NCBI RefSeq assembly: GCF_034355335.1
Contig: NZ_CP136422.1
Coordinates: 1,925,001-1,989,000, forward strand
DNA: 64,000 bases
Direction: 5' to 3'
From: Blautia coccoides
GTDB lineage: Bacteria; Bacillota; Clostridia; Lachnospirales; Lachnospiraceae
Of the stretch, positions 1-64,000 are shown in pieces; positions within the stretch are counted from its first letter, which is position 1; every line of letters starts with the position of its first letter. The notes below the pieces were generated by a model. That model searched no databases. It was not told the DNA's origin and saw only the letters and a program-made list of their open reading frames with translations. Position numbers and translations under genes: made by a program.

Positions 1-15
1 TTTGGAAAGTTCCAT
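1..15 (-). CDS. Start of a downstream gene, cut by the window edge
   Basis: Only five codons (MELSK) are visible. They begin at an ATG on the minus strand at 13-15, with a good GGGAGGG ribosome-binding site at 23-29, seven bases upstream. The gene follows the MttB-type methyltransferase in the same direction after a short gap. In methyltransferase operons this place is often taken by the partner corrinoid protein; that identity is inferred from context only. Confidence 0.45.
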
Positions 16-43
16 TCTTATTCCCTCCCTGTTTGACATAAGA

Positions 44-1462
44 TCACGAGTCAATTGCCATATCAAGATATTTTTCTTCAATATTCTGTTTTAGAAGCAG
101 TGTTTTTAAATCCCTGCGTATTTCTGCAGGTACTTCAGGTTTTTTATATGTTTCAAGAAGCCGGGTCATACGTTTTTCAATGTTTACGTCAAGCTGCCCG
201 CGGGGATCTGCAACAGCGCCTCTCACACTTACATTGGGGGCAAATAATTCTTTGCGGCAGTATTCCAGCGTGTGTTCTTCTATGAGATATTGACCGGCGT
301 GCCCTACTTCATGGATGAGGTCAATGGGGATCGTGTCTGCGTCTGCATGGATGTCCTTCATGTACCGGTCCGTAAAATCCAGAATCTCAAAATCGGTTAT
401 GAGCTTTTCATAAGATACGGCCAGATAGCTGTTTATGATTCCGGCGCTTTGTGTCATAATGTTGATCCCGCTTTCCTTGCAGGCCATACAGGTCATCATA
501 GATTCATAACCGGCCTGTACATTAAATGTCTTCGCATCGCTTAGCGAACCACCTGCCCGGCTTGGGAGTCCATAGAATTTTGCCATTTTCGCACAATACT
601 TATAGCTGAGTGCGCCTTCCGGGGAGCCGATAGCGATCGCGCCGGTTGCCATGTCAGCATTTGTGGACTGGGAGCCATAGATGACAGGGGTTCCCGGCTC
701 TGCCATCTGTGCCAATGCGATCGTGGCGAGAACCTCTGCATTGACAAGGGCGATCATACCTGCCAGTGTGACAGGGGCGGTAGTACCTGCCATTGCGGCG
801 GAGGCGATGATAACAGGCTGGTGGTATTTGGCCATGGTGAGTATGGTCTCTGTCATGGTTTTGTCCAGATACAGGGGCGTGTTTGTATTTGCAATGGTGC
901 ATACACGCGGTTTTTCTTTCAGCTCCTCTGCCGTGACTGCAAACCGGATACAGGCCATTTGAATCAGTGTTTCCATAGATTCATAATCTCCCGCAGCGGC
1001 GAAGATACATTTCTGTGTATGCAGCATACTGGCCAGGGCAAGAAGGGTTATGTAGGAGTCTGTGGGAATATCATCAGGCTGACAGGCTAGTCCACCGTTC
1101 AGACAATAAGACGGATTTCCCTCGAAAAGTTTTATCAGCTTGATAAAATCTGAGAACAGGGCATGTCTGGTCTGTCCATCTTTGTCCATAATGAAAGTGG
1201 CACCGCCGCATGGGCCGTTATAGCGCCTGTTTCCGCCAATCTGCATGTCATACCTGGAATCTGAAGCGTAGAGCGGAGCAACAGATGGTGCCTTTTTGAC
1301 CCAATCCATGATCTGTTCTTCTGTAAAATACGCCACATCTCCATCTGTCCTGATACCGTGGTTTTTCAGTATTTGGACAGCGTCGGGATGACAGAATTTC
1401 ATTCCTGTTTTCTGCAGGATCATCATGCTGGCTTCGTGAATCTTTTTTACATTGTCATTCAT
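44..1462 (-). CDS. MttB-family (trimethylamine/quaternary amine) methyltransferase, non-pyrrolysine type
   Basis: A 472-residue member of the MttB superfamily. These cytoplasmic enzymes move a methyl group from a methylated amine to a corrinoid protein. The reading frame is open from end to end with no in-frame amber codon, so it belongs to the large non-pyrrolysine branch, whose known members act on quaternary amines such as glycine betaine, proline betaine or carnitine. The substrate here cannot be told. An upstream in-frame extension of 41 codons exists, but the start at 1462 is preferred: AGGAGG lies at 1473-1478, and the extension would run through the TetR operator and a terminator hairpin. 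The gene lies downstream of a TetR regulator in the same direction, and an operator copy sits 25 bp before its start. A new gene begins 29 bp after its stop, probably in the same transcript. Confidence 0.85.
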   Translation of the reverse strand: MNDNVKKIHEASMMILQKTGMKFCHPDAVQILKNHGIRTDGDVAYFTEEQIMDWVKKAPSVAPLYASDSRYDMQIGGNRRYNGPCGGATFIMDKDGQTRHALFSDFIKLIKLFEGNPSYCLNGGLACQPDDIPTDSYITLLALASMLHTQKCIFAAAGDYESMETLIQMACIRFAVTAEELKEKPRVCTIANTNTPLYLDKTMTETILTMAKYHQPVIIASAAMAGTTAPVTLAGMIALVNAEVLATIALAQMAEPGTPVIYGSQSTNADMATGAIAIGSPEGALSYKYCAKMAKFYGLPSRAGGSLSDAKTFNVQAGYESMMTCMACKESGINIMTQSAGIINSYLAVSYEKLITDFEILDFTDRYMKDIHADADTIPIDLIHEVGHAGQYLIEEHTLEYCRKELFAPNVSVRGAVADPRGQLDVNIEKRMTRLLETYKKPEVPAEIRRDLKTLLLKQNIEEKYLDMAIDS

Positions 1463-1486
1463 TTGGAAAAAACCTCCTTTTCTTTT

Positions 1487-1502
1487 GGTGAACATGTTAA
1501 CC
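1487..1502. promoter_or_regulatory. TetR operator copy 1 (upstream of the MttB gene)
   Basis: GGTGAACATGTTAACC is a near-perfect 16-bp palindrome. Its only close relative in the window is GGTGAACATGTTTACC at 2525-2540, just downstream of the promoter of the neighbouring TetR gene. Fifteen of sixteen positions match, which supports one regulator acting on both genes. Confidence 0.7.
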
Positions 1503-1510
1503 TGTAGGGT

Positions 1511-1565
1511 AAAAAAAATTGGGCAGGATAAGAAATCCGGACAATCAGCTTTAGATTTCTTATCC
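1511..1565 (-). terminator. Terminator or attenuator between tetR and the MttB gene
   Basis: On the minus strand, a 12-bp perfect inverted repeat (GGATAAGAAATC / GATTTCTTATCC, 1554-1565 and 1526-1537, 16-nt loop) is followed by TGCCCAA and eight T. The U-tract starts slightly away from the stem but the form is that of an intrinsic terminator. It would end the tetR transcript or attenuate read-through into the methyltransferase gene. Confidence 0.6.
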
Positions 1566-1571
1566 GATTCC

Positions 1572-1645
1572 GGGCAGATGTTCAATATCTGCCGTATGTT
1601 TCATTTCTGGGCAGATGTTCAATATCCGCCTTATGTTCCGTCCAT
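1572..1645. repeat. Two tandem copies of a 37-bp repeat
   Basis: Copies start at 1572 and 1609. Each opens with GGGCAGATGTTCAATAT and the first holds the inverted repeat GGCAGAT-N7-ATCTGCC; the second copy has one change in the right arm. They lie between the tetR stop and the terminator hairpin. The role is unknown. Confidence 0.65.
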
Positions 1646-1662
1646 GACAGAACACAGACCAT

Positions 1663-2310
1663 TCATATGAGATACATGCGGATGTTTTTTTCAATCAGAG
1701 CATTGCAGTGGGCAACAGCTTTTTTGTAAGTGTCAGGGTCTTTTGGAGTGTTGATGTATTCACTTAAAAGTCCCCTGGCGATCAGGCAGTTGATCTGACT
1801 TACATATTCCGCATCATCATAGCTGAGCCGTCCTTCTGCAGCAGCACGGCGAAACCAGATGTAATCTCTGTCTTCAATACATCCACTAAAAATGGAGCAG
1901 TAAAACATTGCAGTATTGCTTCCTTCCACAAAGACAGGGTACATTTTAAGATATTCCTGCAGTATGGATTCCAGGTCGTTGCGTATGTTGCCCCAAAACA
2001 AATTTAAAAATATGTAGGGGTGCATAAAAGCATATTTGTTAAAAAGTCTCCAGGCATTTATCTCTGCTTCGATGATATCGTCTGCATTTTTTAGATTTTC
2101 CTCCAATTCTTCGATGTAAGGCTGGAGAAACCTTACGGAGGCCAGTGCCAGTAAATAGTCCAGGCTTTCAAAGTGTTTGTATAAGGCGGCGGGCGAACAG
2201 CCGACCCGCTTTGACAAATCACGTACACGGATATTTTCTGCGCCTTTTTCCAGGATCATATTATAAGCTGTTTCAATCAGCATTTTTTTGGTGTTATTTT
2301 CCGGATTCAT
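1663..2310 (-). CDS. TetR/AcrR-family transcriptional regulator
   Basis: A 215-residue one-component regulator. Residues 7-55 form the typical TetR helix-turn-helix (ILEKGAENIRVRDLSKRVGCSPAALYKHF), followed by an all-helical ligand-binding and dimerisation part with no recognisable ligand signature. It is transcribed from a consensus promoter at 2551-2579. A 16-bp palindrome lies just after the predicted transcription start, and the same palindrome recurs before the downstream MttB-type gene. This fits autoregulation plus control of the methyltransferase. The inducer is unknown, although a methylated amine would fit the neighbour. The long leader contains three 42-bp tandem repeats. Confidence 0.85.
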   Translation of the reverse strand: MNPENNTKKMLIETAYNMILEKGAENIRVRDLSKRVGCSPAALYKHFESLDYLLALASVRFLQPYIEELEENLKNADDIIEAEINAWRLFNKYAFMHPYIFLNLFWGNIRNDLESILQEYLKMYPVFVEGSNTAMFYCSIFSGCIEDRDYIWFRRAAAEGRLSYDDAEYVSQINCLIARGLLSEYINTPKDPDTYKKAVAHCNALIEKNIRMYLI

Positions 2311-2340
2311 TTTTTACCTTCTATATTATGATTATTATGG

Positions 2341-2485
2341 ATACAACAGTTCAGTATTCTCTCAGAAATTCTTATTTTATAAATACAGCAGTTCAGTATT
2401 CTCTCAGAAATTCTTATTTTATAAATACAGCAGTTCAGCATCCCCTCAGAGATTCTTATTTTATGGATACAGCAGTTTAGTACCC
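2341..2485. repeat. 42-bp tandem repeats in the tetR leader
   Basis: Three full units start at 2341, 2383 and 2425, and a partial fourth at 2467. The unit begins ATACAGCAGTTCAGTATTCT and ends in TTATTTTATAA. The period is exactly 42 bp. The first two units are nearly identical and the third has drifted. The array lies between the tetR promoter/operator and the tetR start codon, so it would be transcribed as untranslated leader. It is too short and has no spacers, so it is not CRISPR. Confidence 0.85.
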
Positions 2486-2524
2486 CTGCAGCTATAGGTA
2501 AAATTCATGTGAACCGCCCACGGC

Positions 2525-2540
2525 GGTGAACATGTTTACC
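2525..2540. promoter_or_regulatory. TetR operator copy 2 (autoregulatory)
   Basis: GGTGAACATGTTTACC, palindromic around CATG. It sits about 11 bp downstream of the -10 box of the tetR promoter on the minus strand, where a bound repressor would block transcription. It matches the copy at 1487-1502 at 15 of 16 positions. Confidence 0.7.
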
Positions 2541-2550
2541 ATATAGCTGA

Positions 2551-2579
2551 ATCATAATCTATATTTAAGATTTTGTCAA
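2551..2579 (-). promoter_or_regulatory. Sigma-A promoter of tetR
   Basis: On the minus strand, TTGACA (2574-2579), a 17-bp spacer and TATGAT (2551-2556): a near-consensus vegetative promoter, directly followed by the TetR operator. Confidence 0.8.
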
Positions 2580-2594
2580 GACATAACTGTATTT

Positions 2595-3458
2595 TCAGCG
2601 TGTAAATATATCACGTTTCGGGGGAGTAGGGGATACATAACTGTCCAGTGTCAAATACTGTCTGGCATACTGTTTTGGTGATATGCCAACCGTTTTTGTG
2701 AAGGTATGTATAAAATGATTGTTACTGTTAAATCCGGCACGCTCGCCGGCCAGCATAACAGAAAAGCCCTGCCGCAGATATGATTTTGCCAGGGTAAGAC
2801 GTCTTTTGATGATATAATCTGTGATAGTCATCCCAGTCAGATCCTTAAAGCGATGACTTAAATAATATTTGCTCACATAGAAATTCTGAGCGAGGCAGTC
2901 CAGACTTATTTTTTCAGTTATGTGCTCATTTATATAGTCGATAACAGGATAATAAGCAGATAGCTGCTCCTCACTGGGTACCTGCGAGAGCAGCGGTGTA
3001 TCATAGAGAAAGTTGATGTAGACCAATACCTCGGCCAGCAGGGTCTTTGCAAAAATGTCTTTGCCAAAGGCAGAACAGTCTGAGGCAAGATAATATTCTA
3101 TCTTGTTGATCAGCTTCAGCAAATGGTCTATCTGGTCAATGTTAAGTTTGTTCATGTGATTGAACCGGTTGTGGTTTCTGAAACATTTCAGCAGATCAAA
3201 TTCTTCTGTGGAGATTCCTTCCACTTCCTCCTGATAAAAACGAATGGAATAATACTGGTAAATAGAACGGGGTTTCGGCACACTTCTGTGCAGGTCACTG
3301 CTGTTCAAAATAAAGATGCTGCCTCTGGAAATGGGGTATATCTTGTCGCGGATATAGAAATTTTCGCCTTCGGACATGATGAGCAGTATTTCCATCTGGT
3401 CATGAAAGTGAAATGGACTTTCCTGCCAGATTTCTTTTGTAAAAAAGCGTATCTCCAT
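2595..3458 (-). CDS. AraC-family regulator with N-terminal cupin sensor
   Basis: A 287-residue regulator. The N-terminal part (about residues 10-80, with PFHFHDQMEILL) is the cupin-type sensing domain usual in AraC proteins that respond to small metabolites. The C-terminal 100 residues hold the double helix-turn-helix (ISLDCLAQNFYVSKYYLSHRFK and the FNSNNHFIHTFTKTVGISPKQY signature). The gene is divergent from the peptide-type ABC/lyase operon that starts at 3845 and has its own consensus promoter. The operon's promoter has a good -10 but a poor -35, as expected where an activator such as this protein is needed. The ligand is inferred to be the operon's substrate. Confidence 0.88.
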   Translation of the reverse strand: MEIRFFTKEIWQESPFHFHDQMEILLIMSEGENFYIRDKIYPISRGSIFILNSSDLHRSVPKPRSIYQYYSIRFYQEEVEGISTEEFDLLKCFRNHNRFNHMNKLNIDQIDHLLKLINKIEYYLASDCSAFGKDIFAKTLLAEVLVYINFLYDTPLLSQVPSEEQLSAYYPVIDYINEHITEKISLDCLAQNFYVSKYYLSHRFKDLTGMTITDYIIKRRLTLAKSYLRQGFSVMLAGERAGFNSNNHFIHTFTKTVGISPKQYARQYLTLDSYVSPTPPKRDIFTR

Positions 3459-3504
3459 ATCTGTTTTCCCCCTCTTTCTCTGTATTGCACATTACTTTTT
3501 GAAA

Positions 3505-3533
3505 AGTATATCCCAGGCCGTTTCTTTTGTCAA
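3505..3533 (-). promoter_or_regulatory. Sigma-A promoter of the AraC gene
   Basis: On the minus strand, TTGACA (3528-3533), a 17-bp spacer and TATACT (3505-3510). It lies 47-75 bp upstream of the AraC start codon. Confidence 0.8.
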
Positions 3534-3564
3534 TAGATGTCAAAATAAGTAAAAATGGTAAATA

Positions 3565-3579
3565 ATTCCACAATGGAAT
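3565..3579. promoter_or_regulatory. Inverted repeat in the divergent intergenic region
   Basis: ATTCCA-CAA-TGGAAT, a perfect 6-bp dyad, lies between the AraC promoter and the operon promoter. It is a possible operator. The rest of the 3459-3844 gap is AT-rich and shows nothing else beyond the two promoters. Confidence 0.4.
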
Positions 3580-3770
3580 CGCAAAATAACACATATTTAT
3601 CACAAAAAAAAGCAAGATTCAGGAACCGCGAAAAATCAAAAAGGGGAAAGCGGTACGAATTTCTGCGGGGAAAATAAGGTTTTCGGGATTCCTGTCATCT
3701 ATATGGAAAAACAGCAAATTTAATGTCTTAACAAAGCAAGTTAAAAGAACATTTAAACAAAACGATTAGG

Positions 3771-3776
3771 TATAAT
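3771..3776 (+). promoter_or_regulatory. Probable -10 box of the ABC/lyase operon
   Basis: A perfect TATAAT stands 68 bp before the first gene, but no -35 hexamer is found at 16-18 bp (AACATT is the best). This is the usual look of an activator-dependent promoter and fits the divergent AraC gene. Confidence 0.5.
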
Positions 3777-3844
3777 TGAAAACAGTTAATAGAAATTTAA
3801 TACAACAATTTAATATTTACTGATTTTTCCCAGGAGGTGTGATT

Positions 3845-4825
3845 TTGGAAAAACTATTGGAAGTGAATGATCTGAGAACCTATTTTTTTACTCCGGATAA
3901 GACAATACCGGCAGTAGACGGGGTGAGTTTTCATATCAACAAAGGCGAGACGCTGTGCATAGTCGGGGAATCGGGAAGCGGCAAAAGTGTGACCTCTCTG
4001 TCAGTCATGCAGCTTGTGCCCACGCCTCCCGGTAAATATGTGAGCGGCCAGATACTGTTTGAGGGGGAGGATATTCTGAAAAAAACGGAGAGTGAAATGT
4101 GCGCCATAAGAGGCAATGTCATCTCCATGATATACCAAGAACCCATGACTTCGTTAAATCCGGTCTTCTCCATTGGACATCAATTAATGGAAACACTGCA
4201 GATCCATCAGAAACTGAATAAAAAGGAGGCTGGAAAAAAGGCAGTCCACATGCTGAAGCTGGTAGGAATCTCAGACCCGGAGTCGCGTATGAGGGAATAC
4301 CCTCATCAATTATCCGGTGGTATGAGACAGAGGGTCATGATCGCCATGGGACTGAGCTGTGAACCTAAACTGCTGATCGCGGATGAACCTACCACAGCGC
4401 TGGATGTGACCATACAGGCGCAGATACTGGATCTGATGAAAAAGTTGAAACAAGAGTTGGATATGACCATACTCTTTATCACTCATGACCTGGGCGTAGT
4501 GGCTGAGATGGCACAGCGGGTGATCGTGATGTACGGGGGAAGAGTTGTGGAGGAGGCAGAGGTAAAGGAAATATTTAAACACCCCAGACATCCCTATACC
4601 CTTGGCCTGTTAAAGTGCATTCCCAGAATGGACAGTAGACAGAAACTGGAAGTGATCAAAGGTATGGTGCCGTCACCGGACCAGTTTGCCAAGGGATGCC
4701 GTTTCCATCCCAGATGTCCCTATGCAAAGGAATTATGCTCCCGCGAAGAACCTCCCCAGCAGATGATCGGGACCACAAGGGTAACATGTCATTTTCCGCT
4801 GCACACAGATAAGGAGGGAGCGTGA
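3845..4825 (+). CDS. Oligopeptide-type ABC transporter ATP-binding protein (DppD/OppD-like)
   Basis: A 326-residue ATPase that powers import together with its partner ATPase, two permeases and a lipoprotein further down the operon. Visible motifs are Walker A GESGSGKS (residues 41-48), the ABC signature LSGGMRQRV, Walker B LLIADEP, and the C-terminal cysteine motif CRFHPRCPYAKELC typical of the peptide/nickel subfamily. The start is taken as TTG at 3845, seven bases after AGGAGG (3832-3837). A GTG at 3839 is in frame but overlaps that ribosome-binding site too closely. The gene abuts the next ATPase. The family covers peptides, nickel, opines and other small amines, so the name does not fix the substrate. 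Confidence 0.9.
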   Translation: MEKLLEVNDLRTYFFTPDKTIPAVDGVSFHINKGETLCIVGESGSGKSVTSLSVMQLVPTPPGKYVSGQILFEGEDILKKTESEMCAIRGNVISMIYQEPMTSLNPVFSIGHQLMETLQIHQKLNKKEAGKKAVHMLKLVGISDPESRMREYPHQLSGGMRQRVMIAMGLSCEPKLLIADEPTTALDVTIQAQILDLMKKLKQELDMTILFITHDLGVVAEMAQRVIVMYGGRVVEEAEVKEIFKHPRHPYTLGLLKCIPRMDSRQKLEVIKGMVPSPDQFAKGCRFHPRCPYAKELCSREEPPQQMIGTTRVTCHFPLHTDKEGA

Positions 4826-5800
4826 ATGGGAGAACGTGATAAAAATACACCCCTGCTGGAAGTAAAAAATCTGGGGAAAGATTTTGTCAGTAAGGGGAGT
4901 AAAGGAAAAAAGACCGTACATGCTCTTAATGGGATCTCTTTCACGGTTTACAGGGGGGAAACCTTTGGGCTTGTGGGAGAGAGCGGATGCGGCAAGACCA
5001 CTGCAGGCAGAGTCATCAACTGTCTGACAAAACCTACCCAGGGCCAGGTGTTATTTGAGGGGAAGGATTTGTTTCAGATGTCAAAAGCGGAGATGAAAAA
5101 GGTAAGAAGAGAAATACAGATGATATTTCAGGATCCCTTTGCATCCCTGGATCCCAGAATGACCATCGGACAGATCATTGAGGAACCTCTTATTATCCAC
5201 CGTATGGGCACCAGAGCGGAGCGCAGGGAAAAAGTAAAGCAGATGCTGGAGCGTGTTGGACTGCAGCCCGATTATTATAACCGCTATCCCCACGAGTTCT
5301 CCGGTGGTCAGAGACAGAGGATCGGGATTGCCAGAGCACTGATCTTGAATCCGAAACTGATCATATGCGACGAACCGGTATCGGCGCTGGACGTCTCTGT
5401 ACAGTCCCAGATCCTCAATCTTTTGGATGAACTGCAGAAAGAACTGGGGCTGACCTATATCTTCATTGCTCACGGATTAAGTGTTGTAAAACATATTTCA
5501 GACAGGGTAGGGGTTATGTATCTGGGTAAAATGGCGGAGGTTGTGAACGCGGAACAACTGTTTGAAAATCCTGCCCATCCCTACACACAGGCTCTTTTGT
5601 CGGCAAATCCCATACCGGATCCGGATTATGAAAAGCAGAGGATCATACTGGAGGGGGATATCCCTTCCGCGTCCAACCTGCCGTCTGGATGTGCCTTTCA
5701 CACCAGATGCAGATACTGCAGACAGATTTGCAGGGAACAAGAACCGCCGTATCGGCAGATAGGAGACAGGATCGTGGCATGTCACTTTCCACTGGAATAG
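4826..5800 (+). CDS. Oligopeptide-type ABC transporter ATP-binding protein (DppF/OppF-like)
   Basis: The 324-residue second ATPase of the importer. Walker A GESGCGKTT is near residue 50, the signature is FSGGQRQRIGIARAL, Walker B is LIICDEP, and the Cys-containing tail CAFHTRCRYCRQIC is present. The H-loop histidine is kept, but the usual IAHDLSVV reads IAHGLSVV, an Asp to Gly change. The ATG follows directly on the stop of the previous gene, and AAGGAGGGAG lies upstream. The lyase genes that follow without a gap suggest the imported molecule is degraded by them. Confidence 0.9.
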   Translation: MGERDKNTPLLEVKNLGKDFVSKGSKGKKTVHALNGISFTVYRGETFGLVGESGCGKTTAGRVINCLTKPTQGQVLFEGKDLFQMSKAEMKKVRREIQMIFQDPFASLDPRMTIGQIIEEPLIIHRMGTRAERREKVKQMLERVGLQPDYYNRYPHEFSGGQRQRIGIARALILNPKLIICDEPVSALDVSVQSQILNLLDELQKELGLTYIFIAHGLSVVKHISDRVGVMYLGKMAEVVNAEQLFENPAHPYTQALLSANPIPDPDYEKQRIILEGDIPSASNLPSGCAFHTRCRYCRQICREQEPPYRQIGDRIVACHFPLE

Positions 5801-7183
5801 ATGAGAGAGAAAACGGGAATTGAGAGACTGGTTACATTTCTTTTTGACAATGAAGATGCTCTGCGGTCTGTGGAGGCAGAACAGGCAGCCAGAATGTGCA
5901 TTTTGGATGAGATCGGGTGCGGCATTTACGGCAGCCGGACGCAGGATGGGCAGAGAATTATCAAAGCTGCTGCAGACCTTGGAAGCTGCGGTGAGATTCC
6001 TGTATGGGGCACCGGCCACTTGTTTGCTGAGGATACGGCCGCCATGGTAAACGGTGCGCTGTGCCATATCAGGGAACTGGATGATGTCCACTATGCCATT
6101 TTACATACAGGAGCCGTATGCGTGCCGTCAGCCCTGGCCGCAGCACAGCGCTGTGATTCTTCATGGGGGCAGTTGCTGTGGGCAGTCACCGCAGGGGTAG
6201 AGGCAGCGGTGAGAATTGCGGAGGGTATGGACTTTCTAGATCACAGGGAAAGAGGCTGGCACGGAACGGCTACCTGCGGAGTGTTTGGCGCTGCCGCTGC
6301 TGCTGGAGTGCTGATGGGACTGGATAAGCAGCAGATGATTAACGCTCTGGGAATCGCAGGAAGCAGAACAGGCGGAAGCTGGGCCTTTGCCGCGGACGGA
6401 GCTATGACAAAACGAATCCATCCCGGACAGGCAGCCAGGGACGGCATATGGAGCGCATATCTGGCAGAGAACGGAGTTACAGGACCGCATTATATACTGG
6501 AAGCAGAGGATGGGGGCATCTACCGCATGATGAGTAAGGCGTATTGCCTGGAGGTTCTGGATGAGGTGAAAGAAAAAGCCGCCATAGAGGAGGTGGAGTA
6601 CAAATGGTTTGCATCCTGCAAATCCGTACATTCCCCCTACTCTGCAGCTTATGAGATTTTTAAACGCCATGGATTTAGAGAACCTTCGGATATTGTAGCA
6701 GTACAGGCAGAGGTGAATCAATCAGCCATAGAGATGGCAGGAGGGATCTACCGGCAGGATTCTATTGTATCCGCACAGATCAGCATTCCCTACGGTGTGG
6801 CGCTTGGTTTGATGGGCTGCGGGGGGCAGGCATCAGATTATACGGAAGAACGTCTCAGGGATGAGAAGATCCTTGCCATTGCTAAAAAGGTCAGGGTGAC
6901 GGAAAGCGGGGACATGAACCGCCTGAGAAGAGATGAAAAGCGCAGTGCCGCTAAGGTCACAGTTCAATGGAAGGATGGAAGTATGGATACGGAAACTGTG
7001 ACAGCTCCAAAGGGATCCATGTTCAATCCTTTGTCAAAAGAGGATATTACCGGAAAATTTATGGATCTGACCAGCGGCATAGTGGGAGAGAAAACATCCC
7101 GGGAAATAGCGGATGTGGTTCTTAAAAGTAGTGCCTTTGAAAATATCCGGGAGATCACAGAAATTTTAAAAAGGAAGTATTAG
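5801..7183 (+). CDS. MmgE/PrpD-family protein (possible epimerase or dehydratase)
   Basis: A 460-residue cytoplasmic member of the MmgE/PrpD family, of the usual length. Known members are 2-methylcitrate dehydratase, cis-aconitate decarboxylase and the iminodisuccinate epimerase of Agrobacterium. Landmarks are the HIRELDDVHYAILHTGAV region near residue 90 and HGTATCGVFGAAAAAG near residue 155. It starts right at the stop of the ATPase gene with no clear ribosome-binding site, so translation is probably coupled. The next gene is an argininosuccinate-lyase-like C-N lyase. An MmgE/PrpD epimerase beside a lyase of that superfamily is the arrangement known for iminodisuccinate breakdown, which makes an epimerase role likelier than methylcitrate dehydration. 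This is inference. Confidence 0.82.
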   Translation: MREKTGIERLVTFLFDNEDALRSVEAEQAARMCILDEIGCGIYGSRTQDGQRIIKAAADLGSCGEIPVWGTGHLFAEDTAAMVNGALCHIRELDDVHYAILHTGAVCVPSALAAAQRCDSSWGQLLWAVTAGVEAAVRIAEGMDFLDHRERGWHGTATCGVFGAAAAAGVLMGLDKQQMINALGIAGSRTGGSWAFAADGAMTKRIHPGQAARDGIWSAYLAENGVTGPHYILEAEDGGIYRMMSKAYCLEVLDEVKEKAAIEEVEYKWFASCKSVHSPYSAAYEIFKRHGFREPSDIVAVQAEVNQSAIEMAGGIYRQDSIVSAQISIPYGVALGLMGCGGQASDYTEERLRDEKILAIAKKVRVTESGDMNRLRRDEKRSAAKVTVQWKDGSMDTETVTAPKGSMFNPLSKEDITGKFMDLTSGIVGEKTSREIADVVLKSSAFENIREITEILKRKY

Positions 7184-7191
7184 GAGGAAAA

Positions 7192-8700
7192 ATGGAGAAC
7201 AGGGAGAAAAAGGGAGGATTTTTTGAACAGATACAGGGAAATATCAATCCGGTAGTTCTGAAATATTATTATGGGCCCAAAATGAAGGAATCAGATACGT
7301 CATTTCCCTATCTGGTCCGGGTTATGAAAGCCCATGTCATCATGCTGAAAGAGCAGAGCATTATCCCGGAAGAGGCAGCGCGCAGACTGCTTTGTGTCAT
7401 GGAGGGATGGGGGGAAGGGATTCCGGAGCTGGACCCTTCTCTGGAGGACTTGTATATCAACCTGGAACACCTGATCACTTTGGAGGCAGGGGAGGATATA
7501 TGCAGTTACCTGCCAGTTGCCAGAAGCCGTAATGACGTGGAGGCAGCCATGTGGAGGATAGAGCTGCGGGAAAAACTGTTGTTTTTAGCAGACGCGGTAC
7601 TGGAACATGTGGAGGTGCTGCATAAGCGCGCAGAGGAAACGGTAGATCATATTTTCCCTGGCTATACATACGGACAGCAGGCACAGCCTGTCAATATGGG
7701 ATTTTATCTCTCGGGAATTGCAGCGCCGCTTCTGAGGGACGCGGAGAGGATCATCCAGTGTATTGACCGGTTTAATAAAAATCCACTGGGGGCAGCAGCC
7801 ATGTCAGGGACCGAGTACAACATAGACCGGGAACGGACAAAAGAGCTTCTGGGGTTTGAGGGTGTATGGGAACACACCGGGGATGCGGTGGCCAGTGCTG
7901 ATTATATGATGGAGGCAGCAGGTATCGGGATCTCCGTTCTTGTCACTTTGGCAAGACTGGCGGAGGATATTATCAACTGGTGTTCCAATGAGGCAGGATT
8001 TGCTGATCTGTCAGATGATCTGATCGATTCAAGCAGTATTATGCCCCAGAAGCGGAACCCTGTTATCTGCGCAACGGTGCGTTCCCAGGCAAGGCTGATG
8101 TCAGGGCGGTATGCCGGCATATGCTCTGCCTGTTCGGTAGAATTTCAGGCAAGCAGAGATATGACTGCGGCCTGGACAGATGTACTGGAGTGTGTGGAGA
8201 CCGCAAAAGGCATGTGCAGGATCAGCGCGGAATATGTAAAATCATTAAAGTTTAATAAGGACGTCATGGAGGAGATCTTGTATAAAGGTTTCTCAAATGC
8301 CACGGAGCTGGCGGACAGCCTGGTGCTGGAAGGTAAATTGTCTTTCAGGCAGGCGCACAGAGTGGTAGGCGGAGCAGTCAGTGAGCTTTTCCGCGGGGGA
8401 AAAGGCCAGGATGACCTGACCTGGGATCTGCTGGATAACTGGTGCCGTGAAATCTGTAAAACCGGCCTGCCCCTGTCAAAAGAGCAGGTGGATAAGGCTA
8501 AGAATTTTAGGATCGCAGTGGAGAGAAGAGACTGTCAGGGGGCAGCGGCACCGTCCCAGGTGCACAGGATGCTGGAGCTGCAAAAGGAACAGAGCCATTT
8601 GGTGCGAGAGGATGCCGTGAGGAAAAGAAGCGTATGGAACGATGCGGAGAAGAAGATGCGCCAATGTGTGCAGGCATTTATCTCAGAGGAAAGGCCGTAA
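7192..8700 (+). CDS. Argininosuccinate-lyase-like C-N lyase (fumarase/aspartase superfamily)
   Basis: A 502-residue lyase. It keeps the argininosuccinate-lyase motifs RSRND (111-115) and the mobile-loop signature SSSIMPQKRNP (280-290), which carries the catalytic serine. The usual THLQ.AQP helix reads TYGQQAQP (159-167), so the conserved His is a Tyr. It is longer than ArgH (about 460), and no other arginine gene is near. These points argue for a different substrate: an N-substituted aspartate or similar compound split into fumarate (or another alkene acid) and an amine. AGGAGG lies 7 bp before the ATG. The neighbours are an importer, an MmgE/PrpD protein and a binding lipoprotein. The assignment to the superfamily is secure; the substrate is not. 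Confidence 0.82.
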   Translation: MENREKKGGFFEQIQGNINPVVLKYYYGPKMKESDTSFPYLVRVMKAHVIMLKEQSIIPEEAARRLLCVMEGWGEGIPELDPSLEDLYINLEHLITLEAGEDICSYLPVARSRNDVEAAMWRIELREKLLFLADAVLEHVEVLHKRAEETVDHIFPGYTYGQQAQPVNMGFYLSGIAAPLLRDAERIIQCIDRFNKNPLGAAAMSGTEYNIDRERTKELLGFEGVWEHTGDAVASADYMMEAAGIGISVLVTLARLAEDIINWCSNEAGFADLSDDLIDSSSIMPQKRNPVICATVRSQARLMSGRYAGICSACSVEFQASRDMTAAWTDVLECVETAKGMCRISAEYVKSLKFNKDVMEEILYKGFSNATELADSLVLEGKLSFRQAHRVVGGAVSELFRGGKGQDDLTWDLLDNWCREICKTGLPLSKEQVDKAKNFRIAVERRDCQGAAAPSQVHRMLELQKEQSHLVREDAVRKRSVWNDAEKKMRQCVQAFISEERP

Positions 8701-8720
8701 AGGCGAGGAGGGTTTAGCTG

Positions 8721-10334
8721 ATGAAGAGAAGAATGTGTTCCATGATTTTAACCGGGATATTGGTATTGGCATTATCAGCCTGCGGAGGCGATTCCGGGAG
8801 TAAGAAAGAGCAGAACGGGGAACAGGGCCAGAACCAGGAACAAAACCAGGGGGATAAAACAGAACAGTCTGACAGCCAGACTGCCCAGGTGGCAGACGAG
8901 CTTATTGTGCTGACAGGAAGTGACGCGTCTACCTTTGATCCGCACTTCTGTACGGATTCCGCGACAGAGATTTTTAACAAAAATATTTTCAACAACCTGG
9001 TGCGTTTCAATGAAGAAATGGAGATAGAGCCGGATCTGGCAAAGGAATGGTCTGTCTCGGAGGACCAGCTCACTTGGACCTTTAAGCTGGAGGAAGGTGT
9101 AAAATTTCATGACGGCACAGATTTTAACGCAGAGGCTGTGAAGACATCCTTTGAAAGAGTGCTGGACGAAAGCCTGGGTTCTCCCAGAAGGTCTGTCCTG
9201 GCGGCTATTACCAAGATAGAGGCCGTGGATGAATATACAGTGAACATATCCACAGACGTGCCGTGCGGTGCTTTGCTGCAGCAGTTATGCCATCCGGTAG
9301 CGGCAGTGATCAGTCCAAAGTCCCTGGAGGACTACGGGGAAGATATCTCCACACACCCGGTGGGGACAGGCGCATTTAAGTTCGTGGAATGGAAAACAGG
9401 AGAAGAGCTTGTTCTTGAGAGAAACACAGATTATTTTAAAGGCGCGCCGGCTGTGGAAAAGGTGTATTTCAGAGTTGTCCCCGAGGATGCAACCAGAGCG
9501 CTTCTGCTCCAGTCAGGACAGGCAGATGTGGCTCTGAGGCTCCCTGTGACAGAGACGGACAGACTGGAAAGTGACCCCAATGTGACGATCCAGAAGGGGG
9601 ATACGGTCATGACCATGTATGTTGCCCTGAACAACAGCAAAGGCGTGCTAAAGGACGAGAAGGTACGTCAGGCTATGAACTATGCGGTGGACAAAGATGT
9701 GATCGTCAATGATATCCTCGGGGGCATGGCCACGGTTTCAGACTCACCGATCTCCCCGTATACCTGGGGATACAACTCCAGCATGAAGTATGCGTGTGAT
9801 GTGGAAAAGGCAAAAGAACTTCTGACAGAAGCGGGATATCCCGACGGCATAGAGCTTGAATTGTGGACTCCTGTGGGCTGCTATCTCATGGATACACAGG
9901 TGTGTGAGAACCTGCAGGCACAGTGGGAGAAAGCAGGGATCCATGTGAATATCCGGCAGTGGGAATTCCAGGCACTGATGTCAGAGGTGAAAAACGGAGG
10001 ATTTGACATGGTCCTGCTCGGATGGAGCCCATCCACCGGAGATGCGGACCAGGGATTATATCCTGTATTCCATTCCTCCCAGTTCCCGCCTAATTCCAAC
10101 AGGGCATTCTATAATAATCCGGATGTAGATGCGCTGCTTGACCAGGCAAAGACAGAGGTGGATGAAACTGCCCGCAGGGAAATGTACGCAAAGGCGGAAA
10201 AGACCATCATGGAAGATGCAGCCTGGACCTTCTTGTATTATCCGAAGCAGGCATTATCCTACCGCAGCAATATTTCAGGTATTGAGATGCTGCCGACAGA
10301 ACACATTATGCTGGAAAAAGTCACTAAGCAGTAG
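8721..10334 (+). CDS. Family 5 solute-binding lipoprotein of the ABC importer
   Basis: A 537-residue extracellular binding protein (SBP_bac_5, as in DppA/OppA/NikA). It has a lipoprotein signal with LSAC at residues 18-21, so Cys21 is the lipidated residue. A Gln/Glu/Lys-rich linker follows (about 22-55), then the family fold with SDASTFDPHF and VGTGAFKFVEW blocks. It delivers the substrate to the permeases encoded next. A strong intercistronic hairpin (10347-10368) follows the gene and probably raises its mRNA level over that of the permeases. Substrate unknown; the operon context suggests an N-substituted amino acid or similar. Confidence 0.88.
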   Translation: MKRRMCSMILTGILVLALSACGGDSGSKKEQNGEQGQNQEQNQGDKTEQSDSQTAQVADELIVLTGSDASTFDPHFCTDSATEIFNKNIFNNLVRFNEEMEIEPDLAKEWSVSEDQLTWTFKLEEGVKFHDGTDFNAEAVKTSFERVLDESLGSPRRSVLAAITKIEAVDEYTVNISTDVPCGALLQQLCHPVAAVISPKSLEDYGEDISTHPVGTGAFKFVEWKTGEELVLERNTDYFKGAPAVEKVYFRVVPEDATRALLLQSGQADVALRLPVTETDRLESDPNVTIQKGDTVMTMYVALNNSKGVLKDEKVRQAMNYAVDKDVIVNDILGGMATVSDSPISPYTWGYNSSMKYACDVEKAKELLTEAGYPDGIELELWTPVGCYLMDTQVCENLQAQWEKAGIHVNIRQWEFQALMSEVKNGGFDMVLLGWSPSTGDADQGLYPVFHSSQFPPNSNRAFYNNPDVDALLDQAKTEVDETARREMYAKAEKTIMEDAAWTFLYYPKQALSYRSNISGIEMLPTEHIMLEKVTKQ

Positions 10335-10346
10335 ATTCAGATTACC

Positions 10347-10368
10347 GGCCTGCGGACATCCGCAGGCC
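10347..10368 (+). other. Intercistronic stem-loop after the binding-protein gene
   Basis: GGCCTGCGGA-CA-TCCGCAGGCC, a perfect 10-bp stem with no U-tract. It lies between the binding protein and the first permease, a position typical of mRNA-stabilising hairpins that give excess binding protein. Confidence 0.7.
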
Positions 10369-10391
10369 ATACAGGTCAAGGAGGCGGTTGT

Positions 10392-11312
10392 TTGCTGAAA
10401 TATATTATAAAGAAAATCATTTTTACCTGCATTGTATTAGTGGGGGCTGCCACATGTGCCTTTCTGCTCCTCCACGCAATTCCGGGAGATACTGCGGAGG
10501 CGCTGGCAGGGCCGCAGGCAACCGTGGAGGATGTGGATAATCTGCGCCGTGCCATGGAGCTGGACCAGCCCTTAGGAAAGCAGTATGTGAGCTATATGGG
10601 GAATCTGCTCCACGGTGATTTGGGATACTCATACAGGACCAACAAGCCGGTTATGGAAATCCTCAGATCCGCGTGGCCGGCAACCCTTCAGCTTGCTGTG
10701 TGTAGTATGATCGTGGCAGTGCTGCTGGGCGTTCCCATCGGCATATTTGCAGCCATTCACAGGGGGAAGATAGGAGACACCATAGCCATGGTGGCTGCCT
10801 TTTTAGGGGTGTCCATGCCCTCGTTCTGGCTGGCGCTGCTTCTGATCATAGAATTTTCCGTGAACCATAACTGGTTTCCTTTCTACGGCAGAGAGGGGAT
10901 TTCCAGTTTTGTCCTGCCGTCACTGACCCTGGGGCTTGGAGTGGCTGCCAATATCGCCAGGCTTACCAGAACCAGTATGCTGGAGGTTCTGGGACAGGAC
11001 TATATAAGGACGGCAAAAGGAAAGGGCGTTAAAAACAGAAAGATCATATGGGTCCACGCGCTGAGAAATGCAGCAGTCCCTGTGGTCACTATCATCGGTC
11101 TGCAGTTTGGAGTGCTTCTTGGAGGGCAGGTTGTGACGGAAACTGTATTTTCATGGCCGGGTATCGGCAGGATGATCGTGGATGCACTCAACACAAGAGA
11201 TCTGCAGATCGTGCAGGGAGGTATTTTGATCCTTGCGGTTACTTTTACATTGATCAATCTGATAACGGATCTGGTGTATGCACTGCTGGATCCTCGTATC
11301 AGGTATTCTTAG
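10392..11312 (+). CDS. ABC transporter permease (DppB/OppB-like)
   Basis: A 306-residue inner-membrane permease with about six membrane helices. The conserved DppB N-terminus AIPGDTAEALAG and the EAA-type loop (GKGVKNRKIIWVHALRNAAVPVVT) are visible. The start codon is TTG at 10392, seven bases after AAGGAGG (10378-10384). It forms the transport pore with the next permease. Confidence 0.88.
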   Translation: MLKYIIKKIIFTCIVLVGAATCAFLLLHAIPGDTAEALAGPQATVEDVDNLRRAMELDQPLGKQYVSYMGNLLHGDLGYSYRTNKPVMEILRSAWPATLQLAVCSMIVAVLLGVPIGIFAAIHRGKIGDTIAMVAAFLGVSMPSFWLALLLIIEFSVNHNWFPFYGREGISSFVLPSLTLGLGVAANIARLTRTSMLEVLGQDYIRTAKGKGVKNRKIIWVHALRNAAVPVVTIIGLQFGVLLGGQVVTETVFSWPGIGRMIVDALNTRDLQIVQGGILILAVTFTLINLITDLVYALLDPRIRYS

Positions 11313-11327
11313 AAGGGAGGGAAGAAT

Positions 11328-12155
11328 GTGAGTACATTTCGTAAAATATTGAGAAACCCCAGCGCGGCTGCGGGGCTTTGTATTCTTCTGCTCCTGATCG
11401 TTGTGAGTATAGCAGGGCCTTTTCTGGTACAGTCCCCCTATGAACAGAATACAGCCATCAAACTAATGCCGCCTTCTTCGGAACACTGGTTCGGCACAGA
11501 TGACTTTGGGCGTGATGTGTTCAGCAGGATTGTCACAGGGGCGCATTATTCTCTTCTGGCAGGTTTTATATCCGTGATCCTGGGCCTCACAGGAGGACTT
11601 TTGCTGGGGGCTTTTGCCGGATTTTACGGCGGACTTTTAGATCAGATCCTCATGACAGTCTGTGATATACTGCTGGCGTTTCCAAGTGTCTTGTTGGCAA
11701 TGGCAATTGTCATGGTAATGCAGCCGGGAATCTATACGCCTATGGTGGCGGTGGGGATCAGCTCCATACCCGTGTTTGCCCGCCTTGTGAGAGCACAGTT
11801 CATGTCACTTCGGGAGAGCTGCTTTGTGGAGGCTGTGCGCTCGGCGGGGGCGGGAGATCTGCGGATCATTTTCCGGCATCTGCTGCCGAATTCCATCGGT
11901 CCCATTATCATCCAGGCCACGCTCAGGATCGGTTCCTCCATATTGCTTGCGGCGACATTGAGTTTTTTGGGATTGGGCGCACAGCCGCCTACACCTGAGT
12001 GGGGAGCCATGTTGAGCGCTGCCAGAAATTATGTATGGACAGCCTCTTATCTTGCTTTGATTCCGGGTCTGGCCATCACCATCACCGTAGTGGCAGTGAA
12101 TTTGATCGGAGATGCACTGCGGGACTATCTGGACCCCAGAACAAGAAATATGTAA
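11328..12155 (+). CDS. ABC transporter permease (DppC/OppC-like)
   Basis: The 275-residue second permease. It shows the DppC signature HWFGTDDFGRDVFSRI near residue 50 and the EAA loop near residue 165 (VEAVRSAGAGDLRIIFRHLLP). The start is GTG at 11328; the overlapping ATG at 11326 is followed at once by a stop. GGGAGGG stands seven bases upstream. With the two ATPases at the operon head and the lipoprotein it makes a complete importer, although the subunit genes are split by the two enzyme genes. Confidence 0.88.
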   Translation: MSTFRKILRNPSAAAGLCILLLLIVVSIAGPFLVQSPYEQNTAIKLMPPSSEHWFGTDDFGRDVFSRIVTGAHYSLLAGFISVILGLTGGLLLGAFAGFYGGLLDQILMTVCDILLAFPSVLLAMAIVMVMQPGIYTPMVAVGISSIPVFARLVRAQFMSLRESCFVEAVRSAGAGDLRIIFRHLLPNSIGPIIIQATLRIGSSILLAATLSFLGLGAQPPTPEWGAMLSAARNYVWTASYLALIPGLAITITVVAVNLIGDALRDYLDPRTRNM

Positions 12156-12228
12156 TGTCTGCCGTAAGAAAAAGATTCGGGCGGGTAGCTGTTCGGCAGG
12201 TATGCGCATTTATGTTGGGAGGATAAAT

Positions 12229-13065
12229 ATGGCGAAAAAAGTACAGGTTACATTGACGGGAAATGAAGGGAAGCGTCTGATCGCAAAAGCGGCAGTCAGG
12301 ATGCCGGAGATACAGGAGCGTCTGGAGAAGAATAAGATCCTTCTGTGCGGAGGCACTACCGTGTCCGCGCTCTCGGAGGAACTGGGATTTGGACCTCTGC
12401 GCATTTCCGGAAGAATTGATGCCAGCGGCACGAGGACTGCCCTGAAAAAGGCAAAGGCGCCTCATAATCTGCTGCTGGATCAGGGAAAAGGAGTGAATGT
12501 AGACGGCAGTATCCAGAAGGTTGCAGAATCACTCAATGACAAAGACCTGGTTGTTGTGGGAGCAAATGCCATTGATCCCATGGGAAGAGCGGCGTTGGCT
12601 TTTGCGGCACTGGGCGGAGGCAGCAGGGGATATGCCCTCCACGGCGCGTATATGCAGGGAGTGCCCATGCTGATCCTGGCAGGCATCAACAAATTGATCC
12701 CGGATCTGGGAGCAGCCCAGGCTCACAGCGGAAGAGCCGGTATTGATCTGTCCATGGGAGCTGCGATCGGATTGTATAATCTCTTCGGCCCTGTCATCAC
12801 AGAGCTGAAAGCGTTTGAGACCCTTTTCGGTGTGGAAGCGGTGGTGATAGCCGGAAGCGGATTCGGAACCGGTGACGGAACCAGGACGTTTGTTCTGCAC
12901 GGGGAAGAAGCAGCCATCCAGCAGGCATGGGAACTCTGCCTGGGATTAAAAGGTGCGGGCGTGTCCGCATGTGAGGACAGTCTCTTCACCTGTGTGGGGG
13001 GATGCAGACACTGCCAGCGTCACGTTGGCTGTTATTATAAAGAACTGGCTCAAGGCGAAGACTGA
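12229..13065 (+). CDS. Conserved protein of unknown function with Cys-rich tail
   Basis: A 278-residue cytoplasmic protein I do not recognise. The region LLCGGTTVSALSEELG (about 38-53) and the stretch KDLVVVGANAIDPMGRAA (about 105-122) resemble loops of the NagB/RpiA/MtnA-type Rossmann fold, which is only a suggestion. The C-terminus carries a cluster of Cys and His (CVGGCRHCQRHVGCYY) that could bind a metal. The start at 12229 has GGGAGGA six bases upstream; a longer in-frame start at 12112 would overlap the permease gene. It closes the ABC/lyase operon, so it may act on the lyase products or act as a sensor. Confidence 0.7.
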   Translation: MAKKVQVTLTGNEGKRLIAKAAVRMPEIQERLEKNKILLCGGTTVSALSEELGFGPLRISGRIDASGTRTALKKAKAPHNLLLDQGKGVNVDGSIQKVAESLNDKDLVVVGANAIDPMGRAALAFAALGGGSRGYALHGAYMQGVPMLILAGINKLIPDLGAAQAHSGRAGIDLSMGAAIGLYNLFGPVITELKAFETLFGVEAVVIAGSGFGTGDGTRTFVLHGEEAAIQQAWELCLGLKGAGVSACEDSLFTCVGGCRHCQRHVGCYYKELAQGED

Positions 13066-13112
13066 ACCCCGGGATGGGGTTAAAATCTATGGGATAAAAG
13101 TCTGTAGTTGGC

Positions 13113-13142
13113 AAAAAACCTGCCGATTACAGGCTTTTTTTT
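13113..13142 (+). terminator. Terminator of the ABC/lyase operon
   Basis: AAAAAACCTG and CAGGCTTTTTTTT frame a short loop, with the T-run at 13135-13142. A smaller hairpin AACCCC-gggat-GGGGTT overlaps the preceding stop codon (13065-13081). Confidence 0.6.
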
Positions 13143-13166
13143 GTTTGAAAAACCTTCTTTTTAAAA

Positions 13167-13208
13167 CCCCGGGGGCGGCTTGCGGGTCATTTTTCCCTCT
13201 GCTATACT
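13167..13208 (+). promoter_or_regulatory. Promoter of the second ABC operon with shared CCCC-GGGG element
   Basis: TTGCGG (13180-13185), a 17-bp spacer and TATACT (13203-13208). Directly before the -35 lies CCCCGGGGGCGGC, which also precedes the two predicted small-RNA promoters at 19525 and 29796. The predicted leader is about 75 nt and contains the hairpin CCCGGAA...TTCCGGG (13221-13245). Confidence 0.75.
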
Positions 13209-13288
13209 CCATTCATGAAAGCCCGGAAGCGGGGAAATATTCCGGGAAGAGACAAAGTAAATACAAAACAGAAAAAGGAGCAGAACAC

Positions 13289-14968
13289 ATGAAGAAAAAG
13301 ATTGCGGCAGTTCTCTGCTGTATGGCAATGACCGTATCCCTGCTTACAGGCTGCGGCAGCGGAGGGGATTCCGGTACGGATTCCGCAAAAGAGGCAAAAC
13401 AGAAGGGGACGGAAGCGTCAGCCAAGGCGGATGCTCCCAAAGAAGAGCAGGAGGGGACTTCTGCAAAGGATGAAGTTACCATTGGATTTTCAAATGACGC
13501 GGATAGCTGGGACCCCTGCACCGGGTTCGGCTACACCGGTTCGCCTCTCTATTCCTCCCTGGTGAAAGTGAACGGAGATGACAAACTGGAAAATGACCTG
13601 GCCACAGAGTACAGTGTGAGCGAAGATGCACTGACCTGGACGTTTAAAATCAGGGATGACGTAGTATTTTCAAACAAAGAGCCGCTGAAGGCCTCAGACG
13701 TGGCTTTTACATTCAACACCACGAAAGAAAAGGCAACTTACATGGATCTTACCATGCTGGAGGAATGTACGGCAAAGGATGACACAACTGTAGAATTCAA
13801 GCTGAACAAGCCGTGTGTGACCTTTATCTATACAGTAGCCCAGATCGGGATCGTACCGGAAAAGTCATACAGCGATAATTTCGGACTGTCTGCTGAGGAG
13901 ACCATTGGTTCCGGACCGTACAGGCTGACCCAGTGGGATAAAGGCCAGCAGTTTATCATGGAGGCCAATGAAAACTACTACGGGGAACAGCCGGCCATCA
14001 AAAAAGCAGTGTTCCTGGTACAGGAGGAGGATGCGCGGTTTGTATCTGCCAAAGCAGGGGATGTGGACATCGCACTTACCTCCGCGACCATTGCCACCAA
14101 TGATATAGACGGCATGCACGTGGAAGAGGTGGAATCTGTGGACAACAGAGGGATCACGCTTCCCACCGTGCCGGATGAAGGTAAAACAACAGAAGATGGT
14201 TACAAGATTGGGAATAACATTACCTCAGATGTGAATGTCAGGAAGGCTCTGTGCTATGGCATTGACAGGGAAAAGATCATAACAGAGGCTTTAAACGGCT
14301 TTGCAAAACCGGCCTATACAGAGTGCGACGGTATGCCCTGGTGGAATGAGGATACTGTTATAGATACAGATGTGGACTATGCAAAACAGCTTCTGGATGA
14401 AGCGGGATGGAAGGACGAAGACGGCGACGGGATCCGTGAGAAAGACGGGACAAAGCTGGCCTTTCATCTGATGTATTTTGCAGGGGATTCCATGCGCCAG
14501 GCAGTTGCCATGTCCGTGGCAAATCAGGCAAAAGAGAATATGGGATTTGATATCACAGTGGAAGGCGTCAGCGCGGATGACACGGTGAAGAGAATGTTTT
14601 CAGAACCCATGATCATGGGCTGGGGTTCCGATAGTCCCATGACCTCCTATATGCTGTACCACAGCAGTAATGCGGGCAAGACGGATTTCTACAATCCTGA
14701 ATTCTATACCAGCGAAAAGACAGATGAATATCTGGACAAGGCCATGAATTCCCTTACCATAGAGGATTCCTACCAGTGGTGGCAGAAGGCCCAGTGGGAC
14801 GGTGAGACAGGTACATCTATGAGAGGTGAGGCGCCCTGGGCGTTCTATGTTAATATGTCACATCTCTACTATGTAAAGGATGGGCTGGATATAGGAAAAC
14901 AGAGAATTCATGCGCACGGTGCGGCGTGGCCTCTGGTTGCCAACCTTGCAGAATGGACATGGAAATAA
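13289..14968 (+). CDS. Family 5 solute-binding lipoprotein (peptide/nickel type)
   Basis: A 559-residue secreted lipoprotein. The signal peptide ends in LLTGC with Cys22 as the lipid anchor, followed by a low-complexity linker (about 23-65) and the SBP_bac_5 fold (NDADSWDPCTGFGYTGSP, LATEYSVSEDALTWTFKIRDDVVF). The start at 13289 has AAAAGGAG upstream; a longer frame reaching into the previous gene is rejected because it contains the terminator and promoter. It heads a complete five-gene ABC operon. Ligand unknown: the family binds peptides, haem, nickel complexes and opine-like metallophores. Confidence 0.88.
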   Translation: MKKKIAAVLCCMAMTVSLLTGCGSGGDSGTDSAKEAKQKGTEASAKADAPKEEQEGTSAKDEVTIGFSNDADSWDPCTGFGYTGSPLYSSLVKVNGDDKLENDLATEYSVSEDALTWTFKIRDDVVFSNKEPLKASDVAFTFNTTKEKATYMDLTMLEECTAKDDTTVEFKLNKPCVTFIYTVAQIGIVPEKSYSDNFGLSAEETIGSGPYRLTQWDKGQQFIMEANENYYGEQPAIKKAVFLVQEEDARFVSAKAGDVDIALTSATIATNDIDGMHVEEVESVDNRGITLPTVPDEGKTTEDGYKIGNNITSDVNVRKALCYGIDREKIITEALNGFAKPAYTECDGMPWWNEDTVIDTDVDYAKQLLDEAGWKDEDGDGIREKDGTKLAFHLMYFAGDSMRQAVAMSVANQAKENMGFDITVEGVSADDTVKRMFSEPMIMGWGSDSPMTSYMLYHSSNAGKTDFYNPEFYTSEKTDEYLDKAMNSLTIEDSYQWWQKAQWDGETGTSMRGEAPWAFYVNMSHLYYVKDGLDIGKQRIHAHGAAWPLVANLAEWTWK

Positions 14969-14987
14969 AATAAGTCGGGAAATACTG

Positions 14988-15024
14988 CTCCGGGCGTAAA
15001 ATCTCTCAGATTTTACGTTCGGGG
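14988..15024 (+). other. Intercistronic stem-loop after the second binding-protein gene
   Basis: CGTAAAATCT-ctc-AGATTTTACG (14995-15017) extended by outer G-C and G-U pairs to about 17 bp. No U-tract follows. Same position as the hairpins after the two other binding-protein genes of this window. Confidence 0.7.
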
Positions 15025-15086
15025 CTGTTCGTGTTCCAGCGCGTATTTTACAAGATTTATAAGAGAAAATCGAATGGAGAAGCAGA

Positions 15087-16079
15087 ATGAAAAATAAATA
15101 TTATATGAAATTGACAGGGAAATATCTGCTCCGCATGGTGACACTTCTCATAGCAGTCAGCATCATCAGCTTTCTTCTGGTCAGTATGTCTCCGGTTGAC
15201 CCGGTGCAGCAGTATGTGGGAGCAGTGCCAAATGTGAGCATGGAACAGAGGGCAAAGATAGCGGAATACTGGGGGTTAAATGACCCGCCTGTGGAACGCT
15301 TCTTTGCATGGGCAAAGTCGGTGCTGCATGGAGACTTTGGAGTGTCTCTGATCTACCGAAGGCCGGTGCTGGATATCATCAAAGAAAAGTTTGTCACTTC
15401 TCTGGCTCTCATGGCGGCTGCCTGGCTGTTTTCGGGGATCATTGGATTTACCGTGGGCTGTGTGATGGGAGCATTTCACGGGAAAGGACCGGATAAAGTC
15501 CTGAAAAAGGTCTGTCTGATCATGTGTTCCATCCCGACTTTCTGGATCGGCATTGTGTTTCTTATGATTTTTTCCGTGAAGCTGGGATGGTTTCCCATGG
15601 GAATGAGCGTGCCGAAAGGCGTTCCCACGGACCAGGTGACCGTACTGCAGAGGATCCACCACCTGATCCTGCCGGCTCTGACCTTGAGTTTTCTGTCTTT
15701 TGCCAATGTGGCGCTTCACACAAGGGAAAAATTAGTGGATGTGCTGGAAAGTGAGTATGTTCTTTTTGCAAAAGCCAGAGGAGAATCCGGGTGGAGTATT
15801 TTAAAAAGGCATGGTCTGCGAAATATTATGCTGCCGGCTGTGACTATGCAGTTTGGTTCCTTCAGTGAATTGTTCGGAGGCTCTGTGCTGGCGGAAACGG
15901 TGTTTTCCTATCCGGGTTTAGGTGCCGCGGCTTCTGCGGCGGGTATGGGGTCTGACGTGCCCTTGCTTTTAGGGATCACCCTGTTTTCGGCACTCTTTGT
16001 CTTTGTGGGAAATATGCTGGCAAATATAATATACGGGGTTGTGGACCCGCAGATAAGGGAGGGATACATAAATGAGTGA
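15087..16079 (+). CDS. ABC transporter permease (NikB/DppB-like)
   Basis: A 330-residue membrane protein with about six helices and the family landmarks MSPVDPVQQYVG and the EAA loop ARGESGWSILKRHGLRNIMLPAVT. It pairs with the permease encoded by the next gene, which overlaps its 3' end by 8 bp. The ribosome-binding site is GGAGAAG before ATG at 15087. Confidence 0.87.
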   Translation: MKNKYYMKLTGKYLLRMVTLLIAVSIISFLLVSMSPVDPVQQYVGAVPNVSMEQRAKIAEYWGLNDPPVERFFAWAKSVLHGDFGVSLIYRRPVLDIIKEKFVTSLALMAAAWLFSGIIGFTVGCVMGAFHGKGPDKVLKKVCLIMCSIPTFWIGIVFLMIFSVKLGWFPMGMSVPKGVPTDQVTVLQRIHHLILPALTLSFLSFANVALHTREKLVDVLESEYVLFAKARGESGWSILKRHGLRNIMLPAVTMQFGSFSELFGGSVLAETVFSYPGLGAAASAAGMGSDVPLLLGITLFSALFVFVGNMLANIIYGVVDPQIREGYINE

Positions 16080-16938
16080 TATGACCGCAGTGGTGTCCGG
16101 TGTACGGGGAAGAAGGACGAGAGTGAACCGGAGGACCAAAACGATTATTTTTGCAGCGCTGATTTTCCTGGTGATCCTGGGGGTATATCTGTCAGGGGCT
16201 TTTTTAAGTGATGACCTTATCCAGGCTGATTTTTCCCAAAAAGCACTGAAACCCTCTTTAGAGCATCCCTTTGGAACGGATCTTCTGGGGCGGGATATGC
16301 TGGTGCGTACCATAAAAGGGCTGTCTGTCAGTATATCTGTGGGCATGATCGCGTCAAGTGTGAGTGCGGTGATCGCTTTGTTTGTAGGTGTGGCAGCAGC
16401 CACGGGACGTTCCTGGCTGGATCACTTTATCAATTGGCTGATCGATCTTGTTATGGGAATTCCCCATACAGTTCTGCTGATCCTCATTTCCTTTGCCTGT
16501 GGAAAGGGGCTGAAAGGCGTTCTGATCGGGGTGGCAGTCACCCACTGGACAGGACTTGCCCGTATTATAAGAAGTGAGGTTCTCCAGATACGCTCCCAGC
16601 AATATATAGGTGTGTCAAAGAGACTGGGACATTCAAGCTGGTGGATCACGGTCCACCATATTCTGCCTCATATGGTGCCCCAGTTTATCATAGGCCTGAT
16701 CCTTCTCTTTCCCCATGCCATCATGCATGAGTCGGGACTTACATTTTTAGGGTTCGGCCTCTCACCGGAGCAGCCTGCCATAGGGATTATTTTGTCGGAA
16801 TCCATGAAATATCTGTCATCGGGCATGTGGTGGCTTGCGTTTTTCCCGGGTCTAATGCTTGTGATCATTGTGCTGCTCTTTGACCGTCTGGGAGAAAATA
16901 TGAAGAAAATATTAGATCCGTACAGCGCACATGAATAG
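16072..16938 (+). CDS. ABC transporter permease (NikC/DppC-like)
   Basis: The 288-residue second permease, with HPFGTDLLGRDMLVRTIKG near residue 64 and the EAA-type loop VSKRLGHSSWWITVHHILPHMVP. Its GTDLLGRD motif is typical of the DppC family. It overlaps the upstream permease by 8 bp, which indicates translational coupling. Confidence 0.87.
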   Translation: MSDMTAVVSGVRGRRTRVNRRTKTIIFAALIFLVILGVYLSGAFLSDDLIQADFSQKALKPSLEHPFGTDLLGRDMLVRTIKGLSVSISVGMIASSVSAVIALFVGVAAATGRSWLDHFINWLIDLVMGIPHTVLLILISFACGKGLKGVLIGVAVTHWTGLARIIRSEVLQIRSQQYIGVSKRLGHSSWWITVHHILPHMVPQFIIGLILLFPHAIMHESGLTFLGFGLSPEQPAIGIILSESMKYLSSGMWWLAFFPGLMLVIIVLLFDRLGENMKKILDPYSAHE

Positions 16939-16947
16939 GAGTAAAAC

Positions 16948-17892
16948 ATGAAGAGAGAAAAAATAGAGAGAGAACCGATCCTGAAGGTGGAGGACTTATC
17001 CGTAGCGTTCCATATGTATGACAGGGGACTGGAGCAGTATGACCTGAAGGTAATATCTAACTTGAGCCTGGATGTGAAACCGGGGGAGATTGTAGCCATC
17101 GCCGGCTCCAGCGGTTCCGGAAAAAGCCTTCTGGCACATGCCGTTATGGGAATCCTGCCGGAGAACGCAGCGGTTACGGGAAAGGTCATATACAGGGGAG
17201 AGTGTCTTGACCAGAAGAAGAAGGAGGCACTCAGAGGTACGAAGATTGCTCTGGTGCCCCAGTCTGTAGCCTATCTGGATCCCCTTATGAGAGTGGGAAA
17301 ACAGGTGACAGGCAGTGACAGCGGTAAAGACAGGAAAAGATCCCAGAAAGAGATTTTCAAGAGATTTCATCTGGATGAAAAGGTAGAGAGATATTATCCC
17401 TTCCAGATATCCGGGGGAATGGCAAGGAGAGTCCTGGTGTCAACGGCTGTTATCAGCAACGCCTCCCTGATCATAGCGGACGAGCCTACACCCGGGCTGG
17501 ATCTGGAGATGGCACTGGAGGCACTGAAGATATTCCGTGAGCTGGCAGATGAGGGGAAGGCCGTGGTGCTCATCACTCACGACATTGATCTGGCCTTTAA
17601 TATTGCGGACAGGATTGCCGTGTTTTATGCGGGTACCACAGTAGAGATGGCAAAGGCTGAGGACTTCAGGAGAGGGATGCAGGAACTGCGTCATCCCTAT
17701 TCCAAGGCGCTCTGGCAGGCCCTGCCCCAGAATGGATTTCAGCCGATCCCCGGATTTCAGCCCTATGCCAAATATCTGCCAAAAGGCTGTCTCTTTTCTC
17801 CCAGGTGTCCCCACAGAACAGAAGAATGTGAAAAAGATATCCCCATGAGAGAGATCAGGGGAGGATATGTGAGGTGTATACATGCGACTTGA
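16948..17892 (+). CDS. ABC transporter ATP-binding protein (NikD/DppD-like)
   Basis: A 314-residue ATPase with Walker A GSSGSGKS (about 52-59), signature ISGGMARRV, Walker B LIIADEPTPGLD and the C-terminal CLFSPRCPHRTEEC motif of the peptide/nickel group. It overlaps the next ATPase by 11 bp. The operon order (binding protein, two permeases, two ATPases) matches nik/opp operons. Confidence 0.88.
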   Translation: MKREKIEREPILKVEDLSVAFHMYDRGLEQYDLKVISNLSLDVKPGEIVAIAGSSGSGKSLLAHAVMGILPENAAVTGKVIYRGECLDQKKKEALRGTKIALVPQSVAYLDPLMRVGKQVTGSDSGKDRKRSQKEIFKRFHLDEKVERYYPFQISGGMARRVLVSTAVISNASLIIADEPTPGLDLEMALEALKIFRELADEGKAVVLITHDIDLAFNIADRIAVFYAGTTVEMAKAEDFRRGMQELRHPYSKALWQALPQNGFQPIPGFQPYAKYLPKGCLFSPRCPHRTEECEKDIPMREIRGGYVRCIHAT

Positions 17893-18544
17893 AGCGAAAA
17901 ATTTAGGATTCCGCTATACAAATGGGCCGTGGATACTGAAGAATGTAAACTTTTCCATAGAAGAAGGAGAACGCGTGGGCCTGGTTGGACCAAGCGGTTA
18001 CGGCAAAAGCACTCTGGTAAAGCTTCTGGGAGGTTATCTGGAACCCTGTGAGGGGGAAATCCTGTTGGATGGAAAGCCTATGGAGAAGGAGGGAATCTGT
18101 CCGGTCCAGCTCATTTACCAACACCCGGAGAAGGCTATCAATCCGCGATGGAAGATGAAGAAAGTTCTGGAGGAGTCAGGCATGTTCCGGGAGGAGGTGC
18201 TGTGTGCACTGGGAATTGAGAAGGAGTGGCTGGAGCGGTATCCTCGGGAACTATCCGGCGGAGAACTGCAGCGGTTCTGTGTGGCGCGCTCTCTGTTTGA
18301 CGGAACCCATTTTCTGCTGGCGGACGAGATGAGCACCATGCTGGATGTGATCACCCAGGCACAGATATGGAATCTCATGCTCCATGAGGTGGAAAAGAGA
18401 AAAATAGGGCTGCTGGCAGTCACACACAACATGGCTCTGGCAGAACAGGTGTGTACCAGGAACATAAATCTGGCGGAGGTGAATCATATAAAATCTACAG
18501 AGGAAAGCAGGTGTAAAAATGGATGTGAATATGGTACTGTTTGA
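17882..18544 (+). CDS. ABC transporter ATP-binding protein (NikE-like, short form)
   Basis: A 220-residue ATPase with Walker A GPSGYGKST, signature LSGGELQRFCVAR and Walker B FLLADEMSTMLD. The usual DEP is DEM, as in NikE-like proteins. It lacks the C-terminal extension of OppF, so it is about 100 residues shorter than the DppF homologue in the first operon. This again resembles nickel or metallophore importers more than peptide importers. Confidence 0.86.
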   Translation: MRLEAKNLGFRYTNGPWILKNVNFSIEEGERVGLVGPSGYGKSTLVKLLGGYLEPCEGEILLDGKPMEKEGICPVQLIYQHPEKAINPRWKMKKVLEESGMFREEVLCALGIEKEWLERYPRELSGGELQRFCVARSLFDGTHFLLADEMSTMLDVITQAQIWNLMLHEVEKRKIGLLAVTHNMALAEQVCTRNINLAEVNHIKSTEESRCKNGCEYGTV

Positions 18545-19106
18545 TGATTTTGAGGCCATGGATGTATTTGGGCCGGCAGAGATACTGGGGAAACTGCAGA
18601 AGTATTTCCACATCCGTTATCTCTCTGTGTCCGGGGATGTGATAAACAGTGTACAGGGAGCCAAAATCTGGACAGATTTCCTGATCCCCGAGGAAATAGA
18701 GGGAATCCTGCTGATCCCCGGGGGAAAGGGAGCAAGGCGGCTGCTCTGGCAGGATGAGCGCACTTTGAACCTGGTGAAAAGAGCCGCAGAGAATGCGGAT
18801 ACCTGTATGATGGTGGGCAATGGTTCCGCGATCCTGGCACAGACAGGGCTTCTGTATAGGCGGAAGCTGGCAGACTGTCCTCTTGACAAGAACTGGAACA
18901 GGATGTTCACGGCAGGGATCGAGAGGATAGAAGGGGCCAGAGTGGCGGCTGACGGAAAATATTATTCCTGCAGCAGTACGGCTGCAGGCCTTGATATGAC
19001 ACTCTGGATGGTGGCAGATCAAATTGATATTGACGTGGCGGCAGAGGCTGCCCGGCAGATGGGATATGCCTGGGATCCGGCCGGAGGGGAAGAGATCTAT
19101 TGCTGA
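18519..19106 (+). CDS. DJ-1/PfpI-like protein without the catalytic Cys
   Basis: A 195-residue single-domain protein of the DJ-1/PfpI (class I amidotransferase-like) fold: DDFEAMDVFGPAEIL at the N-terminus, LIPGGKGARRLL in the middle, and the nucleophile-elbow region MMVGNGSAILAQTGLL. In active members this elbow reads VCTG; here Cys is replaced by Gly, so it is unlikely to be a Cys-dependent enzyme and may instead bind a ligand or regulate. The gene overlaps the ATPase gene by 26 bp and so belongs to the ABC operon. Confidence 0.78.
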   Translation: MDVNMVLFDDFEAMDVFGPAEILGKLQKYFHIRYLSVSGDVINSVQGAKIWTDFLIPEEIEGILLIPGGKGARRLLWQDERTLNLVKRAAENADTCMMVGNGSAILAQTGLLYRRKLADCPLDKNWNRMFTAGIERIEGARVAADGKYYSCSSTAAGLDMTLWMVADQIDIDVAAEAARQMGYAWDPAGGEEIYC

Positions 19107-19139
19107 AAAAGGCGGGCAAAGTGAGAAAGGATCTGTGCG

Positions 19140-19424
19140 ATGAGAGAGGATAAAAAAGATACAGGGACAAAGTATGACAAGAGCATGGTCAACCGTCTTG
19201 CCAGGGCTTCCGGCCATCTGAAGTCCATACGAGGTATGGTGGAACAGGGCCGTGACTGCAGCGAAGTCCTGATCCAGCTTGCCGCTGTGCGCTCAGCTGT
19301 CAATGGCGCGGGAAAGGAAGTCCTGAAGCAGTACATGGACGAATGTATTGAGGAAGCATTGGAAAAGGGGGACGAAAAGAGCCTGGAGCGGCTGAACAAG
19401 GCCCTTGATTCTTTCCTGAAATAG
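19140..19424 (+). CDS. CsoR-superfamily regulator, CstR-like (two Cys, no His)
   Basis: A 94-residue all-helical DUF156 repressor. Copper- or nickel-sensing members use a Cys-His-Cys or Cys-His-His set. Here the first Cys is kept (GRDC), the His position is Tyr (KQYMDEC) and a second Cys follows 29 residues after the first. A Cys pair 29 residues apart with no His is the pattern of the persulfide sensor CstR. It may sense reactive sulfur species or another thiol-active signal instead of free copper. It is the last gene of the second ABC operon, with AAAGGAT eight bases before the ATG. Its target is unknown. Confidence 0.85.
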   Translation: MREDKKDTGTKYDKSMVNRLARASGHLKSIRGMVEQGRDCSEVLIQLAAVRSAVNGAGKEVLKQYMDECIEEALEKGDEKSLERLNKALDSFLK

Positions 19425-19524
19425 AATTCCCGGAGAGAGACGCCAAGGAGAGAACCCCGGGATCGGGAAATCGGGTGTGAAAAAACTGCCGGAAGGGAAG
19501 GCGAAAGCTCTTTTTTATTTTTAA

Positions 19525-19566
19525 CCCAGGGGGCGGCTTGCGGGAAGCAATCAGGTGTTATATGAT
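19525..19566 (+). promoter_or_regulatory. Promoter of predicted small RNA 1
   Basis: TTGCGG (19538-19543), a 17-bp spacer and TATGAT (19561-19566), preceded by CCCAGGGGGCGGC abutting the -35. The 20-bp stretch from CCC to the -35 differs at only one position from the promoter at 13167. Confidence 0.75.
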
Positions 19567-19572
19567 GATATC

Positions 19573-19730
19573 ACGGTTAATCTTCCTCCAAAAGTTGACC
19601 GGAAAATTTACAGTATTGGCTTTTGTGCCGTTCCCTCCGCTTATTAACGGCACGTGAAGTCTGATTTGAATTCACAGACACTCCAAGTTCAAAAAGCCGC
19701 ATCCTAACGCCGGGATGCGGCTTTTTGCAT
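19573..19730 (+). ncRNA. Predicted small RNA 1 with two C-rich anti-SD loops
   Basis: No gene lies between a consensus promoter and a strong terminator, and the start of the IclR gene is further on. Hairpin A pairs GGTTAA (19575-19580) with TTGACC (19595-19600) and exposes TCTTCCTCC. Hairpin B is an 8-bp perfect stem GTGCCGTT/AACGGCAC (19625-19653) whose loop starts CCCTCCGC. Hairpin C pairs GTCTG with CAGAC (19659-19679) and exposes ATTTGAATTCA. The terminator hairpin follows. Exposed CCTCC can pair with ribosome-binding sites. A second RNA of the same design lies at 29844. Expression and function are inferred. Confidence 0.65.
19691..19726 (+). terminator. Terminator of small RNA 1
   Basis: AAAAAGCCGCATCC / GGATGCGGCTTTTT, a 14-bp perfect stem with a U-run on the 3' side. 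It is symmetrical enough to work on both strands. Confidence 0.85.
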
Positions 19731-19797
19731 GTCATTTTTAAACACGGTCTTGTAATATAAGGGCAGAAATGGTAATATTTTAGTAAGGTACAATATT

Positions 19798-19821
19798 GAA
19801 CAGAGTTCTTATATACGGAAC
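19798..19821. promoter_or_regulatory. IclR operator copy 1 (before the iclR gene)
   Basis: A 24-bp site: GAAC-N3-GTTCT, then GAAC after 8 bp. It stands just downstream of a TACAAT -10 box (19789-19794) and before the IclR gene. The same 24-bp pattern occurs twice before the gdh-like gene. Confidence 0.7.
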
Positions 19822-19858
19822 AAGCGGTGCCGCCATGAATATTAGGAGGGAAACCACT

Positions 19859-20617
19859 ATGAGTGAAGAGAAAGAGATCAAGGTAAAGAGCCTGCAGAAG
19901 GCTCTGGAGATTCTGGGATGTTTCGTGGAAAAACAACCTCTGGGTGTAACGGAGATCAGTGAAAAGCTGGGATTATACAAGAGCAACGTGCATAATATTT
20001 TAATGACCTTTAAGGCCATGGACTATCTGGAGCAGGATCCGGAGACCGGCAAGTTCAGGCTGGGAACAGCTGTGTTCACCCTGAGCCGTGCGCTGAGGGA
20101 GAGCCTTACCATTACCCGGGTGGTGCTTCCTTATATGCACCAGATCGCAAAAGAAGCGGGAGAGCTGGTATATCTGGCCATCCCACATGAAGACGAGGTA
20201 GTGTATCTGGAAGGTATCTATCCGGAAGGCCAGATGCTGCCCGGCAGATCAGTGACAGGAGAGCGCTCCAAAATGTACTGCACCAGTGTGGGGAAAGTCA
20301 TCCTTTCCCATATGCCTGATGAAGCGGTGGAGGAGATCCTGAGCCGTGAGAAAAAAGCCTTCACAGATTATACGATCACGGATAAGGAGAAGCTGTGGGA
20401 GGAAGTCAGGAACGCACGGAGGGACGGCTATGCAGTGGATAATATGGAGAACACCTTCGGCGTCAAATGTGTGGGGGTGCCTCTGTTGAATCATTTAGGA
20501 AAAGTGGAAGGCGCCATAAGTATCAGCACTCCGTCTCTGCGCATGGATGATGAGAAGCGTGACATTTTTGTACAGATCCTCAAGAGGTATGCCAATGAGA
20601 TTCAAAGACGTCTATAG
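19859..20617 (+). CDS. IclR-family transcriptional regulator
   Basis: A 252-residue regulator. The N-terminal winged helix spans about residues 5-65 (VKSLQKALEILGCF, GVTEISEKLGLYKSNVHNILMTF) and the C-terminal GAF-like effector domain fills the rest (TSVGKVILSHMP, GYAVDNMENTFGVKCVGVPL). The ATG at 19859 follows AGGAGGG (19844-19850) by eight bases and is preferred to an in-frame ATG 63 bp upstream that lies on the operator. One copy of its presumed 24-bp operator precedes it and two precede the gdh-like gene, so it probably controls itself and the amino-acid fermentation operon. The effector is not known; a 2-oxo acid or amino acid would fit. Confidence 0.88.
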   Translation: MSEEKEIKVKSLQKALEILGCFVEKQPLGVTEISEKLGLYKSNVHNILMTFKAMDYLEQDPETGKFRLGTAVFTLSRALRESLTITRVVLPYMHQIAKEAGELVYLAIPHEDEVVYLEGIYPEGQMLPGRSVTGERSKMYCTSVGKVILSHMPDEAVEEILSREKKAFTDYTITDKEKLWEEVRNARRDGYAVDNMENTFGVKCVGVPLLNHLGKVEGAISISTPSLRMDDEKRDIFVQILKRYANEIQRRL

Positions 20618-20676
20618 AAAATAAAGAGCGGAATTTGGATAGTTTGCACAAAAAAGAAAAAGATTAAAGTAAGATA

Positions 20677-20705
20677 TTGAAAAAACAAACAAGGTGTGAT
20701 ATGCT
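20677..20705 (+). promoter_or_regulatory. Promoter of the amino-acid oxidation operon
   Basis: TTGAAA (20677-20682), a 17-bp spacer and TATGCT (20700-20705). Two IclR operators lie downstream at 20721 and 20810, and a 7-bp hairpin ACTCGGC-gaaat-GCCGAGT at 20771-20789, all within the leader. Confidence 0.65.
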
Positions 20706-20720
20706 CATATCATAAAAAAA

Positions 20721-20744
20721 GAACGAAGTTCTTAAATACAGAAC
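20721..20744. promoter_or_regulatory. IclR operator copy 2
   Basis: The 24-bp pattern GAAC-N3-GTTCT-N8-GAAC, about 9 bp after the predicted transcription start of the gdh-like operon. Nearly identical to the copies at 19798 and 20810. Confidence 0.7.
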
Positions 20745-20809
20745 GAATAGTAAAAAGAAATAATATAATTACTCGGCGAAATGCCGAGTAAAAAAATTAA
20801 AACTATAAA

Positions 20810-20833
20810 GAACGAAGTTCTGTAATAGAGAAC
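20810..20833. promoter_or_regulatory. IclR operator copy 3
   Basis: Third 24-bp copy, 89 bp after copy 2 and 28 bp before the gdh-like start codon. The spacing would allow looping or cooperative binding. Confidence 0.7.
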
Positions 20834-20860
20834 AGATTAAAAAATGGGAGGATTTTTACA

Positions 20861-22033
20861 ATGGCAAACAAACCGTATTTAGTAGTGGAATGGAACGACA
20901 CAGAGACAGATGCAAAGGGATGGATGTGCGCATACAACTTCGTTAATCATTATTGCGGAGGCGGAACAAGAATGCATCCGACGGTTACAAAAGAGGAGGT
21001 TATCCGTCTTGCAACGACTATGGGGTACAAATATAAGGCATGTGAATCCCTCACAACAGGCGGATGCAAAGCGGGGATCGCATATGACTATAAAGCACCG
21101 GATGCCCTGGACGTTCTGAGGCGTTTCCTGACTGCTACCGCACCGGTGATCAATGCAGGTGTTTCCATCGGCGGAGATTTAGGTGTGGATTACTCCGACG
21201 TTTTAAGGATCTTAGATGACCTGGGAATCGGTATTCCCCAGACAAAGGCCATGAAGGAAGATCCTGATATCCATCAGGGTATCGTAAATCATGACAGAGC
21301 AGAAAAAGAACTGACCTACGACGGTTTCAAAATGTATGATATGATCACCGGCTACGGCGTTGCGGCGGCAGCCGATGAAGCTTGGAAGATGAAGGGCGGC
21401 AAAGAAGGCGCGTCTGTTGTTATCCAGGGATTCGGATGTGTAGGCGCAAGCTGTGTAAACTCCCTGAACAATATGGGCTACAAGGTTGTGGGCATCGCTG
21501 ATGTAAACGGATTGGTTTACTGCAAGGACGGCCTGGATATTCCCAAGCTGGTAGCTACCAGACTTCCAAAAGGTGAGATGAACAAGGAAGCTTTTGAAGA
21601 TAATTATGAGATCTATCCGAACAGCCAGTGGCTGGAAAAAGAATGTGATATCCTCATTCCCGCAGCTCTGGAAGATGTGATCAATAAAGACAATGCTGAC
21701 AAGATCAAAGCATCCCTGTTAGTGGAGGCAGCCAATATCCCGACCACACCGGAAGCAGACGAGATCCTCCGTAAAAACGGTGTTGATGTAGCCGTTGACT
21801 TTATTTCCAATCTGGGCGGCATCCGTATCTATGAAGCGGTTATCTTCCGCCTTGTAAAGATCGAAGATATGAGTGATGAGGATGCGGCAGCAGCTATTGT
21901 GAAAGACACAGTAGACTTGATCCGCAAACAGACACGCCGGGTATTTGAAGAGTCCAAAAAGACAGGTGAATTCACCCGTGACGTAGCCAGAAGGCTGTTC
22001 ACACCGGACAAATCCGACACTCCGGATATGTAA
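20861..22033 (+). CDS. Glu/Leu/Phe/Val dehydrogenase-family enzyme
   Basis: A 390-residue NAD(P)-dependent amino-acid dehydrogenase. Residues 1-145 form the substrate domain, with TTGGCKAGIAYD at about 65-77 carrying the catalytic Lys. The second half is the nucleotide-binding domain with VIQGFGCVGASC (GxGxxG-like) near residue 188. It would deaminate an amino acid to its 2-oxo acid. The substrate motif TTGGCKAG differs from the common GGGKGG or GGAKGG, so the amino acid cannot be named. It is the first gene of an operon with a 2-oxoacid:ferredoxin oxidoreductase and an ADP-forming acyl-CoA synthetase, which would take the 2-oxo acid onward. Regulation by the adjacent IclR protein is likely. 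Confidence 0.87.
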   Translation: MANKPYLVVEWNDTETDAKGWMCAYNFVNHYCGGGTRMHPTVTKEEVIRLATTMGYKYKACESLTTGGCKAGIAYDYKAPDALDVLRRFLTATAPVINAGVSIGGDLGVDYSDVLRILDDLGIGIPQTKAMKEDPDIHQGIVNHDRAEKELTYDGFKMYDMITGYGVAAAADEAWKMKGGKEGASVVIQGFGCVGASCVNSLNNMGYKVVGIADVNGLVYCKDGLDIPKLVATRLPKGEMNKEAFEDNYEIYPNSQWLEKECDILIPAALEDVINKDNADKIKASLLVEAANIPTTPEADEILRKNGVDVAVDFISNLGGIRIYEAVIFRLVKIEDMSDEDAAAAIVKDTVDLIRKQTRRVFEESKKTGEFTRDVARRLFTPDKSDTPDM

Positions 22034-22056
22034 TCCGTTATTCTGCTGGATAGGGT

Positions 22057-22079
22057 GGGGATGCGAAAAAAGCATCCCC
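22057..22079 (+). other. Intercistronic stem-loop after the dehydrogenase gene
   Basis: GGGGATGC-gaaaaaa-GCATCCCC, an 8-bp perfect stem without U-tract, ending 23 bp before the MFS start codon. Probably limits or separates expression of the two genes. Confidence 0.6.
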
Positions 22080-22102
22080 ATTCCATGTATATGGAGGTTT
22101 TT

Positions 22103-23353
22103 ATGAATTCTAAAGTGAGAAAATACCTTACGGTCATAACACTTGGCCTGGCAGGAGGTTCCATCTATTTTCTGCCCTACGTGAAATACATTTTTTATGA
22201 CGCACAGCTTGCGGCCATGCATATGAGCAACACCCAGTCCGGCCTGCTGCTCACCATGTACACGGTGGGAAATATGATCCTCTACATACCGGGCGGTATC
22301 ATTGCTGACAAAGTATCCCCGAAAAAAGCACTGATGATCTCCCTTCTGAGTACATCGGCACTTGCCTATTTATATGCCTTTACCATGAACTTTAAGATCG
22401 CCATGTTCATCTGGATGGGACTTTCCTTCAGCACGGCTTTTGTGTTCTGGTCCGCGCTTATGAAAGCTGTCCGTATTATCGGAACAGAGGAAGAACAGGG
22501 ATTCATGTATGGCCTTTACTATGCCTGCAACGGAATCACGGCGGCCCTGACCAACACACTGGCCCTGAATATTTACAAGACAGCCGGCGGAGATATGGAA
22601 CAGGGATTCTTCCGCGCAGTTTTAGCCGGCGGTTCTGTGGCGATCCTTGCAGCGGTTCTGCTGTTCTTCCTTATGAAAGACAGTGACAAACAGGAAGAAA
22701 AAGCCGGCGGCGGGGAACCGAAATTCAACATGGGTGATGTGGGAAAACTGCTGAAAAATCCGGTGGTATGGATCGTTTCCTTTACTATCTTCTGCGGATA
22801 CGGATTTTATACCAGCATCTCCTATTTCAATCCTTATCTGACAGAAGTGATAGGTGTATCCCCGGAAAGCTCCGGATTTATCTCCATTGTCCGTAACTAT
22901 CTGCTTCTGCTGCTGGCTCCTGTGGGAGGCATCATTGCAGATAAAGTATTTAAGTCCACATGTAAATGGCTCTCCACGGCATTTATCATACTGGCAGCTC
23001 TGTTCGGAGCGGTTCTTATCCTGCCCTCCGGCATCAGCCCCATGGCAGCCAGCCTGTATACCCTGATCCCGGGAGCATTTGCCATGATGATGTACGGAGT
23101 TGTGTTCTCCACAGTCAGTGAAGCGGGAATCCCCAGAGTGATGACAGGAACCGTGATCGGAATCGCGTCTATTATCGGCTATCTGCCGGATTCCATCTAC
23201 TCTGTGCTCTTCGGAAAGTGGCTGGATTCTTTTGGCGGCACAGGATACAATTTTATCTTTGGTTTCCTTGCAGTCTCAGGACTGGTGGGCGCCACACTTG
23301 CAATGTTGATCTACAGACACGGTAAGAAAGCAAAACAGGGAAATGCGGTCTGA
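22103..23353 (+). CDS. MFS transporter
   Basis: A 416-residue major facilitator with about twelve membrane helices and the loop motif GGIIADKVSPKKAL between helices 2 and 3. A second copy of this motif pattern (GGIIADKVFKSTCKW) starts the second half. The start at 22103 follows GGAGG by seven bases; an upstream in-frame ATG lies in the hairpin. Placed between the dehydrogenase and the oxidoreductase genes, it probably moves the amino acid or its acid product. Direction and substrate are unknown. Confidence 0.85.
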   Translation: MNSKVRKYLTVITLGLAGGSIYFLPYVKYIFYDAQLAAMHMSNTQSGLLLTMYTVGNMILYIPGGIIADKVSPKKALMISLLSTSALAYLYAFTMNFKIAMFIWMGLSFSTAFVFWSALMKAVRIIGTEEEQGFMYGLYYACNGITAALTNTLALNIYKTAGGDMEQGFFRAVLAGGSVAILAAVLLFFLMKDSDKQEEKAGGGEPKFNMGDVGKLLKNPVVWIVSFTIFCGYGFYTSISYFNPYLTEVIGVSPESSGFISIVRNYLLLLLAPVGGIIADKVFKSTCKWLSTAFIILAALFGAVLILPSGISPMAASLYTLIPGAFAMMMYGVVFSTVSEAGIPRVMTGTVIGIASIIGYLPDSIYSVLFGKWLDSFGGTGYNFIFGFLAVSGLVGATLAMLIYRHGKKAKQGNAV

Positions 23354-23433
23354 TGCGCGGCTCTTGACGGTACGCGAAAAAGACAAGGAAAGCAGTACCC
23401 CCTGTGAATGATCATAGAAAGGAAAATGAAATT

Positions 23434-23637
23434 ATGGGAAAAGAAAAAGTTTACACCAATCCCGTCCGCTGCAAAGGCTGCGGTTATTGTATGAATGCGT
23501 GTCCCCAGGAGGCCATCCGGGAATCCGGCCATGTGAATGCCAAGGGGTACAATACGGTTGAAGTGGATGCAGAAAAATGTGTGGTATGCGGCATGTGTTA
23601 CCGCGTATGCCCGGACTATGTATTTGAAATACGATGA
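23434..23637 (+). CDS. 2-oxoacid:ferredoxin oxidoreductase, delta (ferredoxin) subunit
   Basis: A 67-residue ferredoxin-like subunit with two [4Fe-4S] motifs, CKGCGYCMNACP and CVVCGMCYRVCP. It hands electrons from the catalytic subunits to ferredoxin. AGAAAGG stands about ten bases before the ATG at 23434; the in-frame ATG at 23404 has no such site. It is the first of four subunit genes in delta-alpha-beta-gamma order. Confidence 0.9.
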   Translation: MGKEKVYTNPVRCKGCGYCMNACPQEAIRESGHVNAKGYNTVEVDAEKCVVCGMCYRVCPDYVFEIR

Positions 23638-23649
23638 GGGAGGTTCATT

Positions 23650-24702
23650 ATGGGAAAAGTATTATTTAAAGGAAATGAGGCTCTGGCAGAGGCGGCACTG
23701 GCGGCCGGATGCCGCTTCTACAGCGGATATCCGATCACTCCGCAGACAGAGATCCTGGAATATCTCTCCTGGAGAATGGAAGATGTGGGCGGTGTATTTA
23801 TCCAGGCAGAGTCTGAACTGGCAGGCGTAAATATGGTATTGGGGGCATCCGCAGCAGGCGCAAGGGCGCTGACCACATCTGCAGGCCCCGGATTTTCTCT
23901 GAAACAGGAGGGGATTTCCTATCTGGTGGCAGCAGATCTTCCGGCTGTGATCGTGGATGTTATGCGTATCGGCACAGGCTTGGGAGATATTGCCCAGGGG
24001 CAGGGAGATTACTGGCAGCTCACAAGAGGCGGCGGTCACGGCGATTATCACACACTGGTACTGGCACCTGCGTCTGTCCAGGAAAATGCAGATCTGATGG
24101 TGGAAGCTTTTGATCTGGCGGAGAAATACCGTCATCCTGTTCTCATTGCCTCCGACGCGGCTATCGGGCAGATGATCGAAGCTGTGGAAATCCCCGAATT
24201 CAGGGAACACGACATCGACAAATTTGACTGGAGTATCAAGGGCTGTGAAAAAGGCTGTGAGCAGCGTAAGATCCAGAATGTTTATTACACCCATCCGGAT
24301 TATGAGAATTACCTGAGAGAAAAATACGATGACATGGAGCGGGACGAACAGCGCTTTGAGAATATCCAGGTGGAAGACGCAGATCTGGTACTTGTGGCTT
24401 ATGGGATCAGTTCAAGGGTATGCCGTGAGACAGTTGAGCTTGCAAGGGAAGAGGGCCTGAAACTGGGGCTTATCCGTCCCATTACCCTGTGGCCGTTCCC
24501 GGTAAAAGCCTTTGAGGAGGCAAAGAATGTAAAAGCCTTCCTCACAGTGGAGATGAATATTTTAGGTCAGATGACAGACGACGTGCGCCTGGCTACCGGC
24601 GGAAAATATCCGGTTGACCATTTTGGTTCTATTTTCGAGATTCCGGAATCTGACGGAATCATTGCTAAAGCAAAAGAAATGCTGAAAAAGGAGGGAGTAT
24701 AA
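23650..24702 (+). CDS. 2-oxoacid:ferredoxin oxidoreductase, alpha subunit
   Basis: The 350-residue subunit with the pyrimidine-type transketolase domain (SGYPITPQTEILEYL near residue 25, GPGFSLKQEGISYL near residue 83) and the C-terminal domain II. With the beta subunit it binds thiamine diphosphate and oxidises a 2-oxo acid plus CoA to acyl-CoA and CO2, reducing ferredoxin. It resembles the VorB/KorA group. Specificity (branched-chain 2-oxo acids or 2-oxoglutarate) cannot be read from sequence. Confidence 0.9.
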   Translation: MGKVLFKGNEALAEAALAAGCRFYSGYPITPQTEILEYLSWRMEDVGGVFIQAESELAGVNMVLGASAAGARALTTSAGPGFSLKQEGISYLVAADLPAVIVDVMRIGTGLGDIAQGQGDYWQLTRGGGHGDYHTLVLAPASVQENADLMVEAFDLAEKYRHPVLIASDAAIGQMIEAVEIPEFREHDIDKFDWSIKGCEKGCEQRKIQNVYYTHPDYENYLREKYDDMERDEQRFENIQVEDADLVLVAYGISSRVCRETVELAREEGLKLGLIRPITLWPFPVKAFEEAKNVKAFLTVEMNILGQMTDDVRLATGGKYPVDHFGSIFEIPESDGIIAKAKEMLKKEGV

Positions 24703-24703
24703 T

Positions 24704-25441
24704 ATGAGACTGGTAGCTCCTGAAACCGTAACATTTACGCAAAGCGGCTTCTGTCCCGGATGCGGACACGGCCTGGCAGTCCGTCTGATCGCTGAAGTAA
24801 TGGAAGAGATGGGCTTAAGTGAAAAACTTCTGGCTGTGGTAGATGTGGCCTGCGGTTCTTTAAATATTGATTCCTGGAGATTTGACACAGTTATGGCAGC
24901 TCACGGCCGTCCCGTGGCCACAGCGGTAGGCATCAAGAAAGTACGCCCGGATAACCCGGTGCTTGCCTATATCGGTGACGGCGCAGCGTACTCCATCGGC
25001 ATGGCGGAGACGATGCACACTGCACTGAGAAACGACAATGTGGTGACTGTAGTCATCAACAACAGCTTATACGGCATGACCGGCGGGCAATGCGCACCCA
25101 CATCTCTTCCGGGCCAGATCACCACTTCCACACCGAGAGGAAAAGATCCCGAAAAAATGGGAATGCCTTTCAGAGTTGAGCAGGCATTTACAGGCTTTGA
25201 CATTGCCTACCTGGCAAGAGGGACCATGGCAGATGCCAAGGGGATGATCCAGTGTAAAAAATACATCAAAAAAGCCTTTGAAAAACATATGAAGGGCCAG
25301 GGATTCTGTCTGGTTGAACTGCTCTCCCCGTGTCCCACAAACCTGAACATGACTCCTGTAAAGAGCATGGAGCACCTGAAAAATGAGATGGAAAAATACT
25401 TCCCTCTGGGTGAATTTAAAGACAAAAAGGAGGAGGAATAG
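24704..25441 (+). CDS. 2-oxoacid:ferredoxin oxidoreductase, beta subunit
   Basis: The 245-residue thiamine-diphosphate subunit, with FCPGCGHG near residue 16 and the GDG...NN cofactor motif (YIGDGAAYSIG to VVINNSLYGMTGG, about 89-128). It starts one base after the alpha stop, so the two are coupled. Confidence 0.9.
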   Translation: MRLVAPETVTFTQSGFCPGCGHGLAVRLIAEVMEEMGLSEKLLAVVDVACGSLNIDSWRFDTVMAAHGRPVATAVGIKKVRPDNPVLAYIGDGAAYSIGMAETMHTALRNDNVVTVVINNSLYGMTGGQCAPTSLPGQITTSTPRGKDPEKMGMPFRVEQAFTGFDIAYLARGTMADAKGMIQCKKYIKKAFEKHMKGQGFCLVELLSPCPTNLNMTPVKSMEHLKNEMEKYFPLGEFKDKKEEE

Positions 25442-25443
25442 AC

Positions 25444-25983
25444 ATGGCAAAAGAAATTATTTGTGCCGGATTCGGCGGACAGGGAGTGCTGACAGCCGGA
25501 ATGCTGCTCATCAATGCCGGCATGGAACAGGACAAAAATGTGTTATTCTATCCCTCCTACGGTTCGGAGATGCGGGGCGGAACTGCCAATTGTACGGTAA
25601 AGATCAGCGATAAGCTGATCGCCAGTCCGGTATCCAAGCACCCGGATATTCTGTTCACCATGAACACTCCGGCTATTGATAAATTCGAGGAGCGTCTGAA
25701 ACCCGGAGGGCTTCTGCTGGTGAACTCCTCCATTGTACCGGAGGACAGAACCTACAGGGAAGATATCACGGTAGTAAAGATTCCCGCCACAGACATAGCC
25801 GCGGAAGTGAAAAATCCTAAGGGTGCCAACCTGGTCATGCTGGGAGCACTGGCTGCCCACAGTGATTTGTTTACGATCGAATATATGGAAACAGCCATTG
25901 TCTCCTTTTTTGAAAAAAAGGGAAAAGGCAAATTCAATGAAAAGAATGTAGCCTGCTATCGCCGTGGGGTGGAAGGTAAATAA
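25444..25983 (+). CDS. 2-oxoacid:ferredoxin oxidoreductase, gamma subunit
   Basis: The 179-residue gamma subunit. It begins with the typical ICAGFGGQGVLTAGMLL and has PSYGSEMRGGTANC near residue 40. It completes the four-subunit enzyme. The gene starts two bases after the beta stop. Confidence 0.9.
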   Translation: MAKEIICAGFGGQGVLTAGMLLINAGMEQDKNVLFYPSYGSEMRGGTANCTVKISDKLIASPVSKHPDILFTMNTPAIDKFEERLKPGGLLLVNSSIVPEDRTYREDITVVKIPATDIAAEVKNPKGANLVMLGALAAHSDLFTIEYMETAIVSFFEKKGKGKFNEKNVACYRRGVEGK

Positions 25984-26000
25984 TAAAGGGGTTTGAGCAG

Positions 26001-26022
26001 GAGGGCGGAATTGGCCGCCCTC
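26001..26022 (+). other. Intercistronic stem-loop before the acyl-CoA synthetase
   Basis: GAGGGCGG-aattgg-CCGCCCTC, an 8-bp perfect GC-rich stem with no U-tract. The ribosome-binding site AGGAGG follows it. Confidence 0.6.
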
Positions 26023-26041
26023 TCACAGGAGGTAAAAAACT

Positions 26042-28150
26042 ATGGATTTGACAAAACTGCTGAAACCGAAGTCCGTAGCAGTCATCGGTGCCAGTGAGAA
26101 GGAAGGCTTCGGCGGTGATGTGTGCCGCAATATCCTTACTTATATGGAAGACAGAAGCCATGTATATTTTATCCATCCAAAGCGTGACCAAGTATTTGGA
26201 GTTCCCTGTTATAAGAGCGTATCGGATGTGCCGGGAAATGTGGATATGATGGTCATTTGTACTTCCCAGAAAACGGTTATCCCGCTTCTGAGAGAAGGCG
26301 CGGCAAAGGGCTGCGGCGGTGCGGTGGTATTTGCCAGCGGATATGGTGAAGTGGGGACGGACCAGGGAAGAGCCAATGAAAAGGAACTGATGGACACAGC
26401 AAAAGAGCTTGGGATCGCTGTTATGGGTCCAAACTGTGCGGGATTTGTCAATTATGTGGACAATGTGCAGGCCTTTGCGTTTATCTCTGACAAGAGAGAC
26501 AGAAAAGGCAGTGTGGGTGTGGTATCCCAGAGCGGTCAGCTCTGTCTGTCCCTGATGGACTGCCCCGGCATGCGTTTTTCCTACAGCATATCAGCCGGAA
26601 ACGGAAAGATCGTCCAGATGGAGGATTACATGGATTTCCTGGTTGAAGATGAGAATACCAGGGTGGTCAGTGTTTATATCGAAGGTGTTAAGAATGCGGA
26701 TAAATTTGCGGCTGTTCTAAAAAAGGCCGCGGACAAGAGAAAACCTGTTGTCATTTTAAAAGCGGGAAGAAGTGCCAAGGGCGGCGCCATTGCTGCCTCC
26801 CATACAGGAAGCCTTTCCGGTTCCGATGCGGCCTTTGAGGCTGTGCTGAAAAAGTTCGGAGCGATCCGTGTGGATGACCTGGAGGAGCTGATGGCCATGT
26901 CCCTGATGCTCTCCACTTTAAAGCAGATGCCGAAGCAGGCCACATTCGCGTCTATGAACCTCTCAGGGGGGGAGACAGGGATCTGTGCCGACGTGGGCAG
27001 CTTAAACGGTATCGAGTACCCCGATTTTGCAGAGGAGACGCTGGCCTCTTTAAAAGAGCAGCTTCCCTCCTACGCATCACCTAACAATCCCCTGGATATG
27101 ACGGCAAGCCTTTCCTATGACGCGGACCTGTACGCAGGAGCGCTGCGGACTGTAATGGATGACCCCAATATCGGTATGGTCCTGATCGGCTACACACTGC
27201 TTCTGGATATCGCAGACCCGGCTATTCACTATATGTATGAGGGAATTGAGAAGGTTGTAAAAGAAAAAGGGGATAACTGCAAACCCATTGCCATGATCCC
27301 TTTTGCAGAAAATACCAGGAACCCGGAATACCAGGAAAAGCTGTTTAATATCGGTGTGCCGGTACTTCCCCCTACGGTCTATGCATTTAAGATACTCCGC
27401 CATCTGGCTGATTTTATTTCCTATACACCGGATAATAAGAGCCTGAGCCTTGCGGTAGGACAGAAGAAGAGCAATGAGACATATGCTCTGTCTGAGCATG
27501 ACAGCAAGAAAGAACTGGGCGCCTACGGGGTTCCGGTTCCCAAGGAAGTCATTGTCACCTCTGCAGAGGAAGCGGCAGAATTTGCAAAGAATACAGAGGA
27601 AGCCCTTGTCATGAAGGTGGAGTCCGCCGATATTCTGCACAAAAGCGATGTGGGCGGTGTGAAGCTGAATATTCATGGTCCTGAAGAAGCAGTTCGGGCA
27701 TATAATGAAATTATGGACAGTGTGTCATCCAAGCGTCCTGACGCAAAAATTAATGGGATATTAACAGTTCCCATGTTAAAATCAGGAGTAGAGATGATCA
27801 TTGGTGTGAATAACGACCCGCAGTTTGGTCCCATGGTCATGGTGGGAATGGGCGGCGTGTTCGTTGAGGTGTTCAGGGATGTGGCATTGTACCCGGCTCC
27901 GATCAGCAAAGCGGAGGCCTTAGACATGCTCAGATCACTGAAATCTTTTAAATTATTGAACGGATATCGCGGCGGGGCCAAATGTGATATAGACGCTCTG
28001 TGTGATACCATTGTAAGTATTGCTGATTTCGCCAGTGCAAACAGGGATACCCTCAAAGAGCTGGATATCAATCCGCTGTTTGTATACCCGGAAGGGGAAG
28101 GAGTAGGTGTTGCTGACGCCCTCGTTGTCAAATATGGCAGCTTAACTTGA
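26042..28150 (+). CDS. ADP-forming acyl-CoA (acetate-CoA ligase type) synthetase, fused alpha-beta
   Basis: A 702-residue fusion. The CoA-binding Rossmann domain comes first (SVAVIGASEKEGFGGDV at 11-27), then the succinyl-CoA-ligase-like domains with GPNCAGFVNY, then the region AASHTGSLSGSDAAFE whose His is the expected phospho-His, and a C-terminal ATP-grasp domain (about 480-700, with KSDVGGVKLNI). The enzyme turns acyl-CoA, ADP and phosphate into the free acid, CoA and ATP. Downstream of the 2-oxoacid oxidoreductase it would conserve energy from the acyl-CoA made there. Acyl specificity is unknown; the branched-chain or aryl acids of amino-acid fermentation are plausible. Confidence 0.9.
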   Translation: MDLTKLLKPKSVAVIGASEKEGFGGDVCRNILTYMEDRSHVYFIHPKRDQVFGVPCYKSVSDVPGNVDMMVICTSQKTVIPLLREGAAKGCGGAVVFASGYGEVGTDQGRANEKELMDTAKELGIAVMGPNCAGFVNYVDNVQAFAFISDKRDRKGSVGVVSQSGQLCLSLMDCPGMRFSYSISAGNGKIVQMEDYMDFLVEDENTRVVSVYIEGVKNADKFAAVLKKAADKRKPVVILKAGRSAKGGAIAASHTGSLSGSDAAFEAVLKKFGAIRVDDLEELMAMSLMLSTLKQMPKQATFASMNLSGGETGICADVGSLNGIEYPDFAEETLASLKEQLPSYASPNNPLDMTASLSYDADLYAGALRTVMDDPNIGMVLIGYTLLLDIADPAIHYMYEGIEKVVKEKGDNCKPIAMIPFAENTRNPEYQEKLFNIGVPVLPPTVYAFKILRHLADFISYTPDNKSLSLAVGQKKSNETYALSEHDSKKELGAYGVPVPKEVIVTSAEEAAEFAKNTEEALVMKVESADILHKSDVGGVKLNIHGPEEAVRAYNEIMDSVSSKRPDAKINGILTVPMLKSGVEMIIGVNNDPQFGPMVMVGMGGVFVEVFRDVALYPAPISKAEALDMLRSLKSFKLLNGYRGGAKCDIDALCDTIVSIADFASANRDTLKELDINPLFVYPEGEGVGVADALVVKYGSLT

Positions 28151-28185
28151 CGGAATGATCGGCATCCATAAAGGAGGGACACGAT

Positions 28186-29778
28186 GTGAAACTGTTTGAG
28201 AAGATTGAAAAGAAGGTTTTCATCCCGGCTGTGGTGATCCTGGCAGTCATTATTATTCCGCTGTATCTGGCACCGGAGATTTCCAACCAGATAATTTCAA
28301 GCGTATTTGAGTTCTGCACAGGAAGACTGGGTTTTCTGTACCTGCTTGCCTGCCTTGTGTCTTTTGGATTTTTGATCTGGCTGACAGTGAGCAGGCACGG
28401 GAATGTAAAGCTGGGCAGCGCTGAGGATAAACCGCAGTATTCCAACGTTTCCTGGATCGCCATGCTTTTTACTGCGGGTGTGGGAACGAGCATCGTGATC
28501 CTGGGCTTTCTGGAGCCGATCTATTATGTGAGCGGCCCTCCTTTTGATCTGGAGCCATTCAGCAAGCAGGCGTATGAGTATGCGCATATGTACGGGCAGT
28601 TCCACTGGGGACTGAGCGCCTGGGCATTCTATAATCCGGCTATTATTGCCACGGCTTATATGATGTTTGTCCGGAAAAAACCGAGTATGCGCCTGAGCGT
28701 TGCCTGTGAACCTGTACTCAAAAAGCAGTCCAGGGGATTTGTGGGAAACGTGATCGACATGCTGGTCATCTTTGGCATTGTGGGGTCTATTTCCACATCT
28801 CTTGGGATTGGAGCGCCGGTACTTTCTGTGATCATACGGGAGGTATTCGGAATTCCGCAGAATTATGACTTTGTTGTGCGTATTGTAGTATTGGTCATCT
28901 GGGTCTGTATCTTTGGAACCTCAGTGTACCTGGGATTGGATAAAGGGATCCAAAAGCTCAGCAATATAAATGTAGTGCTGGCGTTTGTCTTTATGGCGAT
29001 TGTACTTTTTGTGGGACCGACAACAGATATCTTCAAAATGGAAATAAATTCTCTTGGTCTGTATGCCTCTGATTTTGTCAAAATGAGTACATATACGGAC
29101 CCCTTCGGAAGCGGGAAATTTACGCAGGAATGGACCGTTTTCTACTGGGGATGGTGGCTGGCTTTTATGCCTATGATGGGAATGTTTGTGGGACGTATTT
29201 CCAGAGGGCGCACCATAAGAAATGTCGTGTGGGGACAACTCATATGGGGAAGTCTGGGCTGCTGTGTAAGCTTTATGATATTCGGAGGATACTCTTTGTT
29301 TCTGCAGGAGACAGGCAGAGTGGATTTGGCATCTATTCTCCAGAGCCAAGGCCAGAGCGCTGCCATTGTGGCAATTCTTCGGACTTTGCCTATGCCGAAG
29401 CTCATGATGATATTTTTATGCATTGTCTGTTTTGTATATCTTGCAACGACAATTGATTCCTGTGCCTATGTTCTGGCCGGGACCACCATGAAGCGTCTGA
29501 AGGGAAATGAGGAGCCTGCCAGATGGAACAGGATATTCTGGGCAATTCTGTTCTGTCTTTTGTCGATCGGCCTAATGCTGATCGGAGGACTGGAGGCGGT
29601 AAAAACCATTTCCGTACTCACAGGGCTGCCGCTGATCGCGGTGCTGATCCTGCTGATCGTTTCTGTGAAGAAAATGCTTACCGGGGAAGATAAAAGCAAA
29701 AAGGACGGCAGTGCCGAAGGTGAGCCTTTAGAGTTATCTAAGCCGGAGCAGGAGAAGAAGATACAGACGAAAAACTGA
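28186..29778 (+). CDS. BCCT-family betaine/carnitine/choline transporter
   Basis: A 530-residue carrier with about twelve helices. It has AGVGTSIVILGFLEPIYY near residue 103 and the BCCT signature WGWWLAFMPMMGMFVGRISRGRTIR near residue 322, in which the key Trp residues are kept. The start is GTG at 28186; the overlapping ATG at 28184 meets a stop at once. AAGGAGGG precedes it. It closes the amino-acid operon. Family members carry compounds with a quaternary ammonium group, so either this operon handles such an amine or the carrier has another substrate. An MttB-type demethylase is 27 kb away, but no link is shown. Confidence 0.87.
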   Translation: MKLFEKIEKKVFIPAVVILAVIIIPLYLAPEISNQIISSVFEFCTGRLGFLYLLACLVSFGFLIWLTVSRHGNVKLGSAEDKPQYSNVSWIAMLFTAGVGTSIVILGFLEPIYYVSGPPFDLEPFSKQAYEYAHMYGQFHWGLSAWAFYNPAIIATAYMMFVRKKPSMRLSVACEPVLKKQSRGFVGNVIDMLVIFGIVGSISTSLGIGAPVLSVIIREVFGIPQNYDFVVRIVVLVIWVCIFGTSVYLGLDKGIQKLSNINVVLAFVFMAIVLFVGPTTDIFKMEINSLGLYASDFVKMSTYTDPFGSGKFTQEWTVFYWGWWLAFMPMMGMFVGRISRGRTIRNVVWGQLIWGSLGCCVSFMIFGGYSLFLQETGRVDLASILQSQGQSAAIVAILRTLPMPKLMMIFLCIVCFVYLATTIDSCAYVLAGTTMKRLKGNEEPARWNRIFWAILFCLLSIGLMLIGGLEAVKTISVLTGLPLIAVLILLIVSVKKMLTGEDKSKKDGSAEGEPLELSKPEQEKKIQTKN

Positions 29779-29795
29779 AATTTTTTCAAAATTAT

Positions 29796-29837
29796 CCCCT
29801 GGGGTGGCTTGTAAAACGGGTGGTGGTTAGCTATGAT
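29796..29837 (+). promoter_or_regulatory. Promoter of predicted small RNA 2
   Basis: TTGTAA (29809-29814), a 17-bp spacer and TATGAT (29832-29837). Directly before the -35 lies CCCCTGGGGTGGC, the third copy of the element seen at 13167 and 19525. Confidence 0.72.
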
Positions 29838-29843
29838 ATAGAC

Positions 29844-29952
29844 ATAGCCGCATCCTCCGCAAACTGCGGCTCCAAATGGATTTGAATTCACGCATGACAT
29901 ACAAAGGAGGCTGTATCCGCTTTGGCGGGGCAGCCTCCTTTGTATGTCCGTT
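29844..29952 (+). ncRNA. Predicted small RNA 2 with exposed CCTCCGC loop
   Basis: About 109 nt between a consensus promoter and a strong terminator, in a gap without genes. The 5' hairpin GCCGCA/TGCGGC (29847-29852 and 29865-29870) exposes TCCTCCGC; an alternative tighter pairing CCGCA/TGCGG is possible. The 13-mer GATTTGAATTCAC (29879-29891) is identical to one in small RNA 1, again just before the terminator. The arrangement of promoter element, C-rich loop, 13-mer and terminator is shared by the two. Function by pairing with ribosome-binding sites is inferred. Confidence 0.65.
29896..29948 (+). terminator. 18-bp hairpin ending small RNA 2
   Basis: GACATACAAAGGAGGCTG pairs perfectly over 18 bp with CAGCCTCCTTTGTATGTC, with a small inner hairpin CCGC-tttg-GCGG. 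Only a short T-run (CCGTTTTGG) follows, so release may be incomplete. The 3' arm carries CCTCCTTT, the anti-Shine-Dalgarno sequence of 16S rRNA. Being symmetrical, it may also end the convergent minus-strand transcript. Confidence 0.7.
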
Positions 29953-30009
29953 TTGGTCACAGGTGGTCGTGACAAGAAGATCCGGTCTGCGCAGAATTAA
30001 GACAGGTGC

Positions 30010-31719
30010 TTAGATCAACTTGAAAAACCGGTAACACCCATTACACATACCCACGTGGATATATCTCTCCCCTTTTTCATTCTTTGCCGGGCAGTATATT
30101 TCTCCTGTTTCTAAATCCTGTATCCCCCGGACGTCCTCCCGATTCAGCACCACATCCATATCTGTGGGATAGTCGTGATAAGAAAAAATACCAAAAGTGT
30201 CATTGTCATACAAAAACAGGTTACATTTTGCCTGCACATTCAAATAGACATCCAGACCCTTAGAAAACAGTCTGTGAATGATTCCGTTTACTTTTCCCGG
30301 CAGCAGATACAAGTCTGCAAAATCATCGGGAATATCCAGAACATACAGGTGTCCTTTCCCATAAAAATCATGTGTCAGCAGCGGGAAATTGCTGTCCCTG
30401 GAAACAAAAGCCAGCTCACACCAGGTGGCGTTTGTCTTATACTGCAGCACATCTGCAAATATGGGTGATACGCCTTCGATACAAGCCGGCGGTCCGCTCT
30501 GGAATACGTCGGCCCAGTATTGTCTTCCTGCGGCCTTTCGTCCTGTGCAGGTGACCGAGGTCATATCCCGGATACCCTTATCCTGCACAGCCTTTAAAAA
30601 TCCGCTGGTAACCGCGGCACTCCTGCCGGATCGGACGAAAGCCTTTAGCTTTTCCACGATATCTTTGTCACATGCCGCGCTGGCTGTGAGCAGAAGAACA
30701 TCAGCGTTCTCATCAAAGAATGGCGTAGGCTCCAGAGGAAGTCCCGTCATACCCAGATAGTTCATGAGCTGATCCTCCCCATCCGCGTCAAATGGCTCAT
30801 ACATAGGGATACCCACCGGATTTCCAGTCATGGACAGAATCCTGTCGATCCGTTCCAACTGCTGGCCGAGAGGCGGCAGCGCAGGCATACCGATCAATTC
30901 AGAGAAGCTGAATAAGGTCAGTTCCCTGGCGCCTGCAAATAAAGTGAGATAAGCCTGCTCCAGCCATATGTTCAGGTTGGCATTGGAATCCCCTTGATCG
31001 ATCCATCCTCCGCCGTTTTTTCCCGGCGCTGTATTCTCCATCAGCCGTATCATGCTGTAACTCAGATACCTCTGCAGATGCTGCTGGCTGTAGGTGGAGT
31101 GGCGGGACTCTGTACCTGTATAGATTCCGTCAAAGATATCCCTCTCTTTTTTAGGGTTATATCCGGTTTCCTGGTAGGACTCATACCAGTTTGGAAATTT
31201 GATGATGAATTTGCAGTTGGGATTCACAGACTTTGCGATAGAGACGATCTCCCGGGAGACTTCTTCCATCTGATCCAGCCGAAACTCTGCCCATGTTTTC
31301 TCTCCCTTGGCCTGAAGACAGTCACCACAGCGGCAGGAAGTATAGAAGAAATCATCCAGGATGATCTCATCAAAAAGGGAAGCGGTATATCGGACGATGT
31401 CATAGTATTTTTGCCGGTAAGCCTGATCTGTGAAGCAGAAGGCGTCAAATATGCGGAATTTTGTATCATTCTCCATACGTATGGTGGAGGTGATAGCTCC
31501 GGATACCTGGATACCCTCCTTCTCAAATAATTCTTTGACCTGCTTCATTTTCTCCTGAGGTACGTCAAAGGTTTCCCGGTGCGTGTCCAGATAAACCTTA
31601 TCAAGTGGAAGGTATTTTGAAAAATACCGAATTCCTTTTTCCACCTCTTTCATATCTGCCTGTGCCAAAAACTCTCCGCGTACATAGGATGCCAATTTAA
31701 AATTCTTGTAGTGCTGCAT
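30010..31719 (-). CDS. Glycoside-hydrolase-like TIM-barrel protein
   Basis: A 569-residue cytoplasmic protein (no signal peptide). The N-terminal 330 residues look like a TIM barrel, with the acidic motif EIILDDFFYTSCRCGDC at about 114-130 and KFIIKFPNWYESYQ near residue 173. Residues about 340-400 (ADVLLLTASAACDKDIVEKL, GRSAAVTSGFL) resemble the class I amidotransferase-like domain of some beta-galactosidases. I cannot assign a known family. It lies downstream of YesN in the same direction and faces a sugar operon across the divergent promoter, so a role in glycoside breakdown is likely but inferred. Confidence 0.65.
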   Translation of the reverse strand: MQHYKNFKLASYVRGEFLAQADMKEVEKGIRYFSKYLPLDKVYLDTHRETFDVPQEKMKQVKELFEKEGIQVSGAITSTIRMENDTKFRIFDAFCFTDQAYRQKYYDIVRYTASLFDEIILDDFFYTSCRCGDCLQAKGEKTWAEFRLDQMEEVSREIVSIAKSVNPNCKFIIKFPNWYESYQETGYNPKKERDIFDGIYTGTESRHSTYSQQHLQRYLSYSMIRLMENTAPGKNGGGWIDQGDSNANLNIWLEQAYLTLFAGARELTLFSFSELIGMPALPPLGQQLERIDRILSMTGNPVGIPMYEPFDADGEDQLMNYLGMTGLPLEPTPFFDENADVLLLTASAACDKDIVEKLKAFVRSGRSAAVTSGFLKAVQDKGIRDMTSVTCTGRKAAGRQYWADVFQSGPPACIEGVSPIFADVLQYKTNATWCELAFVSRDSNFPLLTHDFYGKGHLYVLDIPDDFADLYLLPGKVNGIIHRLFSKGLDVYLNVQAKCNLFLYDNDTFGIFSYHDYPTDMDVVLNREDVRGIQDLETGEIYCPAKNEKGERYIHVGMCNGCYRFFKLI

Positions 31720-31818
31720 AAAATCCTCCTCGTTGATATAATAAATTTACACAGGACCGCTGATTTTTTGCGTTCCTGTTATCTATGATAAAAGGGAAAA
31801 CCGGATAAGGTTCTGTCC

Positions 31819-33327
31819 TCAAATCATTTTTTTGATGTATTCCGTGGGTGTCATACCTGTGCATTTCCGAAAGAGCTGGCTGAAATACTGGGGATTGTTC
31901 CCGCAGCCCACGGCTTCTGCCACCATGTATACCTTCTCTGTATTTTTCTCCCCATCGCAGTGGAGCAGCAGCTCCTGGGCTTTCTCGATCCTGATCCGGT
32001 TCAGATAGGCGGAGAACTTTTCCCCGGTCTGTTTATAAAACTGCTTGCTCACATAGTCCACATTCATGAAGAGATAATTATTAGAAAGCCATTTTAAAGA
32101 CAAAGTGGAATCTGACAGGTGTTCCTTTGTGTAGGACAACAGTTTTTCAATAAACGGTTTATAGCTGCTGGAATGAGATGTGGGGAAAAAACGGTTAAAA
32201 TTTCCCCGGAAAGAGGAGAGAATCTCCTCTGTGGTCTGTGCTCTGTTGATCAGGCGGAAGAATTCCGCTCCGGTGACAGCATCCGGTTCTGAGGCTGTCT
32301 GTGATTCCTGAAAAATAATATTGGTGATCAGAAGATTTAAGAAATCCCTGTCCTCGATGGTCTCCAGAAGGGAAAATAGTTCTTCCGAAAAGGCCTCGTA
32401 GGCAACAGCTCCTGACTCGTATCTCTGGATCATGGATCTGGCGCTCAAAAGACATCCGTTATAGTTGCAGATGGGAATTCTGGTATCCCCATCCAGATAG
32501 TAGATCTTGTCATAACGGATTGATTTTTGTATCAGTGTAATGAATAGTCCGGTCAGATTCTCAAAGTGTTCTTTTTCATGCTTCAGAGACACTGTCTCCC
32601 GGGGAAAATGCAGGCTGTCCAAAAAAGCATCGCAGCCTGGACACTCACCGTGGATGTCCTTTAAGACAAACAACAGAGTGTTTTTTACATAGAACAGATG
32701 AAATAAAAATCCCGGAAAATTTTCCTGCATATATTCACTGATTTTTAAAACACAGTCCCGCACATACTGCTCCTCCAAAAAAAACAGATAGTGAAGATCA
32801 TAAGAGGTGCTGTGGAAATCCAAATAGCACTGGTAGGAATCAGCGATTTTAGAAGGATCTACCCCTCCTGTCACCCCGTCTGTCACCATGTTCCGAAACA
32901 GAGACTTCTCGAATTCAGCAGTCTGTTCCTCCACCACGGCAGACTGCTGCTGGATCAGGCAGTCTTTTTTTACATCTTCGATAGCGTCTATGATCTGTTT
33001 TTCATTACAGGGTTTCAGAAGATAGTGCCGGATTCCGTAGCGCATGGCCTGTTTGGCATACTCAAACTCTCCGTATCCTGATAATAGGATAAATTGAATG
33101 TGCTCCCGGGTATCCCTTAACTTCTCGATCAGTTCCAGTCCGGAAAGTCCCGGCATCTTAATATCAGTGAGCACGATATCCGGGTATTCGTCCAGGATCG
33201 CGTCGTAAGCCTCCAGACCGTTTTTGCACACATCCACAACCTCCACACCCAGGCTCTCCCAGTCGATCAGACTGCGGATAGATTCCCGTATGATCTTCTC
33301 ATCATCCACAATGATCAATCGTAACAT
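31819..33327 (-). CDS. YesN-type response regulator (receiver plus AraC HTH)
   Basis: A 502-residue regulator. The receiver domain spans 1-120, with phospho-acceptor Asp in DIVLTDIKMPGLSG (about 54) and Lys in YLLKPCN (about 105). A long middle region without known motifs follows, and the C-terminal AraC-type HTH ends in NPQYFSQLFRKCTGMTPTEYIKKMI. It is paired with the YesM kinase immediately upstream, and AGGAGGG precedes the ATG. Such systems activate sugar ABC operons; the obvious target is the divergent operon from 35423 and the glycosidase-like gene downstream. Confidence 0.9.
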   Translation of the reverse strand: MLRLIIVDDEKIIRESIRSLIDWESLGVEVVDVCKNGLEAYDAILDEYPDIVLTDIKMPGLSGLELIEKLRDTREHIQFILLSGYGEFEYAKQAMRYGIRHYLLKPCNEKQIIDAIEDVKKDCLIQQQSAVVEEQTAEFEKSLFRNMVTDGVTGGVDPSKIADSYQCYLDFHSTSYDLHYLFFLEEQYVRDCVLKISEYMQENFPGFLFHLFYVKNTLLFVLKDIHGECPGCDAFLDSLHFPRETVSLKHEKEHFENLTGLFITLIQKSIRYDKIYYLDGDTRIPICNYNGCLLSARSMIQRYESGAVAYEAFSEELFSLLETIEDRDFLNLLITNIIFQESQTASEPDAVTGAEFFRLINRAQTTEEILSSFRGNFNRFFPTSHSSSYKPFIEKLLSYTKEHLSDSTLSLKWLSNNYLFMNVDYVSKQFYKQTGEKFSAYLNRIRIEKAQELLLHCDGEKNTEKVYMVAEAVGCGNNPQYFSQLFRKCTGMTPTEYIKKMI

Positions 33328-33349
33328 CTATATCCCTCCTATACTGTTT

Positions 33350-35167
33350 TCACCGCTGCTGTTGCTGCGTTATATTCCCGATTCCTTCTGCTGCTGTTCC
33401 CTGAAAGGGAAGCCGGATCATGGCCACAGCAAAGCCATCCTTGTTAAAGAATTCAAGACCATACTCTTTTCCATAGGTCAGTTGGATCCGTTGGTTGATA
33501 TTGGTAAGACCAATGCCGAAGCCCTCCGGTTTGATGGTCTTGTCACTTAATTTTTCCAGTAAATGATTCGGGAAAGAAGAGCCGCTGTTCTCCACCTGAA
33601 TATACAGATACCGGCTGTCGTGATACACGCGGATCAGGATCCGGCAGGTATCTACCATCTCCTCCAGGGCATGCTGAATGGCATTTTCCACAAGAGGCTG
33701 AATGAGCAGTTTGGGAACAGGTACTTCATTCAGAGCTTCGTCCACCTCCATAGTATAGACAAGCTGATCCTCGTAGCGTGTCTCCTGGATCGTCAGGTAG
33801 CAGTGGACAAAATCAAGCTCCTGCCTGAGCGGAACGGTTTTGGAAGACTGGGACAGAGCGGCTCTCAATAAAAAGCCAAGAGCTTCTACCATTTTGGAAA
33901 TATCCTTCTCTCCGGAAGCTTTTGCCCGCCAGTTGATGGATTCCAGAGTGTTATATAGAAAATGGGGGTTGATCTGTGTCTCCAGAGCTTTTAGCTGCGC
34001 GTCCTTGACCAACAGCTCATTTTTATAGTTTACATGGATCAACTGCTGAATCTGCAGGGCCATCTGATCAAACTGCTGGTGCAGAAGCCCCAGTTCGTCT
34101 TTTCTCTCTGTATAGTCAAAAGGGAAATCGGCGGGGGAAAAGGTTGCGTCTTCACGGGCAAAGGACTGGATCTTGCAGATCAGGTTGTCAATGTGCCTGG
34201 TCAGGGAGCGGATAAAGTGCGTGGAGAGCAGGAGGCTTAACAAGATACTCAACAGAACAATGGCAACGAACAGGATTCTGGTGACTAGGATCGAATCATA
34301 GACCGTACCATAAGGAACCAGGCAGAAAAAGTCCCAGCCCACATTGGGGACTGTATTTTTGACCACAAAGTATTTGTCTCCGGACAAATTCTGGATGCGG
34401 TAGGGGTGCTCAAAGGGTTCCAGAAGCGTTTTGGAATCCTGTTCCGACAGGGTGATGCTGCTCTGGATCACGGAATCTTCGTTCGCCAGCAGATAGGAGG
34501 CCTGCCCGTATTGATTGGAAAAATGGCTGCAGTCTTCTAACATCCGTCGGCTATTTACCCGTATGATGACATATCCCAGAGAGTCCAGGCGCGCATTTTT
34601 GGTCCGCCGGATCTCCCGGACGAGAAAGAGACCATAGTCTTCGCTGTATTGTGTTACCCATGTGGAACGGCCCATGTGTCCTTTGGCGCTTTTTATCAAT
34701 TCCCGGATCACCTCAACCGGGAGCCGGTCAGACAGAGGAATATAGGTTTTGGCCATGACCTCATCCCCGGCCAGCATGATATAGGAAAGACTGTTGTTTT
34801 GGTACTGCTGCAGATAGGACTCCAGGGTGGTGCACAGAGTGCTGTAAGAGGAAGGGTCCAGCGGCTTTCCGGAATCCTTGCGCATAGACAGCATGTCCTG
34901 TAACGTATCATCCGCGATCATAGCTGTGGAGAGTGCCTGGATATTGTCAATGTGGCTGCTCAGGTTAGAGGCTGAGTAGGACAGATTATCAGCAGTGCTG
35001 CTGTATAACAGATGGTTATTGCTGCGGACAGTAAAGTAATAAGCGAGCATGGAAAACCCGCTGATCAGAAAAATACATGCCAGCACGATCAGCATGATCT
35101 TGCGCCCTAACTTAAAATTGGATATGTTTTTCTGTATTTTTGTACCTATATTTTTAATCGTAAACAT
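33350..35167 (-). CDS. YesM-type sensor histidine kinase
   Basis: A 605-residue membrane kinase. A first helix spans about residues 24-46, an extracellular sensor about 47-290, and a second helix about 292-316 (ILFVAIVLLSILLSLLLSTHF). Then come HAMP, the His_kinase domain with phospho-acceptor His in INPHFLYNTLESINWRA, and the ATPase domain (QPLVENAIQHALE, GFGIGLTNINQRI). The start at 35167 is preferred to the in-frame ATG nine bases upstream, because AAGGGAG abuts the latter and is nine bases from the former. The extracellular part probably senses a sugar, directly or through a binding protein. Confidence 0.9.
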   Translation of the reverse strand: MFTIKNIGTKIQKNISNFKLGRKIMLIVLACIFLISGFSMLAYYFTVRSNNHLLYSSTADNLSYSASNLSSHIDNIQALSTAMIADDTLQDMLSMRKDSGKPLDPSSYSTLCTTLESYLQQYQNNSLSYIMLAGDEVMAKTYIPLSDRLPVEVIRELIKSAKGHMGRSTWVTQYSEDYGLFLVREIRRTKNARLDSLGYVIIRVNSRRMLEDCSHFSNQYGQASYLLANEDSVIQSSITLSEQDSKTLLEPFEHPYRIQNLSGDKYFVVKNTVPNVGWDFFCLVPYGTVYDSILVTRILFVAIVLLSILLSLLLSTHFIRSLTRHIDNLICKIQSFAREDATFSPADFPFDYTERKDELGLLHQQFDQMALQIQQLIHVNYKNELLVKDAQLKALETQINPHFLYNTLESINWRAKASGEKDISKMVEALGFLLRAALSQSSKTVPLRQELDFVHCYLTIQETRYEDQLVYTMEVDEALNEVPVPKLLIQPLVENAIQHALEEMVDTCRILIRVYHDSRYLYIQVENSGSSFPNHLLEKLSDKTIKPEGFGIGLTNINQRIQLTYGKEYGLEFFNKDGFAVAMIRLPFQGTAAEGIGNITQQQQR

Positions 35168-35253
35168 TGACGGCATCTCCCTTTTTCTCTCGTTAAAATG
35201 TTAGCTAAATTATATAAGAAAGTGTAAAGGAAAACAATAAAATAGAGCATAAA

Positions 35254-35286
35254 GTCGGTTTTTTTACATGGGACCTCGGTTTTTTT
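35254..35286. promoter_or_regulatory. Paired TCGGTTTTTTT elements (possible YesN site)
   Basis: TCGGTTTTTTT occurs at about 35254 and again at 35276, 22 bp apart (two helix turns). The pair lies in the yesM/sugar-operon intergenic region just upstream of the operon promoter. A response-regulator dimer could bind here; this is inferred from spacing only. Confidence 0.4.
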
Positions 35287-35288
35287 TA

Positions 35289-35317
35289 TTAAGTTCTAAA
35301 ATTCGGAATGCTATAAT
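35289..35317 (+). promoter_or_regulatory. Promoter of the sugar operon
   Basis: TATAAT at 35312-35317 with a weak -35 TTAAGT (35289-35294) at 17 bp. The leader to the first start codon is about 100 nt. Confidence 0.55.
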
Positions 35318-35422
35318 GCAACCAGAAACAAGGAAACAGGACAATGTGACAGAGCAGTGGGAACAGGTCATATAAAGAGCCATAGGGGTAGATTTGAGAT
35401 TGAAATAATGGGAGGGAAAAAA

Positions 35423-36598
35423 GTGAGAGGCACAGAGAAATTAGACGCGTTGCTGAAGAATTTTGTGGAAATGGAGAGAGGGCCTGCGGGATGTGCGCTG
35501 ACAGTGAGGCTGGGTGAAGAGATCCTCTATGAGGGATATCAGGGATACGCCGATGAAGGTGCAGGTAAAAAAATCGGAAGAGATACCGTGTATCGCATGT
35601 ATTCCTGTACAAAACCCATTACGGCCGCTTCCGCTATGATCCTTTTGGAGGAGGGAAAGATTCTGTTGGATGATCCGGTGTGGTGGTATCTGCCGGAATA
35701 TAAAAATCTCACCTGCTGCCATTACGCAGGAAATAACATGGAGACCCTGATACCCGCTGCTGACATGACCATCAAGCATCTGCTCACCATGACATCGGGT
35801 TTTACCTATGACGGGGAATGTAATGGTACCCAGCGGGAGACAAAAAAAGTGCTGGATGCCATCAAACAGGAAGGTTTTGTATCCACCAGAGAATTTGCAG
35901 GAAGGCTTGCCCGGGTTCCTCTTGCTTTTCAGCCAGGGAGCCATTGGAATTACGGACTGGGACTGGATGTGATGGGAGCTGTGATCGAGGAAGCAAGCGG
36001 TATGGGATTTGGAGAATTTTTGAAAAAAAGGCTGTTTGAGCCTTTGGAGATGCCAAACACAGGATTTTTTAAGGAAGAAATCCCCCGGGAGCAGTTGGCG
36101 GTGATGTACCGGTATCAGGACGGAAAAAGACTGCCAAATGAGTCGGAAGAGTATAAATTTTCTTCTGTATACCGTCTGGAAAGCGGAGGCGGGGGATTGT
36201 TATCCACCGTGGAAGATATGTCACATTTTGCCGGAATGATGGCCAAGGGAGGCATCTGGAAGGATAAAAGGATTTTAAATTACAGATCCATTGAACTGAT
36301 GAGCAGGAATCATCTCAGGGGGGAGGCCCTGGAAGATTTCCAGGATACGCACCGCCATGGCTGGAACTTTATGTCCGGTTATGGGTATGGATTAGGCGTG
36401 AAGACCCTGATAGACCTGGCAGATTCCAACTGCCTGGGAAGTTCCGGGGAATTCAGTTGGGCCGGGGCTGCAGGGACACTTTTGTCCATGGATCCGGTAA
36501 ACAGGCTGTCTGTGGTATATGCCCATCAGCTTATGCCTGATAACCGGGAGGAGTTCTGCCATCCACGGATTTTAAATGCGGTGTACAGTATCATCTGA
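35423..36598 (+). CDS. Serine hydrolase of the beta-lactamase (class C)/esterase family
   Basis: A 391-residue cytoplasmic member of the beta-lactamase-related serine hydrolases. The catalytic SxxK is SCTK at residues 61-64, and the tail has the long RTL-like region. The second motif, usually YxN, reads NYGL (about residue 178), so it is likelier an esterase or amidase than a beta-lactamase. The start is taken as GTG at 35423, seven bases after GGGAGGG; an ATG at 35357 has no site. It heads the sugar operon, where it may cut an ester from the substrate. Confidence 0.78.
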   Translation: MRGTEKLDALLKNFVEMERGPAGCALTVRLGEEILYEGYQGYADEGAGKKIGRDTVYRMYSCTKPITAASAMILLEEGKILLDDPVWWYLPEYKNLTCCHYAGNNMETLIPAADMTIKHLLTMTSGFTYDGECNGTQRETKKVLDAIKQEGFVSTREFAGRLARVPLAFQPGSHWNYGLGLDVMGAVIEEASGMGFGEFLKKRLFEPLEMPNTGFFKEEIPREQLAVMYRYQDGKRLPNESEEYKFSSVYRLESGGGGLLSTVEDMSHFAGMMAKGGIWKDKRILNYRSIELMSRNHLRGEALEDFQDTHRHGWNFMSGYGYGLGVKTLIDLADSNCLGSSGEFSWAGAAGTLLSMDPVNRLSVVYAHQLMPDNREEFCHPRILNAVYSII

Positions 36599-36638
36599 GG
36601 CAGACAGCAAGTGTAAAAATATAGGAGGACAGAGGAAT

Positions 36639-37298
36639 ATGAGTAAATCAATCGCCATTGTGGAGACCAGCGCGGTTTCCTTTGCAGAGTTAAAAGAGCT
36701 GTGCCGGGAGATCATCCCTAATGTGAAAGTGACACAGATCATAGATGAGAGCCTGATACAGGAAGTAAATCAAAACGGAGGCCCCACACCTTTTGTAAAG
36801 CGCAGGATGTTTGAGTATTTCAGAAATGCCCAGGAGCTGGGAGTGGATCTTATCGTCAATCAGTGCTCCAGTGTGGGGGAGGCAGCGGACCAGATCGCCC
36901 CGTTTCTGAATGTTCCTATCCTGAAGATTGATGAGGCCATGGCTGAAAAAGCGGTACAGATGGGGAGAAAGATTGCAGTGGTGGCCACGGTGGAATCCAC
37001 CACAGGCCCCAGTGTCCGGCTGATCGAGAAAAAAGCAAAAGAGCTGGGCAAAGAGGTGGAGGTGGACCTGCATCTGGTGGAAGGCGCGATGATGGTTCTC
37101 ATTGAGAAAAATGACGCTGAGACACATAACAGGATGGTGCTTGGGGAAGTGGAAAAAGCCGCCAAAGAAAATGACGTGGTGGTGCTGGCCCAGGGAAGTA
37201 TGACGGTGCTTCTGCCGCTGGTAAGCAGTATAGAGACACCTGTGCTCACCAGTCCAAGGCTGTGTATCGAGAGAGTAAAAGAGATTCTTGGAGAATAG
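36639..37298 (+). CDS. Asp/Glu/hydantoin-racemase-like protein with one Cys
   Basis: A 219-residue protein of the Asp/Glu racemase superfamily. The first catalytic Cys is present (VNQCSSVG, about residue 77). The second, expected in a GCT-like motif, is replaced in VVLAQGSMTVLLP (about residue 180). A two-base racemase mechanism is therefore unlikely; one-Cys members include decarboxylases and isomerases. The ATG at 36639 has GGAGGACAGAGG upstream. The gene lies within the sugar operon, role unknown. Confidence 0.75.
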   Translation: MSKSIAIVETSAVSFAELKELCREIIPNVKVTQIIDESLIQEVNQNGGPTPFVKRRMFEYFRNAQELGVDLIVNQCSSVGEAADQIAPFLNVPILKIDEAMAEKAVQMGRKIAVVATVESTTGPSVRLIEKKAKELGKEVEVDLHLVEGAMMVLIEKNDAETHNRMVLGEVEKAAKENDVVVLAQGSMTVLLPLVSSIETPVLTSPRLCIERVKEILGE

Positions 37299-37307
37299 GA
37301 GACCGGC

Positions 37308-38222
37308 ATGAGACGAGAAGAAAAGCCCATTGACTGCCTGTTTATCGGGGGCAGCACCCAGGATCTCATGATGCGGGTGGAGCAGATGCCGGGCAGTGAC
37401 CAGAGAGTACAGGCGTCTGAGTATGTGCAGTGCTGCGGCGGCGTATCTGCCACGGCAGCGGCGGCCCATCAGAGTCTGGGAGGCGTCACAGGCATGATCA
37501 CCATTGTTGGAGAGGATGAGGCGGGGACATTTATCCGGCAGGACCTGGCGAAGCAGGGGTTTCGGGCAGTGCAGATGATCGAGACATCCCATTCCAGATC
37601 TTCTGTGAGCATGATCCTTGTGGACAGAGATGGAAGCCGAAGCATTACCCACTATGGGGGATGTATCTATGATCTGGAATTTGAGATGCTGGATAAAAAC
37701 CTTTTAAAAAGCGCGAAAGTCATCCATCTTGGTGTGATGGGGGAGAAGCTGATGGTGGATCTTGCAAAATTCTGCAGGGAAGAGGGGGAAGTCCTGCTCT
37801 CTATTGACGGGGGAAATCTTCCGAGAAAACTGGCAGATCAGCTCCTTCCCTACACGGATATCTGGATCCTGGATGAGGCCACGACAGAGAAGACTCTGGA
37901 TCTGGACGCGGAAGAAGCCTGCAGATACTATGCCTCCAGGGGAAAACAAGGGATGTTCACCGCAGTGACAAGAGGAGAAAAAGGGGCTGTGGGATTTGAT
38001 GGGGAAAGCTTTTTGTATATGGAATCTATAGACGTACCTGTGGTGGATACCACGGGGGCGGGGGATAATTACCACGGTGCTTTCCTGTATGCCCTGGGAC
38101 AGGGCTGGGAGCTTAAAAAATGTATGGAATTCGCAGGTGTTTTTGCCAGCCTGACCTGCGGCCAGATAGGCGGAAGAAAAGGGATACCTGCACTGGAAGA
38201 AGTGATAAACCGGATCGCTTGA
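37308..38222 (+). CDS. PfkB-family carbohydrate kinase
   Basis: A 304-residue sugar kinase. It has the N-terminal signature CCGGVSATAAAAHQSLGG (about 43-60) and the C-terminal DTTGAGDNYHGAFLYALG with the catalytic Asp at about 250. It would phosphorylate a keto-sugar or sugar acid before the aldolase in the same operon. It starts nine bases after the preceding stop. Confidence 0.88.
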   Translation: MRREEKPIDCLFIGGSTQDLMMRVEQMPGSDQRVQASEYVQCCGGVSATAAAAHQSLGGVTGMITIVGEDEAGTFIRQDLAKQGFRAVQMIETSHSRSSVSMILVDRDGSRSITHYGGCIYDLEFEMLDKNLLKSAKVIHLGVMGEKLMVDLAKFCREEGEVLLSIDGGNLPRKLADQLLPYTDIWILDEATTEKTLDLDAEEACRYYASRGKQGMFTAVTRGEKGAVGFDGESFLYMESIDVPVVDTTGAGDNYHGAFLYALGQGWELKKCMEFAGVFASLTCGQIGGRKGIPALEEVINRIA

Positions 38223-38247
38223 CCGGCTGTCCATAAGGAGGAAAACT

Positions 38248-39081
38248 ATGAAGCTTGGAATGTATTCAATTGAATTGGAACGCCCTACAGTGGAAGAACT
38301 GTTTCAGTCTGTAAAGTCATATGGATTTTCACAGATGCAGTTTGACTTTGGATCTGTATGTGAAGAGCAGATGCCAGAAAGGCTGGATGACAGCCTGCTC
38401 TGCAGGATACGGGCAGCCGCGGATGCCAATCAGATCCAGATCGTATCCGTGAATGGGACGTACAACATGATCCATCCGGATCCGGCAGTGCGGGAGGAAG
38501 GCACCCGGAGACTGGAAGTGATCGCAAAGGCCTGCAAGACATTGGGATGCGGTATTGTCACCCTGTGCACGGGAAGCAGAAATGCGGATAATATGTGGAA
38601 GGGCCATGAGGATAATCAACTGCCGCAGGCTATGGAAGATCTGAAAAAAACTGTGACAGAAGCACTTGCGTCTGCCAGAAAGTATGATGTGGTCCTGGGT
38701 ATTGAGTGCGAGCCAAACAACTGTATTGACTCTGCTGAAAAAGCCCAGGAGCTGTTGGAATATTTCGGATGGGACAGCCATCTTAAGATCATCATGGATG
38801 TGGCAAACCTGTTTCCGAAAGGACAGGCAAAAAAAGAACATGTGAGAGCATATATGGATGATGCATTTGAACGGCTGGGACAGCAGATCTGCCTGGCCCA
38901 CGGCAAGGATATTTTGGAGGGGGAAACGCTTCAATATACCTACGCCGGCCATGGAATCGTAGATTTTCCGTATTTTATAGAAAAGCTTGACAGGGCCGGA
39001 TATCAGGGGGGAATGATCCTTCATGGGATCAAGTCCGAGGAGGACTTCCAAAAAGCAGTTCATTTTATGTGCGGGCTATAA
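38248..39081 (+). CDS. Sugar phosphate isomerase/epimerase-type TIM barrel (1)
   Basis: A 277-residue AP-endonuclease-2-like TIM barrel of the xylose-isomerase superfamily. Metal-site blocks are VLGIECEPNN (about 150), IIMDVANLF (about 185) and ICLAHGKDI (about 213). Likely an isomerase or epimerase of a sugar or keto-sugar. One of four such proteins in this operon. Confidence 0.82.
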   Translation: MKLGMYSIELERPTVEELFQSVKSYGFSQMQFDFGSVCEEQMPERLDDSLLCRIRAAADANQIQIVSVNGTYNMIHPDPAVREEGTRRLEVIAKACKTLGCGIVTLCTGSRNADNMWKGHEDNQLPQAMEDLKKTVTEALASARKYDVVLGIECEPNNCIDSAEKAQELLEYFGWDSHLKIIMDVANLFPKGQAKKEHVRAYMDDAFERLGQQICLAHGKDILEGETLQYTYAGHGIVDFPYFIEKLDRAGYQGGMILHGIKSEEDFQKAVHFMCGL

Positions 39082-39124
39082 GTTTGTGACATAGGAAGAT
39101 AAAAAAAGAAAGAGAGGCAAAGAG

Positions 39125-39976
39125 ATGTATCAGGTATTGGATGTGCGTTTGCTGAAGATTCCGGGAACAGTGGAGGAACTGGCTCCGCTGGCAAAAAAAC
39201 ATGGTCTGGAGGGACTGGATGTCCCGGCGGCTATCCTGGATGATCCGAAGCGGGTAGAATCTGCCCAGGAGGCAATGAAAAGATATGATCTGAAATGGGG
39301 ACTTTTACCCACGGTGGAAGATTTTTTTGACGACAGCGTGGATGAGAGACGTCTGGAAAAGGCAATAGAGATTCAGAAACGATGGGCAGAGACCGGAGAA
39401 AAAATGGGGGTAAAGTATGCATACAACCATATCTGGCCCAGCAGTGTGAGGCCCTTTGATGAGAACTTTGAATGGCATGTGAGACGGCTTGAAAAGCTTC
39501 AGAAAGTGTTTACGGACTATGGAATTCTGTATGGATTTGAATGTCTGGGACCATATGAGCTGCGGGTAAAACACCCTCATCCATTTGTACATACCATAAG
39601 CGGTGTGCTGTCCATTGCGGACGCGGCGGGAGGAAAGACGGGATTCCTGTTTGACACGTATCATTGGTTCTGCGGAAGCGGCAGGGAGGATGATCTCTAC
39701 TTTGCGGCAGCGAACTGTGACCGTATGGTGAATTTGCATCTGAATGACGGAGCTGCAGGAAAAGGGCCGGATGAACAGGAAGATCAGGTCAGGGCCATGC
39801 CTATGACTACAGGGGTCATCGACGCCGCGAGAATCTACCAGCTCTTTGAAAAATACGGATACCAGGGGCCGGCTATGCTGGAGCCTATGATCCCCACCAC
39901 AGACCGGTTTGCCGTTCAGGATCCTGAGACCAGTATTATCCAGTCGGCAGAAGCCTTCAGGCGTTGTGAAAGATGA
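39125..39976 (+). CDS. Sugar phosphate isomerase/epimerase-type TIM barrel (2)
   Basis: A 283-residue member of the same superfamily, with YGFECLGPYELR (about 138), GFLFDTYHWFCGSG (about 175) and MVNLHLNDG (about 203) supplying metal ligands. It is not a recent duplicate of the preceding gene. AAAGAGAGGCAAAG precedes the ATG. Confidence 0.82.
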   Translation: MYQVLDVRLLKIPGTVEELAPLAKKHGLEGLDVPAAILDDPKRVESAQEAMKRYDLKWGLLPTVEDFFDDSVDERRLEKAIEIQKRWAETGEKMGVKYAYNHIWPSSVRPFDENFEWHVRRLEKLQKVFTDYGILYGFECLGPYELRVKHPHPFVHTISGVLSIADAAGGKTGFLFDTYHWFCGSGREDDLYFAAANCDRMVNLHLNDGAAGKGPDEQEDQVRAMPMTTGVIDAARIYQLFEKYGYQGPAMLEPMIPTTDRFAVQDPETSIIQSAEAFRRCER

Positions 39977-39994
39977 CAGCAGAGGAGAGATGAG

Positions 39995-40870
39995 ATGAGT
40001 GTAAAAGAAATTTTATTAAAAGCAAGAGATGAGAGATACGCGGTGGGGTCTTTTTCAGCCAGATATCTTACGAATATCAGCCCTGTACTGCAGGCAGCCC
40101 AGAATTTAAATTCACCGGTGATCGTACAGGTATCCCAGAAAGAGCTGAAACGGTATGGAGGCAGTTGTGAGGAGTTTGCGCGGGAATACAGGCGCTGTGA
40201 AAAAGAACTGGATATCCGGGTGCCAGCAATACTGCATCTGGATCACACAAAGGATCTTCAGGTGATCCGGGATGCAGTTGCAGCCGGTTTTGACAGCGTG
40301 ATGATCGATGCCTCGGAATATGAACTGGACAAAAATATTTCCATTGTAAAAGAGGTGGCGAAATACGCTCACAGCTACGGTGTGGAAGTGGAGGCAGAGC
40401 TGGGAAAAATCTCCTCCAATGACAGGATAGAGACGGATTCCAGTACGGAGCTGTACACAGATCCCGATGAAGCAGCAGAATTTGTGGATGCAACGGACGT
40501 AGATCTGCTGGCAGTCTCCGTGGGAACAGTACACGGGGCTTATCTGACTAGAAAACCCCATATCGAATTAAAACGTATTGAGGAGATACGGAGAAGGGTG
40601 GATCTGCCTCTGGTACTCCACGGGGCCTCCGGGGTTCCGGCACAGTTGGTGCAGGATGCTATTACACTTCCAAATGGCGGGGTGAGCAAGATCAATATTG
40701 CTACGGATCTGGAGCAGGCCTTTTTAAACGCGCTGGGTCTGTCACAATCCATCACCAACGAAGACGTTCCGAAAATCGGAGAGGCAGAGTTAAAGCTGGC
40801 GCACCAGGCTGTGACAGAGCTGGTGGAGGACAAGATGACACACTACCTTTTAAGCAGCGGACGGGTTTAA
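39995..40870 (+). CDS. Class II ketose-bisphosphate aldolase family protein
   Basis: A 291-residue zinc aldolase (fructose-1,6-bisphosphate/tagatose-bisphosphate aldolase family). Zn ligands are seen in HLDHTKD (about 80-86), VGTVHGAYL (about 178) and LHGASGVP (about 207). The PfkB kinase upstream could make the phosphorylated ketose for it. The exact substrate is not known. Confidence 0.88.
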   Translation: MSVKEILLKARDERYAVGSFSARYLTNISPVLQAAQNLNSPVIVQVSQKELKRYGGSCEEFAREYRRCEKELDIRVPAILHLDHTKDLQVIRDAVAAGFDSVMIDASEYELDKNISIVKEVAKYAHSYGVEVEAELGKISSNDRIETDSSTELYTDPDEAAEFVDATDVDLLAVSVGTVHGAYLTRKPHIELKRIEEIRRRVDLPLVLHGASGVPAQLVQDAITLPNGGVSKINIATDLEQAFLNALGLSQSITNEDVPKIGEAELKLAHQAVTELVEDKMTHYLLSSGRV

Positions 40871-40893
40871 GAGAGGAAGAGGGATCCAATACT

Positions 40894-42342
40894 ATGGGAA
40901 TCAGAGAGACGTATAAGGAGAGATACCGGGTCAAACTAGGGTTCGTCCCCACCAGGAGGGAAACCTACAGTGATACCGCATTCCGTCTGGACCGTGCCGC
41001 GCAGACAAAGAAAAAAGTGGAAGCGCGCCTGAATGATCTGGGAGTGGACTTTGTAAACATCGACTTTCTCAACGAGGAAGGGCTGCTCTATAGAAGCAGG
41101 GATGCCGAGGCGGTGGCGGAACATTTTAAAAAGGAAAAAGTGGACACCATATTCATTGCACATGTGAACTTTGGATGTGAGGAGGCAGTCTGCCGTCTGG
41201 CATCTATGATGAAGAAGCCGGTGCTTTTGTGGGCAGTGAGAGATGATGCCCCGGAACCGGAGGGCTTTCGTTTCCGGGATGCCCAGTGCGGGGTGTTTGC
41301 CAGCAGCAAGGTACTGATGCGGTTTGGCCTTCCGTTTACCTACATCACGAACTGCTGGGTGGAAGAGGAGACGTTTAAGAGCGGAGTCACAGACTTTTTG
41401 TCAGCCGCAGGGGTGGCCAAGGCCATGAACGCTCCCAGGATCGGGCAGATCAGTGTACGGCCGGCAGCCTTCTGGTCTGTAAAAAGCAATGAGGCGGAGC
41501 TGTTGGAACGGTTTGGAGTGGAAGTGGTTCCGGTGACTCTGGTGGAGATGCAAAAGCGGTTTGAAAAGATCCTGGAAAAAAAAGACAGCCTGTTCCAGGA
41601 AGAGCTTGAGGGTATCCTGGGAAAGGCTAAGCAGGAGATCGTGGGAAGAGACGCAGTGGAGCGGATCTGCGCCATGAAGATGGCCATACGGGAATGGGCG
41701 GCAGAAGAAAATTTAAGTGCCGCCGCAACCCAGTGCTGGGCACCTTTCACGGATATTTCGGGGATCGCTCCCTGTTATCTCATGGGGGACAGCACAGATG
41801 AAGGATTCCCCATTGCCTGTGAGAATGACATTCACGGCGCAGTCACCTCCATCATGGCTCTGGGTGCCAACGGGGCATCCGCTCCCCCCTTCTTCGCGGA
41901 TCTTACGGGGCGTCATCCCACGGATGACAATGCAGAGCTTTTGTGGCACTGCGGTGTATTTCCGCCCAGCCTTGCAGGGAATCAGGGTGTGACCATCGGA
42001 TGCCATCAGGGAAAAGGTTTTAAGGGGGCAGGGCAGTTTGAGTTAAAACAGGGAGATATCACACTGCTTCGTTTTGACTCGCTGCGCGGAGATTACAAGC
42101 TCCTGTATGGGGAGGGAAAGACCACCACAGGACCATACAGCAAAGGAACTTATGTGTGGGCAAAATTCAGAGATTGGCCTGCCTGGGAGCGCAAGTTTGT
42201 CTGCGGGCCGTACATTCACCACTGTACCGGTATCTACGGAACGTACGCCCGTATTTTCCGGGAAGCTGTAAAATACCTGAACGGCGTGGAGGCAGACCCG
42301 GTGGAAACGGAATACCCACAGCCCGGTGAGAGGCTGTGGTAA
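40894..42342 (+). CDS. L-fucose/L-arabinose isomerase-family protein
   Basis: A 482-residue member of the fucose/arabinose isomerase fold. The N-terminal two-thirds are Rossmann-like (VDTIFIAHVNFGCEEAVCRLA near 86), and the C-terminal barrel has metal-site candidates ACENDIHGAVTSIMALGA (about 307-325) and YIHHCTGIYG (about 444-453). It would interconvert an aldose and a ketose (or act on a sugar-like acid) for the kinase/aldolase steps. Confidence 0.82.
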   Translation: MGIRETYKERYRVKLGFVPTRRETYSDTAFRLDRAAQTKKKVEARLNDLGVDFVNIDFLNEEGLLYRSRDAEAVAEHFKKEKVDTIFIAHVNFGCEEAVCRLASMMKKPVLLWAVRDDAPEPEGFRFRDAQCGVFASSKVLMRFGLPFTYITNCWVEEETFKSGVTDFLSAAGVAKAMNAPRIGQISVRPAAFWSVKSNEAELLERFGVEVVPVTLVEMQKRFEKILEKKDSLFQEELEGILGKAKQEIVGRDAVERICAMKMAIREWAAEENLSAAATQCWAPFTDISGIAPCYLMGDSTDEGFPIACENDIHGAVTSIMALGANGASAPPFFADLTGRHPTDDNAELLWHCGVFPPSLAGNQGVTIGCHQGKGFKGAGQFELKQGDITLLRFDSLRGDYKLLYGEGKTTTGPYSKGTYVWAKFRDWPAWERKFVCGPYIHHCTGIYGTYARIFREAVKYLNGVEADPVETEYPQPGERLW

Positions 42343-42358
42343 AGGAGGAGGAGTCAGT

Positions 42359-43303
42359 TTGTATGGGGTAAAAACAAAAACGAGAAAAAATATTACAATG
42401 AACAAAAAGAGTAAAAGTGTGCAGTTGTTTCTGATGGTCCTGCCATTTCTGGTACTTTTGTTCCTGTTCAGTTACCTGCCGCTCTATGGATGGATCTATG
42501 CGTTTTTTGATTACAGACCCCCAAAAAGCCTTTCCGACTGTGCCTTTGTAGGACTGGATTGGTTTAAAAGTATGGTGGGCACGCCGGAGAAACGACTGCA
42601 GATACTTCAAGTGCTCCGCAATACCTTTGTCATGAGCGGACTGGCGCTTCTGACCTCCTGGCTTCCCATGGCATTTGCAATCCTGCTCTCAGAGATCAAG
42701 GGCAGACGATTTAAAAAAGCAGTCCAGACTTTTACCACGATCCCCAACTTTATTAGCTGGGTGCTGGTTTACTCCATTGCTTTTTCTCTGCTTTCCTCAA
42801 CGGGTATGGCAAACCATCTGCTGCAGGCTTTAGGGATCACCACAAAGCCCATCCAGTTTTTGCAGGACAACTCCCATACGTGGCTGAACATGTGGCTGTG
42901 GGGACAGTGGAAAGGACTTGGCTGGGGAGCCATCATGTATCTAGCCTCTATAGCCGGTATCGACCAGGAACTGTATGAGGCGGCCAGAGTAGATGGAGCA
43001 GGAAGGTTCCGGCTCATCTGGAATATTACGATTCCAAGCCTTCTGCCCACGTTCTTTGTACTTCTGATCATGAACGTGGCCAACTTCCTGAACAATGGTA
43101 TGGATCAATTTCTGGTATTCCAGAACGCGTTTAACACAGATAAGATCCAGGTGCTGGATCTGTACGTATACAATTTGGGTATCAAGACAGGCAACTATTC
43201 TCTGGCCACGGCGATCAGTATGTTAAAGAGCATCATCAGTGTCACTCTTTTATTCTGTGTCAACGGGATTTCCAAGGCGGTGCGCGGTGAGTCTATCGTT
43301 TAG
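42359..43303 (+). CDS. Sugar ABC transporter permease (LplB/UgpA-like)
   Basis: A 314-residue permease with about six helices and the EAA loop ELYEAARVDGAGRFRLIWNITIP (about 203-225). The start is TTG at 42359, seven bases after the AAAGGAGGAGG site. The next ATG in frame (42398) has no ribosome-binding site. Together with the next two genes it makes a YtcQ/LplA-type importer; the ATPase is not encoded here and is probably a shared MsmX-like subunit elsewhere. Confidence 0.88.
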   Translation: MYGVKTKTRKNITMNKKSKSVQLFLMVLPFLVLLFLFSYLPLYGWIYAFFDYRPPKSLSDCAFVGLDWFKSMVGTPEKRLQILQVLRNTFVMSGLALLTSWLPMAFAILLSEIKGRRFKKAVQTFTTIPNFISWVLVYSIAFSLLSSTGMANHLLQALGITTKPIQFLQDNSHTWLNMWLWGQWKGLGWGAIMYLASIAGIDQELYEAARVDGAGRFRLIWNITIPSLLPTFFVLLIMNVANFLNNGMDQFLVFQNAFNTDKIQVLDLYVYNLGIKTGNYSLATAISMLKSIISVTLLFCVNGISKAVRGESIV

Positions 43304-43319
43304 AGAGGAGGGAAATTAA

Positions 43320-44222
43320 ATGAATAAAAAGAGAAAACGGATTACCGGAGACAAGGTGTTTGACTTCTGCCTGATACTTTTTTTTACCGCATTCACAATT
43401 GTCTGCATCTATCCTTTTTACTACCTGATCATCAACACCATCAGCTCTAATGAACTGAGTGCTAACGGGGATATCATATTCTGGCCCAAGGGCATACATC
43501 TGCAAAACTACATAGATGTATTTAAGATTCCTGCTCTGGCAAACGCCGCATTTGTGACGGTAGCCAGAACCGTGATCGGCACGGTTGTCACAGTTCTGGG
43601 TTCGGCTTTTCTGGGATTTATGTTCTCTCAGCAGAATATGTGGGGGAGAAAGTTCTGGTACCGTTTTACAGTGATCACCATGTATTTTAACGCGGGTCTG
43701 ATCCCCTGGTACATTACCATGAGGAACCTGCATCTGACCAATAACTTTTTGGCCTATGTGCTTCCTGCTATTGTGCAGCCGTTTAATATTATCCTGGTAA
43801 AAACTTATATGGAGTCTATCCCCACGGCTCTTCAGGAGGCCGCTGAGATCGATGGCGCCAGTGTGTTCAAAGTTTTCTATAAGATCATGCTGCCGCTGGC
43901 AAAGCCAATTATGGCCACCATCGCGATCTTCTCTGCTGTGAACCAGTGGAACTCCTTCCAGGATACCCTGATCCTGATGACAGAGCCGAAGCTGTACACC
44001 CTGCAGTTTTTACTCTACCAGTATATCAACCAAGCAAGTTCCCTGGCAGCCATGATGAAAAACGGAGCTGTCATGAGCACTGCCTCCCTGGCTACCATGC
44101 AGACGCCTACCTCCATACGCATGACGGTATCCGTGGTGGTGATCCTGCCCATTCTTCTGGTGTATCCGTATTTCCAGAGATATTTTGTAAAGGGTATTAT
44201 GATCGGCTCTGTAAAGGGATAG
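43320..44222 (+). CDS. Sugar ABC transporter permease (YtcP/LplC-like)
   Basis: The 300-residue second permease. The EAA loop is ALQEAAEIDGASVFKVFYKI (about 177-196), and the C-terminus YFQRYFVKGIMIGSVKG is the typical end of YtcP/LplC proteins. GAGAGGAGGG precedes the ATG. Confidence 0.9.
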   Translation: MNKKRKRITGDKVFDFCLILFFTAFTIVCIYPFYYLIINTISSNELSANGDIIFWPKGIHLQNYIDVFKIPALANAAFVTVARTVIGTVVTVLGSAFLGFMFSQQNMWGRKFWYRFTVITMYFNAGLIPWYITMRNLHLTNNFLAYVLPAIVQPFNIILVKTYMESIPTALQEAAEIDGASVFKVFYKIMLPLAKPIMATIAIFSAVNQWNSFQDTLILMTEPKLYTLQFLLYQYINQASSLAAMMKNGAVMSTASLATMQTPTSIRMTVSVVVILPILLVYPYFQRYFVKGIMIGSVKG

Positions 44223-44251
44223 AGACAGGCGTGGCCAGCGTGATATTTGGC

Positions 44252-44280
44252 TTGTGTAGGGGATGGATATGACATAGAAT
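44252..44280 (+). promoter_or_regulatory. Possible internal promoter before the sugar-binding lipoprotein
   Basis: TTGTGT (44252-44257), a 17-bp spacer and TAGAAT (44275-44280), in the 164-bp gap before the lipoprotein gene. It would allow extra expression of the binding protein. Confidence 0.4.
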
Positions 44281-44386
44281 TAGTAGGAGGTGACAGCTAA
44301 ACAAGGGGGATCAAAAGAATCTTTAAAAGTAAATGTATCCATAAAAATAATGAAGAGGAAAAGCAAAACAAGAAAGGGAGAAAGTT

Positions 44387-46132
44387 ATGAAAAAAAGAAT
44401 GAAAAAAGTTACAGCACTGATGCTCTGCGCAGCTATGACAGCATCTTTTGCGGGGTGTTCCTCAGAGAAATCAAATAATTCCGCAGATTCAAAAGACGCT
44501 TCCGCAGCGTCGAAAGAGGGCAAGGAAGACCTGCTCACCATTGATGTGTTTTCCCGTAATGTCAACTATCAGGGAATCCAGAGCGGCTGGTTTGCCAAGA
44601 TCATAAAGGATAAGTTTAACATTGAGATGAATATCATCTCACAGAATATTTCCGGGGAATCCGTCTATCAGACACGCTCCGCAGCCGGCGAACTGGGGGA
44701 TATTATCTGCCTGGATGCGGATAAGATGAAGGACTGTGTGGAAGCCGGGCTGATCTATGACATGACGGATCTGGCAAAAGACAGCGATGTGTTAAAACCT
44801 TTTGAAGAAGGTGCCGATGCATTTTCCGATTATTTTGGTACAGAGGGAAAGATTTACGCTTATCCGGTCAATGCTTCCGGCATTGCAAAGAACACAGATG
44901 CGGCTCAGGTGAGAAACGGCGCACCAGAGAACGGCTTTTATACCCGATGGGACTATTATTATGAATTGGGCGCGCCGGAGATCAAGAACATGGATGATAT
45001 CCTGACTGTGAGCAAGCAGATGCAGGATGCCCATCCAACCAGTGATTCCGGAAAACCGGCCTATGCCTTTTCCCTGTTCCCGGATTGGGACGGAACTTCC
45101 ATGACCTGTGCCGATAAATACGCGATCATGTATGGGTATGGACGCAATGACAATGGATTTGTGAATTACAAAGCAAACGGCAAAGATTACTTTGTGCTGG
45201 ATGACGATGACGGAATCTACCACAAAACACTTGAGATGTATTTTAAGGCTAATCAGATGGGAATGCTGGATCCCGATTCCAGCACACAGTCCTTTGATGA
45301 TCTGAATGCGAAAGTAGCGGACGGCGCGGCGTTCAACTCTCCGTTCCCCATCTACCAGTACAATACGCCGGAACACATCAGCGAGGGCAAAGGACAGGTA
45401 TTTGTGCCGGTGGGCGATATGGATTATGCTCCTCTCGGACATTCCGTTCACGGCCAGGGCGCAGCTATGGCCATGGGTTCCACAGTGAAGGATCCGGAAC
45501 GTGTATTTAAATTCTTTGAATGGCTGAATTCAGAGGAAGGTATGATGCTCACATTTGCAGGCCCGGAGGGTCTGACCTGGGAGGAAAAGGATGGAAGGCC
45601 ATATCTGACTGAATATGGAAAAGAAGCGCTGCAGGGAGGAGATCCGCAGAATATCCCTGTGCCGGAAGAGTGGGGCGGCGGTAACTTCTCAGACGGAGGA
45701 AACCGTATCGTATCCTCAGTTGTCTATAAGATGGATACCAATCCTACATACAATGAGCCATACGATCCTTCCATGTGGTCTACCACAATGGACGAGAACC
45801 GTTCTAAAATTGACGAGCAGTGGACAGAAACCTTTGGGGCAAAATGGCCGCTGGATTATCTGAAAGAAAAGAATGCTCTGGATCCTATGCCCGGCAATTC
45901 CTTCCGGAAACCGCAGGATCCCGGTGATATCAAAACAAAACGTTCCGAGTGCGGGGAAGTGATCAAGGCTTATTCCTGGCAGATGATCTATGCCGAGGAC
46001 CAGAGTACCTTTGATTCCCTGTGGAGCGAGATGAAAGATAAGATCAAAGGATTTGGCTACGATGATGTGGTGGCCTATGATATGGAGAACTTCCAGGAAG
46101 CAAGCCAGGCAATTCAGGAAGCAACGAAATAA
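44387..46132 (+). CDS. Sugar-binding lipoprotein (LplA/YtcQ-like)
   Basis: A 581-residue extracellular binding protein. The signal ends in SFAGC (Cys23 by count from the ATG), followed by a Ser/Ala/Lys/Asp-rich linker and the family 1 binding-protein fold. The length is in the range of LplA proteins that bind complex sugars. It would deliver the ligand to the LplB/YtcP permeases and perhaps to the YesM sensor. The ribosome-binding site is AAAGGGAG. Confidence 0.88.
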   Translation: MKKRMKKVTALMLCAAMTASFAGCSSEKSNNSADSKDASAASKEGKEDLLTIDVFSRNVNYQGIQSGWFAKIIKDKFNIEMNIISQNISGESVYQTRSAAGELGDIICLDADKMKDCVEAGLIYDMTDLAKDSDVLKPFEEGADAFSDYFGTEGKIYAYPVNASGIAKNTDAAQVRNGAPENGFYTRWDYYYELGAPEIKNMDDILTVSKQMQDAHPTSDSGKPAYAFSLFPDWDGTSMTCADKYAIMYGYGRNDNGFVNYKANGKDYFVLDDDDGIYHKTLEMYFKANQMGMLDPDSSTQSFDDLNAKVADGAAFNSPFPIYQYNTPEHISEGKGQVFVPVGDMDYAPLGHSVHGQGAAMAMGSTVKDPERVFKFFEWLNSEEGMMLTFAGPEGLTWEEKDGRPYLTEYGKEALQGGDPQNIPVPEEWGGGNFSDGGNRIVSSVVYKMDTNPTYNEPYDPSMWSTTMDENRSKIDEQWTETFGAKWPLDYLKEKNALDPMPGNSFRKPQDPGDIKTKRSECGEVIKAYSWQMIYAEDQSTFDSLWSEMKDKIKGFGYDDVVAYDMENFQEASQAIQEATK

Positions 46133-46154
46133 TGTAAATAAGGTATAAACAATG

Positions 46155-46212
46155 GTAACTGTTCAGCACCGCGGTTGGCGATGGGATTATTACCTGGCCG
46201 CTGAACAGTTAC
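46155..46212 (+). other. Intercistronic stem-loop after the sugar-binding lipoprotein
   Basis: GTAACTGTTCAGC and GCTGAACAGTTAC, a 13-bp perfect stem with a 32-nt loop and no U-tract. Third example in the window of a hairpin right after a binding-protein gene. Confidence 0.75.
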
Positions 46213-46244
46213 AAACGATAACATAATAAATAGGAGATAATGAG

Positions 46245-47036
46245 ATGAAAAAAGGTATTATATTAGCAATCCTCCAGAAATATATGGGAGATAAAGAAAA
46301 ACTGGATGAAGTGTTGGGAAAGGCAAAAGAGATGGGATATGAGGCTGTACAGTATATCATCCCAGACTATGTGACACCCGAGGAATACAAAGCACTGCTC
46401 GACAAACACGGGATGAAATATCTCTGCTGCGGTGCCAGCTTTGAAAAAATGTCAGAAGATCCCCAGGCGATCCAGGATGCCATCAAGATGTCCGATCTGT
46501 TTGAGACGGATTATATCGATGTGAACACCATGCCCGTGGAATACCGGAGTACAAAAGAGGGATTCAGGGAGTATGCAGACAAGCTGAATAAAGTGGCTGA
46601 AGTGGCGAAAAAAGCAGGAAAAACCATTCTCTATCATCCTCATGCCCTGGAGTACGCTTCCTTTGGTGACGGAGAGATCGGTATGGATATTCTGATCAAT
46701 GAGACAGACCCGGAAGGTGTGAACTTTATCTTAGATACCCACTGGATGACCTGCGGCGGCGTCGTGCTGGCAGATTGGATCCGCAAAGTAAAAGGGAGAA
46801 TGAAGATCATACACTTTAAGGATTATGCCATCGTTCCGGGTATCGAGAGCTGTGAACAGGTTGAGAAACGCTTTGCGGAAGTGGGACAGGGAAATATTGA
46901 CTGGCCGTCTGTAGTGGCAGCCTGCAAGGAGATCGGTGTGGAGTATGCTGTGGTGGAGCAGGATTCCTGTTACGATATGGAGCCTTACGGATGTGCGCAG
47001 AGAAGCTATGACGGAATGGTAAAATTCGGGGCATAA
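46245..47036 (+). CDS. Sugar phosphate isomerase/epimerase-type TIM barrel (3)
   Basis: A 263-residue TIM barrel of the xylose-isomerase-like superfamily, with ILYHPHALEYAS (about 127), NFILDTHWMTCGG (about 157) and IIHFKDYAIVPG (about 187), and the ending VVEQDSCYDMEP. It lies directly before a Gfo/Idh oxidoreductase. Such pairs occur in 3-keto-sugar metabolism and glycoside cleavage. Confidence 0.83.
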   Translation: MKKGIILAILQKYMGDKEKLDEVLGKAKEMGYEAVQYIIPDYVTPEEYKALLDKHGMKYLCCGASFEKMSEDPQAIQDAIKMSDLFETDYIDVNTMPVEYRSTKEGFREYADKLNKVAEVAKKAGKTILYHPHALEYASFGDGEIGMDILINETDPEGVNFILDTHWMTCGGVVLADWIRKVKGRMKIIHFKDYAIVPGIESCEQVEKRFAEVGQGNIDWPSVVAACKEIGVEYAVVEQDSCYDMEPYGCAQRSYDGMVKFGA

Positions 47037-47055
47037 AGGACAGGAGGAACCGAGG

Positions 47056-48207
47056 ATGAAAGAAGTATTTAAGATAGGTATTATCGGCTGCGGGGACATC
47101 AGTACGAGAAATTATGTGCCAAATATCACCAGCCGTTTCCGAAACATGGAAATCTATGCTCTGTGCGACCTGGATCTGGAACGGGCCAAAGCTCTGGCAG
47201 ACCGCCACGGAATTGCCCATGTACTTACTTTGGATGAGATTTTTCAGGAACCCGAGATCGATGTGATCGTAAACCTGACCAATCCCCAGGCCCACTACGA
47301 TGTAAATATGAGGGCGCTTCGCGCAGGAAAACATGTTTATTCAGAAAAGCCCTTGGGACTTACCCTGAAGGAGGCTTCCGATATCACAGAGCTGGCCAGG
47401 GAGAAAAATCTGTATGTGGGATGTGCTCCGGATGTATTCCTGGGTGCAGGGGTGCAGACCTGTAAAAAGGTCATTGAGGATGGTGTGATCGGCGAAGTGA
47501 TGAGTGCAAAGGTTGCCAATATGTATCACGGACCTGAGAATATACATCCCGCACCGGATTTCTTTTACAGAAAGGGTGCCGGTCCTATGCTGGACATCGG
47601 TCCTTATGGAATCTCGGAAATGCTGTATTTTATGGGGCCGGCAGTGGAGCTTTGCTGCTACGGGGGGATTGGGATCCCCCACCGGCCCATCAAGGATCAC
47701 TTTGTGGACGTGGAAGTAAACACGAATTACAACGGTATCGTTAAATTCGCAAACGGAACCAGTGCCAGTGTGAATTTTAGCTGGGATACCTGGGGTGCCC
47801 AGAACGGTCCCTGCGTCCAGGTCTACGGCACAAAAGGCTCTCTGTTTTTATCCGATCCCGACAATTACGGCGAGGGAAGCAGAGTTCACGTGCTGCTGGA
47901 GGAGGATTTGAAGGGGGAAGACGGAAAGATTTCCAGGGAGAGATCCAGCAATGCAGATGCTTACAAGAAGGATATTCCGCTGATCTTTTCCTCTCCGGCT
48001 GAGAACAGGGGCCTGGGGTTGTGCGAGATGATCGAGGCGATCAAGGAGGGCCGGACAGCCAGGGCCAACGGCGATTTTGCCTGTCATGTGACAGAGCTTT
48101 TAGACGGCTTTAACATCGCCATCGCTACGGGAAAACCGTATCAGGTCCAGACGACTTTTGAGGGGACAGAACGTCTTCCGGAAGATTTTTATGAGAAAAT
48201 GAAATAG
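47056..48207 (+). CDS. Gfo/Idh/MocA-family oxidoreductase (1)
   Basis: A 383-residue NAD(P)-dependent sugar oxidoreductase. The Rossmann motif IGIIGCGDISTRNY is at residues 7-20, the catalytic EKP in YSEKPLGLTL (about 97), and the DIGPYG motif stands where many members have DxGxH (Tyr replaces His). It could oxidise a hydroxyl of a sugar or glycoside to a ketone, or reduce it. Confidence 0.87.
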   Translation: MKEVFKIGIIGCGDISTRNYVPNITSRFRNMEIYALCDLDLERAKALADRHGIAHVLTLDEIFQEPEIDVIVNLTNPQAHYDVNMRALRAGKHVYSEKPLGLTLKEASDITELAREKNLYVGCAPDVFLGAGVQTCKKVIEDGVIGEVMSAKVANMYHGPENIHPAPDFFYRKGAGPMLDIGPYGISEMLYFMGPAVELCCYGGIGIPHRPIKDHFVDVEVNTNYNGIVKFANGTSASVNFSWDTWGAQNGPCVQVYGTKGSLFLSDPDNYGEGSRVHVLLEEDLKGEDGKISRERSSNADAYKKDIPLIFSSPAENRGLGLCEMIEAIKEGRTARANGDFACHVTELLDGFNIAIATGKPYQVQTTFEGTERLPEDFYEKMK

Positions 48208-48226
48208 GAATATAGGAGGATTTGAC

Positions 48227-49075
48227 GTGATAAAAGGTGGATTACAGGCTTGTTCCGTGACGGATGCGTTTTTAAATGATCCTTATGGGACACTGAAGGA
48301 GTTGGCTGGCTACGGCTATCGATACATTGAGTCCGCAGGAACCATGTTTACAGAGGAACTGAAAGCAGAACTGTGTGAGCTGAAAAAAATAATGGATGAT
48401 CTGGGCATCGTCCATCCCTCCAAGCACTTTAATATAGGAGATGACATTTATCAGGATATTGACAGGCTGCATATCATAGGCGGAGAATATTTGGTATTGG
48501 CTTCTGATTTTTTCAGGAGCAGGGATGACGTTCTGGAGCGCTGTGAGAAATATAATCAGCAGGGAAAGCTCTTAAAAGAGAATGGGCTTAAATATATCTA
48601 TCACAACCATGCCCATGAGTTTCAGAAATTTGAGGGAAAATCCGCATTGGAGCTGCTGGTGGAGAATACTGACCCGGACTATGTGAATTTTGAGATTGAT
48701 ACCATGTGGGTATTCCGCGGCGGAGAGGATCCCGTGGAGGTCCTGAAAAAGTTCGGAAACCGTGTGAAGATGCTCCACGTGGATGATTTCCATCCGAAAT
48801 ATATGGAGCACAGAAGCTTCTTTGACGGTCTGCCCGAGAATACCGTCATCGACGGCGAATTTATGGGAAAATATAATTTTGATGTGGCGACAGATATCGG
48901 AACGGGAGTGATGAACATACAGGAAGTTCTGGATGCGGCTGCTGCATACAATGATGTGGAATATGGTTTTATCGAACTCAGCAGTGCCAATAGCGCGTAC
49001 AAAGAAAATATGCTGAAGGCAGCGGAATTTGGAATCCGGGCATTGGAAAAATATAACGGTGTCTGCTTTGAATAA
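48227..49075 (+). CDS. Sugar phosphate isomerase/epimerase-type TIM barrel (4)
   Basis: A 282-residue TIM barrel. The start is GTG at 48227 after TAGGAGGA. Metal-site blocks are YIYHNHAHEFQKF (about 124), NFEIDTMWVFRGG (about 154) and VKMLHVDDFH (about 181), close to the IolE/inosose-dehydratase-like group. It stands between the two Gfo/Idh genes. Confidence 0.84.
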   Translation: MIKGGLQACSVTDAFLNDPYGTLKELAGYGYRYIESAGTMFTEELKAELCELKKIMDDLGIVHPSKHFNIGDDIYQDIDRLHIIGGEYLVLASDFFRSRDDVLERCEKYNQQGKLLKENGLKYIYHNHAHEFQKFEGKSALELLVENTDPDYVNFEIDTMWVFRGGEDPVEVLKKFGNRVKMLHVDDFHPKYMEHRSFFDGLPENTVIDGEFMGKYNFDVATDIGTGVMNIQEVLDAAAAYNDVEYGFIELSSANSAYKENMLKAAEFGIRALEKYNGVCFE

Positions 49076-49089
49076 AAGGAAAAGCAGTG

Positions 49090-49122
49090 GCAACAGTTCA
49101 GCTTGTCTGAGCTGCTGCCAAC
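49090..49122 (+). other. Stem-loop between TIM barrel 4 and the second Gfo/Idh gene
   Basis: GGCAACAGTTC and GAGCTGCTGCC pair over 10 of 11 positions. No U-tract. It shares the AACAGTTCAGC core with the hairpin at 46155-46212. Confidence 0.5.
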
Positions 49123-49164
49123 TGCAGACAGTCAATGACAGATAGAGAAGAAGGGAGACTAATC

Positions 49165-50358
49165 ATGGTCGAGAGAGTGAAGGTCGGTGTGATCGGCGCC
49201 GGCGGAATCAGCTATACATACTTAAAGAATATGACACAGACATTTCATATCACTGAGGTGATGGGAATTGCCGATATAGTGGAGGAGAAAAGCAGGAGAA
49301 GAGCGGAACAGTTTCAGGTTCGTCAGATGACCGTGGATGAGATCATAAATGATCCGGATATCGAGATCATAGTAAATCTCACTTATCCGTTATCCCACTA
49401 TGAGATCAGCAAAAGAGCGCTGGAGGCAGGAAAACATGTCTTCTCCGAGAAGATGATGTCCACGGATTTTGCGTCTGCCAAGGAGCTTTATGACCTGGCA
49501 AAGAGCAAAGGACTGCGCATAGGCCAGGCTCCGGATACCTTTCTTGGGGGCGGGCTGCAGACAGCCAGAAACTTGATCGACAAGGGGATGATCGGCGAAC
49601 CGGTGAATGCACAGGCTATGGTGGCAAGATGTTATAATCTGGCTCAGGATGAGAATCATCCGGATCTGCCGTTTGTGTTCACTGCGGGGGGAAGTATTCC
49701 CTATGATATGGGGTGCTATTACCTTCACGCACTCATCCATCTGCTTGGCCCGGTGGAACGGGTGACAGGATTGTCAAAGGCATTCCATGCCAAGGAGATG
49801 CAGCGCAATCCCAGAAATCCGGGATATCAGAAACCTTTTGATATGAAATTCCCAACCTCTGTGACAGGAGCACTTGATTTCTATAATGGGTGTTACGGAA
49901 CATTTACCGCGATCAGCGACAGTCACAGGGAACAGACAGCCCGCCTGGAGATCTATGGAACGGAGGGTACACTGATCCTACAGGATCCCAACTATTTTTA
50001 CGGACCGGTGAAGCTGGTCAGAGGAGACCGGGAGGAGGAGACAGTGGCAGTACCGCTGACTCACGGATACGGAAAAATGATACCGGAAACTCCCGATATG
50101 ACCGGAGAGGAGAGGACCTGGAAAGACAGCTACCGGGGAATCGGTGTGGCTGACATGGCCTGGGCCATCAGAAACGGACGTGCCCACCGCTGCAGCGCTG
50201 AACTGGGACTGCACGCCATCGAAATCATCGACGGGATCGGAGAGAGCTGCAGAGCGGAAAAAATGTACCATATGACAACAAAGCCAGAGCAGCCTGTTAT
50301 GATCCCACAGGGATTCATCTACGATACGGCGGCGGAAGCTTGTCTTGATACAAAATAA
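49165..50358 (+). CDS. Gfo/Idh/MocA-family oxidoreductase (2), variant EKM motif
   Basis: A 397-residue oxidoreductase with the Rossmann motif VGVIGAGGISYTY (residues 6-18). The catalytic EKP motif reads EKM (HVFSEKMMST), with Lys kept and Pro lost. Substrate-side residues lie in YDMGCYYLHALIHLLGP. The ATG at 49165 follows AAGGGAG by seven bases; the in-frame ATG at 49135 is less well placed. Last gene before a strong terminator. Confidence 0.86.
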   Translation: MVERVKVGVIGAGGISYTYLKNMTQTFHITEVMGIADIVEEKSRRRAEQFQVRQMTVDEIINDPDIEIIVNLTYPLSHYEISKRALEAGKHVFSEKMMSTDFASAKELYDLAKSKGLRIGQAPDTFLGGGLQTARNLIDKGMIGEPVNAQAMVARCYNLAQDENHPDLPFVFTAGGSIPYDMGCYYLHALIHLLGPVERVTGLSKAFHAKEMQRNPRNPGYQKPFDMKFPTSVTGALDFYNGCYGTFTAISDSHREQTARLEIYGTEGTLILQDPNYFYGPVKLVRGDREEETVAVPLTHGYGKMIPETPDMTGEERTWKDSYRGIGVADMAWAIRNGRAHRCSAELGLHAIEIIDGIGESCRAEKMYHMTTKPEQPVMIPQGFIYDTAAEACLDTK

Positions 50359-50373
50359 AAGTCAGAGATGCAG

Positions 50374-50416
50374 AGGAGACGGGAGTTGAAAGCTACCCGT
50401 CTCCTGTTTCTTTTTA
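50374..50416 (+). terminator. Terminator of the sugar operon
   Basis: AGGAGACGGG / CCCGTCTCCT, a 10-bp perfect stem with a 12-nt loop, followed by a T-rich tract (50406-50416). It separates the sugar operon from the DUF1537 kinase gene. Confidence 0.85.
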
Positions 50417-50432
50417 TTGTGTAAATCCTGGT

Positions 50433-50497
50433 GAAAAAGCGGATGAAAAAACGGATGGAAAAGCGGATAGGAAAACGAATGGGAAAAGAAAACGGAT
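50433..50497. repeat. Purine-rich 12-bp tandem repeats before the DUF1537 gene
   Basis: Units GAAAAAGCGGAT, GAAAAAACGGAT, GGAAAAGCGGAT and AGGAAAACGAAT, then a longer fifth unit ending AAAACGGAT. They fill most of the gap between the terminator and the ribosome-binding site AAGGAG. No promoter is visible after the terminator, so they may act in RNA. Confidence 0.7.
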
Positions 50498-50510
50498 AAG
50501 GAGTTTAGGG

Positions 50511-51947
50511 ATGAGAGAAGATGAGATTATTTCTTCAGGAAAAGGCTGTTTAGTGGAGCCGGAAGAAAAAGCGTATCTGGATGCCGTAAAAGGACTGGAT
50601 GCAAAGATCGTGGTGTTGGATGATGATCCGACAGGAATTCAAACCGTGCATGGAATCTATGTGTACACAGACTGGGACCTGGAAACCATACGAAAGGGAT
50701 TTGACGGGGATGAGAAGGTTTTTTATGTATTGACCAATTCCCGGAGCATGGGGGAGGAGGAATCTGTCAGGATCCACAGGGAGATTGCCTACCATGTGGC
50801 GGCTGTGTCAAAAGAGACAGGAAAAGATTTTCTGCTGGTAAGCAGGGGGGATTCCACTTTGAGGGGGCATTATCCCGCAGAGACAGCGGCTTTAAAGGAA
50901 GAATTAGAGCAGCAGGGATTCCGGACAGACGGGGAGATCCTCTGCCCATTTTTTCTGGAAGGGGGAAGATTTACCATTGGGGATATCCATTATGTGAGAG
51001 GTGCAGACGGCACTCTGACTCCTGCGGGGGAAACGGAGTTTGCCGGGGATGCCACGTTCGGCTACCGCAGCTCTGATATAAAAGACTGGGTAGAGGAGAA
51101 AACCCATGGAGCTGTCAAAAGGGAGGAGATACAGTCCATCACAGTGGAAGAACTGCGGGAGAGGCGGATCGATGAGATCATCCGAAAGCTGATGGATGTC
51201 AATGCTTTTGGAAAAATCATAGTAAACGCGGCCTGTTACGGGGATCTGAAGGTATTTGCGACGGTGTTTGCCAGAGCCGTTTCCCAGGGAAAACGTTTTA
51301 TGCTGAGAACGGCGGCCTCGGCGGTGAGAGTGCTTGGGGGGATACCGGAAAAGCCGCTTCTTACCAGGGAAGAGCTGGGCGTAGAGGACAGGGGGACGGG
51401 CGGACTGATCGTGGTGGGTTCCCATGTGAATAAAACCACTAGACAACTGAAAGCTCTGGAGACATATCCCGGAATCTCTTTTCTGGAATTTCATGTGGGG
51501 ATGGCGGCAGATAAGACCGCATTTTTAAAGGAGCAGAAAAGGGTAAGAAAACTGTGTGCAGAGCTGCTGGAGGAAGGGAAAACAGTGGCAGTCTATACAA
51601 GCAGGGAGAGGATAGAGGCAGGGAAGGCTGACAGGGAGGAAAATTTAAGGCTGTCTGTACAGATCTCTGATGCAGTGACGCAGATTGTATCCACCCTGCC
51701 TGTAATTCCAAAATATCTGGTGGCCAAGGGGGGAATTACCTCCAGTGATATTGGAACCAAGGCGCTGAAGGTGAAAAGGGCCTATGTGCCGGGACAGATC
51801 CTGCCCGGGATTCCTGTATGGATGCCCGGAAGTGAGAGCCGTTTTCCCGGAATCCCTTATGTGGTATTTCCGGGAAATGTGGGAGCAGATACGGATTTGC
51901 TGCGTGTGGTATCCATACTGGAAGGAAGACAAGGAGGAGTTGTGTGA
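50511..51947 (+). CDS. Four-carbon acid sugar kinase family protein (DUF1537/OtnK-like)
   Basis: A 478-residue kinase of the four-carbon acid sugar kinase family. It has the N-terminal VVLDDDPTGIQTVHG (about residue 37), SRGDSTLRGHYPAE near 110, and a C-terminal nucleotide-binding part with AKGGITSSDIGTKALKVKRAYV (about 403-424). Known members phosphorylate four-carbon acids such as erythronate or threonate, or 3-oxo-tetronate. It follows the sugar operon and could process an acid released there. AAGGAG lies seven bases before the ATG. Confidence 0.87.
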   Translation: MREDEIISSGKGCLVEPEEKAYLDAVKGLDAKIVVLDDDPTGIQTVHGIYVYTDWDLETIRKGFDGDEKVFYVLTNSRSMGEEESVRIHREIAYHVAAVSKETGKDFLLVSRGDSTLRGHYPAETAALKEELEQQGFRTDGEILCPFFLEGGRFTIGDIHYVRGADGTLTPAGETEFAGDATFGYRSSDIKDWVEEKTHGAVKREEIQSITVEELRERRIDEIIRKLMDVNAFGKIIVNAACYGDLKVFATVFARAVSQGKRFMLRTAASAVRVLGGIPEKPLLTREELGVEDRGTGGLIVVGSHVNKTTRQLKALETYPGISFLEFHVGMAADKTAFLKEQKRVRKLCAELLEEGKTVAVYTSRERIEAGKADREENLRLSVQISDAVTQIVSTLPVIPKYLVAKGGITSSDIGTKALKVKRAYVPGQILPGIPVWMPGSESRFPGIPYVVFPGNVGADTDLLRVVSILEGRQGGVV

Positions 51948-52867
51948 TGAGAACAATGAAATTGGGAAAAACGGGGCTTTCGGTGCCGGTGATCGCATCC
52001 GGCTGTATGCGGCTTAATGGATTAGATGAGAAGCAGGCTGCATCCTATCTGCACAAGTGCCTGGAGCTGGGGATTTGTTTTTTTGATCATTCAGATATCT
52101 ATGGAGGCGGATACTGCGAAGAGATTTTCGCAAAAACGCTTCCCATGACATCTTCGGTGAGGGAGAAAATTATGATCCAATCCAAATGCGGTATTCTTCC
52201 GGGAGTGGGATATGACTGCTCCAAAAGCTATATCCTTTCCTCTGTAGATGGAATCTTAAAGCGTCTGCGCACAGACTATCTGGATGTATTTCTGCTTCAC
52301 CGGCCTGATGCCTTGATGGAGCCGGAGGAGGTTGCGGAAGCTTTTGACCGGCTGGAACAGTCCGGGAAGGTCAGGGTCTTTGGTGTATCGAATCAGAATT
52401 CTTCCCAGATCCGCCTGTTAAAAAAATGTGTGAGGCAGCACATTGCTGTAGATCAGCTTCAGTTCAGCATCCCATTTTCCCAGATGATCTCCAGGGGAAT
52501 GGAAGTGAATATGGATACAGACGGAGCAGAGGATCGGGACGGAGGCATACTGGACTACTGCAGGCTGGAGGATATCACGATCCAGGCATGGTCCCCTTTC
52601 CAGGCGGGGGACGGAACAGGTACTTACCTTGGAAATGAAAACTATTCGGATCTAAATTCGGTGATGGAGGAGTTGAGTGATAAGTACCGGATCACGCCTG
52701 CGGCTGTGGGGGCAGCCTGGATCCTGCGCCATCCTGCCAAAATCCAGGTGATCGCCGGGACCATGAACGAAGAGAGGCTTGCAGAGACAGCAAAGGCGGC
52801 GGATGTTAAGCTGACCAGAGAAGAGTGGTACCGGCTTTATCTGGCGGCAGGACACAGACTTCCATGA
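51947..52867 (+). CDS. Aldo/keto reductase (YdhF-like)
   Basis: A 306-residue NADP-dependent reductase. The catalytic Asp is in FFDHSDIYGGG (Asp and Tyr), the Lys in IQSKCGI and the His in FLLHRPDALM. The gene overlaps the kinase stop codon by one base (TGATG), so the two are coupled. AAGGAGG lies nine bases upstream. A GTG three bases earlier is an alternative start. Confidence 0.87.
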   Translation: MRTMKLGKTGLSVPVIASGCMRLNGLDEKQAASYLHKCLELGICFFDHSDIYGGGYCEEIFAKTLPMTSSVREKIMIQSKCGILPGVGYDCSKSYILSSVDGILKRLRTDYLDVFLLHRPDALMEPEEVAEAFDRLEQSGKVRVFGVSNQNSSQIRLLKKCVRQHIAVDQLQFSIPFSQMISRGMEVNMDTDGAEDRDGGILDYCRLEDITIQAWSPFQAGDGTGTYLGNENYSDLNSVMEELSDKYRITPAAVGAAWILRHPAKIQVIAGTMNEERLAETAKAADVKLTREEWYRLYLAAGHRLP

Positions 52868-52947
52868 GATTTTTATCCTGCCGGCGCATTGGACAAATAC
52901 GCTCCGCTTTGCCATCTGCCGTGTTTTTGGCAGTCAGCAGAGGAACC

Positions 52948-52976
52948 TTTACAAATACCGCAGTTAATGATAATAT
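52948..52976 (+). promoter_or_regulatory. Promoter of the Mef-like exporter and its leader
   Basis: TTTACA (52948-52953), a 17-bp spacer and TAATAT (52971-52976). The predicted transcript starts near 52983, 24 bp before the ATG of the leader peptide. Confidence 0.55.
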
Positions 52977-53003
52977 CAAAAAAACGAAGAGAGGATGATA
53001 ACA

Positions 53004-53042
53004 GTGATGCTCTGCATTTTAAAAGCTCCATGCAAAGTCTGA
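53004..53042 (+). CDS. Leader peptide MMLCILKAPCKV of the exporter gene
   Basis: A 12-codon frame from GTG at 53004 (nine bases after AGAGG), with in-frame ATGs at 52995 and 53007 as alternatives. Its stop codon ends exactly at the end of the 5' arm of an 11-bp stem (GCAAAGTCTGA, 53032-53042). A short peptide whose codons form one arm of a leader hairpin is the hallmark of ribosome-controlled attenuation, as in erm and mef resistance genes. Translation of the peptide is inferred. Confidence 0.55.
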   Translation: MMLCILKAPCKV

Positions 53043-53149
53043 GATGCGGACGGATTTGTATGGAGACGAATTTTGGGTGTAATGCCTTTTCGTCCGTCAG
53101 ACTTTGCGTTCTTTGAATAAACCAAGTTTATGAAAGAAAGGGCAAAGTC
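53026..53149 (+). promoter_or_regulatory. Attenuator-like leader RNA of the exporter gene
   Basis: Three segments compete. Segment 1 (GCAAAGTCTGA, 53032-53042) pairs perfectly with segment 3 (TCAGACTTTGC, 53097-53107). The last 8 bases of segment 3 also pair perfectly with segment 4 (GCAAAGTC, 53142-53149), which lies between the ribosome-binding site and the start codon of the exporter. Inner hairpin GACGAA/TTCGTC (53065-53094) and a possible pseudoknot CTCCAT/ATGGAG (53026-53031, 53060-53065) add order. Whether 1:3 or 3:4 forms would decide exporter translation. Confidence 0.6.
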
Positions 53150-53152
53150 AAA

Positions 53153-54463
53153 ATGAAAAAACAAAATAACGTAAAAGCACTATTTGAAGGACTACATACT
53201 TTTATTCTGCTGTGGGCGACCCAGGCGCTTTCCGCGCTGGGCAGTTCCATGACAAGCTATGCCTTAGTGATCTGGTCGTATCAGCAGACCGGTTCGGCGC
53301 TGTCTACTTCCCTTCTGGCAATCTGTTCCTATGCTCCTTATGTACTTCTGAGCATTTTTGCCGGGGCTTTGAGTGACCGATGGAACAAAAAGCATACCAT
53401 GCTTGTGTGCGACACCATTGCGGCAGTCAGTACAGCAGCGGTATTTTATCTGCTGAGGGCAGGAAGCCTGGAAATTTGGCACCTGTATTTTATCAATGGG
53501 CTGAACGGCCTGATGAATACCATTCAGCAGCCTGCCTCGGATGTGGCGGTGAGCCTGCTCACACCGAAAAAACAATACCAGAGGGTGAGCGGTATGCGTT
53601 CGTTTTCCAACTCTCTTATCACTGTGCTGAATCCCATTGCTGCCATGACGGTTATGTCCTTTTGGGGGATTGGGGCGGTGATAGCCATTGACCTGACAAC
53701 CTTCGCCGCTGCGTTTTTTACCCTTGCATTTTTTATCCGGATCCCGGAGAACAGGCCGGTATCCGGGGAGCGGCCGGGTTCTCTTATAAAAGCGGCCGGG
53801 GAAGGCCTTGGATATATGCGGGAGAACAGAGGGATCCTGGACCTGATCCTTTTTCTGGCAGCCATCAATCTGGTGGCATCCATGTACGACGCGGCATTGC
53901 CGGCTATGCTTCTGTCCAGAAACGGAGGCAGTAAAATGGCGCTTGGATGGGTGAACGCCTGTGGAGGAATTGCAAATCTGGCAGGCAGTATCTGGGTATC
54001 TATGTCCGCACCACCGAAGAGCAGAATGCGGATCATCTGTAATTCCCTTTTGTTTTCCATGAGTACAGAGAACTTTTTTCTGGCCTTTGGGAAAAGTACA
54101 CCGGTCTGGTGTTTGGGGGCGGTGCTGGGATGGCTGTTTATTCCCTTTATGTCAGCCAATATGGATGTGCTGATCCGTTCCCATACCCCTCTGGAAATAC
54201 AGGGACGCGTGTATTCTGTGCGCAACACTCTGCAGTTTTTTACAATCCCGGTGGGATATCTTTTAGGCGGATTGTTTGTGGATAAAGTGTTTGAACCTAT
54301 AATGGGCACACAGGCATCGGGAAGTTATCTGGTGCGTGCTTTTGGGAGCGGAAAAGGTTCCGGGGCTGCAATGCTGTTTTTCTTTCTGGGAATAGCGGGT
54401 GTGCTTATCTGCCTGTATTTTAGAAAGGACAGACATCTGTGGGAGTTGGAAGAAGAAAGGTGA
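53153..54463 (+). CDS. MFS exporter of the Mef/EntS-like group
   Basis: A 436-residue major facilitator with about twelve helices, of the MFS_3 type that includes macrolide exporters of the Mef group. Landmarks are WATQALSALGSSMTSYAL, the loop GALSDRWNKKHTM after helix 2, and VRSFSNSL/LNPIAA-like blocks in the middle. AAAGGG lies about ten bases before the ATG. A leader peptide and competing hairpins precede it, which suggests drug-inducible expression as in known Mef and Msr systems. It has not been shown to carry any drug. Confidence 0.8.
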   Translation: MKKQNNVKALFEGLHTFILLWATQALSALGSSMTSYALVIWSYQQTGSALSTSLLAICSYAPYVLLSIFAGALSDRWNKKHTMLVCDTIAAVSTAAVFYLLRAGSLEIWHLYFINGLNGLMNTIQQPASDVAVSLLTPKKQYQRVSGMRSFSNSLITVLNPIAAMTVMSFWGIGAVIAIDLTTFAAAFFTLAFFIRIPENRPVSGERPGSLIKAAGEGLGYMRENRGILDLILFLAAINLVASMYDAALPAMLLSRNGGSKMALGWVNACGGIANLAGSIWVSMSAPPKSRMRIICNSLLFSMSTENFFLAFGKSTPVWCLGAVLGWLFIPFMSANMDVLIRSHTPLEIQGRVYSVRNTLQFFTIPVGYLLGGLFVDKVFEPIMGTQASGSYLVRAFGSGKGSGAAMLFFFLGIAGVLICLYFRKDRHLWELEEER

Positions 54464-54476
54464 GGACAGAAGTAAT

Positions 54477-55193
54477 ATGAAGATGCAGATTTTTCAGATA
54501 GATAAGATACCGTCTGTTCTATATGGTGAGCAGGCGGACAAGGTGATCGTGGCAGTACATGGAAACCAGTCCAGCAAGACAGATGTACCTGTGCGGATCC
54601 TGGCAGAGACAGCTTCGGAAAAGGGGTATCAGGTACTTAGCTTTGATCTGCCGGAACACGGGGAGAGAAAAGAAGAAGGAATTCCCTGTAAGGTGCAGAA
54701 TTGTGTGGAAGAACTGAAAGTAATCCTGGGATTTGTCCGAGAAAAATGGAACACAGTGGGATTATTTGCCTGCAGTTTGGGCGCGTATTTCAGTCTCCTA
54801 GCTTATAGGGAAGAGGAATTTGAAAGATGCCTGTTTTTGTCCCCGGTGGTGGATATGGAGCGGATAATAGAAAATATGATGGCCTGGTTTCACATTACAT
54901 CCGGTCAGCTAAAAGAAAACGGAGAGCTGGATACCCCCATTGGACAAAAGCTTTACTGGGACTATTACTGCTATACAAAGGAAAATCCTATTGTGAAATG
55001 GAATTCTCCCACAAGTATCCTGTATGGCAGTGAGGACGATTTGTGTGAGTATGACAGGATACTGGCATTTACAGAACGCTTCTCGTGCCGCCTGGAAGTG
55101 GCGGAACAAGGGGAACACTATTTTCATACTGAGGGGCAGCTTGAGCGGTATAGAAGGTGGCTGCGGGAAGAGTTCGGAGTGTATCCGATGTAA
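54477..55193 (+). CDS. Alpha/beta hydrolase
   Basis: A 238-residue cytoplasmic hydrolase. The oxyanion region is VIVAVHGNQSSKTD (about 23-36), the nucleophile elbow FACSLGAYFSL (Ser in C-S-L-G, about residue 101), the candidate Asp is in ILYGSEDDLCEYD, and the His is in EQGEHYFHTEG (about 216-222). GTGAGGAC stands before the ATG; the gene follows the exporter by 13 bp and ends at a strong terminator, so both are probably one unit. Substrate unknown. Confidence 0.82.
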   Translation: MKMQIFQIDKIPSVLYGEQADKVIVAVHGNQSSKTDVPVRILAETASEKGYQVLSFDLPEHGERKEEGIPCKVQNCVEELKVILGFVREKWNTVGLFACSLGAYFSLLAYREEEFERCLFLSPVVDMERIIENMMAWFHITSGQLKENGELDTPIGQKLYWDYYCYTKENPIVKWNSPTSILYGSEDDLCEYDRILAFTERFSCRLEVAEQGEHYFHTEGQLERYRRWLREEFGVYPM

Positions 55194-55214
55194 AAGAAAA
55201 GAGTAACGAAAAAC

Positions 55215-55253
55215 AGCCGTGCAGCAGATAAAAATGTTGTACGGCTTGTTTTT
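55215..55253 (+). terminator. Terminator after the hydrolase gene
   Basis: AGCCGTGCAGCA / TGTTGTACGGCT form a 12-bp stem with two G-U pairs, followed by TGTTTTTAT. Confidence 0.85.
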
Positions 55254-55319
55254 ATATAATCCTTAAGGTTAAAGCAGAGGGGAAGAAAATCCATTCAAGT
55301 GTGTTTCCAGAATCGTATG

Positions 55320-56390
55320 TTACATTTCTTCCCGGTCCAAGGTATGTTGTTTCACAGTCTCAAGCAATGACAAATAAATATCTTTTTCAATGACATAAAG
55401 GTCTGCGATGGCGGCTGACATTTTTATTAAAAGTTCCGTGTCTGGGTCAAGGGATAACTGCCATAGATCTAAAGCCAAGGAATCCCATTGCCGGGAGGCA
55501 TAGAGGAAACGCTGTCCTGAGTCCACAAGCCTTTCATCCTGAAAAACAGGTGCGCATTCTATGAGAAAATCACCATACATTCTGCGGAAAATCCCTCCGC
55601 CGGTGCCGCCTGCCTCATTGATCTGAAAATAATTAGTGGTACCTGCCAGCCGAAGCTTTTGGGAGCTGAACTGTTTCCATTTCAGGATTTCTTTTGAAAA
55701 CTTTTTGATGCCGTTTATACCCAGCAATTGTGCGGAGGGAAATAGCATTGTGGTACAGGTTTCTTCTATGGCCTGACACAGGACTTTTTTTTCTGCCTTT
55801 TTGTATCCGCTAAAATCAAATGTCAAATACTTGTTGTTGGCCGGAAATGGTCTGTGTGAACTCCTGCGGGCCTTTTCAATTTCTGCATAATCTACCATGT
55901 GATAATCCTCAGCTATCTGACCTGAGGGGACTTTGATGGGAAAATCGTGGTTATCTCTGTCGCTTACAAAGAATTTCTGCGCAGTATCATCGAAGCCAAA
56001 CAGAACCACGGCATGTCCTCCAAAGTGGCTGTTTGGATCCATGCCCAAGTATTTCAGATACGGCATATCCGTGTAGATAAGAACGGGGTTTTGTTCCTCA
56101 ATGAGCTGCTTTGTGGTTTCAAAAATCTGAGGATAATGTCTTCCGGATTTACATTTAATGGAGATACCAAGGCGTTTTGCCAGTTTTTCTTCAAATTCAA
56201 ATACTTTTATCCTGCCATTTACCATAGGGCTGTCTGACTGGTTGAGGTAGAGGAAGGACAAACCGGATGCCAGACCGAATATCATTTCCTCTGACATGGG
56301 ATATCCGTAATAGGTAAAAATCTGTTTCAGGGAATTGGTGATACAATGTTTTCCACCCTGAGGGATAAAATCTTCAATTATTGTTTTCAT
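55320..56390 (-). CDS. BtrH_N/DUF4872-type protein (papain-like fold)
   Basis: A 356-residue cytoplasmic protein. The N-terminal part resembles the BtrH domain, named after the acyl-ACP:amine acyltransferase of butirosin biosynthesis. The nucleophile Cys is in GGKHCITNSLKQIF (about residue 16) and the His in HFGGHAVVLFGFDD (about 124-137). The C-terminal part (about 180-350) fits DUF4872, its usual partner. A peptide- or acyl-transfer reaction on a small amine is possible. No biosynthetic cluster surrounds it. It is transcribed after the MerR gene at its 5' side with a 12-bp gap. Confidence 0.75.
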   Translation of the reverse strand: MKTIIEDFIPQGGKHCITNSLKQIFTYYGYPMSEEMIFGLASGLSFLYLNQSDSPMVNGRIKVFEFEEKLAKRLGISIKCKSGRHYPQIFETTKQLIEEQNPVLIYTDMPYLKYLGMDPNSHFGGHAVVLFGFDDTAQKFFVSDRDNHDFPIKVPSGQIAEDYHMVDYAEIEKARRSSHRPFPANNKYLTFDFSGYKKAEKKVLCQAIEETCTTMLFPSAQLLGINGIKKFSKEILKWKQFSSQKLRLAGTTNYFQINEAGGTGGGIFRRMYGDFLIECAPVFQDERLVDSGQRFLYASRQWDSLALDLWQLSLDPDTELLIKMSAAIADLYVIEKDIYLSLLETVKQHTLDREEM

Positions 56391-56402
56391 ATTTTTACTC
56401 CT

Positions 56403-57203
56403 TTAAAGGATTTCAAAGGGTAAAAGAATCTCTGTAGTATAGTTGGCAGGATTTCCTTTGAAAATCATGCCGGGACTTTTTAGGTATACCTCTCTTGTGG
56501 GAACCAAAATTTTATAGTTGTTGGCGTTGGCATAGGCAAAGACAGATTTATACGCAAGATATAAAGTATCGTAGCTGCCATAATGGAGGGTACGCAGTGC
56601 TTTAATGCCGGGCAGTTTTTTGCAAGTCACAGATGGATGGGTTATTCTGCATTTGACGGGCAGGCAGAGTTCAATATCTGCCTGTTCCACACAGGCGTCA
56701 TCATAATAACAGTTAAAATGTCTGCCTGTCTTGCAGTCCTTCACTGCCTGATAGAGAAGCGGCACATACTTTCCAAGGTCACTATATCTGCCTGTAAAGC
56801 GAATTGTGGCTGCAAGCATTTCTTTTACGTCTGTAACGTCAATCTTGTATGGCAGAGCAGGCTGTTTTGTTTCATATGCAGGGAGTCCTTTGCTGATTTT
56901 TCGTATGAGTTCTTTTTCCTTTGAAATATTCTTTTCAATTATTTTTATTTTCTCTCTTAGTATAAATGCCAAATCATTCTCAGTCTCTGCAGTTTCCAGA
57001 ATTTCTCGGATTTCCATTATTGAGAAGTCCAGGGAACGAAGATATTTGATGAGCCGGGCTTTTTCAAAATCCGCATCATTATAATACCGGTATTGATTCT
57101 CCTCATCCCGGAAGGAGGGTGACAGAATCCCTTCTTTATCGTAATAACGCAGTGCTTTCACAGTTAGATCGGAAATTTTGGAAAATTGACTGATTTTATA
57201 CAT
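56403..57203 (-). CDS. MerR-family regulator with GyrI-like effector domain
   Basis: A 266-residue regulator. The N-terminal winged helix (ISDLTVKALRYYDKEGILSPSF, residues 10-31) is followed by a coiled coil (about 75-115) and a C-terminal GyrI-like small-molecule domain (about 120-266), as in BmrR-type drug sensors. Its own promoter has the long spacer and central dyad typical of MerR control. It probably regulates itself and the BtrH-like gene that follows. Confidence 0.87.
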   Translation of the reverse strand: MYKISQFSKISDLTVKALRYYDKEGILSPSFRDEENQYRYYNDADFEKARLIKYLRSLDFSIMEIREILETAETENDLAFILREKIKIIEKNISKEKELIRKISKGLPAYETKQPALPYKIDVTDVKEMLAATIRFTGRYSDLGKYVPLLYQAVKDCKTGRHFNCYYDDACVEQADIELCLPVKCRITHPSVTCKKLPGIKALRTLHYGSYDTLYLAYKSVFAYANANNYKILVPTREVYLKSPGMIFKGNPANYTTEILLPFEIL

Positions 57204-57221
57204 ATAACCTCCTCTTATTCT

Positions 57222-57254
57222 AGTTTAAACCGTCCCCTGCAGGGGAAGGTCAAG
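57222..57254 (-). promoter_or_regulatory. MerR-type promoter with CCCCTGCAGGGG dyad
   Basis: On the minus strand, TTGACC (57248-57253) is followed by a long (18-20 bp) spacer and a TTTAAACT -10 region. The spacer centre is the perfect palindrome CCCCTGCAGGGG (57234-57245). A stretched spacer around a dyad is the classic MerR operator layout. Confidence 0.75.
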
Positions 57255-57303
57255 AGAAACGAAAGTATTTCGCAGGAATTTCTCTGCCTGATATAAAACA
57301 AGT

Positions 57304-57420
57304 CTATCACAGACGGTGGAGAACTGTAAATGAGTACGCAGGCTTTTGTGTTATGTCTGCAGGAAATGCAGAGGTTCCGTTGTCAATAGATAAAGAATCT
57401 TGTATAATCAAAACAAAGGA
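57304..57420 (+). repeat. 117-bp direct repeat with embedded promoter, copy 1
   Basis: Matches copy 2 (58709-58825) at 114 of 117 positions. It contains a consensus promoter, TTGTCA (57380-57385), 17 bp, TATAAT (57403-57408). Similarity stops about 12 bp after the -10 box, near the transcription start. Copy 1 would drive the AT-rich gene at 57683. Confidence 0.9.
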
Positions 57421-57682
57421 GTTCTGACGAGACTAAATCTCAACTCTTTGATAATAGGTTACAGGATCGTATCCAGTTTTTCACGGGTCACTTCTATGCA
57501 GCAATTTTATTTCCGGTCTTCTTTGCCGTAACAGAAGCTTAAGAGCACTTACAAATAAACGAATGATAAAAATAATCTGTATGAAATCTATGCCAATTGG
57601 AAGAATACGTCAACACGACTTAATAGGCATTATTTAGTAGCACGTGATTTAAATAAAACACGGCGAAGGAGAAGGGACAATA
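57421..57682. other. AT-rich gap without a recognisable gene
   Basis: No convincing gene is found. It separates the repeat promoter from the secreted-protein gene. Its base composition is richer in A and T than the flanking operons and matches the island that follows. Confidence 0.5.
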
Positions 57683-58578
57683 ATGAAAAAGAAGAGCAGG
57701 GTTATTATACTGGGAGTGCTGATTTCAATCTTTTTTATAGCTCAAGATGTCATGGCAGACTCTATAGAAAAATTAAAGGACTCCGAGGATTATGATTCAA
57801 TATATAATATTGAAAGTCAAATTGTTCAATTTGTAAATAATGGTCCAACGACATCATCAGGAGGACGACAAATAACAATTGAGGATGTTGACCTTGATAA
57901 TGCAGTTAAGGAATACTTAGATACACCTCTAATTGAAAATAAGCTTATTGATTATGCAGAAGCAATGGATGCTTTAAACAAAAGTCCGTATATGTGGATA
58001 GTTTCTATTCGTGCTGATGATGTTTTGTATGAAGCTTGTGTTACAAGAGAACGAGATGAAAATGGGCAGCAGACTGGCCCATGGGGAGTGGAAGGGGTGT
58101 ATGTTTACGAACCCGGAAATTTAACACTAGAAGAACAGTTAAACGCATCTCTGGAAAAAAACGAAATTGGAATCAATGCATATCAATTTTTTTGGTCGGT
58201 GGTGTAGCTCCTATTAGACAGCCTTTATTCATGGCACTTGATAACGAGAGAATTTTGTATGTGATTCCAGCACGGACATCTGCTGCTGCAATGATAACTG
58301 ACAGCAGTAAAACGCGTAGTAATATATATTCAGATGAAGAACTGGAGCCTTCAGATCCAGATGGCTTTCAAGCATACGATTTTAAAAGCGCAATGCAAGC
58401 GGCGGCCAATGTTCCGGATACATTTGGGCAAGGGGGTGGATCAGCAGTAATAGATATTGGAAAAAAGTCACAGCCGATTGCACAGTATGTGATAACAGCC
58501 TCTGCAGTTATTGTATTTATAATTTTTGGAGTGATATTTTTGAGAAGGAAAAAGTTTAAGAATAAATATAAATTGTAA
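57683..58578 (+). pseudogene. Secreted membrane-anchored protein, frameshifted at a T7 run
   Basis: Two overlapping frames read as one gene. The first part (57683-58207, 174 residues) starts with a signal peptide (MKKKSRVIILGVLISIFFIA) and ends at a stop just after seven T (58187-58193). One extra T would carry the frame into GGVAPIRQPLF... and on to 58578, ending in a membrane helix (TASAVIVFIIFGVIFL) and a basic tail. The restored protein would have about 298 residues. The A+T-rich codons differ from the neighbours. The shift may be decay, a sequencing error or slipped-strand switching. I do not recognise the family. Confidence 0.65.
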
Positions 58579-58662
58579 TAATTTATAAGATTTATTAGTC
58601 TACATTGACAATATAAATTACTTTGTATCATAAATAAAAACAGCTCTTTTGGGGTATGAATC

Positions 58663-58704
58663 AAAATGCGGCATTCCTTACCTCAAAGGGGCATTTTTAT
58701 GCCC
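58663..58704 (+). terminator. Hairpins after the AT-rich gene
   Basis: AAAATGC/GCATTTT (58663-58669, 58691-58697) with a T-run, and the overlapping alternative GGGCAT-tttt-ATGCCC (58689-58704). A weak terminator is likely, directly before repeat copy 2. Confidence 0.45.
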
Positions 58705-58708
58705 ATAA

Positions 58709-58825
58709 CTATCACAGACGGTGGAGAACTGTAAATATGTACGCAGGCTTTTGTGATATGTCTGCAGGAAATGCAGAGGTTCCGTTGTCAATAGATAAAG
58801 AATCTTGTATAATCAAAACAAAGGA
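58709..58825 (+). repeat. 117-bp direct repeat with embedded promoter, copy 2
   Basis: The promoter TTGTCA (58785-58790), 17 bp, TATAAT (58808-58813) is unchanged from copy 1. It would drive the Nudix, methyltransferase and acetyltransferase genes. The stretch 58826-59073 holds no clear gene. Confidence 0.9.
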
Positions 58826-59073
58826 CCAGGTACCGCTGTCCTGCCAATTGTAGTGCTGTTTTGTGTATTCAGTAGATGGGGTTAATGGAAGATGAGACTT
58901 ATCAAAACGGCTTTGGGGAAGGCACGGTACAGGCATGGCATGGATTTTTGTTGGTAACAGTGAAGGGATTAGGCAGTTACAAGAATAACTGAATAAAGAA
59001 AGGAGCAGCAGGCCGGAAAAGCCGTGGCTTCTCACCGTATAGCATCAGTGGGAAAAACCTGCAATCAGTACAT

Positions 59074-59697
59074 ATGAAAGACGAAAAACAAAACTGGTTA
59101 GACTGGGCAGTGGAACTGCAGAGTCTGGCCCAGAGTGCCCTGTATTACTGCAAAGATAAGTACGATATAGAACGTTTTGAACGTATCCGTGAAATCTCTG
59201 CGGAGATCATCAGCCAGCAGGCAGAAATGCCTTTTGAGAAAGCAAAGGATTTGTTCTGCTGTGAGGTGGGGTATCAGACACCGAAAATGGACTGCAGGGC
59301 AGCGATCATTGAGGGGGACAAGATCCTTTTGGTGAAAGAAAATGACGGCAGATGGTCCATGCCCGGCGGATGGGTGGATGTAGATCTGTCTGTGAAGGAG
59401 AATACCATCAAAGAGGTGAAGGAGGAGGCAGGCCTTGATGTGACGGCTGATATGGTTATTGCCATACAAGACAGGGAAAAACACAATCAGCCCCGGTACG
59501 CCTATAAAATTTGCAAAGTGATTGTGTTGTGTACAGTAATAGGCGGACATTTTGAGAAAAATCTGGAAACTGTGGACAGCGGTTATTTTTCCATGGATGA
59601 ACTTCCCCTGTTGGCAGAAGATAAAAATACAAGGGAACAGATTGCTATGTGTTTTGAAGCAGCCAGAGCGGAGCACTGGAAGACGCAGTTTGACTGA
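59074..59697 (+). CDS. Nudix hydrolase (YjhB-like)
   Basis: A 207-residue protein with an N-terminal helical domain (about 1-65) and a C-terminal Nudix domain. The Nudix box reads GGWVDVDLS...KEVKEEAGL (about 108-131), with Asp and Lys at two places where the general motif has Glu and Arg; this is usual for the YjhB-type ADP-ribose/NDP-sugar group. It hydrolyses a nucleoside diphosphate linked to another group. The ribosome-binding site is weak. Confidence 0.85.
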   Translation: MKDEKQNWLDWAVELQSLAQSALYYCKDKYDIERFERIREISAEIISQQAEMPFEKAKDLFCCEVGYQTPKMDCRAAIIEGDKILLVKENDGRWSMPGGWVDVDLSVKENTIKEVKEEAGLDVTADMVIAIQDREKHNQPRYAYKICKVIVLCTVIGGHFEKNLETVDSGYFSMDELPLLAEDKNTREQIAMCFEAARAEHWKTQFD

Positions 59698-59724
59698 GAT
59701 ATGGTATAAACATCGCGAGGAATA

Positions 59725-60588
59725 ATGGAAGCTGAGTATATGGAAGGTGAGAAGATGGATACAGGGATGTTTACAGGACGTGCTTTTGATTACACACATG
59801 GAAGGCCTCTTTACGCAGAGGCGTTTATAAAGCTGCTGGCTGAAAGATTTGGTGTGGGTTCTGCAACTGTAACAGCGGATATTGGTTCTGGTACAGGAAA
59901 GTTTTCCGGCCAGCTCCTGAAACTAGGCTGTCGTGTATATAGTGTGGAGCCAAATGAACACATGCGGCTGGAAGCAGAGCGGATTTTGGGAAAGAATCCA
60001 CTTTTTTGTTCTGTGAAAGGAGATGCGTCTTCTTTGAATCTGCCTGTGTCAAGCTGTGATCTTGTGACGGCTGCCCAGGCATTTCACTGGTTTTCCCCAC
60101 TGGATTTCAGACGGGAATGTATACGGATATTAAAGCCCGGAGGCTATGTGTTTTTGATTTGGAATATGCGGGATATGGATTGTGAAATAAACAGAGAAAG
60201 CTATCAGATTTATAAAAAATATTGTCCCGGTTTTTTGGGCTTTGGCGGTGGGATAAAAAAGAATGACAGCCGCATTCGTCAGTTTTTTACAGGAGAGGAG
60301 TATCTGGAAAGCAGCGCTGCTGATATGGGGGAATGTGAAGCAGATTTCCGAAACGTCTGTGAAGTCATGAGTTTTGATCATCCGTTGTATTTTACCAAAG
60401 AAAAATTTATCAAAAGGAGCCGCTCTGGTTCTTATTCACTGAAAGAGACAGATAAAGGGTACAAGGAGTATATCCTGGAATTGGAAAAAGCATTTGACAG
60501 GTATGCAGTATCGGATATTCTGAAGATGCCCAACCATACCATGGTTTATGCAGGCCCATTGCAGAAACATTTTTTGCGGACAGAATAA
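59725..60588 (+). CDS. Class I SAM-dependent methyltransferase
   Basis: A 287-residue methyltransferase of the Methyltransf_11 type. Motif I is ADIGSGTGKFSGQLL (about 51-65), followed by VYSVEPNEHM (motif II), GDASSLNLPVSSCDLVTAAQAFHWF (motif IV/post) and LKPGGYVFLIWN. Acceptor unknown. The start is uncertain: ATG 59725 follows GAGG by six bases, and ATG 59755 follows AAGG by eight. Confidence 0.85.
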   Translation: MEAEYMEGEKMDTGMFTGRAFDYTHGRPLYAEAFIKLLAERFGVGSATVTADIGSGTGKFSGQLLKLGCRVYSVEPNEHMRLEAERILGKNPLFCSVKGDASSLNLPVSSCDLVTAAQAFHWFSPLDFRRECIRILKPGGYVFLIWNMRDMDCEINRESYQIYKKYCPGFLGFGGGIKKNDSRIRQFFTGEEYLESSAADMGECEADFRNVCEVMSFDHPLYFTKEKFIKRSRSGSYSLKETDKGYKEYILELEKAFDRYAVSDILKMPNHTMVYAGPLQKHFLRTE

Positions 60589-60615
60589 AACAAACATAAA
60601 GAGGAGGACAGTTTG

Positions 60616-61056
60616 ATGTTTACATATAAAGAAATTGAAAAAGATGATTTGGCAGCTCTTGCGGCCATGTATGTGGAAACCTTTAATGCCCCGCCCTGGA
60701 ATGATGCGTGGTCCCAGGAGACCGCAGAGATCAGGCTTAGGCAGATGGCAGAGGCAAAGACATTTTATGGTATCTGTGCGTTTGAGGGGGAAGTGCTCTG
60801 CGGTATGATATTCGGATTTGCCGAACAGTTTTATGATGGAGTATTATTTGAAATAAAAGAATTTTGTGTGAAAAATGCCAGCCGGGGAAATGGCATCGGT
60901 TCGGCTATCTACCGGGAATTTGAGAAAAGACTGCGTGAGAGAAACATTAAAGAAATTATGCTTATGACCCTGCGCGGGAATGCCACAGAGCATTTTTATG
61001 AAAAGAACGGTTTTGAGACAGAGAAAGATTTGATCTTTATGAAAAAGCAGCTCTGA
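60616..61056 (+). CDS. GNAT-family N-acetyltransferase
   Basis: A 146-residue acetyltransferase with the acetyl-CoA loop in VKNASRGNGIGSAIYREFEKRL (about 80-100) and the C-terminal FYEKNGFETEKDLIFMKK. The fold resembles aminoglycoside-type acetyltransferases, but the acceptor is unknown. GAGGAGG precedes the ATG at 60616. Confidence 0.84.
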   Translation: MFTYKEIEKDDLAALAAMYVETFNAPPWNDAWSQETAEIRLRQMAEAKTFYGICAFEGEVLCGMIFGFAEQFYDGVLFEIKEFCVKNASRGNGIGSAIYREFEKRLRERNIKEIMLMTLRGNATEHFYEKNGFETEKDLIFMKKQL

Positions 61057-61066
61057 CCACAATAGA

Positions 61067-61189
61067 ATGAGAGGCAGTTATGGAAAGAAAGCTTCCGGAA
61101 AGTGTAAAAAACAGCTTTTTGAGGAGTTGGGAATTGTTCCAGACTGGGATAAGATCAGGTATTATATCTTGCTGGATGAACTATTTTAG
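61067..61189 (+). pseudogene. 3' remnant of an APH(3')-type aminoglycoside phosphotransferase
   Basis: The frame ending at TAG 61187-61189 encodes GIVPDWDKIRYYILLDELF as its last 19 residues. This matches, as I recall it, the C-terminus of APH(3')-IIIa (GIKPDWEKIKYYILLDELF) at all but four positions. The catalytic part of the gene is missing: only about 25 residues align, and just upstream comes the stop of a GNAT gene. An ATG at 61067 opens the frame but has no ribosome-binding site. It is a deletion scar of a former phosphotransferase gene. A 44-codon frame at 61080 overlaps and is not thought to be real. Confidence 0.75.
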
Positions 61190-61218
61190 AATACTAATAA
61201 AGGAAGGGGAATGAAAAT

Positions 61219-61797
61219 ATGCAGCACAAAGGAACAGAGAAACTCCAGACAGAAAGATTGATCCTGCGGCGTTTTACCATACGGGATGCAGCAGCTATGT
61301 TCCGCAATTGGGCAAATGATGACCAGGTAACAAAATACCTTATGTGGCCGTCCCACAAAAGCCCGGAGGTGTCCCGAGAAGTTTTGGAAGACTGGATTTT
61401 CCACTATGGTGAGAAGGATTTCTATCAGTGGGCGATCACTGTAAAGGAAAACGGGGAGGAGCCTATAGGCTCTATTTCAGTTGTTTCCAAAGATGACTCC
61501 ATAGAGATGGTTCACATCGGTTACTGTATTGGAAAGAGATGGTGGCATCAGGGTGTGACTTCGGAGGCGCTTAAAGAGGTCATCCGTTTTTTCATGGAGG
61601 AAGTGAAGGTAAATCGTGTAGAAACCCGCCATGACCCACGAAATGTCAATTCTGGAAAAGTAATGAAAAAATGCGGTATGGTTTACGAAGGTACCAGAAG
61701 ACAGGCGGACAGGAATAACCAGGGGATATGCGATGCATCAGGGTATGCCATATTGGCAGAGGACTATTTTGGGGTATCCGCGCAGCGGAACTTTTGA
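61219..61797 (+). CDS. GNAT-family N-acetyltransferase (RimJ/RimL-like)
   Basis: A 192-residue acetyltransferase of the Acetyltransf_3 group: LQTERLILRRFTIRDAAAMFRNWANDDQVTKYL at the N-terminus, and the acetyl-CoA site around GYCIGKRWWHQGVTSEALKEVI (about 108-129). Its closest known relatives acetylate protein N-termini or small amines. GGAAGGGGAATG precedes the ATG. Its end overlaps the end of the convergent AraC gene by 34 bp. Confidence 0.87.
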   Translation: MQHKGTEKLQTERLILRRFTIRDAAAMFRNWANDDQVTKYLMWPSHKSPEVSREVLEDWIFHYGEKDFYQWAITVKENGEEPIGSISVVSKDDSIEMVHIGYCIGKRWWHQGVTSEALKEVIRFFMEEVKVNRVETRHDPRNVNSGKVMKKCGMVYEGTRRQADRNNQGICDASGYAILAEDYFGVSAQRNF

Positions 61798-62759
61798 GGC
61801 GTCATTTTATAGTGCTGCCGGAAGGTTTTGATAAAGGCAGCACTGCTTGTATACCCCACAGCTAACCCAATCTCCCGGACACTCAGGGAGGTGGAGGTGA
61901 GCAGGTCGGCAGCCTTAGCCATACGGCATTCTTTCAGGTAGCGGCCAATGGTCATGTGAAAGCACATGGAAAAACCTGCTTTCAGCTTCTGTTCATTTAG
62001 ACAAACCTGTTTACTGAGTTGTGAGATGGTTGGAGCATTGGCCGGATTTTCTGTCAGTATCTGTTTAGCCTGCTGAACTGCCGACAGATCAAACTCGTCA
62101 AAGGTGATTTTTTTCCTGCCTAAAAATACGCTGGGCATTACATCCGGTGCACGGAGTGCCCCCTGCCTGATGGACTCGGTCAGTATTCCCATGCACTGCA
62201 GCAGACAGCCTTCCAGCATAAGCGGGGTGAGGCTGTCTGTTTGTATTATTGGTAATAATTGGTGAAATATGGTGATGATTGCCGGGGGTAATGAATGGTA
62301 AGTGCGGTTTTTGGAGAGACTGTCCAGTACAGAAGCATGCGGGTCGATTGTTTTTAATTGTTTTAAGAAAGCAGGGAATAAGGCAAATTCAATTCCCCTG
62401 CAGTACTGTCCTGCATTCCAGAACTGCCGGCCCTTTATCTTCTCCTCCCGTACCAGAAAGGATGAAGGGGAGGAGGAGTGTGACGTAATCCCTTCAATTT
62501 CAAAATGGGTTTTGCCGTCGTAGAAACTGCCGAACCGGAGCACGGTCTCCTCTGATTCAAAGGCAAGAGAAAAGGAGGTTGCAGCCGTATAGTCTGCCGC
62601 GGCAAGTGAGTAAAGACCGGGCCGTTCATATAAAACAAAAATTCCGTCCTCTGGGCGGCTTTTGTTGGCAAAACGGGTGCAGTGATTACCTTTGACCGAA
62701 TGAAATCCCAGGTTTTGCAGAATATTATTTTGAAGGTCACGGTGACTGTGTATACTCAT
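61764..62759 (-). CDS. AraC-family regulator, PchR/YbtA-like
   Basis: A 331-residue regulator. The C-terminal double HTH spans about residues 235-325 (ISQLSKQVCLNEQKLKAGFSMCFHMTIGRYL and VGYTSSAAFIKTFRQHYKMTPQKF). The LNEQKLKAGF form is typical of AraC regulators that activate siderophore uptake (PchR, YbtA). The N-terminal 200 residues would bind the siderophore or another ligand. It is divergent from an iron-complex-type binding lipoprotein gene, which fits. The start at 62759 follows AAGGAG; an in-frame ATG at 62834 has no such site. Confidence 0.87.
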   Translation of the reverse strand: MSIHSHRDLQNNILQNLGFHSVKGNHCTRFANKSRPEDGIFVLYERPGLYSLAAADYTAATSFSLAFESEETVLRFGSFYDGKTHFEIEGITSHSSSPSSFLVREEKIKGRQFWNAGQYCRGIEFALFPAFLKQLKTIDPHASVLDSLSKNRTYHSLPPAIITIFHQLLPIIQTDSLTPLMLEGCLLQCMGILTESIRQGALRAPDVMPSVFLGRKKITFDEFDLSAVQQAKQILTENPANAPTISQLSKQVCLNEQKLKAGFSMCFHMTIGRYLKECRMAKAADLLTSTSLSVREIGLAVGYTSSAAFIKTFRQHYKMTPQKFRCADTPK

Positions 62760-62962
62760 TTTTATACTCCTTTTCCGATGATGAAACGACTTATCAGCAG
62801 CCATAACCGTCTCGTAGACAGCAGTTCGGATCATCCTGCATCGGCATTCTTATTATCCAGATGTAATCTTATTATTCCTCAGCTTCTGTGATTTACCACA
62901 TAAATCATGTTTTTTAATACGGTGACAGATATATTCTATTTAGGTGCAATTATAAAAAAATG

Positions 62963-62991
62963 TTGCCTTAAATAGTATAGTATGCTAGAAT
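62963..62991 (+). promoter_or_regulatory. Promoter of the iron-type binding-protein gene
   Basis: TTGCCT (62963-62968), a 17-bp spacer and TAGAAT (62986-62991). A dyad operator candidate lies just downstream. Confidence 0.6.
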
Positions 62992-63003
62992 GACTGCTGT
63001 CAA

Positions 63004-63021
63004 TTAGCTATAACTAACTAA
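63004..63021. promoter_or_regulatory. Possible iron-repressor (DtxR-type) box
   Basis: TTAGCTATAACTAACTAA contains the imperfect palindrome TTAG-N6-CTAA, which resembles the core of DtxR/IdeR boxes (TTAGG...CCTAA). It begins 13 bp after the -10 box, where a repressor would block transcription. The assignment to iron control is inferred from the gene it precedes. Confidence 0.4.
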
Positions 63022-63054
63022 AGAAAATTATGGTATGGAGAAAGGGCAGACATT

Positions 63055-64000
63055 ATGATGAATATGAGGAATAAACTGGTACCGTTTTTTGCTGTACTGA
63101 CTGCTGCGGGCCTGCTGACAGGCTGTTCGGGACAGAGGGCAGATGCAGAAAAAGGAAAGGTGGGTACAGGTAACGAGAGTACGGTTCAGGGTGCAGAAAG
63201 TCCTGATAAGAATATTTCCTCTTCCGCAGTGAAGGAGGGAATGCGCACAGTCCAGACAGATAAAGGTCAGGTTGAAATTCCTGAAAATCCACAGACCATT
63301 GTTTCTGACTATTATCTGGGTGAATTTTTGGCTGTGGATGTAAAACCGGCCATAGCCTCTCCTTATTCTCTGTCTAATCCGTTTCTTTCAGATAAAACGG
63401 AGGGCATTAAAGAAATGGACATTACCAGTGCGGAGACTTCTCTGGAAATGATAGTGGCCAAGGAGCCGGATCTGATCGTGACGATTACAGAGGCGGATTA
63501 TGAGAAATATTCTGAAATTGCTCCCACTGTTTATATTCAGGACGGAAAGAGAAGTGATGAGGAAGTCTTCCGCTATATTGCCGATCTGGTAGGAAAAAGC
63601 GGGGAAGCGGAGGAGTACATTGCTGATTTTAAGGAGCGTGCGCTGAGTGTAAAAGATGAGATACAAGGGATTGTAGGTGACAGGACCGTATCTATAGTGG
63701 AGGTATGGCCTCAGCAGATTTACACCATGGGCAGTCACTTTGCAAGGGGCGGCTCCATTCTCTACGATATGTGGGAACTGAAAGCACCTGAGGCAGTACA
63801 GAGAGAAATGGTGGACGGCGATACCCAGTATCAGGTGGTATCTCTGGAAGCCCTGCCGGAATATACAGGGGATTTTATCCTGTATGGCGTTCTGGCTGAT
63901 ACGGACGGATCCTATGTGGATGATTCCCGGCTCTGGAACAGTCTGGAAGCTGTACAAAAAGGGCGGATACTTCCTTATGAGCAGGTGTCCTTTATGCACA
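63055..64000 (+). CDS. Iron-complex/siderophore-type binding lipoprotein, 3' end cut by the window
   Basis: The first 315 codons are open to the window edge. The signal peptide ends in LLTGC (Cys25 from the first ATG), followed by a linker, then the Periplasmic-binding (FecB/FhuD-like) fold: GQVEIPENPQTIVSDYYLGEFLAVDVKPA, EPDLIVTITEADYEKYSEIAPTVYI and the VEVWPQQIYTMGSHFARGGSILYDMW block. It would capture a siderophore-bound iron for an ABC permease likely encoded beyond the window. AAAGGG precedes the ATG. The divergent AraC gene probably activates it. Confidence 0.88.
   Translation, partial: MMNMRNKLVPFFAVLTAAGLLTGCSGQRADAEKGKVGTGNESTVQGAESPDKNISSSAVKEGMRTVQTDKGQVEIPENPQTIVSDYYLGEFLAVDVKPAIASPYSLSNPFLSDKTEGIKEMDITSAETSLEMIVAKEPDLIVTITEADYEKYSEIAPTVYIQDGKRSDEEVFRYIADLVGKSGEAEEYIADFKERALSVKDEIQGIVGDRTVSIVEVWPQQIYTMGSHFARGGSILYDMWELKAPEAVQREMVDGDTQYQVVSLEALPEYTGDFILYGVLADTDGSYVDDSRLWNSLEAVQKGRILPYEQVSFMH

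Follow-up and report, generated by a model that had tools for sequence, protein, structure and literature searches.

Predicted small RNAs associated with a nickel-type import operon and a CsoR/RcnR-like operator in Blautia coccoides

Organization of the locus

The window, i.e. the whole stretch of 64,000 nt of Blautia coccoides that was analysed (GCF_034355335.1, NZ_CP136422.1, 1,925,001-1,989,000, forward strand), carries a nickel-type ABC import operon whose last gene encodes a CsoR/RcnR-family protein, hereafter repressor A, and directly precedes the gene of a predicted small RNA, RNA1 (Table 1). A second predicted RNA gene, RNA2, is found with a BCCT transporter gene upstream and a convergent gene downstream. 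The best solved match of the import SBP is the nickel-binding YntA (5.5e-100), its score against NikA being 167 bits, under the curated cutoff of 393. A second, different nickel-type ABC operon is present in another genome of the genus (G005), directly before an extra copy of RNA1; it scored 333 bits for Opp2B (cutoff 350), and its SBP scored 399 bits for Opp5A_nikA (cutoff 600) and has a nickel-binding protein as best solved match (3.1e-72). The pattern search retrieved no matching operator before this second operon.

Table 1. Features of the regulon in the window (positions from the first letter of the window)
Feature	Position	Strand	Basis or remark
Operator and promoter (TTGCGG, 17, TATACT) before the nickel-type ABC operon, same as for the RNAs	13164..13208	+	pattern search
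SBP_bac_5 lipoprotein, YntA/NikA-like	13289..14968	+	domain and solved-structure matches
Two permeases and two ATPases, nickel/peptide ABC type	15087..18544	+	domain matches
Candidate RNA1 target, ribosome-binding site of the second permease gene	16053..16064	+	pairing, suggestive only
DJ-1/PfpI-family protein	18519..19106	+	domain match
CsoR/RcnR-family repressor A (Cys40, Tyr65, Cys69)	19140..19424	+	PF02583; last operon gene, directly before RNA1
CsoR/RcnR-like operator of RNA1 (AACCCAGGGGGCGGC)	19523..19537	+	sequence; abuts the -35
RNA1 promoter (TTGCGG, 17-nt spacer, TATGAT)	19538..19566	+	sequence
RNA1, predicted sRNA of ~155 nt	19573..19730	+	intergenic; fold, conservation
RNA1 hairpin 1 (TCTTCCTCC)	19574..19601	+	only in four RNA1-type copies
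RNA1 hairpin 2	19625..19653	+	CCTCCGC in loop at 19634-19640
RNA1 motif 2 (GATTTGAATTCAC)	19663..19675	+	conserved
RNA1 intrinsic terminator	19690..19727	+	16 pairs counted
CsoR/RcnR-like operator of RNA2 (TATCCCCTGGGGTGGC)	29793..29808	+	sequence
RNA2 promoter (TTGTAA, 17-nt spacer, TATGAT)	29809..29837	+	sequence
RNA2, predicted sRNA of ~105 nt	29843..29947	+	fold, CCTCCGC loop, motif 2, terminator
RNA2 hairpin	29846-29871	+	CCTCCGC at 29854-29860
RNA2 motif 2 (GATTTGAATTCAC)	29879-29891	+	as in RNA1
RNA2 terminator	29897-29947	+	differs from the RNA1 terminator

Sequence and fold of the two RNAs

The intergenic folded unit that an earlier note on this DNA had described at the place of RNA1 was confirmed, with a fold of -53.2 kcal/mol and a z of -5.6, none of 200 shuffles being as good. 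Two C-rich loops had been claimed for it. Hairpin 2 does expose CCCTCCGC in its loop, where the CCTCCGC letters are unpaired with a probability of 0.98-1.0; hairpin 1 exists as well, but in the minimum-energy fold the CUU of its TCTTCCTCC is paired with AAG and the open loop is reduced to CCUCCAA. A third claimed hairpin, exposing ATTTGAATTCA, was not upheld, being absent from the minimum-energy structure, and its short stem is incompletely kept in the other three RNA1-type copies, in which the loop sequence is kept. The intrinsic terminator is present, with 16 pairs counted where 14 bp had been announced. Nothing resembling a terminator was detected in the interval from the repressor gene to RNA1 (19425-19520), so read-through from the operon into RNA1 is possible.

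The second RNA, announced 10 kb away and of the same build, exists but is built otherwise, with a single C-rich hairpin, a different terminator and no hairpin 1; it has the CCTCCGC loop, motif 2 and the promoter in common with RNA1. In the arms of its terminator a sequence of ribosome-site type, AAAGGAGG, faces the complementary CCTCCTTT. We did not retain a coding role, as the longest ORFs starting in the twelve RNAs of the family presented below vary from 9 to 61 codons.

A match to a known RNA family would have removed the novelty of RNA1; none was obtained with Rfam 15 over the whole window at gathering score, and with E up to 10 the RNA1 and RNA2 regions gave 14 and 7 matches, respectively, all below gathering scores.

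Distribution and conservation of the RNA family

Twelve copies of the RNA were found in eight of the 20 genomes of the genus, whose closest named protein relatives are Blautia (94% and 67% identity for the two closest named matches). They display a CCUCCGC hairpin loop, a UYGAAUYC-like motif 2 (exact in nine copies and one letter off in the other three) and a terminator-like hairpin with stems of 7-21 pairs. Five of them (in G003, G007, G008, G010 and G013) constitute a type named RX, distinct from RNA1 and RNA2 by its stem and motif 2; RNA1 and the RX copies are located directly behind the repressor gene. BLAST against 61 genomes retrieved, besides RNA1 itself, one copy in G009 (91% identity) and two in G005 (87% and 84%); a further short match, in G034, was rejected since it reads as coding sequence.

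The loop letters are identical in the twelve copies, which were partly chosen by those letters, and at least six of the seven are unpaired with P >0.75 in 11 of 12 copies (one letter is paired in G007 and G010), the extra G005 copy having five of seven unpaired and two paired. The anti-Shine-Dalgarno loops of the earlier interpretation are retained for CCUCCGC, which is general in the family; only the four RNA1-type copies have the TCTTCCTCC loop. The exposed anti-Shine-Dalgarno-like loop is conserved and stays constant amid changing stems. The genes downstream of the RNA copies differ between genomes which, together with the convergent gene after RNA2, fits an action in trans.

Alignment, by which the earlier note could have been refuted, showed the loop kept across copies and the RNA more conserved than its flanks. 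Among G000, G005 and G009, identical columns (gaps counted) amount to 130/165 in the RNA and 39/51 in the promoter, against 34/121 and 82/301 in the flanks. Helices of the four RNA1-type copies have 97.4% of their cells paired, slid controls giving 30-45%, and two of their 29 pairs are changed on both sides, a moderate signal equalled in 42 of 500 shuffles. When four of the five RX copies were aligned with the three RNA2 copies, 92.6% of the helix cells were paired, slid controls giving 18-47%; this alignment was fitted to the structure, which favours such figures. Its covariation score was reached by 1 of 500 shuffles, and its three pairs changed on both sides are no more than in shuffles (285/500).

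Two covariance models were built. The first, from the five RX copies, was searched in 191 kb; it found no RNA1 copy and ranked the RNA2 copies 6, 7 and 11 of 22 (E 0.41-0.92), weak matches of which two were nevertheless the best outside the training set. The second was built from RX and RNA2 copies with L167 (G013) left out, because a false match in the same locus would have entered the alignment. With stricter filters, seven of 397 genomes of the family matched this model: its own genome and six weak matches. In the stretches that were read, none of these six showed the operator together with CCTCCGC at the matching place. The search of family genomes suggested by the earlier note was carried out in this form and brought no convincing copy outside its own genome in this set. 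The pattern CCTCCGCN{14,40}ATTTGAATTCA retrieved at least 120 stretches with matches all over the tree, and none of the 16 inspected, mostly from Clostridia and other Firmicutes, was RNA-like. In the other 12 genus genomes the RNA was not found by the operator patterns or the RNA1/RNA2 pattern, an absence which rests on patterns and from which a copy lacking that operator would escape.

A common operator and promoter element

A consensus promoter had been announced for RNA1. This was not upheld because a scan of 19000-20300 for sites with 9/12 matches gave none; the -35 matches TTGACA at 3/6 positions and the -10 matches TATAAT at 5/6. Judging from its sequence, it is a predicted promoter with a weak -35 bearing an operator-like element. 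The element common to both RNAs and to the import operon is composed of a C run, a G run, GGCTTG, 20 nt and the -10, and the spacer between -35 and -10 is 17 in all 12 RNAs. Its strict core, CCNNGGGGYGGCTTG, occurs three times in the 6.1-Mb genome, before RNA1, RNA2 and the operon 13289-19424, all inside the window. The same three sites are found in the same order in G009, and also in G005, where the extra RNA1 copy has a fourth; G008 and G013 contain a single site each and the remaining 15 of the 20 genomes none, the reversed control giving a single site in the 20 genomes.

A relaxed core combined with the -10 retrieved 25 sites in 12 of the 20 genus genomes, against one with the reversed control. 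By reading downstream, 12 of them head a CCTCCGC RNA and six an import operon. Three others precede a periplasmic binding lipoprotein (L256 in G003, L236 in G008 and L240 in G013), which would represent a third regulon member in these three genomes, all having repressor A; the best solved match of the G008 lipoprotein is 2etv, named iron(III) ABC-transport binding protein. The last four (L234, L242, L244 and L245), looser sites occurring once each in four of the 12 genomes without repressor A, stand before a permease of nickel type (above the cutoff for Opp2B), two SAM methyltransferases related to each other (one of them scanned) and a deacetylase-like protein with a fused methyltransferase domain. 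The occurrence of a similar element in these four genomes suggests that another regulator, perhaps the paralogue described below, may use the site. In G007 and G010, both with repressor A, the element at the promoter of the import operon has diverged to CCCCCAGGGTAGCTTACC, which the patterns missed and which was seen by reading only.

Two repressors of the CsoR/RcnR family

Repressor A has a PF02583 domain (6e-26, above gathering score). Orthologues with at least 64% identity are present in eight of the 20 genus genomes, and in all eight the DNA behind the gene holds the operator, the -10 and a CCTCCGC RNA. A search of 397 genomes of the family (mostly one per genus) with E up to 1e-31 retrieved repressor A in its own genome only. 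The RNA family therefore seems narrow, with no convincing RNA or repressor A beyond its own genome in this set.

Cys40 and Cys69 are kept in the eight proteins, Tyr65 takes the place of the metal-binding histidine and there is no N-terminal histidine. Repressor A does not display the His-Cys-His-Cys/His ligand set of InrS/RcnR and is devoid of both InrS nickel-site histidines, and may thus not sense nickel. By score its nearest solved relatives are 6ahx and InrS; 7mq1, which we take to be the structure of CstR, is among the nearest solved sequences and likewise has no histidine there in the printed alignment. Repressor A has the two-cysteine pattern of CstR, and no sulfurtransferase was found among the operon proteins scanned. 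It resembles a thiol sensor or an aberrant member of the family, whereas the gene content of the regulon resembles a nickel type.

A paralogue, B, is present in all 20 genomes, with Cys-His-Cys and a His-rich start in the 10 aligned copies. Its gene adjoins that of a P-loop ATPase (Mrp-like, by eye), and no operator of the kind described here was seen in the paralogue B loci read. Paralogue B, or A and B both, may nonetheless bind the operator.

PMC10318464 describes the operators of most CsoR-family proteins as pseudo-palindromes containing at least four G or C in a row, and the CsoR site of M. tuberculosis quoted there has a CCCCC...GGGGTGG look, as does the element described here. CsoR-family repressors typically release exporters as metal rises (PMC10318464, PMC7055735, both in part), so that an importer under such a repressor fits badly, but InrS, another member, acts at a nickel-import operon too in the available part of PMC7055735.

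Candidate targets

As GGAGG is present in 29 of the 56 predicted starts of the window and the loop can cover any of them, the fit of the loop is alone no proof of a target. Target prediction, proposed earlier, covered the window and the fetched stretches of other genomes and leaves the pairing short of proof. Loop 2 of RNA1 ranked the 5' coding region of the import SBP first of 58 genes here (-22.6 kcal/mol), first of 19 in G005 and fifth of 18 in G009 (-16.6). Pairing of RNA1 with the start of the second permease gene reaches about -20 kcal/mol in three close, near-identical genomes, and 15, 5 and 5 of 500 flank shuffles were as good, among 53 tests in which two unrelated pairs were as low, RNA2 with DJ-1 in G009 (15) and RX with the SBP in G013 (5). 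For the RX loops, the second ATPase start ranked first in four of five genomes and second in G010 (8-16 genes per stretch), with 62-211 of 500 shuffles as good. Counts of TGCGGAGG-N-ATG rose with genome size and, by eye, did not separate genomes with the RNA from those without. Feedback on the importer and nickel sparing are, at this stage, two leading ideas for the role of the RNAs.

A proposed regulon and its alternatives

The reading which we favour, with a probability of about 0.55, is that RNA1 and RNA2 are trans-acting sRNAs built into a nickel-import regulon under a CsoR/RcnR-family repressor. It is based on the sequences, their conservation, the changing stems at constant loop, the shared promoter element and the gene order, from which we infer transcription, repressor binding, the nickel signal, the direction of control, the pairing with ribosome-binding sites and the targets. 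The repressor, most likely A, would bind the G/C-tract operator that overlies the -35 in the promoters of the nickel ABC operon, RNA1 and RNA2, and once repression is lifted the importer and the sRNAs would be made together. The sRNAs would then present a single-stranded CCUCCGC loop, to which RNA1 would add the CCUCC of hairpin 1, and the loop would pair with GGAGG-type ribosome-binding sites of chosen mRNAs and lower their translation. Possible targets are the importer, on which the RNAs would act as a brake, or nickel-using and other metal genes, in a nickel-sparing role as that of RyhB for iron. A tentative extension would make this the nickel counterpart of Fur-RyhB in Firmicutes, in which a CsoR-family repressor without metal histidines controls an importer together with two or three sRNAs sparing nickel or braking the importer.

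Other explanations have to be weighed against it. The RNAs could belong to a thiol or persulfide stress regulon, in which a CstR-like repressor A would use Cys40 and Cys69 to detect electrophiles or reactive sulfur, the importer answering the loss of metal as sulfide. Excerpts of PMC9405070 describe CstR as a di-thiol repressor sensing reactive sulfur, and the cysteines and tyrosine of the eight aligned proteins, as well as 7mq1 with its similar lack of histidine, agree with this possibility. We nevertheless consider it unlikely, as the operon proteins that were scanned included neither rhodanese nor sulfurtransferase nor persulfide enzyme, the transporters linked to the RNAs appear to be of a nickel or metal type, and 6ahx and InrS score as the closest solved relatives. 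The position of RNA1 and RX directly behind the repressor gene, with no terminator-like site before RNA1, would also suit RNAs that are parts of the operons beside them, as cis-acting leaders or as 3' tails; however, each of the 12 copies has its own promoter and terminator-like hairpin, RNA2 follows a BCCT transporter gene, the extra G005 copy follows another operon, the downstream genes differ and the gene after RNA2 is convergent, all of which makes independent sRNAs preferable and this option quite improbable. Finally, the C-rich loop could be a protein-binding site, the RNA acting as a sponge, instead of an antisense seed. Its seven letters, the same in 12/12 copies partly chosen by them, and the lack of a convincingly conserved target are compatible with such a role, which we hold as very improbable, for a seed fitting ribosome-binding sites would be constant too and the data suggest no binding protein.

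With regard to the earlier note, its observation is partly confirmed, the RNA gene being real and conserved, and its interpretation as a trans-acting regulatory RNA with anti-Shine-Dalgarno loops is partly supported; it had missed the operator and promoter common to both RNAs, the nickel-type import operon and its repressor gene.

Comparison with known regulatory RNAs

In RyhB-type systems, such as Fur-RyhB and, in Bacillus, the metal-sparing sRNA FsrA, an sRNA and metal-import genes are placed under one repressor and the RNA has a stretch pairing with ribosome sites. An operator common to metal-import genes is likewise present here as a shared sequence element; the present case differs by its metal, probably nickel, by a repressor of the CsoR/RcnR family and by the lack of an Rfam match. 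We read the locus as a new sRNA family that is putatively part of a nickel-type import regulon with a CsoR-like operator and is arranged like Fur-RyhB. The RNAs would work like a metal-regulon sRNA, yet by sequence they match no Rfam family.

Metal regulators associated with sRNAs include, in excerpts of a review (PMC9294342), Fur-RyhB, MntR-RsaC, Nur-s-SodF and NikR-NikS, and the word "CsoR" does not appear in this review. NikS of Helicobacter pylori (NikR) and s-SodF of Streptomyces coelicolor (Nur) are also nickel-regulon sRNAs (PMC9294342, in part), but from other phyla and under other regulators, s-SodF being in addition a 3' UTR product.

The streptococcal csRNAs, under CiaR, are similarly multi-copy sRNAs within the regulon of one transcription factor and have unpaired anti-Shine-Dalgarno stretches (PMC3091779, in part). 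The likeness to csRNAs put forward earlier holds for this mode of action only. They depend on a two-component activator and most have an anti-start CAU and a UCCUAAA-type nonamer. In the available part of PMC3091779 the conserved nonamer is given as [A/C]UCCUAAA[A/C]; its exact form is found in none of the 12 copies, and RNA1 has a partial csRNA-like AUCCUAAC inside a terminator arm. The pairing region of pneumococcal csRNAs lies between stem-loops, whereas it is here a hairpin loop.

Repressor A belongs by its PF02583 domain with CsoR, RcnR, InrS and CstR, and the G/C-tract pseudo-palindrome over the -35 is of their kind; the link to an importer and sRNAs and the replacement of the metal-site histidine by tyrosine set it apart. 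No sRNA under a CsoR-family regulator was found among the papers listed in literature searches, as judged by titles and abstract openings, and if the regulon proposed here is true it would be the first, as far as these searches show. Few nickel-linked sRNAs have been described, RNA control of nickel use being known in very few bacteria. Acetogens occur among Blautia, and as their carbon-fixing enzyme contains nickel, a rationing of this metal would affect the main route of carbon in common gut bacteria. With so few operator sites, three promoters and twelve RNA copies, the idea lends itself to direct tests. Small-RNA reads from stool assigned to Blautia wexlerae have been reported (PMC10138442, in part), which may or may not be related to this family.

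Neighbouring genes

The region between RNA1 and RNA2 (20861-28150) contains a glutamate dehydrogenase-like gene and a ferredoxin, and presumably also subunits of a 2-oxoacid:ferredoxin oxidoreductase and an ADP-forming acyl-CoA synthetase, which other parts of it resemble. Three genomes retain TGCGGAGG within the coding region of the dehydrogenase, perhaps for no other reason than the protein sequence encoded there. Beside the nickel operon, an ABC importer cluster (3839-13062) encodes a MmgE/PrpD protein (5801-7183) adjoining an argininosuccinate-lyase-type enzyme (7192-8700). Such pairs presumably degrade iminodisuccinate/EDDS-like chelators, and the cluster may therefore be devoted to the uptake and catabolism of a chelate or metallophore.
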